Shown: positions 1 to 47,290 of the stretch, one piece after another
How positions within the stretch are numbered: position 1 is the stretch's first letter
How the letters are laid out: each line of letters begins with the position of its first letter
Assembly (NCBI GenBank): GCA_937873095.1
Contig: CALMVI010000072.1
Span: 1 to 47,290, forward strand
Source: an uncultured Acetobacteraceae bacterium
Lineage (GTDB): Bacteria; Pseudomonadota; Alphaproteobacteria; Acetobacterales; Acetobacteraceae
Direction of reading: 5' to 3'
Length of the DNA: 47,290 nt
Translations under genes and position numbers: made by a program
The notes under the pieces: generated by a model
What the model saw: only the letters and a program-made list of their open reading frames with translations
What the model was told of the DNA's origin: nothing
Database searches by the model: none

Positions 1-1442
<1,442 letters not shown>

Positions 1443-1454
1443 ACTGACAACTTC

Positions 1455-1696
1455 CCTTGGCCGGGCTTGTCCCGGCCACCCACGCGGTTGAGCAGACCGA
1501 TCCACGTCGACCAGGGCATGTTCGGTTCAAGTCGAACCGGACATGCCCTGCTTTTTGCATAGGCGAGCATGTCTGTCGGTTCAGGTGAGTCCACCTGAAC
1601 CGACCATGCTCCAGGCCCAGCTGTTTCAACGCGTCCTTCTCGACAGAGAATACGCACACAATGCCGCTTGGATGGCCGGGACAAGCCCGGCCAAGG
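1455..1696. repeat. Composite palindromic repeat island between scpB and guaB
   Basis: A 24-bp sequence reading CCTTGGCCGGGCTTGTCCCG then GCCA at 1455-1478 recurs in inverted orientation at 1673-1696. Each copy is itself a hairpin (GGCCGGG / CCCGGCC). Between them are two further hairpins. One is at 1512-1550, arms CAGGGCATGTTCGGTT and its near complement. The other is at 1566-1610, with a perfect 12-bp stem TCGGTTCAGGTG, loop AGTC, and outer AGCATG/CATGCT arms. No gene fits in 1384-1722; this structure fills the gap. Confidence 0.8.
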
Positions 1697-1722
1697 TGAC
1701 GGTTTCATGCGGCAGCCCTGCC

Positions 1723-2280
1723 TCAGGGCGCGTCAGTGCCGGGCGGCTCGGCCATCAGGACGGACGTCTCCAGCACCAGCTCGGACCGCTTCGGCAGGTC
1801 GGCCAGGTCGCGCAGGCCGAACTGGGTCAGAAAGGCGGGCGTGGTGGCCCACAGGGTCGGGCGCCCGGGCACGTCGCGGTGGCCGGCGGGCCGGATCAGC
1901 GCGCCCTCCAGCAGCGCGTCCAGCGTCGGCTGTCCCAGGGCCGCGCCGCGTATCTCCTCGATCTGCGCGCGGGTCACCGGCTGGTGCCAGGCGATGATGG
2001 CCAGCGTCTCCATCGCCACGCGCGGCAGCCGGCGCGGGCGGGAGATCACGCGGGTCAGCCGCCCGGCCAGGTCGGGCGCGGTGCGGAACTGCCAGCCGCC
2101 GCCGGCCTCCGTCAGCGTCACGCCGCGGCCGGCGTACAGCGACTGGACCGCCTGCAGCACGGCGCCTGCATCGGCGTCCTCCGGCAGCAGGGCGGCGATC
2201 TGGCGCAGAGACACCGGGTCGGCGCTGGCGAAGATCAGCGCCTCCGCCAGGCGCACATGGTCTGGATCGGGCGCGCTCAC
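1723..2280 (-). CDS. scpB: Segregation and condensation protein B
   Basis: ScpB is the winged-helix kite subunit of the Smc-ScpAB condensin, which organises and segregates the chromosome. The 185-aa product begins near HVRLAEALIFASADPVSLRQIAALLP, the standard ScpB N-terminus. It contains the hallmark LPRVAMETLAIIAWHQPVTRAQIEEIRG and GRPTLWATTPAFLTQFGLRDLADLP. The start is GTG at 2280, which overlaps the scpA stop in a GTGA, so translation is coupled. An open frame continues upstream of this GTG but lies inside scpA in another frame. In related genomes tatABC often follows scpB; here the repeat island and guaB follow instead. Identification is secure. Confidence 0.96.
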   Translation of the reverse strand: MSAPDPDHVRLAEALIFASADPVSLRQIAALLPEDADAGAVLQAVQSLYAGRGVTLTEAGGGWQFRTAPDLAGRLTRVISRPRRLPRVAMETLAIIAWHQPVTRAQIEEIRGAALGQPTLDALLEGALIRPAGHRDVPGRPTLWATTPAFLTQFGLRDLADLPKRSELVLETSVLMAEPPGTDAP

Positions 2281-3035
2281 CCCGGCTCGCCCTCCGGTGC
2301 GGCCAGCAGGATCGGGGCGAAGGCGGCATCCTGGCGCAGCCTGACCCCGCCGCCCCGCGCCAGCTCGAGCGAGGCGATCAGCGTGCTGGCGACCGCAGCC
2401 CGGCGTTCCTGCCCGGACAGCGCGCCAGGCAGGAACCGCTCCAGCGTCGCCCAGCCGGGCATGGTGCCGAGCGTCGCCGTCAGCCGGGCCAGCGCGTCCT
2501 GCACCGTCCAGAAGCTCAGCTGCCTGGGCTGGTAGGCGACGCGCGCGCGGGCCCGCCGCAGCCCATCGACATAGGCGCGCAGCAGGCCGGGCAGGTCGGC
2601 GCGCAGGCGCGAGCGGTCGGCGGCCAGGTGCGACTCCGGCGCGCCGCGCGGGAAGACGTCGATGCCGAGCGCCGGACGGGCGTTCAGCCAGGCGGCGGCC
2701 GCGCGCATCGTCTCGAGCTCGGCCAGGCGGGCGGCCAGCGCCTCGGCAGATTGCGCACCCTCCTCCGCTTCCGCCGTCTCGGGCGGCAGCAGCAGGCGCG
2801 ACTTCAGCCAGATCAGCCAGGCCGCCATGACCAGCCACTCGGCCGCAAGCTCCAGCCGGACCCGCAGCGCGCCCTCGACGACGGCGAGGTATTGCTCGAC
2901 CAGCGACAGGACCGATATCCGCGACAGGTCGATCTTTTGGGCGCGGGCGAGGTCGAGCAGCAGGTCGAGCGGGCCGTCGAACCCATCCAGGGCCAGCGTC
3001 AACCCGGTCGGCGCCCGCTCGGGTCCATGCGCCAT
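2277..3035 (-). CDS. scpA: Segregation and condensation protein A
   Basis: ScpA is the kleisin that bridges Smc heads and binds ScpB. The 252-aa protein opens with LDGFDGPLDLLLDLARAQKIDLSRISVLSLVEQYL, the kleisin N-terminal signature. It continues with AAEWLVMAAWLIWLKSRLLLP (Smc neck-binding helices) and ends in a winged-helix region around RAAVASTLIASLELARGGGVRL. The ATG at 3035 was chosen because an upstream GTG would add residues unlike the family and overlap the preceding gene. It lies 4 bp after the M50 protease stop and overlaps scpB by 4 nt, within one minus-strand operon. Confidence 0.95.
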   Translation of the reverse strand: MAHGPERAPTGLTLALDGFDGPLDLLLDLARAQKIDLSRISVLSLVEQYLAVVEGALRVRLELAAEWLVMAAWLIWLKSRLLLPPETAEAEEGAQSAEALAARLAELETMRAAAAWLNARPALGIDVFPRGAPESHLAADRSRLRADLPGLLRAYVDGLRRARARVAYQPRQLSFWTVQDALARLTATLGTMPGWATLERFLPGALSGQERRAAVASTLIASLELARGGGVRLRQDAAFAPILLAAPEGEPG

Positions 3036-3039
3036 CGCT

Positions 3040-3744
3040 CTAGCCGACCCCGTCGGGCACGCCCACCAGCCGGAGCAGGCCGTCATGGACCCAGTCGATC
3101 GCGGGTCCGAGGGTGCTGCCGAGCGGATCGAAGGCCACGCCCGCCTGCTGCAGCAGCGCCGGCCCGGCCACCAGGATCAGGACGAACACGATGCCGTAGC
3201 GCTCCAGCCCCGCCCAGGCGCGCGCCAGGCCGAGCGGCAGCAGCCCGACCGCGATGCGCCCGCCGTCCAGCGGCGGAATAGGGATCAGGTTGAACAGGCC
3301 GAGCACCAGGTTCAGCACGATGAAGGTGTCGACGGCCGACCACCAGGACGCAGGAAGGTCCTGGTCGCGCAGCAAACAGGCGGCCAGGACGGCGAGCGAG
3401 AAGTTCATCAGCGGGCCGGCGATCGCCACCAGCGCCATCATCTGCCTTGGATGGCGGAACCGGCTGGGGTCCACCGGCACCGGCTTGGCCCAGCCGAACA
3501 TGAACAGCACGCGCCCGACCGTCAGCAACTGGCCGGCCAGCAGCATGCCGGGCAGGACCAGCGTGCCGAACCGGTCCACGTGGCGCAGCGGGTTCAGCGT
3601 CAGCCGGCCGGCCCGGCGCGCGGTGGCGTCGCCCAGCGCCAGCGCCGCGTAGCCGTGCGCCAGCTCGTGCAGGATGATCGCGGTCGCGGCGAGCAGGACG
3701 TAGAGCACCACCTGGGCCAGCGTGCCGAATGGATGCGGGCTCAC
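3040..3744 (-). CDS. Site-2 protease family (M50) membrane metalloprotease
   Basis: An intramembrane zinc metalloprotease of the compact rhomboid-sized S2P type, 234 aa with about five or six membrane segments. The zinc motif is HELAHGYAALALGD (HExxH) near residue 25. The second metal-ligand motif is NLIPIPPLDGGR (NxxPxxxLDG) near residue 165. The GTG start at 3744 overlaps the nagZ stop in a GTGA, so the protein is made from the same mRNA as NagZ, ScpA and ScpB. There is no PDZ domain, unlike RseP, so a sigma-E-cleaving role should not be assumed. The substrate is unknown. Confidence 0.9.
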   Translation of the reverse strand: MSPHPFGTLAQVVLYVLLAATAIILHELAHGYAALALGDATARRAGRLTLNPLRHVDRFGTLVLPGMLLAGQLLTVGRVLFMFGWAKPVPVDPSRFRHPRQMMALVAIAGPLMNFSLAVLAACLLRDQDLPASWWSAVDTFIVLNLVLGLFNLIPIPPLDGGRIAVGLLPLGLARAWAGLERYGIVFVLILVAGPALLQQAGVAFDPLGSTLGPAIDWVHDGLLRLVGVPDGVG

Positions 3745-4694
3745 GACAGCAGAGCCGCCCGCTCCTCGACCAGCGCCGGTTCGTCGAGCTCCTGTCGCGC
3801 ATCGACGGCGCGGGCGCGGGCGGCGGCCAGGCGGGCCGCACAGGCCGCCGGAACGGCCGGCACGGATGCCAGCACGTCGCGCGTCTCGTCCAGGATGCCA
3901 GAGCAGTGCAGCGCCACGTCGCAGCCGGCCGCCAGCGCGCGCGCCGCCCGCTCGCCCGGGGAGCCGGACAGCGCGTGCATCGCCAGATCGTCGGTCACCA
4001 GCACGCCCGCAAAGCCGATGGCGCCGCGGATCACGCCGGCGATGATGGGGGCGCTGTGGGTTGCCGGGTTCATGTCCCTGTTTGTGTAGCGGACATGCGC
4101 CGTCATCAGCCAGGGCAGGGCTGCGTTCCGGGCGAACGGCAGCAGATCGTCGGTCGCCACGTCGTCCAGCACCGGCAGCGTCTGGTGGCTGTCCGCCCTG
4201 GCGCGGCCGTGGCCTGGCGCGTGCTTGCCCACCGGCTGCACGCCGCCGGCCAGCAGCCCGTCCGCGAACGCGGCGCCCAGCTCGGCCACCTGTTCCGGGC
4301 CGCCGGGAAACGCCCGGTCGCCGATCACGTCGTGGCCGTCCGGCGAGGCCACGTCCAGCACCGGCGCCGCCACCACGTCGAAGCCGGCCCGCACGCAGTC
4401 GAGCGCGATCAGCGCGCCGGTCAGCCACGCCGCCCGCCGCGTGGTCAGCGCGCGCGCCGGCGGGTGGGCGCGCCAGGAGGGGGGGCGCAGCCGTGCCACG
4501 CGCCCCCCCTCCTGGTCCACCATCAGCAGCCCGCCCGCGGGCAGGCAGGCGCGTATGTCGGCCACCAGTGCCGCGAGCTGGGCCGGGTCCGCGATGTTGC
4601 GCGCGAACAGGATGACGCCGAGCGCGTCCTGCAGCACGCGGCGCTCGGGGTCGGTCAGTTCGGGTCCGCCCACGCCGACGATGGCCGGCTTCAC
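3741..4694 (-). CDS. nagZ: Beta-N-acetylhexosaminidase (GH3)
   Basis: NagZ removes N-acetylglucosamine from anhydro-muropeptides in the cytoplasm during cell wall recycling. The 317-aa length is typical of one-domain GH3 enzymes. Visible motifs are DQEGGRVARL (60-69), the KHAPGHG loop at 157-163 followed by Asp168-x-His170 (the acid/base dyad of NagZ), and VTDDLAMHAL at 233-242 carrying the nucleophilic Asp. The ATG start opens with MKPAIVGVGGPELTDPER, as expected. It sits about 60 bp after the SPOR-protein gene and overlaps the M50 protease by 4 nt. Identification is secure. Confidence 0.95.
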   Translation of the reverse strand: MKPAIVGVGGPELTDPERRVLQDALGVILFARNIADPAQLAALVADIRACLPAGGLLMVDQEGGRVARLRPPSWRAHPPARALTTRRAAWLTGALIALDCVRAGFDVVAAPVLDVASPDGHDVIGDRAFPGGPEQVAELGAAFADGLLAGGVQPVGKHAPGHGRARADSHQTLPVLDDVATDDLLPFARNAALPWLMTAHVRYTNRDMNPATHSAPIIAGVIRGAIGFAGVLVTDDLAMHALSGSPGERAARALAAGCDVALHCSGILDETRDVLASVPAVPAACAARLAAARARAVDARQELDEPALVEERAALLS

Positions 4695-4757
4695 GGCCGC
4701 GCTCGTCCAGGCCGGCGATTCTGGCCGGACTCTATCGCGGGCGCGCGCAGGCGCCGG

Positions 4758-5519
4758 TCAGGACGCGGTGACCGAACAGTCGCCGCCCTTGGCGCGTAGC
4801 TTGCCGCAGAACGCCCCCGCCTCCTCGGCGGTGGCGAAGCCCCCGGTGCGCAGGCGATAGACCACGCGGCCGGCGATCTGCGCGCGCATGACTTCGGGCC
4901 GGTGCCCGTCGAACATGCCTGGCATCCGTTCGGCCAGCTTGCCCCAATCCTGCTCGGCCGATTGCTGGTTGTCGAAGGCCGCAAGCTGGACGCTGACCCG
5001 GTGCGGCATCGCGCCGGACGCGGCCATCGCCTGGGTCGCCGAGGCGCGCACCGGCGGCGCGGCGGCCAAGGATGCGGCGGGGGCCGGAGCCGCCTTGGCC
5101 TGCTGGCCCGCCTGCTGTGCTGCGGGGATCGAGGCCGTCCTGGCCTGCACGCCTTGTGCCGGGCGGGCGGCGGCGGCACGGGACTTGGCGCGCAACGCCC
5201 GGATTGCCGGCTTTTCGGCCGCCGGCGCCAGCGCTTCCACGCCGCCCGCGCCATCGTCGGACCCGGCCACCGTCATGCCGCCCGGGTCGGCCGGCTTCAC
5301 CCGCACCGGACCGACCGGCTCCAGCACCGGCACCCCGTGACGGGCGTGCGGCGCCAGGCTGACCGCACCGATGACCAGGGCGACCAGCCCTCCCAGCCCG
5401 GCCGCCGCCAGGGCCATGCGCTTCATGTCCGGATCCATGCCGGACTGCGCTTCCGGCCGATAGGACGGGCGGCTGAAATTCTGGGTGATCGGCGGCACGG
5501 TCGGCATGGCGTTCCCCAA
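4758..5519 (-). CDS. SPOR-domain membrane protein
   Basis: A bitopic protein of about 253 aa that probably binds denuded septal peptidoglycan. A cytoplasmic N-terminus of about 30 residues leads into one membrane segment (MALAAAGLGGLVALVIGAVSLA). A long Ala/Pro-rich periplasmic linker follows, then a C-terminal SPOR fold (SVQLAAFDNQQSAEQDWGKL ... VVYRLRTGGFATAEEAGAFCGKLRAKGGDC). The start chosen is TTG at 5519, because AGGGAG lies 8 nt upstream; an ATG at 5507 with a weaker GGGGA is an alternative. It follows argS by 12 bp. This order (argS, SPOR, nagZ, scpA, scpB) is common in alphaproteobacteria, which supports the call. Confidence 0.88.
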   Translation of the reverse strand: MGNAMPTVPPITQNFSRPSYRPEAQSGMDPDMKRMALAAAGLGGLVALVIGAVSLAPHARHGVPVLEPVGPVRVKPADPGGMTVAGSDDGAGGVEALAPAAEKPAIRALRAKSRAAAARPAQGVQARTASIPAAQQAGQQAKAAPAPAASLAAAPPVRASATQAMAASGAMPHRVSVQLAAFDNQQSAEQDWGKLAERMPGMFDGHRPEVMRAQIAGRVVYRLRTGGFATAEEAGAFCGKLRAKGGDCSVTAS

Positions 5520-5531
5520 GGACAGATCTCC

Positions 5532-7316
5532 CTATCGCATTTCCTCGACCGGCGTGACGCCCAGGACCCGGAAGCCGGACCGTATTACCGACGCGGTCGC
5601 CGCAACCAGGGCAAGCCTGGGCAGCATCGCGTCGGACGGCGGATCCTGAATGATACGCAGCGCGGCATCGTCGTTGCCGCGGTTATACATCATATGAAGG
5701 TCGGCAGCCAAGTCATAGAGAAAAAACGCTATTCGGTGTGGTTCACGGGCCAGCGCCGCAGCCTCCACCGTGCGCGGCCAGGCAACCAGGCGGCGCAGCA
5801 GCGCCAGTTCCGGCTCCGCTGTCAGCAGCCCCAGCTCGGCCTGCGCCAGCGCCTCCTCGCCAAGGCGTTCAGCCGGCACGTGCTCGGCCGCCCGGCGGAA
5901 CAGCGAGCGGCAGCGCGCATGCGCGTACTGGACGTAGAACACCGGGTTTTCCCGCGTCTTGGCCACGGCGAGGTCGAGGTCGAACTCCATCTGCGCGTCC
6001 GGCTTGCGGGTCAGCATGGTGAAGCGGACGGCGTCGCGCCCCACCTCGTCGATCAGGTCGCGCAAGGTGACGAAACTGCCGGCCCGCTTGCTCATCCGCA
6101 CCGGCTGGCCGCCGCGCAGCACGTGCACGATCTGGCACAGCACCACGTCGAGCGTGTCGCGCCCGTCCGACAGGGCGCGCACCGCCGCCTTCATGCGCTG
6201 CACGTAGCCGCCATGGTCGGCGCCCCAGACGTCGATCATCACCGCAGCGCCGCGCGCCGCCTTGTCGGCGTGGTAGGCGATGTCGTTGGCGAAATAGGTG
6301 TTGCTGCCGTCGGATTTCTGCAGCGGCCGGTCCACGTCGTCGCCGTATTGCGTGGCGCGAAACAGGGTCTGCGGGCGCGGCTCCCAATCCTCCGGCGTGC
6401 GCCCCTTCGGCGGCTCGAGCACGCCCTCGTAGATCAGGTCCTTCGCGCGCAGCGCTGCGATGGCGCGGTCCGCCGCCCCGCCCTCCAGCAGCGCGCGCTC
6501 GGACGTGAACACGTCCTGCACCACGCCGAGGGCGGCCAGGTCCTCCCTGATGGAGTCGAGCATGGTCGCGATCGTCGTGTCGCGCACCGTGTCGAGCCAG
6601 ACCGAGGGTGCCGCCGGCGTCGCGTCCTCCCCGGCCAGGCTGCGGCCGTGCTCGGCGGCCAGCGCGTTGCCCACGGGCACCAGGTAATCGCCGCGATACT
6701 GCAGGCCGCCCGGCACGATGGCCGCAAAATCGTCCTCGGTCAGCGCGGTGCCGATCGCCTGCAGGTAGCGCCAATAGGCGGCCCAGGCGAGGGCCGCCAC
6801 CTGCGCGCCGGCGTCGTTGATGTAGTATTCCTTGGTGACGGCGTAGCCCGCCTTGGCCAGCAGGTTGGACAGCGCGTCGCCGACCACCGCACCACGGCAA
6901 TGGCCGATATGCATGGGGCCGGTCGGGTTGGCCGACACGTATTCCACGTTCACGTGAACGCCCTGCCCGACGAAGCTGTCGCCATAGGCTTCCTGGGCTT
7001 CAAGGATCACCGGCACCTGCGCGCGCAAAGTGGCGGGCGCCAGGCGCAGATTGATGAAGCCGGGGCCGGCGACCGAGGCCTCAGCAACGCCGGCCGCGTT
7101 CAGTGCCTGGGCTATGGAGGCCGCGAGTTCGGCGGGTTTGCGGCCGGCCTGCTTGGCCGCCACCATCGCCGCGTTGGTCGCCATGTCGCCATGGGCGGGG
7201 TCGCGGGTCGGCGTCACCTCCACGCGGGCGGCAACCTCATTCGGCAGGCCGGGCAGGGCGGCGTGCAGCGCGGCGAGCACGTGAGTGCGCATGGTGGCAA
7301 ACAGGTTCTGGGTCAC
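5532..7316 (-). CDS. argS: Arginyl-tRNA synthetase
   Basis: Class I synthetase that charges tRNA-Arg. In the 594-aa product the HIGH motif is in SANPTGPMHIGHCRG (HIGH at 136-139), and the KMSKS counterpart is VRMSKRAGS (408-413). The C-terminal DALR anticodon-binding domain holds RLVAWPRTVEAAA and ends in RSGFRVLGVTPVEEM. An ATG at 7361 would give 15 extra residues unlike the family. The GTG at 7316 is preferred because AAGGA lies 7 nt before it and MTQNLFATMRTHVLAAL resembles known N-termini. It is the first gene of the minus-strand operon running to scpB. Confidence 0.96.
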   Translation of the reverse strand: MTQNLFATMRTHVLAALHAALPGLPNEVAARVEVTPTRDPAHGDMATNAAMVAAKQAGRKPAELAASIAQALNAAGVAEASVAGPGFINLRLAPATLRAQVPVILEAQEAYGDSFVGQGVHVNVEYVSANPTGPMHIGHCRGAVVGDALSNLLAKAGYAVTKEYYINDAGAQVAALAWAAYWRYLQAIGTALTEDDFAAIVPGGLQYRGDYLVPVGNALAAEHGRSLAGEDATPAAPSVWLDTVRDTTIATMLDSIREDLAALGVVQDVFTSERALLEGGAADRAIAALRAKDLIYEGVLEPPKGRTPEDWEPRPQTLFRATQYGDDVDRPLQKSDGSNTYFANDIAYHADKAARGAAVMIDVWGADHGGYVQRMKAAVRALSDGRDTLDVVLCQIVHVLRGGQPVRMSKRAGSFVTLRDLIDEVGRDAVRFTMLTRKPDAQMEFDLDLAVAKTRENPVFYVQYAHARCRSLFRRAAEHVPAERLGEEALAQAELGLLTAEPELALLRRLVAWPRTVEAAALAREPHRIAFFLYDLAADLHMMYNRGNDDAALRIIQDPPSDAMLPRLALVAATASVIRSGFRVLGVTPVEEMR

Positions 7317-7323
7317 GAAAACG

Positions 7324-7328
7324 TCCTT
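7324..7328 (-). promoter_or_regulatory. Ribosome binding site fixing the argS GTG start
   Basis: AAGGA on the minus strand, 7 nt upstream of GTG 7316. It lies inside the longer open frame, so it favours GTG over the upstream ATG at 7361. Confidence 0.7.
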
Positions 7329-7442
7329 GGCCGTGCCGCGCTCGGCGAGCGTGCTCGGCACGGGGGCTCTCTAGCGGGTGAGCAGGGCAAAGTCATGCTG
7401 CCGGGCAGTGGCGAACCCGTGTTGGCCGTCCCCAGAAAACTG

Positions 7443-7471
7443 TTGCGAAATCTGCGGGCTTACCCAACAAT
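7443..7471 (+). promoter_or_regulatory. Candidate promoter of the toxin-antitoxin operon
   Basis: TTGCGA at 7443-7448, a 17-nt spacer, then AACAAT at 7466-7471. The antitoxin ATG at 7478 is only 6 nt after the -10 hexamer and lacks a Shine-Dalgarno sequence. Transcription would start about at the ATG, giving a leaderless mRNA. This is based on hexamer matching alone. Confidence 0.4.
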
Positions 7472-7477
7472 GCCTGC

Positions 7478-7810
7478 ATGACGGTAGACGCGATCATCAA
7501 GGCTGGCGGCGGTCCTTCCAGGATCGGCAGACAGTTGGGGCTTCACCATGCATCCGTCATCGAATGGCGGAAGGCGGGGCAGGTTCCGGTTGCCCACGTG
7601 TTGAAGCTGGAAGAGATCACCGGCATCCCGCGCCATCAAATGCGGCCGGACATCTACCCGCCGCCCGCCGGAGCCGGCGACCCGCCGGACAAGACGACCG
7701 ATCCGGCAGCCTATGGCAGCCTGCGATGGTTGACCGCGCAGCGTGACCGCCGGCCTGCCGTGGATATCAGCTCGGTCGAATTACTGAACGGTCTGCACGA
7801 CGAAGATTGA
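7478..7810 (+). CDS. HTH antitoxin of a PIN-domain toxin-antitoxin pair
   Basis: A 110-aa protein whose N-terminal half (AIIKAGGGPSRIGRQLGLHHASVIEWRKAGQVP, about residues 5-37) is a Cro/YdaS-like helix-turn-helix. The usual continuation is present (HVLKLEEITGIPRHQMRPDIYPPP). The C-terminal tail (about 85-110, DISSVELLNGLHDED) resembles the toxin-neutralising tail of VapB-like antitoxins. The stop overlaps the start of the PIN gene, a classic antitoxin-toxin layout. Expected role is binding the PIN toxin and repressing its own promoter. The pair lies opposite to the flanking dgt and argS and interrupts a usually tight cluster, so it looks acquired. YdaS domains are better known from prophages, but no phage genes are present here. 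Confidence 0.72.
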   Translation: MTVDAIIKAGGGPSRIGRQLGLHHASVIEWRKAGQVPVAHVLKLEEITGIPRHQMRPDIYPPPAGAGDPPDKTTDPAAYGSLRWLTAQRDRRPAVDISSVELLNGLHDED

Positions 7811-8229
7811 GCTTCTATCTTGATGCCAGCGTCATCGTGCCGCTGCTTGTGGCCGAACCCGCCAGCGCGGCCGTGGAACGCTTCGTCGACTCTGCCCCAA
7901 GCCTCTCGATCAGCGACTACGCGGTAGCCGAGACCGCATCCGCCCTCTCCAGGCTCATCCGCATGCGCAAGCTGGGGAGCATCGACGCCGCACTGGCGCT
8001 TGCCGACCTGGACGTATGGCGGGCGAGGTCGGCCACCAACGTTGCGGTCACCGGCGCCGACGTTCGGCTGGCCGATGTGTTCGTGCGGCGATTCGAGCTG
8101 ATGCTGCGCACGCCCGACGCGCTTCACATTGCCATCTGCCACCGCGTTCAGCACGTGCTGATGACGCTGGATCGTCGGCTGCTGGCCGCGGCCGGTGTGT
8201 TGGGTGTGCCCACGCAGGCGCCGGCCTAG
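7807..8229 (+). CDS. PIN-domain ribonuclease toxin (VapC-like)
   Basis: A 140-aa PIN protein. The four acidic metal-binding residues are visible: Asp6 (FYLDASVIVPLL), Glu42 (AETASALSRL), Asp104 (TPDALHIAI) and Asp122 (TLDRRLLAAA). The order and length fit VapC-type toxins, which cleave RNA in a Mg2+-dependent manner. The start is TTG at 7807, overlapping the antitoxin stop. The TAG stop (8227-8229) lies inside the CTAGAGC end of the adjacent 108-bp repeat, so the repeat may have reset the 3' end of this gene. The target RNA cannot be read from the sequence. Confidence 0.85.
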   Translation: MSFYLDASVIVPLLVAEPASAAVERFVDSAPSLSISDYAVAETASALSRLIRMRKLGSIDAALALADLDVWRARSATNVAVTGADVRLADVFVRRFELMLRTPDALHIAICHRVQHVLMTLDRRLLAAAGVLGVPTQAPA

Positions 8230-8333
8230 AGCAGCATCATCCAGACTGGCACCAGTCTGGGTGATGAAGCTGCTCGCCAAAACAAAAGCTTGGAGCGGGT
8301 CAGGCTGACACCGTCAGCATGAACCCGCTCTAG
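8226..8333. repeat. 108-bp mosaic intergenic repeat, copy 1
   Basis: Bounded by CTAGAGC and GCTCTAG. It holds two stem-loops: ATCATCCAGACTGG / CCAGTCTGGGTGAT, and GAGCGGGT ... ACCCGCTC. They are joined by GCTCGCCAAAACAAAAGCTTGG. Copy 2 at 41930-42036 has the same plan and almost the same length. The layout (AGAGC-palindrome-GCTC-AAACAA-second palindrome) matches the mosaic repeats common in alphaproteobacterial intergenic DNA. It sits between two converging genes (PIN toxin and dgt) and could act as a two-way terminator. Confidence 0.85.
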
Positions 8334-8337
8334 CGGC

Positions 8338-9486
8338 TCACCCCGGCTCGGACAGATCCGTCAGGCGCCGGTACTCCTCCTGGGCGAAGCGGTCGGTCAT
8401 GCCGGCCACGTAGTCGCAGACCACGGCCGCCGCCTGGGCCGGCTGGCCCTCGCCCGCCTGGGCGCGCCAGCCATCGGGCAGGGTGGACGGGTCGGCGTGC
8501 AGCAGGCCGAACAGCTCCTCGGTCATCCGCCTGGCCTTCGCCGTCATCCGGTTCACCCGCCAATGGGCGTACATGCGGGCGCGCAAAAATTCCTTGATCG
8601 CGTGGTTGGCCTCGGCCATGCGCGCCGAAAACCCCACCACAGGCTTCCTCGCGCGCCGTATCCGGTCGGCGTCCCCTGGGTCCAGCGCCGCCAGCCGCCG
8701 CCTCGTCTCGTCGACCAGGTCGCTGACCAGTTCGTGGATGACGCGGCGTATCGTCTCGGGGCGCAGGCGCTGCGGCGGCATGTCCAGGCTGGCGCGGCGG
8801 GCCTCGGCCAGGGCCGCGCCCACCACCGGCAGGTGGGCGATCTCGTCGAAGCCGAACAGGCCGAAGCGCATGCCGTCGTCGAGATCGTGGCTGTGATAGG
8901 CGATGTCGTCCGACAATGCCGCCACCTGCGCCTCGGCCGAGGCGTAGGTGCCCAGCATCAGGTCCTGGCGGGCGTTGTAGGCGGCGATGTAGGCCGGCGG
9001 CCGGGCGAGCGGGCCGTTATGCTTGACCAGCCCCTCCAGCGTCTCCCAGGTCAGGTTCAGCCCGTCGAACGCGGCGTAGCGCGCCTCCAGCCGCGTCACC
9101 ACGCGCAGCGTCTGGGCGTTGTGGTCGAAGCCGCCATACGGCTTCATGCGCGCGTTCAGCGCGTCCTCGCCGGCATGGCCGAAAGGCGGGTGGCCGAGAT
9201 CGTGCGCCAGGGCCAGCGCCTCGGTCAGGTCCTCGTCCAGCCGCAGCGAGCGGGCGATCGAGCGGGCGATTTGCGCCACCTCCAGGCTGTGGGTCAGCCT
9301 CGTGCGGTAGAAATCGCCCACGTGGTTGACGAAGACTTGGGTCTTGTACTGCAGCTTGCGAAACGCCGAGCTGTGGATCACCCGGTCCCGGTCGCGCTGC
9401 CACGGGCTGCGGGACGACGAGTCCGGCTCGTGATGCAGCCGCCCGCGCGAGGCGGCCGCGTGGACGGCGTAGGGAGCGAGTTCCAT
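8338..9486 (-). CDS. dgt: dGTP triphosphohydrolase-like protein (HD domain)
   Basis: HD-superfamily dNTP triphosphohydrolase that releases triphosphate from dGTP or other dNTPs, affecting nucleotide pools. Of 382 aa, the N-terminus (RSPWQRDRDRVIHSSAFRKLQYKTQVF) is a family signature. The metal site is His66 (RLTHSLEVAQIAR) and His95-Asp96 with HDLGHPPFGHAGE, plus a later Asp in LSDDIAYHSHDLDDG. The ATG at 9486 gives the conserved MxLAPYAV start; a longer frame reaching past 9500 adds unrelated residues. Its neighbours erpA, argS, SPOR and nagZ form a conserved alphaproteobacterial cluster, here split by the toxin-antitoxin insertion. Substrate preference is not visible. Confidence 0.93.
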   Translation of the reverse strand: MELAPYAVHAAASRGRLHHEPDSSSRSPWQRDRDRVIHSSAFRKLQYKTQVFVNHVGDFYRTRLTHSLEVAQIARSIARSLRLDEDLTEALALAHDLGHPPFGHAGEDALNARMKPYGGFDHNAQTLRVVTRLEARYAAFDGLNLTWETLEGLVKHNGPLARPPAYIAAYNARQDLMLGTYASAEAQVAALSDDIAYHSHDLDDGMRFGLFGFDEIAHLPVVGAALAEARRASLDMPPQRLRPETIRRVIHELVSDLVDETRRRLAALDPGDADRIRRARKPVVGFSARMAEANHAIKEFLRARMYAHWRVNRMTAKARRMTEELFGLLHADPSTLPDGWRAQAGEGQPAQAAAVVCDYVAGMTDRFAQEEYRRLTDLSEPG

Positions 9487-9553
9487 TCTGACGACCGATG
9501 CCTGACAACTGGAAGGCATGGCACAACCGCCCAAGGGTGCCTATGTTCCGGTC

Positions 9554-9883
9554 ATGAGCTTTCAAGTGACCGACCGGGCGCTGGACCGGGTTGCCGAGAT
9601 CGTGGCCGCAGAGGGCCGCCCGGCTTCCCTGCGCGTGGCCGTGCTGGCCGGCGGATGCAGCGGCTTCCAGTACAAGTTCGACCTGGACGAAGCGGCGCCT
9701 GCTTCCGACGACCTGGTGATCGAGCGCGGGCCGGCCCGTGTGGTTGTGGACCCTACCAGCCTTGATCTGCTGGCAGGCGCCGAGCTGCATTACGCCGACG
9801 AGCTGATGGGCAGCTATTTCAAGATACAGAACCCGAATGCCACCAGCTCGTGCGGGTGCGGCACCAGCTTCTCGATTGACTGA
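9554..9883 (+). CDS. erpA: Iron-sulfur cluster insertion protein, ErpA/IscA type
   Basis: A-type carrier that passes Fe-S clusters to apoproteins. The three cluster-binding cysteines are in GGCSGFQYKF and the C-terminal SSCGCGTSFSID (Cys-x64-Cys-x-Cys). With the ATG at 9554 the protein is 109 aa and starts MSFQVTDRAL, right at the fold. An ATG at 9518 would add 12 residues, but its GGAAGG is only 1 nt away and too close to work well. It is divergent from dgt, as in many relatives. It is called ErpA rather than IscA from the dgt neighbourhood and the absence of an isc operon. Confidence 0.9.
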   Translation: MSFQVTDRALDRVAEIVAAEGRPASLRVAVLAGGCSGFQYKFDLDEAAPASDDLVIERGPARVVVDPTSLDLLAGAELHYADELMGSYFKIQNPNATSSCGCGTSFSID

Positions 9884-9891
9884 GGACGTTG

Positions 9892-10311
9892 GTGGACGTC
9901 GGCTGGAGGGAACCTACTGAGGTTGATCTCAAGCGAGCTGCCCGCTGGCTTGAGTTGCTGATTGCGCACTCTGACTTTCCTGCACCTGACGCCCTCTCTC
10001 GACATCTGAAGGGCGCCGAAATCACAAGTTGCTGCGACTGTGGATGTAACTCCTTCACATTGGCCGTTCAGCCTGCCTCTACAGCGCTGGTTTCGCCACG
10101 GCATGGCGGCGAACTTATGTTCCAGGCAAACTTCAATGAACGAGGTTCGAGAAATTCACTTGAGCTGCTTGTTTTCACCGATCAGGCAGGTTGCGTTTGG
10201 TCCATTGAAGTCGATTACTGCGGCAATTGCTTGCCCATTCCTGACCAAATCGAATTAGAGTCGAAACCCTACTACACGCACGCGCGCCAAGACTTAGTTC
10301 ATTCAGCGTGA
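9892..10311 (+). CDS. Hypothetical protein, AT-richer than its neighbours
   Basis: A protein of about 139 aa that I do not recognise. An N-terminal helical part (TEVDLKRAARWLELLIAHSDFPAPDALSRHL) is followed by a Cys-rich stretch, TSCCDCGCNSFTL, and a beta-rich C-terminus with VDYCGNCLPIPDQIEL. The cysteines could bind a metal. Base composition is clearly lower in GC than erpA and xth on either side, and codon use differs (AAT, TTA and TCA codons are frequent), suggesting transfer. The GTG at 9892 was chosen; a TTG one codon earlier is possible. The stop overlaps the xth GTG start in a GTGA, so the foreign-looking gene is now translationally coupled to xth. Confidence 0.7.
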   Translation: MDVGWREPTEVDLKRAARWLELLIAHSDFPAPDALSRHLKGAEITSCCDCGCNSFTLAVQPASTALVSPRHGGELMFQANFNERGSRNSLELLVFTDQAGCVWSIEVDYCGNCLPIPDQIELESKPYYTHARQDLVHSA

Positions 10312-11075
10312 AGATCGCCACCTGGAACGTCAACGGCAGCCGCGCGCGCGAACAGAACATCGTCCGCTGGCTGGAGGCCAACGCGCCCGACCTCCTGCTG
10401 ATGCAGGAGATCAAGTGCGAGGCGGCAAGCTTCCCCGCCGTGTTCGCCGAACTGGGCTGGCACAGCGCCATCGTCGGCCAGAAAGGTTTCAATGGCGTCG
10501 CCGCCCTCGCCCGCGCGCCGCTGGACGTTCGGCTGACCGCCCTGCCCGGCCTGCCCGAAGACGACGCCCAGGCGCGCTACCTCGAGGTCGCGTTCGAGGG
10601 CGTCCGCGTCGGCAACCTATACCTGCCCAACGGCAACTCCAACGGCGATGTGGGCTACCAATACAAGCTGCGCTGGATGCAGGCGCTGGTCGCGCATGCG
10701 GACGCTCTGCTGGCCGGCGATGTGCCGCTGATCCTGGCGGGCGACTACAACGTGTGCCCGGAGGACGTCGACTTCGCCCCCGGCGTGCTGGGCCCGGACG
10801 ACGCGCTGGTGCGGCCCGAAACCCGCGCGCTGTACCGGACCATGATCTGGGCCGGCCTGACCGACGCGGTGCGCGCCATGCATCCCGATGGCCCGTGCTA
10901 CACCTTCTGGGACTACCAGGCCGGCTGCTGGCAGCGCGACCGGGGCCTGCGCATCGACCACGCCCTGCTGTCGCCCACCCTCGCCGAACGCCTCGTCTCG
11001 GCGGCACCCGACCGGGCGGCCCGTGGCGAGGCCACGCCGTCCGACCACGTGCCGCTGGTGCTGACCTTCGACTGA
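10308..11075 (+). CDS. xth: Exodeoxyribonuclease III
   Basis: AP endonuclease / 3'-5' exonuclease of the EEP fold, acting in base excision repair. The 255-aa length is typical. Motifs seen are IATWNVNGSRAR (start), LLMQEIKCE with metal-binding Glu34, NLYLPNGN, AGDYNVCPEDVD with Asp146 and Asn148, and the C-terminal SDHVPL His. The GTG start is fixed by the conserved MKIATWNVN. It overlaps the preceding unknown gene by 4 nt. XthA-type rather than endonuclease/phosphatase outgroups, from the WDYQAGCWQRDRGLRIDHAL segment. Confidence 0.95.
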   Translation: MKIATWNVNGSRAREQNIVRWLEANAPDLLLMQEIKCEAASFPAVFAELGWHSAIVGQKGFNGVAALARAPLDVRLTALPGLPEDDAQARYLEVAFEGVRVGNLYLPNGNSNGDVGYQYKLRWMQALVAHADALLAGDVPLILAGDYNVCPEDVDFAPGVLGPDDALVRPETRALYRTMIWAGLTDAVRAMHPDGPCYTFWDYQAGCWQRDRGLRIDHALLSPTLAERLVSAAPDRAARGEATPSDHVPLVLTFD

Positions 11076-11093
11076 CGCCCGCCTGGCGGCAGT

Positions 11094-11234
11094 TCAGGGC
11101 TTGGGCCGCCTGGCGCGGCAGGCATCGCTGCAGTAGCGCACCTCGTCCCAGGTTTTCGCCCATTTCCGCCGCCAGGCGAACGGCCGGCCGCAGGTGGCGC
11201 AGATCTTGGTGGGCAGGTCGGCCTTCTTGCGCAT
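11094..11234 (-). CDS. DUF2256 small zinc-finger-like protein
   Basis: A 46-aa protein starting MRKKADLPTKICATCGRPF and containing WRRKWAKTWDEVRYCS then DACRARR. The CxxC ... CxxxC spacing and the WRRKW.K.WD.V.YCS core are the DUF2256 signature, a very small protein often found in proteobacteria and cyanobacteria. Four cysteines could bind one zinc. Function is unknown. It is convergent with xth (stop 19 bp after the xth stop) and lies 40 bp downstream of the metallohydrolase gene on the same strand, so the two may be co-transcribed. Confidence 0.88.
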   Translation of the reverse strand: MRKKADLPTKICATCGRPFAWRRKWAKTWDEVRYCSDACRARRPKP

Positions 11235-11274
11235 CCTGTGGCTGGGCGAGGGCGGGCGCGTCACGCGGCCGCCG

Positions 11275-12306
11275 TCAGACGGTGCGGATCCGCAGCACGC
11301 CGTCCTCGCCGCGGGTCTGCTCCACCTCGCCGCGGGCGCGCATGTAATTGACGTGCGCCAGCGTCTCGCCGAACGCGAAGCCCAGCTGGTGGCTGTCCAT
11401 CTGGCGCTTGAACAGCACCGGCAGCAGCTCGGCCGCCGTCCGCGGCTCGCTCCTTGCCGCCTCGGCGATCAGGCCGCACCGGCCGGCGTGGTGGCGGGCG
11501 AGCTCGGCCAGCCTCTCGTGCAGCCCGGTGAACGGAAGGTGGTGGCCCGGCAGCACGAGCGTGCCCTCCGCCACGCAGTCGTTCAGCTCGGACAGCGAGG
11601 CCAGGTACTCGCCCAGCGGGTCGGCATTCGGCTCCATCGCCTGCACGGAAATGTTGGGCGAGATGCGGGCCAGCACCTGGTCGGCAGCCAGCAGCAGCCC
11701 GTCCGCCGCACAGTGCAGCATCGCCTGCTCCGGCGCGTGGCCGCCGCCTGTGAACACCGCGAACGTGCGGCCGCCTATGCGCACCGCGTCCCCCGCCGCC
11801 AGCCGGTCGTACTGCGCGGGCAGCCCGGTGATCATGCGCAAGTAGCCGTGGCCCTCGCCCGCCACGCGCGCGCCGCAGTCCGGGGTCAGCCCGTGCTCGG
11901 CGTAGAACGGCGCGCGAGAGGCGGGCGCGCCGTGCTGCAGCATGCGCGTCATCAGCATCTCGGTGCGCGGCATGGCGAGCGGGCAGGCGAACCGCTCCGT
12001 CAGCCAGCCGACCAGCCCCACGTGATCGGGGTGGAAATGCGAGCAGATCACCCGGGTCAGCCGCATCCCGTGCAGCGGTCCGGACAAGGCCGCCTCCCAG
12101 CCCGCCCTGGTCGCGTCGTCGCCCAGCCCGGTGTCGAACACCGCCCAGCCGCCCTCGTCCTCGATCAGGAACACGTTGACGTGGTCGAGCAGGAACGGCA
12201 GCGCGAAACGCAGCCACAGGACGCCAGGCGCCACCTCCAGCACGCTGCCCGGTTCGGGCGGCGTGTCGAACGGGAACACGATGGCAGTCTGGGCATGGGC
12301 GAGCAT
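11275..12306 (-). CDS. MBL-fold metallohydrolase
   Basis: A 343-aa metallo-beta-lactamase-fold hydrolase. The zinc motif is SHFHPDHVG (His90, His92, Asp94, His95). Later ligands are in FTGGGHAPEQ and LPGHHLPF. A C-terminal helical / winged-helix part (about 265-343, including MDSHQLGFAFGETLAHVNYM) resembles the LACTB2/GloB-like subgroup, which may act on nucleic acid or thioesters. The substrate cannot be told. It is divergent from hisZ with a gap of about 100 bp and upstream of the DUF2256 gene. Confidence 0.88.
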   Translation of the reverse strand: MLAHAQTAIVFPFDTPPEPGSVLEVAPGVLWLRFALPFLLDHVNVFLIEDEGGWAVFDTGLGDDATRAGWEAALSGPLHGMRLTRVICSHFHPDHVGLVGWLTERFACPLAMPRTEMLMTRMLQHGAPASRAPFYAEHGLTPDCGARVAGEGHGYLRMITGLPAQYDRLAAGDAVRIGGRTFAVFTGGGHAPEQAMLHCAADGLLLAADQVLARISPNISVQAMEPNADPLGEYLASLSELNDCVAEGTLVLPGHHLPFTGLHERLAELARHHAGRCGLIAEAARSEPRTAAELLPVLFKRQMDSHQLGFAFGETLAHVNYMRARGEVEQTRGEDGVLRIRTV

Positions 12307-12403
12307 GGTGCAAGCCTAGGCAGCGTTGCAGTGCGGCACAACCGGACGGCACGGGGCCGGCCGCTTCCTAGCGCGCGCCACCGGGTGCTATAGGCCGGCG
12401 CCC

Positions 12404-13546
12404 ATGGACGAACTCGCGCCGCCCCATCCAGCCCTGCTGCCCGCCGGCCTGCGCGACCTTCTGCCGCACGAGGCGCAGGCCGAAGCGGCGTCGGTCGCCG
12501 CGATCATGGCGGTGTTCGCCAGCCACGGCTACGCCCGCGTGAAGCCGCCGCTGATGGAGTTCGAGGACGGCATGCTGGCCGGCGCGGGGGCTGCCACCGC
12601 CGACCAGATCTTCCGCATCATGGACCCCGACAGCCACCGCATGATGGGCCTGCGCGCGGACATGACGCCGCAGGTGGCGCGCATTGCCGCCACCCGGCTG
12701 GCCGGCAGCCCGCGGCCGCTCCGCCTGTCCTACGCCGGCGAATGCATCCGCGTGCGCGGCCAGCGCGACGCCGACCGCCAGGTGCCGCAGGCGGGCATCG
12801 AACTGATCGGCGCCGACAGCGCCGCCGCCGACGCAGAGGCCATGCTGGTCGCCGTGGAGGCGCTGGCCGCACTCGGCCTGGCCAGACTTAGCCTGGACCT
12901 GACCCTGCCCGCGCTGACGCCCGCCCTGCTGGACGAGGCGGGCCTTGCGGGAACGCGCCGCGACGCGTTGGCGCGCGCGCTGGACCGCAAGGACGCAGCC
13001 GCCGTGGGCGAGCATGGCGGCGCGCTGGCCCCTATGCTGACCGACCTGCTGCTCGCCGCCGGCCCCGCGCCGGACGCGCTGGCCGCGCTGCGCCGCGCCA
13101 CCCTGCCCGCGCCGATGCGCGCGCTGGCCGGGCGGCTGGAGGAGGTCGCCTGCCTGCTGCGGGCCCAGGCGCCGCAGCTGCGCGTGACCATCGACCCGCT
13201 GGAGTTCCGCGGCTTCCGCTACCACACGGGCATCGCCGTCACCGTCTTCGCGCCAGGGCGGCACGAGGAGCTCGGCCGCGGCGGGCGCTACCTGTCGGGC
13301 GGCGGGGAGCCTGCGACCGGGATGACGCTGTTTGCCGACGCCGTGCTGCGCGCCGCGCCGACGCCGCCGGTGCGCCCCTGCATCCTGGTCCCGGCCGGCA
13401 CCGACCCCGCCGCGTCGCGCGCCCTGCGCCGCGAGTTTGCCACCGTGGCCGCGCTGGAACCCTGCGACGAGGAGGCCGAGGCGATGCGGCTCGGCTGCTC
13501 GCACGTGCTGCGCGACGGCGTGCCGCAGCCCTTAGGCGCCCGGTAA
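12404..13546 (+). CDS. hisZ: ATP phosphoribosyltransferase regulatory subunit
   Basis: HisZ is a catalytically dead histidyl-tRNA synthetase paralogue that activates short-form HisG in the first step of histidine synthesis. The 380-aa product has class II synthetase motifs ([42 protein letters not shown]) and [20 protein letters not shown], but lacks the anticodon-binding domain of HisS. The ATG at 12404 gives [21 protein letters not shown]. An extended-type -10 (TGCTATAGG, ending at 12394) is so close to this ATG that a leaderless message is possible. purA follows 8 bp later; hisZ-purA is a common pair in this group. Confidence 0.93.
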
Positions 13547-13554
13547 CCCTACCG

Positions 13555-14844
13555 ATGGCGAACGTGGCGGTGATCGGGGCGCAGTGGGGCGACGAGGGCA
13601 AGGGCAAGGTCGTCGACTGGCTGGCCAGCCGCGCCGACGTGGTGGTGCGGTTCCAGGGCGGCCACAATGCCGGCCACACGCTGGTGGTGGGCAACCAGAC
13701 CTACAAGCTGAGCCTGCTGCCGTCGGGCCTGGTGCGCGGCAAGCTGGGCATCATCGGCAACGGCGTGGTGGTGGACCCCGACGCGCTGCTGGCCGAGATC
13801 GCCAGGGTGCAGGCCCAGGGGCTGACGGTGACGCCGGACACGCTGCGCATCGCCGACAACGCCACCCTGATCCTGCCGCTGCACGGCGCCATCGACCGGG
13901 CCCGCGAGGCGGCACGCGGCGCGGCCAGGATCGGCACCACCGGGCGCGGCATCGGCCCTGCCTACGAGGACAAGGTTGCCCGGCGCGCGATCCGCGCCTG
14001 CGACCTGGCCGAGCCGGACACGCTGTCCCGCAAGCTGGACGAGTTGCTGCTGCACCACAACACGCTGCTGCGGGGGCTGGGTGCGGAGACCTTCGAGAAG
14101 CAGGCGCTGCTGGACGGCCTGCTGGCGACAGCGCCCAGGCTGCTGCCGTTCGTCGAACCGGTCTGGGAGCGGCTGGACGGGCTGCGCCGCCAGGGCAGGC
14201 GCATCCTGTTCGAGGGCGCGCAGGCGGTGATGCTGGACGTGGACCACGGCACCTACCCGTTCGTGACCAGCAGCAACACGGTGGCTGCGACGGCGGCCAG
14301 CGGCGCGGGCGTCGGGCCGTCGGCCGTGGGTTTCGTGCTGGGCATCGCCAAGGCCTACACCACCCGCGTCGGGTCCGGGCCGTTCCCCACCGAGCTGACC
14401 GACGATGTCGGCCGCATGCTGGGCGAGCGCGGCCACGAGTTCGGCACGGTGACCGGCCGCCCGCGCCGCTGCGGCTGGTTCGACGCGGCGATGGTGCGCC
14501 AGGCGGTCAAGGTGGGCGGCGTGCAGGGGCTGGCGCTGACCAAGCTGGACGTGCTGGACGGCATGCAGACGCTGCGCATCTGCACGGGCTACGAGGTCGG
14601 CGGCACGCGCATCGGCCACCTGCCGGCGGCACCAGGGGCGCAGGCGGCGGCGAGGCCGGTGTACGAGGACGTCGAGGGCTGGCGCGGCTCGACGCGCGGC
14701 GCACGGTCCTGGGCGCAGTTGCCGGCGCAGGCGATCAAATACGTCCGCCGTATCGAGGAGCTCGTCGAGGCGCCGGTGACGCTGCTTTCCACCAGTCCGG
14801 AACGCGACGACACGATCATGGTGCGCGACCCGTTCCAGGATTGA
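13555..14844 (+). CDS. purA: Adenylosuccinate synthetase
   Basis: Joins IMP and aspartate with GTP, the first committed step to AMP. The 429-aa length is normal. Motifs are [17 protein letters not shown] (P-loop and catalytic Asp), [11 protein letters not shown] (catalytic His), [35 protein letters not shown] and [11 protein letters not shown]. The start [18 protein letters not shown] is certain. It shares a transcript with hisZ. Together with guaB at the left edge the window holds both branch-point enzymes from IMP, though not in one operon. Confidence 0.97.
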
Positions 14845-14912
14845 CGCGCCGGTTGGCACGCCCGACGCGCCCGGTTCACTCGGAATTAACGCGAGCGGCC
14901 TAGTCTTGCGCC

Positions 14913-16871
14913 ATGGCGGACGAAAACGGCGTAATCGCCACCTATTACCGCATCGACCCGACGAAGCCGGCGCTGCCCCTGGTCGGCGGGCTGCGCGCCC
15001 TGCCGGTCATCGATGGCCGCGACCCTGGGCAGCCGGTGATCGCGGTCGAAACCCGTGCCGACCTGCCGCCGCGGCCGCGCATCCCGCTCGCATGCGGCGG
15101 CCCGCCGATCCCGCACACCATCCTGCCGATCGATTACGGTCCCGGCCGCGACGCCACCGGGAAGCCGGGCTGGTTCATCGTCAGCGAGGGGTGGCCGGCC
15201 GCACCCCTGCAGGTCGGACCGCAGCCCTGGCGCGAGTCCGACCTGATGAACCAGCTGCTTCTGCCGGCCGCCAAGGCGCTGGCCGACATGCAGGAGCGCG
15301 GGCTGACCCACCGGGCGCTGCATCCCGCCAACCTGTACCGGGCCAGCCCGCGCGACCCGGTGACGCTCGGACCGTTCTGGATGGCGCCGCCGAGCAGCTT
15401 GCAGCCCGCAGTGTTCGAGCCGCCCTACATGGCGCAGTGCCTGCCAAACGGCCGAGGCGACGGCAGCATCGCCGACGACGTCTATGCGCTGGGCGTCACG
15501 CTGCTGTGTTGCGCGCTTGGGCGCGTGCCGCTTGCCGAACTCGACGACCCGGGCATCCTCGCGCGCAAGCTCGAGTTCGGCAGTTTCGCGGCCCTGACCA
15601 CCGGCGCGGTCCTGACCCCGCTCATCACCGACCTGCTGCGCAGCATGCTGGCCGAAGATCCGGAGCACCGGCCTTCGCCCCGCCTGCTGCTGCGGCCCGA
15701 GCAGGCGCGCGCCAGGCGGGTCGGCGCCCGCCCGCCACGCCGGGCGGAACAGCCGCTCAACCTGGGCGGCCTGAACGTCTGGTCGTCGCGCCAGCTCGCC
15801 CAGGGGTTGAGCGTGCGTCCCGAACGCGGCTGTGCGCTGCTGAAGAGCGGTGCTGTCGAGCATTGGCTGCGGCGCTGCCTGGGTGACCCGCAGCTCGGCA
15901 TGCGGGTGGAGGAACTGACCCGCCGGCGCGACGACGAAGCCGACACGGACCGGTCGCGCTCCGAGGCGCTGCTGCTGATGCGCTGCATCGCCGCGATCGA
16001 CCCTCTGGCTCCCCTGGTCTGGCGCGGCATCGCCGTGCAGCCGGACGGGCTGGGCAGCGCGCTCGCCGGCGTGGCGCCGGACGTGGCACAACCGCTGGAG
16101 GACGTCATCGCGGCCCAGGCCGTCGGCGAGTTCTGCCGCGCGAGCCATCGCGCCCGGCAGGCGGCGGAGTTGCCGGAAGCCGAACGGCAGTGGGCGGGCT
16201 GGCTTGCCGCCCGCGGCGTCGCCGGCGGCAGCAAGCGTCTGCTCTACGGCATGAACCCGATGATGGCTTGCATGTCGCCCATCCTGGGCGGCCGCCCGGT
16301 GGTCCGCGCGGCCGAGCTGTTGCCGGTCCTGGAGGACGCCTCGGCCACTGCCGACAGGAGCCGTCCACCGATCGACCCGCACATCGCAGCTTTCCTGGCC
16401 GCACGGCTGGAACCGGCCCTGTCGAGCAACCTGCGCAAGCTTTCCAGCTTCGCCTCCCCGTCAGACCGCCTCGGCGTGCTGCGGCTGTTCGGGCGTCTGC
16501 AGGCCAGCTTCCACCCCGCACCCCTGCCAGGCCTGGCAGGATGGCTGCTGTCTTCCGGGTTCGCCCGGCTGGACGACTGGCGCAACAAGAAAACGCGTGC
16601 GACGCTGAATGACGCGTTGGACGATGCAGCCCGGCGCGGCCAGATCTCTGCCATGGCCGGGCTGGTGGACGATGAAGAGGCCAAGCAGGCCGATCGGGCA
16701 GCAATGGCGGTGGTGCGCGCCCGCGTTCGCGAACTGGAAAAGGCACTCCAGGAAGCAACGGCCGAGATGCCGAAACGGGTCGAGGCTGCACAGTCGCTCG
16801 GCCATGAGATCGTCACCGGCGCGGGGCTGATCGCCAGCCTCGGCGCCACGCTGGCGCTGGCGCTGGGCTGA
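14913..16871 (+). CDS. Pseudokinase-like protein with C-terminal membrane anchor
   Basis: A 652-aa protein. Residues about 60-270 follow a Ser/Thr protein kinase fold: a hinge-like WFIVSEGW (87-94), THRALHPANLY (132-142) in place of HRDxKPxN, DDVYALGVTLLCCALG (188-203) matching the kinase F helix, and LLRSMLAEDPEHRPSP before the end of the domain. The catalytic Asp of HRD is Ala135, the DFG site reads LGP, and no glycine loop is evident, so phosphotransfer is unlikely. Residues about 280-600 are helical with no family recognised. The last 23 residues (IVTGAGLIASLGATLALALG) form a membrane anchor after a coiled coil. It is coupled to the next membrane gene by TGATG. Role unknown; an ATP- or partner-binding scaffold is an inference. 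Confidence 0.75.
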   Translation: MADENGVIATYYRIDPTKPALPLVGGLRALPVIDGRDPGQPVIAVETRADLPPRPRIPLACGGPPIPHTILPIDYGPGRDATGKPGWFIVSEGWPAAPLQVGPQPWRESDLMNQLLLPAAKALADMQERGLTHRALHPANLYRASPRDPVTLGPFWMAPPSSLQPAVFEPPYMAQCLPNGRGDGSIADDVYALGVTLLCCALGRVPLAELDDPGILARKLEFGSFAALTTGAVLTPLITDLLRSMLAEDPEHRPSPRLLLRPEQARARRVGARPPRRAEQPLNLGGLNVWSSRQLAQGLSVRPERGCALLKSGAVEHWLRRCLGDPQLGMRVEELTRRRDDEADTDRSRSEALLLMRCIAAIDPLAPLVWRGIAVQPDGLGSALAGVAPDVAQPLEDVIAAQAVGEFCRASHRARQAAELPEAERQWAGWLAARGVAGGSKRLLYGMNPMMACMSPILGGRPVVRAAELLPVLEDASATADRSRPPIDPHIAAFLAARLEPALSSNLRKLSSFASPSDRLGVLRLFGRLQASFHPAPLPGLAGWLLSSGFARLDDWRNKKTRATLNDALDDAARRGQISAMAGLVDDEEAKQADRAAMAVVRARVRELEKALQEATAEMPKRVEAAQSLGHEIVTGAGLIASLGATLALALG

Positions 16872-17350
16872 TGGCCGAAGCGGTCCACATCGCCGGAGCG
16901 CAGCGATCGACCAACTTGGGTCGACGCGGCTCGGCACTCTGGATCCAGGGCCTGGCTTGCGGCGCCGCGCTGACCTTTGCCGCACCCACCGTGCTTCTGC
17001 TCGGCATCCTGCTTGCCCCGGCGCTGGTCTGCCTGCTGGTCCAGCCAAGGATCGAGCGCGGGTTGCTGCGCGCAGTGGCGGTGGCCTGCACCGCGTCGTC
17101 ACTGTCGCCGGTCTGGCATCTCTGGCTCGCCGGCGACCGGTTCGAGCAGGCGTTGGCCGGCCTGTCGGATCCGTTCGTCCTGCTCCTGGCCTGGGGTGCG
17201 GGAGCGAGCGCCTGGGCGCTGTGTCAGGTGATCCCGGTCGTGCTTCGCGGCAGCTGGGACATGCAGACCGCGAGCAGGGTGCGGACGATGGAGACCGAAC
17301 TCAAGACCCTGAACGAGCGATGGCTGCTCGAAGACGCATCCGAACCGTAA
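16871..17350 (+). CDS. Four-pass membrane protein coupled to the pseudokinase
   Basis: A 159-aa protein with four predicted membrane segments: two back to back in ALWIQGLACGAALTFAAPTV / LLLGILLAPALVCLLV, then LLRAVAVACTASSLSPVWHLWLA, and PFVLLLAWGAGASAWALCQVIPVVL. It ends in a cytoplasmic or periplasmic coiled coil (RVRTMETELKTLNERWLLED). The ATG overlaps the pseudokinase stop by one base (TGATG), so the two are translated together and probably act together at the inner membrane. No family is recognised. A hairpin terminator follows directly, so the operon consists of these two genes. Confidence 0.75.
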   Translation: MAEAVHIAGAQRSTNLGRRGSALWIQGLACGAALTFAAPTVLLLGILLAPALVCLLVQPRIERGLLRAVAVACTASSLSPVWHLWLAGDRFEQALAGLSDPFVLLLAWGAGASAWALCQVIPVVLRGSWDMQTASRVRTMETELKTLNERWLLEDASEP

Positions 17351-17355
17351 ACGTG

Positions 17356-17382
17356 AAAGGCCCGGACTGAGCCGGGCCTTTT
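17356..17382. terminator. Bidirectional hairpin terminator
   Basis: AAAGGCCCGG, loop ACTGAG, CCGGGCCTTTT. The stem ends in a short T-run on the plus strand and a shorter one on the minus strand. It lies between the ends of the converging membrane-protein gene and rpoH and can serve both. Confidence 0.85.
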
Positions 17383-17387
17383 CCGCT

Positions 17388-17432
17388 GCCTGCGGTCAGG
17401 CTGCCTGCCGTCAGGCTGCCTACGGTCAGGCT
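17388..17432. repeat. Three tandem 15-bp repeats over the rpoH stop codon
   Basis: On the rpoH strand the unit is CCG(T/C)AGGCAGCCTGA or a close variant. The first TGA is the rpoH stop; two more copies follow with one or two base changes. The last codons and stop of rpoH have thus been duplicated in tandem. Confidence 0.85.
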
Positions 17433-18310
17433 GCCTGCGCCATCCGGCGCTCTGTCACCTGCGTCCGCATCGCCTTTTGCAGCTTCTCGAACGCCCGAAC
17501 CTCGATCTGGCGAACGCGCTCACGCGAGATGTTGTACTGCTGCGACAGCTCCTCCAGCGTGGTCGGGTTGTCCTTGAGCCGCCGCTCGATCAGGATGTGA
17601 CGCTCCCGGTCGTTCAGCGTCTTCAGCGCACCGCCGAGCAGCGCCTTGCGGCCGGTCAGCTCCTCACGCTCGGCAAGCTCGCTCTCCTGGCTCTCGCCCT
17701 CGTCGACCAGCCAATCTTGCCACTCGCCCTCGCTGTCGGCGCGGACGGGGGCGTTCAGACTGTGGTCGGGTGCGGCCAGCCGACGGTTCATGCTGACCAC
17801 GTCCTGCTCGGGCACGCCGAGCGTTGTCGCGATCTTGGCCACATGCTCCGGCCGCAGGTCGCCGTCCTCGATCGCCTGCATCTGGCCCTTCAGCCGGCGC
17901 AGGTTGAAGAACAGCTTCTTCTGCGCCGCCGTGGTGCCCATCTTCACCAGCGACCAGCTGTGCAGGATGTACTCCTGGATGGCGGCGCGAATCCACCACA
18001 TCGCGTAGGTCGCCAGGCGGAAGCCGCGATCAGGGTCGAAGCGCTTTACGGCCTGCATCATGCCGACATTGCCCTCGCTGATCAGCTCGCCCACCGGCAG
18101 GCCGTAGCCGCGATAGCCCATGGCGATCTTGGCGACCAGGCGCAGGTGAGAGGTGACCAGCTTGTGGGCGGCCTTGTTGTCCTCGTGATCACGCCAGGCA
18201 TGGGAGAGCGACAGCTCCTCCTCGGGCGTCAGCATGGGAAACTTGCGGATCTCCTGCAGGTAGCGGGAGAGATTGCCCTCTGGGGCGACATTGACAAAGG
18301 CTGAGGCCAC
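17426..18310 (-). CDS. rpoH: RNA polymerase sigma factor RpoH (sigma-32)
   Basis: Heat-shock sigma factor, 294 aa. Region 1.2/2.1 starts [20 protein letters not shown]. Region 2 has [53 protein letters not shown]. The RpoH-specific box is [17 protein letters not shown]. Region 4.2 ends [22 protein letters not shown]. The GTG at 18310 is chosen because AAGGAG lies 7 nt upstream; the longer frame starts inside the leader. A strong sigma-70-type promoter is visible 184-212 bp upstream. A terminator and a tandem duplication of the stop region lie at its 3' end. Only one rpoH copy is in the window. Confidence 0.96.
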
Positions 18311-18317
18311 GAAACGG

Positions 18318-18323
18318 CTCCTT
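18318..18323 (-). promoter_or_regulatory. Ribosome binding site fixing the rpoH GTG start
   Basis: AAGGAG on the minus strand, 7 nt from GTG 18310. It excludes the upstream in-frame ATG at 18340. Confidence 0.75.
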
Positions 18324-18493
18324 CTGTCCGGCAACCACACCCGGTCTCTCTGCCCATTACGGCGCAGCGGGTGGAAAGGTTGCGGCTGAAAGTGTGGAGC
18401 GCGAGGACGTTACCACGCCAGCCCTGAACCCCTCGAAGGCAACCCAGGATGGGCGGTAGCCAGCCTGGCACGCCCGCCAAGCCGACCCGCAAA

Positions 18494-18522
18494 TTCATAC
18501 AGGACCAGCGTGGTCCAGTCAA
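18494..18522 (-). promoter_or_regulatory. Candidate sigma-70 promoter of rpoH with a palindrome in its spacer
   Basis: On the minus strand TTGACT (18522-18517), exactly 17 bp, then TATGAA (18499-18494). The spacer is filled by GGACCA-CGC-TGGTCC (18502-18516), a perfect inverted repeat that could be an operator for a dimeric repressor. The resulting 5' leader would be about 175 nt. The rest of 18311-18573 shows no gene. Confidence 0.6.
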
Positions 18523-18573
18523 CAACGGTCCGGGTTCCGCAACGATGTTCACGCACCCGTGACCGAGGTCAAA

Positions 18574-19533
18574 TTATGCGAGCGCTCTTAACAAGGCCTG
18601 AAAATCCGCGGGCGGCGGCGTCTCGAAACGCACTTCGTGACCGGTGACGGGATGGCGGAAGCCAAGGGTCGCCGCGTGCAGCGCCTGGCGCGGAAAATCC
18701 AGCAGAAGCGAGCGCTGCGGCTCGGTTACCGCACGGCTCACGGCAGGGATGCGCCGTATATAGACAGGATCGCCCACCACAGGATGCCCGGCCGAGGAGA
18801 GGTGAACGCGTATCTGATGGGTGCGCCCGGTAGCCAGCCGGCATTCGATCAGGCTGGCGGCTGCCTGATAGACGCCGAGCGTCTTGTAGCGCGTCAGCGC
18901 CGCCTTGCCGCCGCGGGTGACCAGCGCCATCCGCTTGCGGTCGCGCGGATCCCGCCCGATCGCGCCCGCGATCTCTCCTGCCGCCGGCACCGGCATGCCC
19001 CAGACCAGCGCCCTGTACACCCGCTCGATATCGCGCGCGGCGAATGCGGCGGACAGGGCGGCCAGCGCCTGCTCGGTCTTCGCCACCACCATCACGCCCG
19101 AGGTGTCGCGATCGAGCCGGTGCACGATGCCGGGCCGCCGCTCGCCGCCGATGCCGGGCAGCGCATCGCCGCAATGGGCGAGCAGCGCATTGACCAGCGT
19201 TCCGTCCTGGTTGCCCGGCGCGGGGTGCACCACCAGCCCGGCCGGCTTGTCGAGCACGATCAGCGCGCGGTCTTCGTAGAGGATGGTGAAAGGGATGTCT
19301 TGGGGTTGCGGCGTGGGCGAGACCGGGTCCGGCTGAGTCAGCGCGTAGTCGCTGCCGGCGCGGATCGGCTCGGCCGGCTGGGTCACCGGCAGGCCGTCCC
19401 GCGTGGCGTGTCCCGCCTCGATCAGGCTCTTGACGCGCGATCGCGACAGCGTGCCGCTGGCCTCGGCCAAATAGCGGTCCGCACGCTGGCCCGCCGCCTC
19501 GGGCGGCGCCGTGACCCGCAATGGCTCGATCAC
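18574..19533 (-). CDS. rluD: RluA-family 23S rRNA pseudouridine synthase (RluD-like)
   Basis: Converts uridines in large-subunit rRNA to pseudouridine. The 319-aa protein has an N-terminal S4 RNA-binding domain (RADRYLAEASGTLSRSRVKSLIEAGHATRDG). The catalytic domain carries GIVHRLDRDTSGVMVVAKT with the catalytic Asp141, and LATGRTHQIRVHLSSAGHPVVGDPVY. The start is GTG at 19533, overlapping the pyrF stop in a GTGA. The S4 domain plus RluA motif fits RluC/RluD; RluD is the usual alphaproteobacterial assignment near rpoH, so the symbol is probable rather than certain. Confidence 0.88.
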   Translation of the reverse strand: MIEPLRVTAPPEAAGQRADRYLAEASGTLSRSRVKSLIEAGHATRDGLPVTQPAEPIRAGSDYALTQPDPVSPTPQPQDIPFTILYEDRALIVLDKPAGLVVHPAPGNQDGTLVNALLAHCGDALPGIGGERRPGIVHRLDRDTSGVMVVAKTEQALAALSAAFAARDIERVYRALVWGMPVPAAGEIAGAIGRDPRDRKRMALVTRGGKAALTRYKTLGVYQAAASLIECRLATGRTHQIRVHLSSAGHPVVGDPVYIRRIPAVSRAVTEPQRSLLLDFPRQALHAATLGFRHPVTGHEVRFETPPPADFQALLRALA

Positions 19534-20288
19534 GCCGGCTGCGCCACTTCCATCTCGGCCACGAAGTCTTGCGCGGCTGTCACCGGATCGGCCGCCTCGA
19601 TGATCGGCCGCCCGACCACCAGGTAGTCGGCGCCATTGGCAATCGCCTGGCCCGGCGTGGCGCTGCGCTTATGGTCCTGCGTGCCGGACGCCGCCTGCCG
19701 CACGCCCGGCGTCGCGATCAGCAGCCGGTCCGAGCCCGCCAGGCGCCGTATGGCGTCCGGATCGTCGTCGGCCGAGGCGATGATGCCGTCGCATCCCAGC
19801 GCCGCCGCCTGCTTGGCGCGCATATCCACCAGTTCGCGGGCGGAGACGCCATAGCCCATCTGCCGGCACGCCGCGTCGTCCAAACTGGTCAGCACCGTGA
19901 CTGCAAACACCTTCAATCCTGTGTCGCCGCGCGCCTGCACCGCTGCCTCGATGATCGCCGCATCCCCGTGCACAGTGACAAAGCTCACGCCGCGCCGCGC
20001 CGCCGCAGCCACGCCGCGCGCCACCGTCTGCGGGATGTCATACATCTTTGCATCCAAAAACAGTTTTTTGCCCTGCCCGGTCAACCGATCGACCAGCGCG
20101 TCCACCCCTGGCGCGTACTGCAGCCACATGCCGATCTTGAAGAACGAGACGACGCCCTCCAGCCGGTCCACCAGCGCGGACGCGGACGCCACGTCGGCCA
20201 CGTCCAGTGCCACGATCAGCCGGTCCGCCATGTTGGCCGGCAGCGTGCGGTGCCGCGCCCCCTCAACACCGTCCGCCAATTTCTTCAT
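19530..20288 (-). CDS. pyrF: Orotidine 5'-phosphate decarboxylase
   Basis: Last step of UMP synthesis. The catalytic tetrad is in LFLDAKMYDIP (Asp79-x-Lys81-x-x-Asp84). Flanking motifs are LIVALDVADVASA, FFKIGMWL, VTVHGDA, LLIATPGVR and GADYLVVGRPI. The upstream ATG at 20288 gives 252 aa. An internal ATG at 20231 (MADRLIVALDV, 233 aa) is closer to the usual family length and may be the true start. It is coupled to rluD by a 4-nt overlap. Confidence 0.94.
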   Translation of the reverse strand: MKKLADGVEGARHRTLPANMADRLIVALDVADVASASALVDRLEGVVSFFKIGMWLQYAPGVDALVDRLTGQGKKLFLDAKMYDIPQTVARGVAAAARRGVSFVTVHGDAAIIEAAVQARGDTGLKVFAVTVLTSLDDAACRQMGYGVSARELVDMRAKQAAALGCDGIIASADDDPDAIRRLAGSDRLLIATPGVRQAASGTQDHKRSATPGQAIANGADYLVVGRPIIEAADPVTAAQDFVAEMEVAQPA

Positions 20289-20381
20289 GACCTTTCACGC
20301 AGCAGGATGGCCGCTTCAACCAAAGCACTAGGCCAGCACGCGCGGGGGGAGCAAGAAGCGGCCTTCTTTGTCTGATGGAAA

Positions 20382-20666
20382 ATGATGCGCGGCTTGCTGA
20401 CCCTGGTTGTCGTCATGGGCGTGCTGATCGTAGCCGGCGTCGCCGTGATCGGCCTCACCGTGGCGCACCGCCTGACCCACATCGCGGTTCCTGCGGGTGC
20501 GCCGTCGGACACGGTGCTGGACGAGCCGGCGGGCACGCAGGTTATGGGCGTCATGGGTATGGGCGACAGGCTGGCAATCACATTACGAGGCGGCGGGCCG
20601 GACCGCGTGGTAATCGTAGGCGTTGGCACCGGTCAACATCTGGGTACAATACGACTGACCCACTAA
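20382..20666 (+). CDS. Small single-pass membrane protein
   Basis: A 94-aa protein with an N-terminal membrane segment (LLTLVVVMGVLIVAGVAVIGLTVAHRL). A small periplasmic beta-rich domain of about 60 residues follows (MGVMGMGDRLAITLRGGGPDRVVIVG). It is divergent from pyrF. The start lies at one of two adjacent ATG codons (20382/20385) after GGAAA. I do not recognise the family with confidence. High GC and ordinary codon use suggest a native gene. Confidence 0.65.
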   Translation: MMRGLLTLVVVMGVLIVAGVAVIGLTVAHRLTHIAVPAGAPSDTVLDEPAGTQVMGVMGMGDRLAITLRGGGPDRVVIVGVGTGQHLGTIRLTH

Positions 20667-20731
20667 CTCATGAATCAACAGGCGAAGCCTGCGGCATTTC
20701 AACAATTTCCCTAGTACAACAGCGGATACAC

Positions 20732-21190
20732 TTAACCGCCGGGAGGGCAATTAATTTCGATGTAACGCTTCCACTCTTCGTCAGAGTTTGCAAGGCTAAG
20801 GCCATTTCCTCCACCCAGCGTGAACTTACCGATTAGACGATCATCACACACGTTTGTAGTATACTGTTTTGAAGGTTGCCCATTAAAGTCGAATGTGCAG
20901 GTAGCCGCAAAACTGCTGTCCCTACCTCCTGTATTTTCCCGAACATACGAAAACATTTTTCCACATGCTAAAACTTTGGCGATCGGATTAAGCCCTCGGA
21001 CAGATCGTGTGATGTCCTGAATGACATCTTCCCTCTCTGTAGGCTCGATGATCTTCCTAAGAATGGAGTCGCTAGACTCTGTATCCGCGGCATAGCAGGC
21101 CGACGACGTCAACAACATCAGCATAGCTGCGATTACAGCGACATCAAAACGATGAAAAAGCACCCTGCCCTCAAACGTCGGGTAAAACAT
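20732..21190 (-). CDS. Secreted hypothetical protein, AT-richer
   Basis: A 152-aa protein with a Sec signal peptide: positive n-region with several Arg/His residues, hydrophobic AVIAAMLMLLTSSA, then CYA-AD with likely cleavage after Ala34. The mature part has four cysteines (LACGKMF, ATCTFDF, NVCDDR, INCPPGG), enough for two disulfides. The ATG at 21190 is chosen because AAGGAG stands 9 nt before it and it gives a normal signal peptide; earlier ATG/TTG starts (21223, 21232) have no such site. The gene is clearly lower in GC than pyrF and maeB on either side, a sign of transfer. Function unknown. Confidence 0.72.
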   Translation of the reverse strand: MFYPTFEGRVLFHRFDVAVIAAMLMLLTSSACYAADTESSDSILRKIIEPTEREDVIQDITRSVRGLNPIAKVLACGKMFSYVRENTGGRDSSFAATCTFDFNGQPSKQYTTNVCDDRLIGKFTLGGGNGLSLANSDEEWKRYIEINCPPGG

Positions 21191-21238
21191 TAAAGGTATC
21201 TCCTTTTCGATTGTATTATCCATCTCGCTCAATCTTAC

Positions 21239-23524
21239 CTATGACGCTGATCCTACACCCTGACCCGCCTCCACCACCGCCAGCGCCGTCATGTTGACGA
21301 TTCCCCGCGCCGTCACGCTCGGCACCAGAACGTGGGCCGGTTTGGACATGCCCAGCAGCAGGGGACCCACCGGCAAGCCATCCGCCGCCGCCTTGACCAG
21401 GTTGAATGCGATGTTGGCCGCGTCCAGCGTCGGCAGCACCAGCAGGTTGGCGACACCCGACAGGGTGCTGGACGGCATCACGCGTTCGCGAATCGCTTCG
21501 GAGAGGGCGGCGTCGGCGTGCATTTCGCCGTCCACCTCCAGATCCGGCAGGCGCGCGCGGATTAGCGCCAGCGCCTGGCGCATCTTCCGGGCACTCGGCG
21601 AGTTGCTGTTGCCAAAACTGGAATGCGAGAGCAGCGCCACCTTCGGCTCGATGCCGAAGCCCGCGACCGCGTTGACCGCCAACTTGGTCATTTCCGCAAT
21701 CTGTTCGGCGGTCGGGTCCACGTTCATGTGCGTGTCGCACAGGAACATGGCGCCGGTCTGCAGGATGATGCCGGATAGCGCGAAGATGCGGGTGACGGCG
21801 GGGGATTTCGGCACGATCGGCAGCAGATACTCCATCTGCCGATACCAGCCGCCGGTGCCGCCGCACAGCGCGGCATCCACCTGGCCCGTGTGCAGCAGCA
21901 TCGCACCGGCGACGATGTTGCGCGTGCGCATGCGTTTGACCGCGGCATCCGGCGGCACGCCGCGGCGGGCCACCAGCGCCTGATATGGTGCGATCAGCGG
22001 GTCGAACACCGCGCTGTCGCGCGCCGGGTCCAGCACCTGCACGGTGCCGTCCAGCTTCATGCGCAAGCCCATCTCGCGCACGCAGCGGGCGATCACGTCG
22101 CGCCGGCCGAGCAGCACCGGCTCGGCCAGACCGTCATCGACCACCGTCTGCACGGCGCGCAGCACGCGCTCGTCCTCGCCCTCGGTGTACACCACGCGCG
22201 CGCGCCGCTTGCGCGCCGCCTCGAACACCGGGCGCATCAGCTGGCCGGAGCGGAACACGAACCGTTCCAGCTCGGAGCGGTAGGCGTCGAAATCGGCGAT
22301 CGGGTGCTGTGCCACGCCGCTGTCCATGGCCGCGCGCGCCACCGCAGGCGCCACCTGCAGGATCAGCCGCGGATCGAACGGCTTGGGGATGATGTACTCC
22401 GCGCCGAACACCGGCGCATCGCCGCCATAGGCGCGCGCCACCACCTCGCTCGCCTCCATGCGCGCAAGGTCGGCGATCGCGCGCACGGCGGCCAGCTTCA
22501 TCGCCTCGTTGATCGTGGTCGCACCCACGTCCAGCGCGCCCCGAAAGATGAACGGAAAGCACAGGACGTTGTTGACCTGGTTCGGATAGTCGCTGCGCCC
22601 GCTGGCAACGATCGCGTCCGGCCGCGCGGCGCGCACCAGTTCCGGCATGATCTCGGGCTCGGGGTTGGCCAGCGCCATCAGGATCGGGCGCGGCGCCAGC
22701 AGCGGCAGCCATTCGGGGCGGAACACGCGCGGCGCCGACAGCCCCATGAAGATGTCCGCGCCCTCGATCACGTCGCCCAGCACGCGCGCGTCGGTGTGTC
22801 GGGCGTAGCGCGCCATGTTGTCCGGCATGTCGGTGTCGCGGCCGGCATAGACCACGCCGCGTATGTCGGTCAGCGTCACGTTGTCGGCCGCAAGCCCCAT
22901 CGCCACCAGAAGGTCCACGCAGGCCAGCGCGGCCGCACCCGCGCCCGACGTCACCAGCCGTATCTCGGCCAGCGTCTTGCCCTGCAGCAGCAGCGCGTTG
23001 CTGATCGCGGCCGCGACCGTGATCGCGGTGCCGTGCTGGTCGTCGTGGAAGACGGGGATGCGCATGCGCTCGCGCAGCTGCCGCTCGATCACGAAACATT
23101 CCGGCGCCTTGATGTCTTCCAGGTTGATGGCGCCGAAGGTGGGTTCCAGGGCCGCCACCACGCTGACGAACAGGTCGGGGTCGTCGGCCGCCACCTCGAT
23201 GTCGAACACGTCGATGCCGGCGAACTTCTTGAACAGGGCGGCCTTGCCCTCCATCACCGGCTTGCCGGCGAGCGGCCCGATATTGCCCAGGCCGAGCACG
23301 GCGGTGCCGTTTGAGATCACCGCGACCAGGTTGGCGCGCGCGGTGAAATCGCGCGCGCAGGCGGGATCGGCGACGATGGCCTGGCAGGCGGCGGCCACGC
23401 CCGGCGAGTAGGCCAGCGCCAGGTCGCGCTGCGTCGCCATCCGCTTCGTGGGCTCGATGGCGATCTTCCCGGCGCGCGGGTAGCGGTGATAGTCGAGCGC
23501 CGCCTGCCGGAAATCCTCGTCCAT
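21239..23524 (-). CDS. maeB: NADP-dependent malic enzyme with phosphotransacetylase-like domain
   Basis: Oxidative decarboxylation of malate to pyruvate, making NADPH. The 761-aa length is that of the two-domain MaeB/TME type. Residues 1 to about 430 are malic enzyme ([87 protein letters not shown]). About 440-755 is a phosphate acetyl/butyryltransferase-like domain ([17 protein letters not shown] ... [12 protein letters not shown] ... [19 protein letters not shown]), usually regulatory (acetyl-CoA). It begins 3 bp after the M16 peptidase stop, so the two are co-transcribed. Confidence 0.95.
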
Positions 23525-23527
23525 GTC

Positions 23528-26212
23528 CTACTGCGAAACCGCGGGCCCCTTCACCACCTCCGCCAGGTCGTCCGGCCGCAGATAGGTCCTGAACGCGGCC
23601 TGCACCTGTGCCGGCGTCGCATCGTAATAGTGCTGGGCCGCCACCTGCGGCGTCTCCAGCGGCAGGCCGAGGTCGACCAGACGCAGATAGAGGGCGGCCG
23701 TCGCGTCGACGCTGGCGCGCTGCATCGGCAGTCGGCGCAGCATCTGCGCCTTCGCGCGCGTCAGCTCGATGTCGCTCACCGGGTTCGTCTGCAGGTCGCG
23801 CAAATCCTGCAGCACCAGGGCGCGCGCGCGGCCGACCTTGTCGGGGTCCGCGCCGAAGCCGACGCTGTAGTTGCACCGCGTCCGCGTCCAGTCGATCTGG
23901 CTGTCCACGTTGTAGACGTAGCCGGTCTTGACGCGCAGGTCGCGGTACAGCCGCGACGAGAAGCCGCTGCCCAGGATCGTGTTGCCCACCATCAGGTTGT
24001 AGCGGTCGGGGTTGGTCACCGGCAGCTGGATCGCCTCGGTCAGGGCCACGCTGTCCTGCAGGCTGCTGCTGTCCGGCACGTGCGCCGAGCTCGCCTTGTT
24101 CGGGCCGATCGGCGCCAGGTCGATCGACGGCGTGGCGCCGGCCGCGTGCCACGCGCCGAACGTGTCCGCCACGACGCGCCTCGCGTCCTCGGCAGTCACG
24201 TCGCCGGCGACCACGATGGTGGTCAGGTCGGGACGATACGCGCCGGCGTAATAGGCGCGCACGTCCTCCAGCTTCAGCGCCATCATCGATTGCGGGGTCG
24301 GCTGACGCAGTTGCGGGTCGTTGTCCGGGACCACCGCGTGCAGCACGGCGCGCTTGAACAGGTAATCGGGCGAGTGCAGCAGGCCCGCCAGGCCCTGCGC
24401 CGCCTGCCGGCGCACGATGGCGAAATCCTCTGCCGGGAACGCGGGGTGCAGCTCGTTCTCCGCCAGCAGCGCCATGCCGTGCCGGAACTCCGGCGTCAGC
24501 ACCTTCAGCGAGAACCGCGATCCTGCCGTTTCCTGGGCGGCGATGTCGTCCAGCGCCTTCTGGAAACCCAGCCGGTCGTGCCTGTCGGTGCCGTAATCGA
24601 ACAGCTTGCTGACGATCTCTGCCACCCCGTCATGCCCCGGCGGCTCCTGCGTCTCTGTCACCTGGCGCACCTGGCCGAACACGCTGACCGTGCGCCCGAC
24701 ATGCTCCGGCTTGACGATCAGGCGCAGCCCGTTGGGCAGCACGCTCGCCTCCGGCGCAGGGCCCAGATCGGGCACGTGCAGTGCCGCCAGCGCGTCGGTC
24801 GCCCATTGCGGCAGGGTCACCGGCTTGCCAGGCGGGCCGCCGAAGGACTCCGCACCGCCGAAACCGCCGCCGAGCACCGGCTTGCCAGAGTCCTGCGGCG
24901 TCAGGATGGCAGTGACCGCGTGCTCGGGGTCGAGCCGCTCGCGCGCCATGCGGTTCACCTGGTCCACCGTCACCGCCTGGTAGGCGCGCGCGATGTCGTC
25001 GGGCGAGTCCGCACCCTGGAACGCCAGCGCCCTGGACCAGCTATCGGCCAGGCCGCTGATGCTGTCGTTCTTGAAGGCGAGCTGCGCGATTTCCTGGCGC
25101 CGCGCCGCCTCCACCAGGTCGGGCGGCACGCCGTTGCGGGCGATGCCGGCCAGGATCGACCGCATCTCGTCGAGCAGCGGCTTGGGGTCCGCATCCTTGG
25201 GGAAGGCGGCCGCGGCGAGCGCGTAGCCGACATCGGCCTTGGGCTCGAAGGCGAATTGCGAGAACAGCGCGTGGCCCGCCGGCACCATGCCGTACAGCGC
25301 GCCCCTCTCGCTGCCCAGCACGTCCGAAAGGATGTCGGCCACGGCGAAGTCAGGCGCCTTCAGCCCGGGCATGCGGTAGCCGAGCGTGACCACGCCGACC
25401 GGCAGGTCGGTGGGCAGGGACAGGGTCTTGGGCAGCACAGGGCTGATCGCGACCGGCGCATGCGGCGGGACGTCGCGCCTGGGCACGGCGCCGAAGGCCG
25501 CGCGCACCTGCGCCATCGCCTGGTCGGGCCGCACGTCGCCCGCGACCACCAGGATCGCGTTGTTGGGCGCATACCATTTGTCGTAGAAGTCGCGCAGCAG
25601 CTTGGCGTCCGTCTTGTCGAACGAGGGCCGGGTGCCGAGCGCATCGTGCTCGTAGGGGGTGCCGGCGAACATGATCGCCTGCAGCTGCGAGAGGTAGGTG
25701 TAGATCGGGCTGGAATTGTCCCGGCTGACCTCCTGCTCGATGGCACCCCGCTCCTTGTCCCAGTCGGCCTGGTCGAGAGTCAGCCCGCGCATCCGCAGCG
25801 CCTCCACGCGCAGTGCCACCCCCAGGTTGGCCGCGGGCACGGTGTAGAAATACTGGGTGACGGTCTCCGTCGTGTCGGCGTTGTAGTCGCCCCCGAGCAG
25901 CGAGCCCAACTCGCTCAGCTGGTCGCGGTCGAGCCCGGCCGCGCCGCGGAACATCATGTGCTCCAGCGCGTGCGCGGTGCCGGGGAAGCCCGCCGGCGCG
26001 TCGTTCGACCCGGCCAGGTAGTTGATCTGCGTGGTCACGACGGGGGCGAGGTGGTCCGGCACGATCACCACGCGCAGGCCGTTGCCCAGCGTCTCGCGCA
26101 GCACGCCGTCGGGCACGCTGCCCGACGGACCGGAGGCGGCCGCCTGCGTCCGGCCGGGGTGTGCGGCCAGTCCGAACGCGAAAAGGCAGGCGAGCGCGGC
26201 ACGCTGGAACAC
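23528..26212 (-). CDS. M16-family zinc peptidase, double-domain, secreted
   Basis: An 894-aa pitrilysin-type protease with a signal peptide (ALACLFAFGLAAHPGRTQA). The N-terminal half is the active one: inverted zinc motif HALEH at 81-85 and Glu161 in GAIEQEVSRDNSS, 76 residues later, as usual for M16. The C-terminal half (about 480-890) repeats the fold without HxxEH and completes the substrate chamber. The start is GTG at 26212. It is followed by maeB with a 3-bp gap. It probably degrades peptides in the periplasm; no maturation substrate (such as PqqF-type) is indicated by neighbours. Confidence 0.93.
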   Translation of the reverse strand: MFQRAALACLFAFGLAAHPGRTQAAASGPSGSVPDGVLRETLGNGLRVVIVPDHLAPVVTTQINYLAGSNDAPAGFPGTAHALEHMMFRGAAGLDRDQLSELGSLLGGDYNADTTETVTQYFYTVPAANLGVALRVEALRMRGLTLDQADWDKERGAIEQEVSRDNSSPIYTYLSQLQAIMFAGTPYEHDALGTRPSFDKTDAKLLRDFYDKWYAPNNAILVVAGDVRPDQAMAQVRAAFGAVPRRDVPPHAPVAISPVLPKTLSLPTDLPVGVVTLGYRMPGLKAPDFAVADILSDVLGSERGALYGMVPAGHALFSQFAFEPKADVGYALAAAAFPKDADPKPLLDEMRSILAGIARNGVPPDLVEAARRQEIAQLAFKNDSISGLADSWSRALAFQGADSPDDIARAYQAVTVDQVNRMARERLDPEHAVTAILTPQDSGKPVLGGGFGGAESFGGPPGKPVTLPQWATDALAALHVPDLGPAPEASVLPNGLRLIVKPEHVGRTVSVFGQVRQVTETQEPPGHDGVAEIVSKLFDYGTDRHDRLGFQKALDDIAAQETAGSRFSLKVLTPEFRHGMALLAENELHPAFPAEDFAIVRRQAAQGLAGLLHSPDYLFKRAVLHAVVPDNDPQLRQPTPQSMMALKLEDVRAYYAGAYRPDLTTIVVAGDVTAEDARRVVADTFGAWHAAGATPSIDLAPIGPNKASSAHVPDSSSLQDSVALTEAIQLPVTNPDRYNLMVGNTILGSGFSSRLYRDLRVKTGYVYNVDSQIDWTRTRCNYSVGFGADPDKVGRARALVLQDLRDLQTNPVSDIELTRAKAQMLRRLPMQRASVDATAALYLRLVDLGLPLETPQVAAQHYYDATPAQVQAAFRTYLRPDDLAEVVKGPAVSQ

Positions 26213-26297
26213 TGTTGCACTCCGGGGTTGGTCGCGCGCACCCTAGGCGCGGTGCGCCAGGGCTGCCAAGACACGTCGACCAACCACCGGGCGGACC

Positions 26298-27746
26298 ATG
26301 TCCGACGAGAGCGCGCTTCTGACCACGGAGGAGATGTCTCGCGCCGACCGGCTGACCATCGAGGCCGGCACCGACGGGGCTACCCTGATGGCGCGCGCCG
26401 GTCTGGCCGTCGCGTCGGAGATCAGGCGGCGCTACCCGCCGGGCCGGGCCGCCGTGCTGTGCGGCCCCGGCAACAACGGCGGCGACGGGTTCGTCGTGGC
26501 GCGCCACCTGGCGCGCGCCGGCTGGCGCGTCCGGCTCGGCCTGCTCGGGCGCGCTGAGGATCTGCGCGGCGAGGCGCGCCACCATGCCGAACGCTGGACC
26601 GGCGCCATCGAGCCGGCGACGCCCGCGATCGTGGACGGGGCAAGCGTCGTCGTGGACGCGGTGTTCGGCGCGGGGCTGTCCAGGCCGTTCGACGGGCCGG
26701 CCCAGCAGGCCTTGCGCGCCGCGTCCGCCGCCGGCGCGGCCCTCATCGCCATCGACGTGCCGAGCGGCGTTGCGGGCGACACCGGCGCCGATCTTGGCGC
26801 CACCCAGGCCGCGCTGACCGTCACGTTCTTTCGCAAGAAGCCCGGCCATCTGCTGCTGCCCGGCCGTGCGCTGTGCGGCGAGCTGGTCGTGCGCGACATC
26901 GGCATCGCGCCGGGCGTGCTGCGCACGCTGCAGCCGTCCTGCTTCGAGAACACCCCGTCGCTGTGGCGCCACGCCCTGCCCGTTGCCTCGGCGGACGGCA
27001 ACAAGTTCGGCCGCGGGCACGCTCTGGTCTATGGCGGTGGCACGACGACCGGTGCCGCCCGCATGGCGGCGCGCGCCGCGGCCCGCGCCGGCGCCGGCCT
27101 GACCAGCCTCGTCGTGCCGGCGCAGGCCTGGGCGGTCTATGCCGGCGCCCTGACCAGCATCATGGTGCGCGCGCTGCACGGCGACGCCGACCTCGCGGTG
27201 ATCCTGGCCGACCCCAGGATCACCGCGATGCTCATCGGCCCGGGCGCCGGCACCGGCGCCGACACGCGCGCCCACGCGCTCGCCATGCTGGCGACGCGCC
27301 GGCCAGTGCTGCTCGACGCGGATGCGATCACCGTGTTCGCCGCCGATCCCGCCCGCCTGTTCGCCGCCATCGCCGGCCCCTGCGTGCTGACCCCGCACGA
27401 GGGCGAGTTCGCCCGCCTGTTCCGGCTGGACGGCGACAAGCTGGCGCGCGCGCGGCAGGCAGCCGCGCTCAGCGGTGCCGTGGTTGTGCTGAAAGGCAGC
27501 GACACGGTGGTGGCGAGCCCCGACGGCAGGGCGGCGATCAACGCCAACGCGCCGCCGACTCTCGCCACGGCCGGCTCGGGCGACGTGCTCGGCGGTCTGA
27601 TCCTGGGCCTGCTGGCGCAGGGCACGGCCGCGTTCGAAGCCGCCTGCGCAGGCGTCTGGCTGCACGGCGCGGCGGCCGCGCTGTCGGGCCCAGGGCTGCT
27701 GGCGGAGGACCTGCCTGATTTGGTGCCGGTGGTGCTGCGGGGCTGA
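26298..27746 (+). CDS. nnr: Bifunctional NAD(P)HX epimerase / ADP-dependent dehydratase
   Basis: Repairs hydrated NAD(P)H. Residues 1 to about 215 are the epimerase (YjeF_N) with CGPGNNGGDGFVVARHL at 55-71 and VDAVFGAGLSRPF. About 225-482 are the ribokinase-like dehydratase (FGRGHALVYGGGTTTGAARMAARAA, VLTPHEGEFARLF, VVLKGSDTVVASPDG, PTLATAGSGDVLGGLILGLLAQG). Both active sites look intact. It is divergent from the M16 gene. The 145-bp repeat starts 6 bp after its stop and probably terminates it. Confidence 0.95.
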   Translation: MSDESALLTTEEMSRADRLTIEAGTDGATLMARAGLAVASEIRRRYPPGRAAVLCGPGNNGGDGFVVARHLARAGWRVRLGLLGRAEDLRGEARHHAERWTGAIEPATPAIVDGASVVVDAVFGAGLSRPFDGPAQQALRAASAAGAALIAIDVPSGVAGDTGADLGATQAALTVTFFRKKPGHLLLPGRALCGELVVRDIGIAPGVLRTLQPSCFENTPSLWRHALPVASADGNKFGRGHALVYGGGTTTGAARMAARAAARAGAGLTSLVVPAQAWAVYAGALTSIMVRALHGDADLAVILADPRITAMLIGPGAGTGADTRAHALAMLATRRPVLLDADAITVFAADPARLFAAIAGPCVLTPHEGEFARLFRLDGDKLARARQAAALSGAVVVLKGSDTVVASPDGRAAINANAPPTLATAGSGDVLGGLILGLLAQGTAAFEAACAGVWLHGAAAALSGPGLLAEDLPDLVPVVLRG

Positions 27747-27752
27747 CTTGAA

Positions 27753-27897
27753 AAAGGCCAGGGGCGCTGCCCCTGGACCCCGCTGGGATTTGAAACCCCA
27801 GACCCCCAATTCTTAAAGTAAGGATTTCAAAGGCTAGCCTTTGATGGGGTCCAGGGGCGTCGTGCGAAGCACGCTGGCGCATGACGCCCCTGGCCTT
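27753..27897. repeat. 145-bp palindromic repeat, copy 1 (left border of the EPS locus)
   Basis: Terminal inverted repeats AAGGCCAGGGGC ... GCCCCTGGCCTT. Internal hairpins include GGGGCGTCGTGCGAAGCACG-type and TTTCAAAGGC/GCCTTTGA-type arms. An inverted copy of the same length at 43576-43720 differs only at a modest number of positions. It lies between the converging nnr and FemAB-like genes. It has no coding capacity and is MITE-like in form. Confidence 0.9.
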
Positions 27898-27899
27898 AC

Positions 27900-28898
27900 C
27901 TAAAGGTAGGTCTCCGCCGCCTTGTTGCGGAACGGGTTGGACAGCCGCCCTGCCACCTTGTGCCCCAGTGTGAATTTGCTGACCACGTAGCGCGGCGCGA
28001 TCTCGCCGCCGAAGCCGGTGAAGAACAACGCTCCGCCAGACGAGACCACGCCCTCGAAATCGAAGATCAGGCCGCGGGCCGCGATGTCGCGCATGGCGTC
28101 CCACAGCAGCAGGCTGACCGCGCCGTTGCCTGCGTCCCGCCGCCGCGTGCTCAGCAGGTAATACGCCGCCTGCGTGTCCCAGACGTAGAAGATGGCGGCC
28201 GCCGGCTCGCCGGACGCCGAGTCGGCGGCGATGATGCGCCCCTGCCCGCGCCGGATCGCGGCCTCGCACAGTCGGACGATCAGCGGCGCGTCGTAATGGC
28301 TGCGACGTCCCGCCGAGGCGATGTTGCGGACGTAGAAGGCGGCGAACGCCTCGATGTCGGCCAGTTCGTGCGTGCGGTGCCGTTCGCCGGCGCGGCGGAT
28401 GACGTTGCGGGTTTTGTCGCGCATGTTGCGCCACAGCAGCTCGGCCGGCTGGGGCGCCACCTCGAAGGTGAACTGCACCGAAGTGTCGTAGCCCTGCTCC
28501 TGATAGGCCAGCGTGTCTCGCGTGCCGCGATGCAGCTTCTGCCAGAAGCCGCTGCAGGCGGGAACCTGGCGCAGCAGGTCGCGCGTGATCTGGGCGCGGC
28601 GCAGCACCCGGTTGCAGGCCGCACCAGGACCGTCATCCAGGGCAGGTCCCAGGAAATGGGTCAGCGGCGGCATCCCGCACAGAAACTGACCCGCAAAGAT
28701 CCGCTCCCGGACATAGGGGAAACGCCCGACCGCCCGGCCGGACTGCTTGACCACCGCTTCGCAGTAATCGCCCCCGGTTGCCGCATCCAGCCACCAGGAC
28801 TGGTGGAAGATCGTCGGCCGCAACGGGTCGAACGGTGCTGCGGTCCGGTCGGACTGGGGCGGCACGTCCGGTGTGAGCGTGAACCCGAGTTCCACCAT
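27900..28898 (-). CDS. FemAB/GNAT-like acyltransferase of the EPS operon
   Basis: A 332-aa protein with a C-terminal GNAT-type fold like the BioF2/FemAB-related acetyltransferases of exopolysaccharide loci. The segment MRDKTRNVIRRAGERHRTHELADIEAFAAFY is followed by GRIIAADSASGEPAAAIFYVWDTQAAYYLLSTRR and NGAVSLLLWDAMRDIAARGLIFDFEGVVSSG. The last pattern (nGa...L.wdai..a...G...fDf.G) is typical of these enzymes. It may transfer an acyl or aminoacyl group to the sugar chain. The ATG at 28898 is chosen; an in-frame start at 28934 would add 12 unconserved residues. It is the last gene of the minus-strand EPS operon, 99 bp after glf, and ends at the 145-bp repeat. Confidence 0.78.
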   Translation of the reverse strand: MVELGFTLTPDVPPQSDRTAAPFDPLRPTIFHQSWWLDAATGGDYCEAVVKQSGRAVGRFPYVRERIFAGQFLCGMPPLTHFLGPALDDGPGAACNRVLRRAQITRDLLRQVPACSGFWQKLHRGTRDTLAYQEQGYDTSVQFTFEVAPQPAELLWRNMRDKTRNVIRRAGERHRTHELADIEAFAAFYVRNIASAGRRSHYDAPLIVRLCEAAIRRGQGRIIAADSASGEPAAAIFYVWDTQAAYYLLSTRRRDAGNGAVSLLLWDAMRDIAARGLIFDFEGVVSSGGALFFTGFGGEIAPRYVVSKFTLGHKVAGRLSNPFRNKAAETYL

Positions 28899-28997
28899 GG
28901 CGCGCAACGTACCCCCTCCCGGACAACCGCTCAAGCCAAGCGGGCCGGCCGCTTCTCCGGCAGCCGGCCCGTCAACGCGGCGTGGGGGTGCGGGATG

Positions 28998-30179
28998 CTA
29001 CTCGGCGGCCTGCCGCGACGCGGTGGCGGCGCCCGTGGCCAGGGGCATCAACTCGTTCTCGAACGATTTCAGCCCGGCGCCGATCGCCTGGTGCATGTCC
29101 AGGTAGCGATACGTGCCGAGCCGCCCGCCGAAGATGACGTTCGGCTCCCGCTCGGCCAGGGCCGCGTAGCCGTCGTACAGGTCGCGGTCCGCCGGCGTGT
29201 TGATCGGGTAGTAAGGCTCGTCCTCGCGCGCCGCGAAACGCGAGTATTCGCGCATGATCAGCGTGTGCTCGCGCGAGTGCTTGCGCTCGGGATGCAGGTG
29301 CTTGAACTCGTGAATGCGGGTGAAGCGCACGTCCGCATCGGGGTAGTTCACCACCGACGCGCCCTGGTAATCCTCCACCGGCGGCCGCTCGATCTCGAAA
29401 TCCAGCGTGCGCCAGCCGAGCGTGCCGAGCCGGTAGTCGAAATAGCGGTCGATGGCGCCGGTATAGATGATGACCGCGTCCGGCCGAAGCTGCGGCCGCA
29501 CGTCGAAGAAGTCGCAGTTGCACACCACCTTGATTTTCGGGTCGGCGAAGATCCGCTCGAAGATGGCGTGGTAGCCGTCCACCGGCAGGCCCTCGTAGAT
29601 GTCGTTGAAGTAGAAATCGTTGTAGTTGAAGCGCACCGGCAGCCGCTTGATGGTTTCGGCCGGCAGCAGCTTCGGATCGGTCTCCCACTGCTTGGCGGTG
29701 TAGGTCTGGATGAAGGCCTCGTAGAGGTCACGGCCGATCAGACTGATCGCCTTCTGCTCAAAATTCTGCGGATCGTCGAAACCCTCCGACGCCGCCTTGG
29801 CCTCGATGAACGCTGCGGCCTCCGACGGCTTGAGGTCGACGCCGAAGAAATTGTTCAAGGTCATCAGGTTGATCGGCATGGTGTACATCCGCCCGGCATG
29901 CCGCGTCAGCACCCGGTGGCGGTAGTTGTTGAACTGCGTGAACCGGTTGATCCACGCCCAGACATCGGTCTGCGAGGTGTGGAACAGATGCGTGCCGTAG
30001 CGGTGGTACTCGATGCCGGTCGCAGGATCGCGCTCGGAAAACGAGTTCCCGCCGAAATGGTCCCGCCGCTCCAGAACCAGCACCGGCTCGCCCAGCACCG
30101 AGGCGATGCGTTCGGCCATGACCGCGCCGAAGAAGCCGCTGCCCGCGATCACGTACTTATAATCTGCTGCACCAATCAT
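28998..30179 (-). CDS. glf: UDP-galactopyranose mutase
   Basis: Flavoenzyme that turns UDP-galactopyranose into UDP-galactofuranose, so the polymer made here probably contains galactofuranose. The 393-aa product has the FAD Rossmann motif YVIAGSGFFGAVMAERIA (GxGxxG at 13-18) with VLERRDHFGGNSF. It also has EYHRYGTHLFHTS, YTAKQWETDP, RFNYNDFYFNDIYEGLPVDGYHAIFERI and the C-terminal FGGRLGTYRYLDMHQAIGA. The ATG at 30179 overlaps the stop of the preceding gene (ATGA), so a much longer open frame upstream is not used. Identification is secure. Confidence 0.96.
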   Translation of the reverse strand: MIGAADYKYVIAGSGFFGAVMAERIASVLGEPVLVLERRDHFGGNSFSERDPATGIEYHRYGTHLFHTSQTDVWAWINRFTQFNNYRHRVLTRHAGRMYTMPINLMTLNNFFGVDLKPSEAAAFIEAKAASEGFDDPQNFEQKAISLIGRDLYEAFIQTYTAKQWETDPKLLPAETIKRLPVRFNYNDFYFNDIYEGLPVDGYHAIFERIFADPKIKVVCNCDFFDVRPQLRPDAVIIYTGAIDRYFDYRLGTLGWRTLDFEIERPPVEDYQGASVVNYPDADVRFTRIHEFKHLHPERKHSREHTLIMREYSRFAAREDEPYYPINTPADRDLYDGYAALAEREPNVIFGGRLGTYRYLDMHQAIGAGLKSFENELMPLATGAATASRQAAE

Positions 30180-31108
30180 CGTGTTGCCCTTTCGGCGGCT
30201 GTAAGCGAGGCCACGCCCTGGCCGATCGTGCGGCGGGCCTTTGTCATGAAGCTTCTGGTCAGCACCGGAAGGTACTGCCTGGCAGGCAGCCGGCGCAGCT
30301 TGCGGTGGAACAGGCTGGCAGGGTTGAGGTAGCCGGCCAGGCCGATGCGGTATTTGTGCAGGCTGTCGACGTAACGCCGCTGGTCGAGGACGGGATGCAC
30401 GAAGGCATGACCGGCCAGCAGGCCGGCATCGGCCTCCAGATAGGGCGGCCAGTGGTCGTAGGCGGAGGTGTCGCCGAACTCGCTCAGCTCGTGGCAGACG
30501 AACCCGGCCAGCGCCAGCTCGGTCGGCACGAACCCCTCGCAGAACGGCCAGGATGCCTGCGTGCCCTCCGCCAGCGCCCTGCCCTGCGACAGCCGGCGTT
30601 CGAACAGGTGGTCGAGCGCCGCGCCGGAGAACAGCGACACGCAGATCAGCTGGTGCCGCAACCGGTCCAGCGGATAGACCCCGGCGCAACTGTCGCGCCA
30701 GAACCAGTCCTGCACCGCCTCGCCCTTGGTCAGCCCGACATAATCGGCGGCAGCCGCCTCAACCTCGGCGATCAGCGAGGCGATCGGCCGGTTGATCACC
30801 ACGTCGTATTCGAGCTGGAAATAGCAGTCGTAGTCCGGGCACTGGCGGCGCAGCGCGTAGAGCGGATAGTCGCCGTTGAACCACAGCAGGTTGCCCTCGC
30901 CCGCCCGTGGCAGGCCCATCGCCAGCAGCGACTCCTCGGTCACCCGCACCACGCGGTCGTGCGGCACCGCGACCGGCCCCCGCGTCTCGTCGACCAGAAC
31001 GATCACGTCGGTGCCGCCGGACACGGCAAGCAGGCGGTCGAACTGGCGCTGCGCGAAGCCGTCCCAGAAATGCGTCCGGAACACGGTGGCGGCCTTGGAC
31101 GCGCTCAC
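30176..31108 (-). CDS. EPS-locus protein of unknown family, possible glycosyltransferase
   Basis: A 310-aa soluble protein. A Rossmann-like start (RTHFWDGFAQRQFDRLLAVSGGTDVIVLVDET) and a short acidic motif after a beta strand, YFQLEYDVVINRP (about residue 115), recall the nucleotide-sugar/metal site of GT-A enzymes, though the motif is EYD rather than DxD. Conserved-looking aromatic and acidic stretches follow (WFWRDSCAGVYPLDRL, FCEGFVPTELALAGF). Both ends overlap neighbours by 4 nt (GTGA with the GT4 stop, ATGA with glf), so it belongs to the same pathway. Glycosyltransferase is the most likely reading but rests on weak motifs. Confidence 0.6.
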   Translation of the reverse strand: MSASKAATVFRTHFWDGFAQRQFDRLLAVSGGTDVIVLVDETRGPVAVPHDRVVRVTEESLLAMGLPRAGEGNLLWFNGDYPLYALRRQCPDYDCYFQLEYDVVINRPIASLIAEVEAAAADYVGLTKGEAVQDWFWRDSCAGVYPLDRLRHQLICVSLFSGAALDHLFERRLSQGRALAEGTQASWPFCEGFVPTELALAGFVCHELSEFGDTSAYDHWPPYLEADAGLLAGHAFVHPVLDQRRYVDSLHKYRIGLAGYLNPASLFHRKLRRLPARQYLPVLTRSFMTKARRTIGQGVASLTAAERATR

Positions 31109-32301
31109 GACGCGATCTCCCTGGCGGAGGCCAACGGCACAGGTGCGGCTCGCCGGCGCGCATCGGACAGCGCCGCTTCGTACACGCCCACCGTCATCCG
31201 GGCGATCTCCCCCCAGCCAGGCAGGGTGTTTGTCAGCCGCCGCACCGCGTCGGCCTGGCGTGCGGCCATCGCGCGGTCGGCCAGGATGGCGCCCAAAGCG
31301 GCGGTCAGCGCCGGCACGTCGCCTGGCGGAAGCAGCGCGCCGTGCACCCCGTCCTCGATGGTTTCGGCGAAGCTGCCGAGGCGCGACGCGATCACCGGCC
31401 GGCCATGCGCCAGGGCCAGCGAAAGCACGCCGCTCGCCTCGATCTCGCGATACGGAAACACCGCGACCGAGCCGGGCGGGAACACGGCGGCGATCTCGTC
31501 ATCGGCGACGAAGCGCGGCTCGATCGCGACACGGCCGGCAACGCCCCGCGCTGCCGCCAGCGAACGCAGCATTGCGAGGTCCATGTAGGGCTGGCCCACG
31601 ATGCGCACGCTCGCCTGGGCCTGCAGCGCCTCCGGCAGGGCGGCGAACGCCTCGATCAGCAGGTCGGCCCCCTTGTAGGGCTTGATCTTGCCGAACAGCA
31701 CGAAGCTCAGCGTGCCCTGCATGGGGTCGGCCAGGCCCGCTGCCGCCTCGGCGAGCGGGCCGTGCGGCAGCTGGCACAGCCTGGACGCAGGGATGCCGAG
31801 TGCGGCCAGACGCTGAACGCCCTGGCGCGTATGCACGATCAGCCGGTCGCACCGGCGCAGCGATGCGGCGAAGCCAGCGCGCTGCAGGCGGGCGGTCGGG
31901 CTGCCGTTGAACGGGTCGGTGTCGTGCACCGTCAGCACCACCGGCGCGATCTCGGCAAAGCCCGGCAGCAGCGCCTGGTCCAGCCCGGGCAGCGGCAGCC
32001 ACTGGAAATGGATCACGTCGGGCCGCGAGCGGGCCAGGCGGCGTCGCAGGCGCAGCATGCTGACCGCGTGGTCCACCCCCTTGACCGCCAGCCGCGCGGG
32101 CTTCGGCAGGCGCCGCACCGCGCGCGAGCCGGCCCAGCGATAGAAGCTCGGCTCGATGGCGACCCGGCCCGCGCCGCCATCCTGCTCGGTGAGCGTCCGG
32201 CCGTGCAGCGTGACGTCCTGGCCCGCATCCGTGAGCGCGCCGGCCAGCGCCGCATCGTAGGGCAGCGTGAACAGCGAGGGATCGATCAGCGCGACGCGCA
32301 T
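31105..32301 (-). CDS. Glycosyltransferase family 4
   Basis: A 398-aa GT-B enzyme. The N-terminal half holds VALIDPSLFTLPYDAALAGAL and PDVIHFQWLPLPGLDQALL. The C-terminal GT4 domain holds SFVLFGKIKPYKGADLLIEAFAAL, VRIVGQP, EPRFVADDEIAAVFPPGSVAVFPYREIEASGVLSLALAHGRPVIAS (E-x7-E-like donor site) and GVHGALLPPGDVPAL. It is probably a retaining transferase adding one sugar on the cytoplasmic side. The ATG at 32301 shares a base with the preceding stop (TGATG); the frame upstream of it is a shadow of the GT2 gene. Sugar specificity unknown. Confidence 0.9.
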   Translation of the reverse strand: MRVALIDPSLFTLPYDAALAGALTDAGQDVTLHGRTLTEQDGGAGRVAIEPSFYRWAGSRAVRRLPKPARLAVKGVDHAVSMLRLRRRLARSRPDVIHFQWLPLPGLDQALLPGFAEIAPVVLTVHDTDPFNGSPTARLQRAGFAASLRRCDRLIVHTRQGVQRLAALGIPASRLCQLPHGPLAEAAAGLADPMQGTLSFVLFGKIKPYKGADLLIEAFAALPEALQAQASVRIVGQPYMDLAMLRSLAAARGVAGRVAIEPRFVADDEIAAVFPPGSVAVFPYREIEASGVLSLALAHGRPVIASRLGSFAETIEDGVHGALLPPGDVPALTAALGAILADRAMAARQADAVRRLTNTLPGWGEIARMTVGVYEAALSDARRRAAPVPLASAREIAS

Positions 32302-33488
32302 CAGGTCCGCACCGCGGCGCCGATCTGCACCGACACGCCGGACCGCGCCGAGGCGGGCGGGTTCCAGGTCTGGAACGTGTCGCCCCTGCAGGACCGCCAC
32401 ACGCCGAGCCCGGTCGCGATCAGCGCCGCGAACACCTCGCGCAGCCTGCCCAGCGCCCCGCGCTGCGCGGCCGCAACCAGCCAGGTGCCCGCCACGGCCA
32501 GCAGCCCCGCCGCCCCGGCAGCCCGCGCGCCGGCGGCCAGCGCGATGGCGGCAAGGGCGAACACGCCCGATGCCGCCACGAAGTAGATCGACAGCCAGCG
32601 CAGCACCTTGTGCGACATGTATTTGTAGAGGTCGACCGCGGGCAGCCGGACCAGCCGGCCCCACAGCGCGCGGTTGACGTTGAACGCCTGGCAGGCGATC
32701 CGCACCTTGCGCCTGAACTCCTCGGCAGGACGCGACACCGAACTCTCGTAGGCGACAGCGTCGGCCACCCGCACGATCCTGGCCCCGTCGCACAGCACCG
32801 ACAGCGAGACGAACATGTCGTCGATCAGATGCGGCGGCGGCGGGCGGTGCAGCGCCCGGCGCAGCGCGAAGATCGAACCATCGGCACCCATCACGGACCC
32901 GGTCGCACTCTCCAGCGACTTTATGTGCTCCTCCAGCCGCCAGTACAGCGAACCGGTGGCGGCCGTGCTGGTCGGGTCGTCCGGATCCACGTAGCGCAGA
33001 TGGCCGCAGGCGCAGCCGACCGAGGGGTCGGCGAAGGGCGCGACCAGCCGCTCGATCGCGTCCTCGGCGAAGGTGACGTTGGCGTCGGTGAACACCACGA
33101 TCTCGGCATCGGTCAGGGCGACCAGGCGGTTCATGCCGGCGGTCTTGCCGTGCCGGTCGGCCGACACGACCAGCCGGATGCGCTCGCCGTAGCCCGCCAG
33201 GATCTGCGCGGTCGCATCCGTCGCCGCGTCGACATACACCAGGATCTCCAGGCCAGGCAGCCTCGCCCGGCAGGCGAGCAGGTTCTCCACCCGGGCTGCG
33301 ATGACCGACGCCTCGTTATAGGCGCAGACGCAGACCGCCAGCCGCGAGGGGCTGCGCCCGCCGGCCAAGGGGCGCGGGCGCAGCCGGGCGAGCGCCCGCA
33401 AGCTCAAAGGCAAGGTGGTGAACGGATGGGCTGCCAGAAACAGGGCGAGCGCCGCCAGAACGGCGCACGCCAAGGCCGGGTCCGTCAT
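32301..33488 (-). CDS. Membrane-bound glycosyltransferase family 2
   Basis: A 395-aa protein with an N-terminal membrane segment (ACAVLAALALFLAAHPF). The GT2 catalytic domain holds LAVCVCAYNEASVIAARVENLL, VYVDAATDATAQIL, VVFTDANVTF (DxD-like), VMGADGSIFALRR, DDMFVSLSVLCDGARI, and KVRIACQAFNVNRALW as a Q-x-x-x-W-like acceptor motif. At least three C-terminal membrane helices follow. This layout resembles ExoO/WcaA-like and processive enzymes such as hyaluronan synthase, but the operon's lipid-linked starter enzyme favours a single-sugar role. It starts 7 bp after the co-polymerase gene. Confidence 0.88.
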   Translation of the reverse strand: MTDPALACAVLAALALFLAAHPFTTLPLSLRALARLRPRPLAGGRSPSRLAVCVCAYNEASVIAARVENLLACRARLPGLEILVYVDAATDATAQILAGYGERIRLVVSADRHGKTAGMNRLVALTDAEIVVFTDANVTFAEDAIERLVAPFADPSVGCACGHLRYVDPDDPTSTAATGSLYWRLEEHIKSLESATGSVMGADGSIFALRRALHRPPPPHLIDDMFVSLSVLCDGARIVRVADAVAYESSVSRPAEEFRRKVRIACQAFNVNRALWGRLVRLPAVDLYKYMSHKVLRWLSIYFVAASGVFALAAIALAAGARAAGAAGLLAVAGTWLVAAAQRGALGRLREVFAALIATGLGVWRSCRGDTFQTWNPPASARSGVSVQIGAAVRT

Positions 33489-33495
33489 GCGGCCC

Positions 33496-35598
33496 TCACG
33501 ACACGAGCAGGATGGCGGCGAGCGGACTGCGCGAAAGCCCCCGCAGGCGTGCGACCAGGGACGCGCCCTCGGCGGCGTCCTTCAGCGCGGCCTCCTCGAT
33601 CACGAGCACGGTCACGTCGGCGCTGCGCACCACGGTGACCGCGTCCGCCTGCGCCGCCTCGGGTGCGCCGAGCACGATGTGGTCGTACTCGCCGCGTGCC
33701 TCTGCCAGCAGGTTTTCCAGGCCGACCGGCTGCGGTGCGGCGGTACCGCCCTCCCTGCGCCCGAGCAGGAGCTGCAGCCCGGGCACCCGGTCGGCGGCCA
33801 GGCAGTCCTGCCAGTCGGCGGCACCCGTCATCACCTCGGCCACCCGCCCGCCAGGGGCGCCCAGCGCGCGGCCGATGCCTCCGTTGCCGTTCGGGTCGCA
33901 ATCGACCAGCAGCACGCGCTGCCCGTCGCGAGCCACGGCGCGCGCATAGGCGGCAGCGACCGAAGAGGCCGACGCGCCCGCCTGGCCGCCGACGAACCCC
34001 ACCACCCGGGGCGGCGTGCGCGACAGCTGGTTCAGCGCCGCGCGCGCCAGGCGCAGCGCGTCGTTCTCCTCGCCGTCCCGCACCACCCGGTCCGCCAGCC
34101 CCGATTTGGCGGCGCGCGCGCGCAGGCTCGCCGCGACCGCCAGTCCAGCCTCCTGCGCGAAGGCAGCAGCACCGGAGCCGACCGACCGGCGCGTGAAGGC
34201 AAGCACCGCCATGCAGGCCAGCAGCGCGCCGCCGGCCCCTCCCGCGCCCGCGGCCATCTTGGTGTTCGGCGCGCTGGGAAAGCCCGGCGGCACCGCGTTG
34301 CTCAGCACCCGGACATCGGGCGTCTCGGTGCCAGTGGGCTGGTTGACGGTCTGCTGCGCCCGCTCGAGCAGGGTGCGGTACAGGTCGCGCCGGGTCGCCG
34401 CGTCCTGCTGCAGCTGGTCGAGCTCGGCCTGCGTGTTCTGCGCCGTGACGCCGGCCTGGCCCGCTGCCTTGAGCTGGGCCTGAACGTCGGCCTCGTGCGC
34501 GCGGGCCACGCGCAGCTGGGTGGCGAGCGACGCCACGATCCGGTGCGTCTCGCTGACGATCTCGCGCCGCGTGGCCGAAAGGTCGGCTTGGGCGCTGCGC
34601 AGCGCCGGGTAGGCCGGGCCGTAATGCTGCGACAGGTCGGCGACCTTTGCCGCGGCCTGCGACTCCTCGCCGCGCAGCCGCGAGATGGTCTCCGACCCGA
34701 GCACGCTGGCCAGGGCGTCGGACGACCCGCCGGACGCCATCGCCTGGGCGCGTTCGTAATTGGCTTCGATCTGGCTGCGGTCGAGAGTGGCCCTGGACGC
34801 GGCAGTGGCCAGCTCCTGCAGCTGCTGCTGGCCGACGCTGCCGGCCGGCAGGCCGACCTGGCCCGACTGCCGGCGCAGGTCGCGCATCTGCTGCTCGATG
34901 CGCTCGATGTCGGCGCGCACCTGGTCGATGCGCTGGTTCATCGCCGCGTTGGCGCCCTGGTTGGCCGCCACGCGCCGTTGCGCCCGCCCCTCGATGTAGT
35001 CGGCGATCAGCGTGTTGACGAACCGCGCGGCCAGCGCCGGGTCGTGCGCGCTGAACGCGATGCCGATCACCAGGCTGCGGTTGTCCTGGCTGATGACCAG
35101 GTTGTGCATGACTGCGCCGATCAGCCCGTCATTGCTGGGCCCGGTGGTGGGCGTGCCGGGGGCGGCGCCGCTGGCGGGCAGGAAGCCCTGGAACCAGCCG
35201 CGAACCCTGTCCAGCAGCGTCGGCGGACGCAGGGCGGCGTTGAATTCGGGGTTGCGCTCGAGATGCAGCTCGCTGGTCACGCCCTCGACCAGCTGGCGGC
35301 CGTACAGGGCCTGCACCTCGGTGTGCACCAGCGGCATCGGGTCGGGCGCGTTGTCGTCCTTCAGCGCGCCCTGCAGCTCCGGGATGGCGATGCGGTCGCC
35401 CTCCACCGCCACCGCGGCACTGGCGGTGTAGGATTTGGGCAGGGCGCGGGTGTACATGTAGGCGCCGGCGGCACCCAGCAGCGCGCACAGCCCGATCGCC
35501 ACCGCGTAGCGCCGCAGCCGCGACACCAGCAGCATGATCGGCAGCGCCGAGCCGGACGGAACGGCCACCGCCGGGGCGGGCTGGACCAGGCTATCCAC
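33496..35598 (-). CDS. Polysaccharide co-polymerase (Wzz/GumC type) with degenerate BY-kinase domain
   Basis: A 700-aa inner-membrane protein setting chain length and linking to export. It has membrane segments at about 31-50 (YAVAIGLCALLGAAGAYMY) and 446-468, and between them the Wzz domain with long coiled coils (about 210-400). A C-terminal CpsD/ParA-like domain spans about 500-700. There the P-loop site reads GGQAGASASSVAAAYA (537-552), lacking the Walker A Lys. Walker A' is kept (VLLVDCDPN, 562-570). The Walker B position reads IVLGAPEA with Gly for Asp. No C-terminal tyrosine cluster is present. ATP hydrolysis and autophosphorylation are therefore unlikely. An intact AAA ATPase is encoded directly upstream. 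Confidence 0.88.
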   Translation of the reverse strand: MDSLVQPAPAVAVPSGSALPIMLLVSRLRRYAVAIGLCALLGAAGAYMYTRALPKSYTASAAVAVEGDRIAIPELQGALKDDNAPDPMPLVHTEVQALYGRQLVEGVTSELHLERNPEFNAALRPPTLLDRVRGWFQGFLPASGAAPGTPTTGPSNDGLIGAVMHNLVISQDNRSLVIGIAFSAHDPALAARFVNTLIADYIEGRAQRRVAANQGANAAMNQRIDQVRADIERIEQQMRDLRRQSGQVGLPAGSVGQQQLQELATAASRATLDRSQIEANYERAQAMASGGSSDALASVLGSETISRLRGEESQAAAKVADLSQHYGPAYPALRSAQADLSATRREIVSETHRIVASLATQLRVARAHEADVQAQLKAAGQAGVTAQNTQAELDQLQQDAATRRDLYRTLLERAQQTVNQPTGTETPDVRVLSNAVPPGFPSAPNTKMAAGAGGAGGALLACMAVLAFTRRSVGSGAAAFAQEAGLAVAASLRARAAKSGLADRVVRDGEENDALRLARAALNQLSRTPPRVVGFVGGQAGASASSVAAAYARAVARDGQRVLLVDCDPNGNGGIGRALGAPGGRVAEVMTGAADWQDCLAADRVPGLQLLLGRREGGTAAPQPVGLENLLAEARGEYDHIVLGAPEAAQADAVTVVRSADVTVLVIEEAALKDAAEGASLVARLRGLSRSPLAAILLVS

Positions 35599-35640
35599 CG
35601 GGGCGGCCTTCCGGTGCGCGCGCGTGCGGGCCCACGCTGG

Positions 35641-36936
35641 TCACGAACCGGACGCGACGGGGCGCAGCAGCGGCGGCGCGCCGTTGGCGGCGGCCTGCCG
35701 CTCCCCGGCGAGGTCGGCGCGCGCAGCCAGCAGCTGCACGTAGTAGACGAGCCCGCGGTCGCGGAACTGCACCATGCCGCCCTCGCCTTCGGGCTGGATC
35801 AGGATGCCGGTGTCCATCAGCCGGTTCCACACCGACTCCGGCAGCCGCCTGCCGCCGACCACGACGTGCGATGGCGTGCGGGCGACGGCCATGCGCCCCC
35901 ACTGGTCCTGCTCGGCGTTGACCAGGCGGAACAGCAGGGCGGACATGCCCGGCTCGGATCCGGCCCCGACCAGGGAGGCATAGGTGCTGACGACCGCGGC
36001 GCTCGTCTCGTCGAGCAGCCGGTTCACGGCCGCGACCAGGTCGACGTCCTGCACCTGCTCGTCGCCACGGCGCAGCGCCGCCTGGGTGATCCGCAGCCCC
36101 AGCAGCTGCGCCATGTAGGGCATGCCGCGGGCGACGTTGACGACCAGCCGCACCGCCGCGTCGGTGAACGAGATGCCGGCCTGCTGGCCGCCCTTGGTCA
36201 GCATGCCCGCGATCTCGTCGTCGCGCAGCAGCGGCAGGTGGATGGGCACGATGTTGCGCTGGATGGAAGGGTGCTGTCCGATGATCTGCTCCAGCGTGTC
36301 TGATACCCCAACGACCATGAAATAGAGCCTGATCCCGCGATCCGACAGAAGCTTGATGGTGTCGGCGAGTCGCGTCCGCGTTTCGAGGTCGGTCACCCGG
36401 TCGAACTCGTCGATCACGAACACGACGAAGGGGCAGTTCAGGCTGGCCGGGATCGCCGCGATGTCGGCCGGCCGCAGGCTGCGCTGCGGCAGCATGGCCT
36501 CGCAGCCCTCGCCGTCGGCATCGGGCAGCTCCACCGACAGGAGCGAGGGCGGCAGGTCCCTGACCAGCGAGCGGGCGATCGTGTCGAACGTGCTTTCGGC
36601 TTCGCAGGCGCAGCGCGCCACGATGGCGCCGCGGCGGCGCAGGGCCTCGATCGTCAGGTTCGACAACGACGTCTTGCCGCGCCCCCGCTCGGAGTACAGC
36701 ACCACATGCGCCGTCTCGTCGAGGACGGCGTCGAGGATGCGCGTGAGCTCGGCCTGCCGCCCGACCAGCGACTTGCGGCCGGAGCGCGGACGGGTGGGCG
36801 TGAACACGTCGGTCGGCAGGGCCGACTGGGCGGGTGCGGCAGGCCGTGCTGCGACCTCGGCCACAGGTGCCGCGACGGAAGCCTGGTTCGCCCATCCGAG
36901 CCGGCGCGCCAGCCGGGTCAGAAAGCTCCTAAACAC
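35641..36936 (-). CDS. AAA/STAND-like ATPase in the EPS operon
   Basis: A 431-aa ATPase. The N-terminus is basic and amphipathic (MFRSFLTRLARRLGW), possibly membrane-touching. The AAA domain follows SLVGRQAELTRILDAVLDE. Walker A is YSERGRGKTSLSN (GRGKTS 85-90), Walker B is VVFVIDEFDR (171-180), then YFMVVGVSDTLEQIIGQHPSIQRN (sensor-1 region). The C-terminal winged-helix-like part runs from about 300 to 420. It resembles Orc1/Cdc6- and ExeA-like ATPases rather than known EPS enzymes. It sits between the sugar transferase (12 bp) and the co-polymerase (42 bp), so it is co-expressed with them. A role in regulating or powering polymer assembly is inferred from position. Confidence 0.85.
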   Translation of the reverse strand: MFRSFLTRLARRLGWANQASVAAPVAEVAARPAAPAQSALPTDVFTPTRPRSGRKSLVGRQAELTRILDAVLDETAHVVLYSERGRGKTSLSNLTIEALRRRGAIVARCACEAESTFDTIARSLVRDLPPSLLSVELPDADGEGCEAMLPQRSLRPADIAAIPASLNCPFVVFVIDEFDRVTDLETRTRLADTIKLLSDRGIRLYFMVVGVSDTLEQIIGQHPSIQRNIVPIHLPLLRDDEIAGMLTKGGQQAGISFTDAAVRLVVNVARGMPYMAQLLGLRITQAALRRGDEQVQDVDLVAAVNRLLDETSAAVVSTYASLVGAGSEPGMSALLFRLVNAEQDQWGRMAVARTPSHVVVGGRRLPESVWNRLMDTGILIQPEGEGGMVQFRDRGLVYYVQLLAARADLAGERQAAANGAPPLLRPVASGS

Positions 36937-36948
36937 GATCTGTCTGCA

Positions 36949-38427
36949 CTATCCTGCGCCCCGTCCGCTCAGAACCGCGGGAATGGTCCGCATCAGGATG
37001 GCCAAATCGCCCCCCAACGTCCAGTTTTTTACATACCAGCTGTCTAGCCGCACGCGCTCGTCATACGTCGTCGTGCTCCTGCCGCTGACCTGCCACAGCC
37101 CGGTGATGCCCGGTCGGGTCTCGTAATAGTACGCGATGTCCTCGCCGTATTTCGGGATTTCCAGGCTGACGATCGGGCGCGGGCCGACCAGGCTCATCTC
37201 CAGGCGAAGCACGTTGAGCAGCTGGGGAAGCTCGTCCAGGCTGGTCTTGCGCAGGAACCTGCCGATCCAGGTCACGCGGGGGTCGCGGCGCAGCTTGTGC
37301 GTGCGCGCCCATTCGTCGGCCGCCTGGGGGTCGGACGCCAGCACGGCCTGCAGCACCGCGTCGCCATCGACCACCATCGAACGGAACTTCAGGCAGTCAA
37401 ACACCCGCCCCCGGGCGCCGACGCGCCGATGGGCGTAGAACACCGGGCCGCCATCCAGGCCCACGATGGCGCCGATGGCGAGCATGACGGGCGCGGCCAT
37501 CGCCAGCGCCGCCGATGCCGCGGCCACGTCGAAGGCCAGCTTCAGCGCGCGCGGGAGCGGACGGCCGAGGTTGTTGCGGTAGCACAGCAGGCACTCGTCC
37601 GTGCCCAGCGACAGCGCGTGCGCGCCGACCGACGGCAGCCCGTCGGCCTGGGGCAGCACGGCATACGGCACGCGTTCGCGAACCAGGCCGGGCAGCAGGT
37701 CCGGCGGCAGGGGAGCCTCCGCGCTGGTCGCCAGCACCAGCAGGCGCGCCCGGCTCTGCCGCATCAGCCGGCTCCAATTGGGCAGGCCGGCGCCGGCAAG
37801 CGGCGCGGGCACGCGCGCCACCACGTCGAACCCAAGCTCGCCCTGGGCCTGCAGGCGCGACGCCGCGCACTCCGCCCACCGCCCGTCGCCCACGACCAGG
37901 ACAGGCACGCGCCACAGCCCTGCCGCGTCCAGACCCGACCGGACCAGGCGGCGCAGGGCCATGACGGACAGCGGAAGCAGGCAGGCGGTCCCGACCAGCG
38001 GGATGCGCGGCAGCTTCAGGCCGATCAGAAAGGCCGACGCGGCCGCGAGCACCAGGCCCGCCAAGGCTCCCGTGACGATCTTCCGGCATTCCAGGCCGAG
38101 CGGCATCCGGCGGTCGTAGGATCCGTTGAACGCCACGTAGCCGGCGAGCCCCGCCGCGATGCAGATCAGCAGCTCCGCCACCGCATGCGGCTGGGCCAAG
38201 AGGCCGCCCTCCGACTCGCCGGAGGCCGAGCCGGCCAGCCCCGCCACCAGGACGGAGATCAGGAATGCCAGGCCGTCCGCGGCCATCAGCCCGCCCGCAA
38301 CCAGGAACTCCACGGATCGGATGCGGCCGCGGAACATCGTCTCCGCCCGGACGCGGCTGTGCGGCTGCATGCGGCCGACCTCGGCCAGCAGCAGCTGCAA
38401 TCTTTGCATGCGTTGGGCGACAGGCAT
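36949..38427 (-). CDS. Undecaprenyl-phosphate sugar-1-phosphate transferase (WbaP/ExoY type)
   Basis: Starts the repeat unit by moving a sugar-1-phosphate (glucose or galactose) to undecaprenyl phosphate. The 492-aa length fits the polyprenyl-phosphate hexose-1-P transferase class with four N-terminal membrane helices and a nucleotide-binding-like middle domain (VPVLVVGDGRWAECAASRLQAQGELGFDVVARV). The C-terminal catalytic part has GGPVFYAHRRVGARGRVFDCLKFRSMV, WIGRFLRKTSLDELPQLLNVL, MSLVGPRPI, RPGITGLWQVSGRST and DSWYVKNWTLGGDLAILMRTIPAVLSGRGA. The ATG at 38427 is used (a TTG precedes it). It is the first gene of the long minus-strand EPS operon. Confidence 0.94.
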   Translation of the reverse strand: MPVAQRMQRLQLLLAEVGRMQPHSRVRAETMFRGRIRSVEFLVAGGLMAADGLAFLISVLVAGLAGSASGESEGGLLAQPHAVAELLICIAAGLAGYVAFNGSYDRRMPLGLECRKIVTGALAGLVLAAASAFLIGLKLPRIPLVGTACLLPLSVMALRRLVRSGLDAAGLWRVPVLVVGDGRWAECAASRLQAQGELGFDVVARVPAPLAGAGLPNWSRLMRQSRARLLVLATSAEAPLPPDLLPGLVRERVPYAVLPQADGLPSVGAHALSLGTDECLLCYRNNLGRPLPRALKLAFDVAAASAALAMAAPVMLAIGAIVGLDGGPVFYAHRRVGARGRVFDCLKFRSMVVDGDAVLQAVLASDPQAADEWARTHKLRRDPRVTWIGRFLRKTSLDELPQLLNVLRLEMSLVGPRPIVSLEIPKYGEDIAYYYETRPGITGLWQVSGRSTTTYDERVRLDSWYVKNWTLGGDLAILMRTIPAVLSGRGAG

Positions 38428-38536
38428 CAACCGGCTCCGGTGCTCACGAACATGTCCAGTCAGGAGCGACCGACCGCCACCCGATGGCGGCTGCGACGAT
38501 CACCACGGCCAACACAAGAAACAGCATCGCATATTT

Positions 38537-38564
38537 TGCTGCACCGCAGCAGTCACTTTTTTTT
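38537..38564 (+). promoter_or_regulatory. Palindrome followed by T8 in the divergent EPS regulatory region
   Basis: TGCTGC-ACC-GCAGCA (38537-38551), a perfect inverted repeat, then GTCAC and eight T residues (38557-38564). The 221-bp gap 38428-38648 separates the divergent EPS transcription units and is notably AT-rich for this genome. The structure could be an operator, or an early terminator/attenuator ahead of the plus-strand glycosyltransferases. No convincing promoter hexamers were found. Confidence 0.45.
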
Positions 38565-38648
38565 CAACCTTGGCTGCGCATCTGCATGGGATTCATGCTG
38601 TAGAAGCCATGTGCAGGGTTAACGGTTCACTTTTGTCTCAAAAACTTT

Positions 38649-39554
38649 ATGGACGACAGGATGCATAGCGGTAATCCGCGACTTGCAGTCGGATTTGCAA
38701 CCTGCGGACGTGCCGGCGTGTTGCTTCACGCGATTGCTCAGCTGACCAGGCAGACTGTGCTGCCGGATCGCGTAATCATTAGTTACACGGCGCCCGAAGA
38801 CGTGGCCGGCATCGCGAAGGAGGCGTTTGCCCCTCTGACCCTGGAGATGGCGCTGGCGCCGCCTGGGCTGCCGAGGCAGCGCAACGTGATCCTCGACCTC
38901 GCGGAAGACTGCGACCTGCTGCTGTTCCTCGACGACGATTTCCTGGTGGCGCCCGGCTACGTCGATGCCGTGCTGACGAGCATGGCGGCGCACCCCGACA
39001 TCGTGGCGGCGACGGGCATGCCCATCGCCGACGATGTGAAAGGCCCCGGGCTGGACGTGCCCCAGGGGCTCGCCCTGATCGCTGCCGACGACCCCGCGCC
39101 CGACTACCGCTTCGATGCGGCCCCGCACGGCTATGGCTGCAACATGGCTATCAACCTTGCGGCGGCCCGGCGGCACGGGGTGAGGTTCGACGAGCGCCTG
39201 CCGCTCTATGCCTGGTCGGAGGACGTGGATTTCACCCACCGTCTTGGCCGTTTCGGCAGGATCGTGAAGCTGCGCGGCGCGAAAGGCGTGCATCTCGGCG
39301 TCAAGCACGGCCGGTCGTCCGGGCGCAGGCTGGGCTATTCGCAGGTCGCCAACCCCCTCTATCTCAGGGCCAAGGGCAGCTATTCCTGGCGGCGGGCGCT
39401 CGGCAGCGTCGGCCGCAACCTGGCCGCCAACACGATGCGAGCGCTGTGGTCGGAATCGTATATCGACCGCCGCGGCAGGCTGCTGGGCAACGGGCTGGCG
39501 TTCGTGGACCTGGTGCTTGGCCGAATGCGTCCTGAACGCGTGCTCGATCTCTAG
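38649..39554 (+). CDS. Glycosyltransferase family 2
   Basis: A 301-aa GT-A enzyme without membrane helices. The N-terminus RLAVGFATCGRAGVLLHAIAQL is a GT2 start. The metal/nucleotide-sugar motif is LLLFLDDDFLVAPGYVDA (Asp95-97). Acceptor-side motifs are GYGCNMAINLAAARRHG and YAWSEDVDFTHRLGRFG (the ED motif). The ATG at 38649 follows an AT-rich leader. It is the first of three glycosyltransferases reading away from the sugar transferase gene. Donor sugar unknown. Confidence 0.9.
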   Translation: MDDRMHSGNPRLAVGFATCGRAGVLLHAIAQLTRQTVLPDRVIISYTAPEDVAGIAKEAFAPLTLEMALAPPGLPRQRNVILDLAEDCDLLLFLDDDFLVAPGYVDAVLTSMAAHPDIVAATGMPIADDVKGPGLDVPQGLALIAADDPAPDYRFDAAPHGYGCNMAINLAAARRHGVRFDERLPLYAWSEDVDFTHRLGRFGRIVKLRGAKGVHLGVKHGRSSGRRLGYSQVANPLYLRAKGSYSWRRALGSVGRNLAANTMRALWSESYIDRRGRLLGNGLAFVDLVLGRMRPERVLDL

Positions 39555-39580
39555 CAGGGCTGGTATGTTGCGCAGGAGCG

Positions 39581-39631
39581 AAGGCCAGGTGCTTCATGCG
39601 CTCGCGTGCTTCGCACGACGCCCCTGGCCTT
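39581..39631. repeat. 51-bp hairpin fragment of the 145-bp repeat
   Basis: AAGGCCAGGTGCTTCATGCG ... ACGCCCCTGGCCTT. It matches the first hairpin of the 145-bp elements plus their terminal repeat and has the same orientation as the copy at 43576. It ends 10 bp before the ATG of the next gene and extends that gene's open frame upstream. Confidence 0.85.
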
Positions 39632-39641
39632 GACGCAGCCG

Positions 39642-40646
39642 ATGCGCGCCAGCGTCCTCGTCCCGCTCTACAACAGCGCCTCCACGCTCGAGCGCTGCCT
39701 GGCCTCGGCCTGCGCGCAGACCCTGTCCGACATCGAGATCCTGGTCGCCGACGACGCCTCCACCGATGCAAGCGCAGCGCTGGCCGAACGCCTGGCCGAC
39801 ATCGACCCGCGCATCCGCGTGCTGCGGCTGCCCGCCAACGGCGGCAAGCCGCGCGCGATGAACATCATGACGGCGCAGGCCAAGGGCGACTGGATCGCCG
39901 TGCTGGATGCCGACGACGCCTACGAGCCGGCCCGGCTGGAGCGGCTGATCGGCCGCGCCGAGGCGCTCGGCGTCGACATGGCGGCCGACAACCTGTTCTA
40001 CGTCGATGCCGGAGTGCCGTCCGGCACGGCGCCAGACGGGTTCGGCACCGTGCTGCGGACCGCCTTCGACCCCGCCAGCCCGGAACGGATCATCGGCCGC
40101 GAGGAGCTGGTGGCAGGCGCGGACAGCTTCGGCGAGTTCGATTACGGCATCCTCAAGCCGGTGGTGCGCCGCGCCTTCGTGCAGGCGAACGGGCTTGCCT
40201 ATCACGAGGCGAGCCGGCTGGCCGAAGACTTCACCTACCTGCTGACCTACGTCGTTGCCGGCGGGCGCTGCGTGCTGGTCGGCGAGCCGCTCTACGCGTG
40301 GACCATGCCCTTCGGCACGGTGTCCCGTCGCTGGACCGAGACCGGCGCCGGCGCGTGGCGCTACGACTATCGCGGGGCGCTGCTGGCCAACGCGCATTTC
40401 ATCGCCGACATGCGCGCCCGCGGCCAGACCGACGTGGTGGCCATGCTGCAGCGCCGCGCCGGGCAGTACACCGCGATGATCCACTACATCGACGCCCAGA
40501 AACACGCGGCCGGCCGGGCCTATCTGGCAGCACTCGGAACCATCGCGCGGCACCCCTCGACCTGGCGGCTCCTGGCCCGGCGCGTCTATGGCCGCGCCGC
40601 CCGGGTGTTCCGGGCCCGCCGCTTGCCCGGCGCGCCAGGCCGATGA
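39642..40646 (+). CDS. Glycosyltransferase family 2
   Basis: A 334-aa GT-A enzyme: MRASVLVPLYNSASTLERCLASACAQTLSDIEILVADDASTD, then GDWIAVLDADDAYEPARLERL (DADD 89-92). The acceptor-side motif is ASRLAEDFTYLLTYVVAGGR. The open frame continues upstream to a GTG at 39606, but that part is encoded by the 51-bp repeat. The ATG at 39642 gives the conserved GT2 N-terminus and is preferred. It overlaps the next gene in an ATGA. It probably adds a sugar or modifies the lipid-linked repeat unit. Confidence 0.9.
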   Translation: MRASVLVPLYNSASTLERCLASACAQTLSDIEILVADDASTDASAALAERLADIDPRIRVLRLPANGGKPRAMNIMTAQAKGDWIAVLDADDAYEPARLERLIGRAEALGVDMAADNLFYVDAGVPSGTAPDGFGTVLRTAFDPASPERIIGREELVAGADSFGEFDYGILKPVVRRAFVQANGLAYHEASRLAEDFTYLLTYVVAGGRCVLVGEPLYAWTMPFGTVSRRWTETGAGAWRYDYRGALLANAHFIADMRARGQTDVVAMLQRRAGQYTAMIHYIDAQKHAAGRAYLAALGTIARHPSTWRLLARRVYGRAARVFRARRLPGAPGR

Positions 40647-41563
40647 GCCTGGCCGCGCCGGACCGGCCTACCGTGATGCTGGTGACGGCCAGCGACTCGC
40701 GCTTCATGCCGTTCCTGCGCGGCATGCTGGCCTCGCTCGGCGACCGGCTGGGTGGGGCCGGCCTGTCGGCCGCCTGCTTCGACATCGGGCTGGACGCCGC
40801 CGACCAGGACTGGCTGCGCGGCTGCGGCATCGCCGTGGTGACGCCGCGCGCGCATCTCGGCGTGGATGCGTCACGGGTGCGGCCTGCCCTGCTGTCGTTT
40901 CTCGCCAGGCCCTTCCTGCAGGAGTACTTCCCAGGGCACGACGTCTATCTGTGGATCGACAGCGACGTCTGGCTGCAGGACCAGGCGGTGCTGGACGCCT
41001 ATGTCGCGGGCGCGCTGGCCGACGGCATGGCGATCACGCATGAGCGTGAGCCGTCGTACCGCTTCCAGGCGTGGCTGCTCGGCTGGACCGGCAAGCACCT
41101 TTGGCGGGGCTACGGGGCCGTCGACACCGCCTGGCTGCTGACCCGCAGGCACGTCAATGCCGGGTTCTTTGCCATCCGTGCGGGCGCCCCCCACTGGGCC
41201 GCCTGGGCCGAACGCTACGAAGCGGCGATCCGGCGCACCGGCGACCTGGTGCCGCACGACCAGTTCGCGCTCAACCACGCCCTGCATGGCGAGCCGCCGG
41301 GCCGGCACGCGGTGCGCGCCCGCCTGCTGGCGCCGCGGTTCAACTGGATCTGCGACCGCGGCGTGCCGATGTGGAACGACCGGTCGGAGGCGTTCTGCGT
41401 GCCCCGCCCGCCATACCAGCCGATCGGGGCGCTGCACCTGGCGGGGCCCGCGAAGAAGACCGTCTACCGCGTGCGCCGCACCGGCGGCGGAACGTTCTCG
41501 ACATGCCTGGTGCACGGCGCCAGTCCGGCCCACCCGGCCGCGAGCCCGCTCGGCGGCGCCTGA
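40643..41563 (+). CDS. Putative glycosyltransferase with DSD motif (GT8-like)
   Basis: A 306-aa protein with a GT-A-like layout: TVMLVTASDSRFMPFLRGMLASL at the N-terminus, VYLWIDSDVWLQDQAVLDAYV with a DxD motif at 106-108, then RRHVNAGFFAIRAGAPHWAAWAERYEAA and VPHDQFALNHALHG. This pattern (DSD, then NaGffai and DQ.aln) resembles GT8-type transferases. The ATG overlaps the previous stop by 4 nt. Longer open frames through this region belong to another gene's shadow. Donor and acceptor unknown. Confidence 0.8.
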   Translation: MSLAAPDRPTVMLVTASDSRFMPFLRGMLASLGDRLGGAGLSAACFDIGLDAADQDWLRGCGIAVVTPRAHLGVDASRVRPALLSFLARPFLQEYFPGHDVYLWIDSDVWLQDQAVLDAYVAGALADGMAITHEREPSYRFQAWLLGWTGKHLWRGYGAVDTAWLLTRRHVNAGFFAIRAGAPHWAAWAERYEAAIRRTGDLVPHDQFALNHALHGEPPGRHAVRARLLAPRFNWICDRGVPMWNDRSEAFCVPRPPYQPIGALHLAGPAKKTVYRVRRTGGGTFSTCLVHGASPAHPAASPLGGA

Positions 41564-41687
41564 GCCGCCACATCCAGCCCTCCGGCGCATTAACTGGCCT
41601 TAAACTTTTCCCTGGTATAGCAATGTCCAGTTACGGGGAGACGATCCCAATAACGAAGGCGCAACGTCGCGCGACGCCAGGGGTGCC

Positions 41688-41933
41688 ATGGCTGCAAAGG
41701 CCGATCCATACCTGATCCAGCCAGCCGTCGCCGCGGCAGAGCTTCCGGCCGTGCTCGGCCGTGCCGCGGCCGTGGTCCTGCCGATGCCGCGCGTCACTGC
41801 CGACGGACATCCGATGATCGACAACGCCGCCGGCGGCAGGCTCGGCCCCGCACGCGGCGTGCTCCTGGGCGCCGGGCTCGGCATCAGCCTGTGGGCAGGA
41901 CTTCTTTCCCTGGCCTGGCGGATGCTTCACTAG
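41688..41933 (+). CDS. Small protein with a C-terminal membrane segment
   Basis: An 81-aa protein. The soluble N-terminal part is AADPYLIQ-like with a Pro/Ala-rich stretch. One membrane segment lies at the C-terminus (GVLLGAGLGISLWAGLLSLAW), so it is a tail-anchored small protein. The ATG at 41688 is preceded by AGGGG at a usable distance. Its TAG stop lies inside the CTAGAGC end of the mosaic repeat. It lies between glycosyltransferases and the flippase. No family recognised. Confidence 0.6.
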   Translation: MAAKADPYLIQPAVAAAELPAVLGRAAAVVLPMPRVTADGHPMIDNAAGGRLGPARGVLLGAGLGISLWAGLLSLAWRMLH

Positions 41934-42036
41934 AGCAGATCCCGATCAGACGAAATCGTCTGATCGGGTGAAGATGCTCGCAAAACAAGGAGCTAGAGCC
42001 TGTGGAGTGACCGCGAGTGAACGGAACATGCCCTAG
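41930..42036. repeat. 107-bp mosaic intergenic repeat, copy 2
   Basis: Runs from CTAGAGC to CCCTAG. It contains CCCGATCAGACGA / TCGTCTGATCGGG as a strong stem, the linker GCTCGCAAAACAAGGAGCTAGAGC, and a second, weaker palindromic part. Same architecture and length as copy 1 at 8226-8333. Here too the preceding gene ends in the TAG of CTAGAGC. Confidence 0.83.
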
Positions 42037-42072
42037 CTTGCTCCGGGCCGGCAGCATCACCGGCCGGGAGTG

Positions 42073-43572
42073 ATGTCGGTGTCTCCGCCCGCGCCCACCG
42101 CAGATCTGCAGGGCACCCCCTCCGACCACGGCGAACTCAAGCGCGCCTCCGTCAGGGGCGCCGCGCTGACTGCGGCAAGCCAGGCGGCGCGGTTCGCGTC
42201 GCAGTTCGGCGCCCAGGTCGCGCTGGCGCACTGGCTGGCCCCCGCCCAGTTCGGCCTGGTCGCGATGGCGGTGCCGGTGTTGAGCCTGGTGCAGGTCTTC
42301 AACGACCTCGGCCTGTCGCAGGCGACGATCCAGCGGGAGAGCATCAGCGGCGACGAGGTGTCGGTGCTGTTCTGGATCAACGTGGCGGTCAGCCTGGCGC
42401 TGGCGCTGCTCGTGGGGCTGGCGGCGCCGCTGGTGGCGGTCTTCTACCAGCAGCCGGCGCTGACGCCGATCCTGATCGTGCTCGGCGCGCTGCTGGTGTT
42501 GAGCGGCGCCGGGTCGCAGCAGATCGCGCTGATGAACCGGCACATGCGCTACGGCGCGCTGGCCGGCATGGACGTCGCCTGCGCCGCCGCAGCCGCGATG
42601 GCCGGACTTGCCGCCGCAATGGCAGGGCTCGGCAGCTGGTCGCTGGTGCTGATGCAGGTGGCCAACTCGGTCACCATCCTGGTGCTGGCCTGGGCGCTGT
42701 CGCCATGGCGCCCGTCTTTGCCGCGCCGCGGCACGGGGGTCGCGTCCCTGCTGCGGATGGGCGGCCATCTGACCGGCTACAACATCCTGATGTATCTCGA
42801 AACCAGCCTGAGCACGGTCCTGATCGGCCGGCTTTACGGCAGCGCGGCCATCGGCTTGTACGACCGGGCGTTTCGCCTGGTCATCGTGCCGTGGTGGCAG
42901 GTCAGCCTGCCGGTGGACCGGGTGGCCGTGTCGCTCCTCTCGCGCCTGGCCGGGTCGCCCGCCGCCTATGCGCGCGCGCACGCGCAGATGCTGCAGGCGC
43001 TGCTGCTGCTGACGGGTCCCGGGCTGATCTGGGCCGCCGCGCAGTCGGACGCCCTGCTGCCCTGGCTGCTCGGGCCTGCCTGGGTGGGCGCCGCGCCGAT
43101 CTTCCGCTGGCTGGCCCTCGCCGTGGTTCCGGGCCCGTTCGCCGCGGCGGCCTACTGGCTGTTCGTCAGCCAGGGGCGGACAGACGCGCAGCTGCGCTAC
43201 GGCTTTGCTGGGGCGGGCGCGCTCCTGGCCTCGGTGGTGGCCGGCATTCCATGGGGTCCGCTGGGGGTGGCGCGCGCCTACGCCCTGTTCATGCCGCTGA
43301 TCACCGGGATTCCGGTCTGGGGCGCCACCCGTCACGGCCCGGTGGGGCTGGCGGGCCTGCTGCGGACGGCAGCACCCGCGGTGCTGGGGTTGATCGCGGC
43401 CGCAGCGGCGCAAGCACTGCCATGGCCCGCCGACATCCCCTGGGTTTGGGGCCGCCTCGGCGCCACCCTGCTGCTCGGCTACGGTGCCTGCGCGGCGGCG
43501 CTCGCCATGCTGCCGCCGGGCCGCCGCCTGCTGCGGGAGGTCTGGGCATTGCGGGTGTCGTTACGTAGTTGA
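42073..43572 (+). CDS. Wzx-type polysaccharide flippase (MOP superfamily)
   Basis: Probably moves the undecaprenyl-linked repeat unit across the inner membrane. About 499 aa with roughly 12-14 membrane segments. It starts KRASVRGAALTAASQAARFASQFGAQVALAHWLAPAQFGLVAMA, the typical N-terminal helix pair of the MATE-like/LspL polysaccharide exporters. It also has YDRAFRLVIVPWWQVSLPVDRVAVSLLSRLAG, which is characteristic of this subgroup. Start choice is uncertain: GGGAG is only 2 nt from ATG 42073, while GTG 42079 is better spaced. Translation runs to 3 bp before the inverted 145-bp repeat. Confidence 0.9.
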   Translation: MSVSPPAPTADLQGTPSDHGELKRASVRGAALTAASQAARFASQFGAQVALAHWLAPAQFGLVAMAVPVLSLVQVFNDLGLSQATIQRESISGDEVSVLFWINVAVSLALALLVGLAAPLVAVFYQQPALTPILIVLGALLVLSGAGSQQIALMNRHMRYGALAGMDVACAAAAAMAGLAAAMAGLGSWSLVLMQVANSVTILVLAWALSPWRPSLPRRGTGVASLLRMGGHLTGYNILMYLETSLSTVLIGRLYGSAAIGLYDRAFRLVIVPWWQVSLPVDRVAVSLLSRLAGSPAAYARAHAQMLQALLLLTGPGLIWAAAQSDALLPWLLGPAWVGAAPIFRWLALAVVPGPFAAAAYWLFVSQGRTDAQLRYGFAGAGALLASVVAGIPWGPLGVARAYALFMPLITGIPVWGATRHGPVGLAGLLRTAAPAVLGLIAAAAAQALPWPADIPWVWGRLGATLLLGYGACAAALAMLPPGRRLLREVWALRVSLRS

Positions 43573-43575
43573 GCA

Positions 43576-43720
43576 AAGGCCAGGGGCGTCATGCGCTAGC
43601 GTGCTTCGCACGACGCCCCTGGACCCCATCAAAGGCAAGCCTTTGAAATCCTGATTCCAAGAAATTGGGGGCCTGGGGTTTCAAACCCCAGCGGGGTCCA
43701 GGGGCAGAGCCCCTGGCCTT
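43576..43720. repeat. 145-bp palindromic repeat, copy 2 (right border of the EPS block)
   Basis: Inverted copy of 27753-27897, equal in length and alignable end to end with few differences and no net length change. It lies between the converging wzx and GH16 genes. The pair brackets the 15.7-kb EPS block. Confidence 0.9.
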
Positions 43721-43732
43721 CAGCACCCTGCC

Positions 43733-44656
43733 CTAGATGCGCCGGAACACCCGCAGGTAGTCGATGCAGTAATCCCAGTTGCTTCCGCCATCGACCATGC
43801 CGCTCATGTCGGTGCCTTGCAGCGACATGCCGATCTGGTTGGTGACCAGGATGTGCGCCGGCGGGGCCTGCCACTCATAGACCATCTGCTGCACGCGCTC
43901 GCCGTCCAGCAGCCAGACCGGGCGGCCTTCCTGCCAGTCTAGCCCGAAGACGTGGTAGTCCGCCGAGAAGTCGATCCCCGGATCGTAGCCGTCCGGGCCC
44001 GCCCGCGAGAACACCGGATGCGGGTCGCCGAAGGCCTGCGGGCGTCCGGCATCCTGCACGTGCATCGTCATCAGCCTGGGCCGGGTCCTGCGCTGCCAGA
44101 CGAAGAATTCGAAGATGTCGATCTCCGGCGGCCAGGGTGTCGCGGAAAACTGGCCGCCCGCGGTCTCGACGCCGGGGTTGAGCCAGAACGCGGGCCAGAC
44201 GCCCAGCCCCCTGGGCAGCCTCGCCCGCATCTCCACGACCATGCCCGGCTCTACCGGCAGCAGCGCCCGCAGCATGCCCGATTCGATGCCGCCGGGATGC
44301 AGGCCGCCGCCTGGCGGGATCCTGCCCTTCAGCGCCAGGTGATCGTCCTCGAACACGTGCAGCGACCGCGGGTCGCCGTCGGGATACTCGCGATGCTTGG
44401 ACCAGTAGGTCGGCAGGCCGTCCAGGCGGCCCTGGTCGTAGATGTAGCGCGTGCGGAAGCTGCGATGCAGCTCGGCCATCGACCGCACCGTCGCGTCCGC
44501 CCGGCCCGACCCGAAGCGCCAGTCGGCCAGCGTGCGGAACCCGCCGGCGACACCCGACGGCGAGACGGGTGCCGCACCGGCGGCCGTCGGCAGGACGCAA
44601 GCGGCCAGGGTCAGCGCCTGCCTGCGGGTGAAGGGCCGATCCGGCGGCACGGCCAT
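43733..44656 (-). CDS. Secreted GH16 family glycanase, Tat signal
   Basis: A 307-aa concanavalin-fold glycoside hydrolase. The catalytic motif is PPEIDIFEFF (ExDxxE, nucleophile Glu178, acid/base Glu183). Flanking motifs are SGMLRALLPVEPGMVVEMRARLPRGLGVWPAFWLN and DFSADYHVFGLDWQEGRPVWLLDGE. The N-terminus PFTRRQALTLAACVLPTAAGA has a twin Arg and looks like a Tat signal. Family members cut beta-1,3/1,4-glucans or galactans; ExoK-like enzymes trim exopolysaccharide. Next to wza it probably trims the polymer or frees it from blockage. It lies 20 bp after wza on the same strand. Confidence 0.88.
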   Translation of the reverse strand: MAVPPDRPFTRRQALTLAACVLPTAAGAAPVSPSGVAGGFRTLADWRFGSGRADATVRSMAELHRSFRTRYIYDQGRLDGLPTYWSKHREYPDGDPRSLHVFEDDHLALKGRIPPGGGLHPGGIESGMLRALLPVEPGMVVEMRARLPRGLGVWPAFWLNPGVETAGGQFSATPWPPEIDIFEFFVWQRRTRPRLMTMHVQDAGRPQAFGDPHPVFSRAGPDGYDPGIDFSADYHVFGLDWQEGRPVWLLDGERVQQMVYEWQAPPAHILVTNQIGMSLQGTDMSGMVDGGSNWDYCIDYLRVFRRI

Positions 44657-44675
44657 GCGGCTCCCGCCTTCCGCC

Positions 44676-45230
44676 TCAGAAATGCCGCTCGTAGATCTTC
44701 ACCACGTCGCCCGGGGCGAGGAAGGTGCGCGGGGTGATCTTGCCCTCGGTCGCGGGCCCGCCGGAGGTGCGAACGTCGGACGCGTAACCCTGCACCGCGC
44801 GGTAGGTGAAGCCGCCGGCGACCGCGACCGCCGTCAGCATGGTCATCCCGGGCGAGTATGGGTACTGGCCGGGCTTGGCGACCTCGCCCAGGACGAAGAT
44901 GGGCCGGTAGGCCAGCACCTCCACCGACACGCTCGGGTCCTTGAGGAACTTCTCCTCGCGCAGGGTGCGGGCCAGCTTGGCCGCGAACTCCGAGGATGAC
45001 AGCCCGCCCGCCTGGATGGTGCCGACCAGCGGCATGGCGACCTGGCCCTGGTCGTCCACCCGGAACTGCCCGCTCAGCTGGTCCGAGCCGAAGGTGATGA
45101 CCCTGATCTGGTCGCCCCCGCCCAGCCTGTAGGCTCCTGGCGTGTAGTCCGGCAGCGGCGGCGTGTCCGCGCCCGGTGCGCAGCCCGCCAGCAGGGAAGC
45201 GGCCACGCAGATCGATAGTGCCATACGCAT
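44676..45230 (-). CDS. Polysaccharide export lipoprotein (Wza/GumB type)
   Basis: Outer-membrane export pore component. The 184-aa product has a lipoprotein signal MALSICVAASLLAGC (lipidated Cys17). It then has YRLGGGDQIRVITFGSDQLSGQFRVDDQGQVAMPLVGTIQAGG (poly-export domain) and VEVLAYRPIFVLGEVAKPGQYPYSPGMTMLTAVAVAGGFTYRA (SLBB domain). It is short like GumB and lacks the C-terminal barrel helix domain of E. coli Wza. The ATG at 45230 with GGAAGG upstream gives a normal lipoprotein signal; a GTG at 45263 overlapping the previous stop is the alternative. Confidence 0.9.
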   Translation of the reverse strand: MRMALSICVAASLLAGCAPGADTPPLPDYTPGAYRLGGGDQIRVITFGSDQLSGQFRVDDQGQVAMPLVGTIQAGGLSSSEFAAKLARTLREEKFLKDPSVSVEVLAYRPIFVLGEVAKPGQYPYSPGMTMLTAVAVAGGFTYRAVQGYASDVRTSGGPATEGKITPRTFLAPGDVVKIYERHF

Positions 45231-45259
45231 GCTGGTCCGCCTTCCGCTTGGCCCGTTCC

Positions 45260-46672
45260 TCACAGCGCGAGCCGCAGGGTGAGCCGGAACATGTCGTCCG
45301 AATAGTTGCTGCCGAACACCTCGCCCGACTGCAACAGGTCCATCACCGCGGTGGTGTTGCTGACGGGCGGGCTGGACCCGCCGAGGTTGTGCCGCGTGGA
45401 GTAGGTGTAGTCCGCGCCCAGCCTGACGTTGCGGTTCAGCCGCCAGGATGCCGACACGCCTCCTGTGAAGAAATCCTGTCCGCCGCCGCCCGAACCGTCG
45501 GACTGGCGCGGGTAGCTGTCGAGGAAGACGGCGCCATGCAGGCTGAACACGACGTTTCGCAGGTATTCGTGGTCGACGTTCAATCGCAAGGCGGTCTCGG
45601 TGAAACCCACGGTTGATTCGGCAGCGGAATCTTCGATGTAGCGGGCGGCCGAGGCGGTGACCGTGGTCAGGCCGGACGGCGTCCAGGTCGCTGCGGCTTC
45701 GACGATAGGGGCGCTGGTGTTCTGGTAGCGCGAACTGGTGAACGACCGCCCCTCGTAGCCGCCCAGCAGCCTGAAGCCGATGATCCCGTCGGCGTCGTAG
45801 GCGATGCCCGCCAGGGCGGAGATGTCGTTGAAGTTCTGCCTCGGCAGGCCGGGCGGGCTGCGGTCGAAATCCGACTGGGTGTCGCGCAGGACCAGCACCA
45901 GCTGGCGACGGGTGGCGAACGCGTAATTGGCGATGACGCTCGGCTGCAGCACGATACGGTTGCGATAGGTCTGCAGGTAGTCGACGCTGCCGACCGAGCC
46001 GTTATCGAAATCGTAGTACGAAACGTCTAGACCTGGCTCCAGGCTGAAATGGCCGAGGTCGAGCGTGTACGTCGCGCGCGCATCCTCGACTCGGTAGGCG
46101 ATGGCCTCGCTTATCCCCGGGACGTTCAGGTTGCCCGGCGTTTGATTGAGGTTCAGGTGGGTGGCGCCGATGTTCAGCATGTCCTGTCCGAAATCGTGGC
46201 TGACGCCGAGCGCCGCCTGCCAGTTGGTGTAACTCAGAGGCGATTGCTGAGGATATTCGACGTCGTCCATGCTGATTGCGCTGACGATCGTCGTGCTGGA
46301 GTCGCCGCCCGCCGCGTTGACGCTGGCATTCGTTTCGATGAGAGGGCTGCCCCGCGGCTTGGAGGTGCCCGTCACGTTGTCGTCGTACCCGACGCTTTCC
46401 GACAGGATCGGGGTGATCAGGAACGAGCCGAGCCTGACCCCTTGCGGCTCGTATTCTGGGTGGGCGCGGGACGCGACGGTCACGCCCGCCTCGGCGCCGT
46501 AGCCCGGGATCGCCACGTTGAGGTATTGGTCGATGACTTGCGCCTGCGAGGCGCAGGGTGCGGCGATGCCGGCCAGGATTGCGGCACGGATCGGCCCGCG
46601 TGTTCTGCGCCGCGCCGGAACGCGGTCCGGAGCCGGCACGGGGGGCGGAGAGAAGGTGCGTGGACCGGTCAT
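45260..46672 (-). CDS. Outer-membrane beta-barrel protein of the EPS locus
   Basis: About 470 aa. An Arg-rich n-region leads into a signal segment (IRAAILAGIAAPCASQAQ). A long mature part is made of alternating hydrophobic/polar strands rich in Tyr, Asn and Thr (TYTLDLGHFSLEPGLDVSYYDFD, RIVLQPSVIANYAFATRRQLVLVLRDTQ), ending in FRLTLRLAL with a terminal hydrophobic residue typical of barrels. It resembles the outer-membrane beta-barrel proteins found beside GumB/Wza lipoproteins in alphaproteobacterial EPS loci. The ATG at 46672 is chosen; an ATG at 46831 would add 53 unlikely residues. It is upstream of wza with a 29-bp gap and probably works with it in secretion. Confidence 0.82.
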   Translation of the reverse strand: MTGPRTFSPPPVPAPDRVPARRRTRGPIRAAILAGIAAPCASQAQVIDQYLNVAIPGYGAEAGVTVASRAHPEYEPQGVRLGSFLITPILSESVGYDDNVTGTSKPRGSPLIETNASVNAAGGDSSTTIVSAISMDDVEYPQQSPLSYTNWQAALGVSHDFGQDMLNIGATHLNLNQTPGNLNVPGISEAIAYRVEDARATYTLDLGHFSLEPGLDVSYYDFDNGSVGSVDYLQTYRNRIVLQPSVIANYAFATRRQLVLVLRDTQSDFDRSPPGLPRQNFNDISALAGIAYDADGIIGFRLLGGYEGRSFTSSRYQNTSAPIVEAAATWTPSGLTTVTASAARYIEDSAAESTVGFTETALRLNVDHEYLRNVVFSLHGAVFLDSYPRQSDGSGGGGQDFFTGGVSASWRLNRNVRLGADYTYSTRHNLGGSSPPVSNTTAVMDLLQSGEVFGSNYSDDMFRLTLRLAL

Positions 46673-46865
46673 GACACCCGAAACTCTCTCTCGATCGCGC
46701 GCGTCACCGAAACGGCGCCCCCAATGGGGCAATGCAGCCGATGCGGCGAACGCGCAAGCCTCCGCAGCGTTGCGGGCGCGCCGGGGGCGGACGCATCCGG
46801 TGCCGGAGCCGCGACGTGAGGCGTTTGTCATCCGCGCCGCGGTCCACGCAGGGTAGGGTCGTTAC

Positions 46866-47290
46866 GTGACCGCAGTCCAGACACCCCTCGACCAGCCGCC
46901 TCCCGACGCGGCAGCGCCGCCGCCGCTGGGCAGGGAGGCCGCGCGCGCCATCATCGCCGCCCGGCTGCGCAGCCTGAACCATCCGCCCGACCTGCTGGAC
47001 CAGCAGGCCGTGGCGGCGCTGATCGACCACGCCGGAGGGTCGGGCGTGCGGCTGCGCGCCGCCCTTGCCGCCACATTGTTCCTGGCCTCCACCGAGGACG
47101 CGCCGCGGATCGGGCGCAGCCTGGTCGCCCGGGCGCTCACGGAAACCGGAGACATCCCCGCCCCACCGCCCGCCGCCGCGCCGCGCCGGTGGCGCGTCCC
47201 GCTTGCGGCTGCGGGAGTGGCTGCCGGCGTGGCGCTTGCCTTGGCCCTGGTCGTGCTGCGCCCGTCCTCGCACGTCGCCCCGCCTTCGCA
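46866..47290 (+). CDS. Partial membrane protein, cut by the right edge
   Basis: A GTG at 46866 opens a frame of 141 codons that runs off the window. It has a Pro/Ala-rich start (VQTPLDQPPPDAAAPPP), a helical part (REAARAIIAARLRSLNHPPDLLDQQAVAALIDHAGGSGVRLRAALAATLFLAS), a linker, then one membrane segment (WRVPLAAAGVAAGVALALALVVL), with the remainder beyond the edge. The helical part faintly recalls the lid region of ExeA/GspA-type ATPases. It is divergent from the outer-membrane protein gene (193-bp gap) and may belong to the EPS locus. The frame choice rests on codon pattern; function unknown. Confidence 0.55.
   Translation, partial: MTAVQTPLDQPPPDAAAPPPLGREAARAIIAARLRSLNHPPDLLDQQAVAALIDHAGGSGVRLRAALAATLFLASTEDAPRIGRSLVARALTETGDIPAPPPAAAPRRWRVPLAAAGVAAGVALALALVVLRPSSHVAPPS

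Follow-up and report, generated by a model that had tools for sequence, protein, structure and literature searches.

A bacterial pseudokinase is defined as a protein that has a kinase fold, has lost at least one of the three catalytic residues and is without shown activity (PMC12599244). Families of this kind include ActPs1-3, GLW, CP1, DYD and DLHK, which combine a Hanks-type fold with the loss of catalytic residues, and in several of the named bacterial families a membrane segment follows the kinase domain (PMC12599244). GLW pseudokinases carry GLW in place of the HRD motif, and the DLHK kinases keep the HRD Asp, have an Arg in the catalytic loop and are without a transmembrane region (PMC12599244). 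EssB/YukC of type VIIb secretion is a membrane pseudokinase whose kinase motifs are degraded and which plays a non-catalytic recruitment role (PMC9600267; PMC12599244), and YukC contacts a polytopic membrane partner, YueB, apparently via membrane regions (PMC9600267).

Here we describe a pair of genes, P1 and P2, in a 47,290-nucleotide stretch of DNA from an uncultured Acetobacteraceae bacterium (the window). P1 shares with the general definition a kinase fold, by prediction, and the loss of catalytic residues. It resembles EssB/YukC in being a putative membrane pseudokinase with degraded motifs, but the membrane segment of YukC is followed by an extracellular C-terminal domain, whereas in P1 a hydrophobic tail is the end of the protein and a 312-residue helical region precedes it. 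Comparison with the available written descriptions of the ActPs1-3, GLW, CP1, DYD and DLHK families, rather than with their sequence logos, showed no fit of the pair to any of them. GLW does not occur among the 30 commonest triplets listed for the HRD position of P1 homologues (HRA, HRS, HRG, HGA and others), the triplet of the window being HRA. An Arg in the catalytic loop is common to P1 and DLHK; in contrast to the DLHK kinases, P1 has lost the HRD Asp and has a hydrophobic tail. PknB and PknA share the fold, but P1 of the window is without all three catalytic residues.

The locus and its two proteins

P1 (652 aa; predicted tail-anchored pseudokinase) occupies 14913..16871 on the forward strand and has homologues in 131 of 385 class genomes. 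P2, predicted from its ORF, model and homologues to be a small membrane protein of 159 aa with a helical C-terminal tail, occupies 16871..17350 on the same strand. The preliminary description had proposed a two-gene operon with a TGATG overlap, and both ORFs are indeed present, joined at 16869..16873 (+) with one base common to the P1 stop TGA and the P2 start ATG. It had also assigned the operon a terminator of its own. A stable hairpin was found 3' of P2 by RNA folding (17355..17382, +; z −4.2 and −25.7 kcal/mol when 17348-17395 is folded) and is a probable terminator, possibly bidirectional; however, the terminator pattern scan of the window did not list this hairpin, and because it sits between the convergent P2 and rpoH genes it may serve both sides and not the pair alone.

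Upstream of the pair, on the forward strand, lie a hisZ-like gene of the tRNA-synt_His family (12326-13546) and purA (13555..14844; Adenylsucc_synt, 566.5 bits), the upstream neighbour in the conserved locus order. Downstream, rpoH (17426..18340, reverse strand; Sigma-70 domains) converges on the pair and is followed by a gene for an RluD-like pseudouridine synthase (18574-19533), also convergent to the pair. The recurring neighbours in the loci that were read were hisZ, purA, rpoH, rluD, serA and serC, and hisZ, serA and serC often stood 5' of purA-P1 (the name serC was taken from Azospirillum annotation, Pfam giving no match for it). purA was immediately 5' of P1 in 74 of 134 class copies, the other 60 not adjoining it, and in 9 of 27 loci of the named-record set; rpoH was convergent and within 2 kb of the pair for 56 of 127 class P1 copies and in 12 of 24 named-record loci. 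An Azospirillum thermophilum replicon has the gene order of the window, with P1 annotated as a serine/threonine protein kinase and P2 as a hypothetical protein; in A. ramasamyi the pair is located elsewhere. Two of the five Azospirillum plasmid records with a match label P1 a serine/threonine protein kinase, and the other three carry no annotation there. As a statement of activity, this label is very probably an error. The gene caller picked wrong strands in GC-rich DNA, the window included; its lists were used for neighbours only, and gene names based only on those lists were read by eye.

The AlphaFold2 model of P1, built from 26 sequences (mean pLDDT 87.8, pTM 0.84), predicted a complete kinase-fold domain at residues 5-267 (14925..15713, +). 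VIA-align matched this domain to WNK, ASK1, PknA/PknB, KSR1 and the TYK2 JH2 pseudokinase with Z of about 21-22, the rmsd to solved kinases being about 3 Å, and PknB was the best Foldseek match of the model. Pfam gave Pkinase only, for residues 116-260 and below threshold (20.7 bits, cut-off 31.7), and this family was recovered in 62 of the 70 homologues of P1 (E <= 0.1; lowest 7.5e-12). A profile alignment with MAPKAPK2 located all three motifs and placed a degenerate catalytic loop, THRALHPAN, at residues 132-140 (15306..15332, +), where the canonical form is HRDxxxxN; the HRD Asp is replaced by Ala and the loop Asn is retained. The same alignment placed GPFW, within LGPFW, at the DFG position (residues 153-156; 15369..15380, +), with Pro154 for the DFG Asp. 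The VAIK Lys position is Glu, so that all three catalytic residues are missing from P1 of the window.

This loss extended across the class (P1 alignments of 26 and 70 sequences and P2 alignments of 31 and 69 were used, and gapped rows were excluded from each column total). The HRD Asp was retained in one of 135 class homologues (HGD, locus L095) and in 0 of 34 from Acetobacteraceae, its position in the class being occupied mostly by A (64), S (19), G (19) or N (13). For the VAIK Lys, K itself was found in only two of 134 class sequences and in 0 of 31 from Acetobacteraceae, with V, I or L filling the position in 125 of the 134. The loop Asn, on the other hand, was retained in 127/135 class and 34/34 Acetobacteraceae homologues, and 110 of the 135 class sequences carried an Arg at the HRDxK position. 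The DFG Asp position was acidic in 117 of 136 class sequences (E 69, D 48) and in 0 of 34 from Acetobacteraceae (A 10, C 9, S 4, P 3 and others). The earlier reading of a kinase-like fold with HRD changed to HRA is thus upheld by the predicted fold and the loop of the window, and the reading of a dead kinase by conservation as a putative pseudokinase; its statement that DFG is absent applies to P1 of the window and to Acetobacteraceae, but most homologues outside the family have an acidic residue there. The statement that the glycine loop is missing does not fit as well, for a G-rich remnant, placed by eye, occurs at that position in the family of the window, with G26 conserved at 90% or more in 26 sequences. 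An active kinase with displaced catalytic residues was also considered, and the class and Acetobacteraceae alignments gave no support for it. Judged by the alignments and the predicted fold, P1 is a real and widespread pseudokinase family with a membrane partner.

Behind the kinase-like head, where about 330 unrecognised residues had been reported, lies a 312-residue helical region (residues 276-587; 15738..16673, +) without a Pfam match; a scan of this region in 35 homologues gave nothing convincing (best E 0.042). A PDB sequence search with residues 276-587 gave no credible match: low E values came only from designed armadillo repeats, which matched the final 22 positions of the profile, and no stretch passed alone. 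In the structure search with whole P1 the match list was filled by the kinase part, which left little reach for this region. The last helix of the model spans residues 588 to 651 (16674..16865, +) and ends in a hydrophobic tail at residues 633-651. Among 70 P1 homologues the peak Kyte-Doolittle value of the tail ranged from 1.40 to 3.11 (median 2.26), and the tail was the hydropathy maximum of the protein in 69, internal peaks reaching 2.24. The C-terminal membrane anchor proposed for P1 therefore appears to be a family-wide feature, as predicted from hydropathy.

The P2 model (31 sequences; pLDDT 85.3, pTM 0.62) was all-helical, with helices at residues 19-36, 38-57 (broken), 63-86 and 101-151. 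P2 had been called a four-pass protein. Its membrane-like character held, but the number of passes varied: by a simple count in 69 homologues, three segments were commonest (31), followed by four (17), two (12), five (5) and one (4). Pfam gave no match for P2 of the window, the structure search against PDB gave no fold match at E <= 0.001, and within the 69 homologues no Pfam family occurred in more than three and no NCBIfam family in more than one. A profile made of class homologues only nevertheless recovered P2 of the window with an E value of 2.3e-25.

Distribution and coupling of P1 and P2

We examined the co-occurrence of the two genes in a class sample of 385 Alphaproteobacteria genomes (thresholds E <= 1e-20 for P1 and E <= 1e-3 for P2). 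P1 was found in 131 genomes belonging to 70 families and P2 in 135, and all 131 P1 genomes had a P2 match, so that an operon local to one genome is ruled out. The four genomes with P2 and no P1 match were G203 (E 1e-5), G442 (E 8e-4), G230 and G244, and in the last two P2 lay at contig ends. To assess coupling, 139 copies of P1 were read in 126 of the 131 P1 genomes (G000, G420, G456, G575 and G577 were left out), and loci fetched twice were represented by the longer version. P2 was directly 3' of P1 in 126 of the 139 copies, with a median gap of 14.5 bases between the matched regions; five copies were at a contig edge and eight were unpaired. Four of the unpaired copies were second copies of P1 (G333, G433, G514 and G294), and for the other four (G229, G368, G416 and G500) P2 was present elsewhere in the genome, both genes being kept. 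Tandem duplicates of P1, each with its own P2, were found at three loci (L083, L132, L135). In two genomes (G213 and G345) there were four P2 matches to one P1; four of their six extra P2 places were read, and none had an adjoining P1. Because the initial scoring of P1 took at most three candidates per genome, second copies of P1 may be undercounted.

A scan of named genome records found 38 P1 loci, most of them labelled Acetobacteraceae. The P1 stop codon was contained in 34 of these, and in 32 a P2-type frame started −7 to +24 bases away. The class-only P2 profile placed P2 directly 3' of P1 in 33 of the 34, and in the remaining one the contig stops 190 bases past the P1 stop; direct comparison with P2 of the window (P0002) alone matched 26 of the 38. 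In a phylum sample of 55 genomes, full matches were found in 3 of 14 alphaproteobacteria and a partial match in 1 of 41 genomes outside the class. In a sample of 200 Acetobacteraceae genomes a tally of 107 includes weak kinase matches, and the 86 at E <= 1e-20 were used. Coupling of the two genes, as first proposed, is therefore near-obligate. Occurrence of one gene without the other, which would have spoken against that proposal had it been frequent, is rare and takes the form of second P1 copies, extra P2 and P2-only genomes. These data show that the coupling reflects a functional link; they are not proof of a physical complex.

Possible roles of the pair

On the predicted fold, the class-wide loss of catalytic residues, the hydrophobic tail and the gene coupling, we consider there to be about an even chance that P1-P2 is a non-catalytic, tail-anchored membrane scaffold module whose head recruits or holds a client. 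P1 and P2 would form one membrane module. The C-terminal tail would anchor P1, leaving its kinase-like head and helical region in the cytoplasm, and P2 would be its membrane partner and base. The head would not phosphorylate but would probably act as a docking or switching platform, and, by analogy with EssB/YukC in type VII secretion, might recruit or hold a client at the membrane. That the two proteins bind each other, how they are oriented, how the scaffold works and that there is a client at all are what we infer here. The unpaired second copies of P1 and the extra P2 of G213 and G345 suggest that each protein may sometimes work alone, and with the loop Asn and acidic DFG residue kept in most of the class, homologues there may bind nucleotides or have an unusual transferase activity like that of SelO or SidJ.

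Two alternatives draw on these retained residues. P1-P2 might be a sensor that signals at the membrane in response to a metabolite or nucleotide state linked to the neighbouring hisZ-purA genes, as the frequent position of purA immediately 5' of P1, often preceded by hisZ, serA and serC, would suggest, together with the loop Asn and acidic DFG residue of most class homologues. However, that position is perhaps mere ancestral gene order, the many copies that do not adjoin purA do not fit it, and the Acetobacteraceae have lost the acidic DFG residue yet retain the pair; we regard this possibility as improbable. P1 might instead be an enzyme of unrecognised activity (AMPylation, glutamylation or another transfer) to which P2 presents a substrate at the membrane, since new activities are described for SidJ and SelO and arginine-based nucleotide binding is predicted for DLHK kinases (PMC12599244). 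The complete bilobal fold predicted for P1, its conserved loop Asn and the Arg at the HRDxK position are consistent with this, but hardly any homologue keeps the VAIK Lys and the family of the window has lost the DFG Asp, and an enzyme is in our estimate quite improbable.

A flagellar role was also considered. FliG was present in 228 of the 385 class genomes, and in 121/131 with P1 vs 107/254 without it (Fisher p 5e-24, uncorrected for ancestry); within Acetobacteraceae the figures were 80/86 vs 77/114 (p 9e-6, likewise uncorrected). Among P1 genomes of up to 2.15 Mb, 39 of 40 had FliG, the sole exception being 64% complete, and FliG was present in 18 of 21 P1 genomes up to 3.2 Mb and in 64 of 70 above. 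In G331, two tandem pairs are followed directly, and on one strand with them, by flhA, motA and a sigma-54 regulator (FHIPEP, MotA_ExbB); in G229, flgI, a rod-binding (flgJ-like) gene and flgK precede P1 in the same orientation (Pfam). One intervening gene of the G229 locus reads as flgL, without a Pfam match. Draws from the family and order of G331 gave only G331 itself. The co-occurrence with FliG is, however, confounded by ancestry: FliG is absent from ten P1 genomes, including three of three in family f81 at 98-100% completeness, and from 6 of the 86 Acetobacteraceae P1 genomes, and 107 class genomes carry it without P1. With a panel of 14 flagellar proteins, flagellar genes adjoined P1 only in G331 and G229, and two such settings in about 60 relocated copies are, by a rough estimate, about what chance would give. 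A sigma-54 promoter 5' of P1 was rejected, the scan being hardly above shuffles (score of at least 10 in 6/136 vs 2/136). A pseudokinase-based flagellar accessory had no precedent in the available parts of the literature examined. That P1-P2 is a flagellar accessory (for assembly, motor or placement), used by many of the flagellated class members though not by every one, is thus a tentative and rather unlikely proposal, and that an ancient complex of dead kinase and membrane partner serves the flagellum across many alphaproteobacterial branches seems doubtful. Flagellated cells are nevertheless the best lead to the process that the scaffold module serves.

Two further candidates were rejected. 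For anti-phage defence, all matches were confined to the kinase part: the NCBIfam models of the MAD6 anti-phage kinase and of the LanL class IV lanthionine synthetase gave 41.8 bits (cut-off 460) and 29.6 bits (cut-off 650) with P1 of the window, and matched 56 and 59 of 70 homologues, respectively, at E <= 1e-3 (best 1e-14 and 8e-15), and the PADLOC kinases MkoA, PD-T4-6 and mad6 gave 30.8-35.4 bits. A link to type VI secretion was considered as T6SS genes stand close to the second copy of P1 in both G333 and G433 (at locus L125, VasE/TssK and IcmF-related proteins by Pfam; at L126, the same genes by tblastn), but none could be recognised next to the related copies in G514 and G294. A glyoxalase-family gene is a neighbour common to all four of these second copies.

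Origin and significance

A relative from outside the class (locus L224, 7491-10127) encodes an 879-residue Ser/Thr kinase (Pkinase, 124.8 bits) in which the VAIK Lys (in the stretch ILKFY), HRDIKPGN and DFG are intact. It aligned to positions 57-453 of the P1 profile, that is, to the kinase domain and part of the helical region, and has hydrophobic segments near its C-terminus by eye. The profile of P1 276-587 alone gave a modest match to its residues 375-619 (E 2.3e-4, probability 44%), independent of the kinase domain. PP2C, FHA, radical-SAM and AAA genes adjoin this kinase on the same strand, and a P2 profile search of the 19.5 kb around it gave no match. As a relative with intact motifs shares part of the helical region, the P1 family plausibly arose from an active kinase, with the non-catalytic parts kept. 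This one relative suggests that P1 may descend from an active kinase of a phospho-signalling cluster, a direction proposed without a tree.

A described family for either protein would have spoken against the preliminary description, but nothing passed the cut-off in Pfam or NCBIfam for P1 or P2 of the window. No description of the pair was found in the literature searched, which reached few subscription papers. As far as these searches reach, P1-P2 is undescribed. It makes a good test case, having a defined partner, an active-looking relative and a graded loss of the active site between lineages. The pair is present in 70 families and in 40 genomes of no more than 2.15 Mb, and is retained even where its genes are split.

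Genes of the pair found apart and in tandem

P2-like genes, relatives of the small membrane protein, stood without an adjoining P1 pseudokinase gene at four loci (L122, L123, L124 and L140), three in genome G213 and one in genome G345, the latter being the single place examined out of the three extra ones in that genome. Second copies of P1 without P2 were found in four genomes (L125:8576-11146, L126, L127 and L128), each adjoined by a conserved glyoxalase-family gene; type VI secretion genes also lay near such copies in two genomes of the same genus.

In G331, a 2.0-Mb genome and the only one that sampling of its family and order yielded, two P1-P2 pairs in tandem preceded flhA, motA and the gene of a sigma-54 regulator (L132:3741-13401). 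A third pair (L133) was downstream of purA, approximately 5 kb away from further flagellar genes.

Motif exception and another part of the window

Among 135 class homologues, only L095:8726-10771 carried Asp at the HRD position (motif HGDIRPTN). Judged by reading only, the frames at 27900-47273 of the window resembled an exopolysaccharide cluster, with UDP-galactopyranose mutase-like, glycosyltransferase, Wzc-like and Wza-like proteins.

A kinase cluster outside the class

In a genome outside Alphaproteobacteria, L224:6123-14934 contained kinase, PP2C, FHA, radical-SAM (Fer4_12), AAA and FGE-sulfatase-domain genes, all on the same strand. The ATPase and radical-SAM genes of L224 are reminiscent of the operon described for the DLHK pseudokinase of P. 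aeruginosa (PMC12599244).
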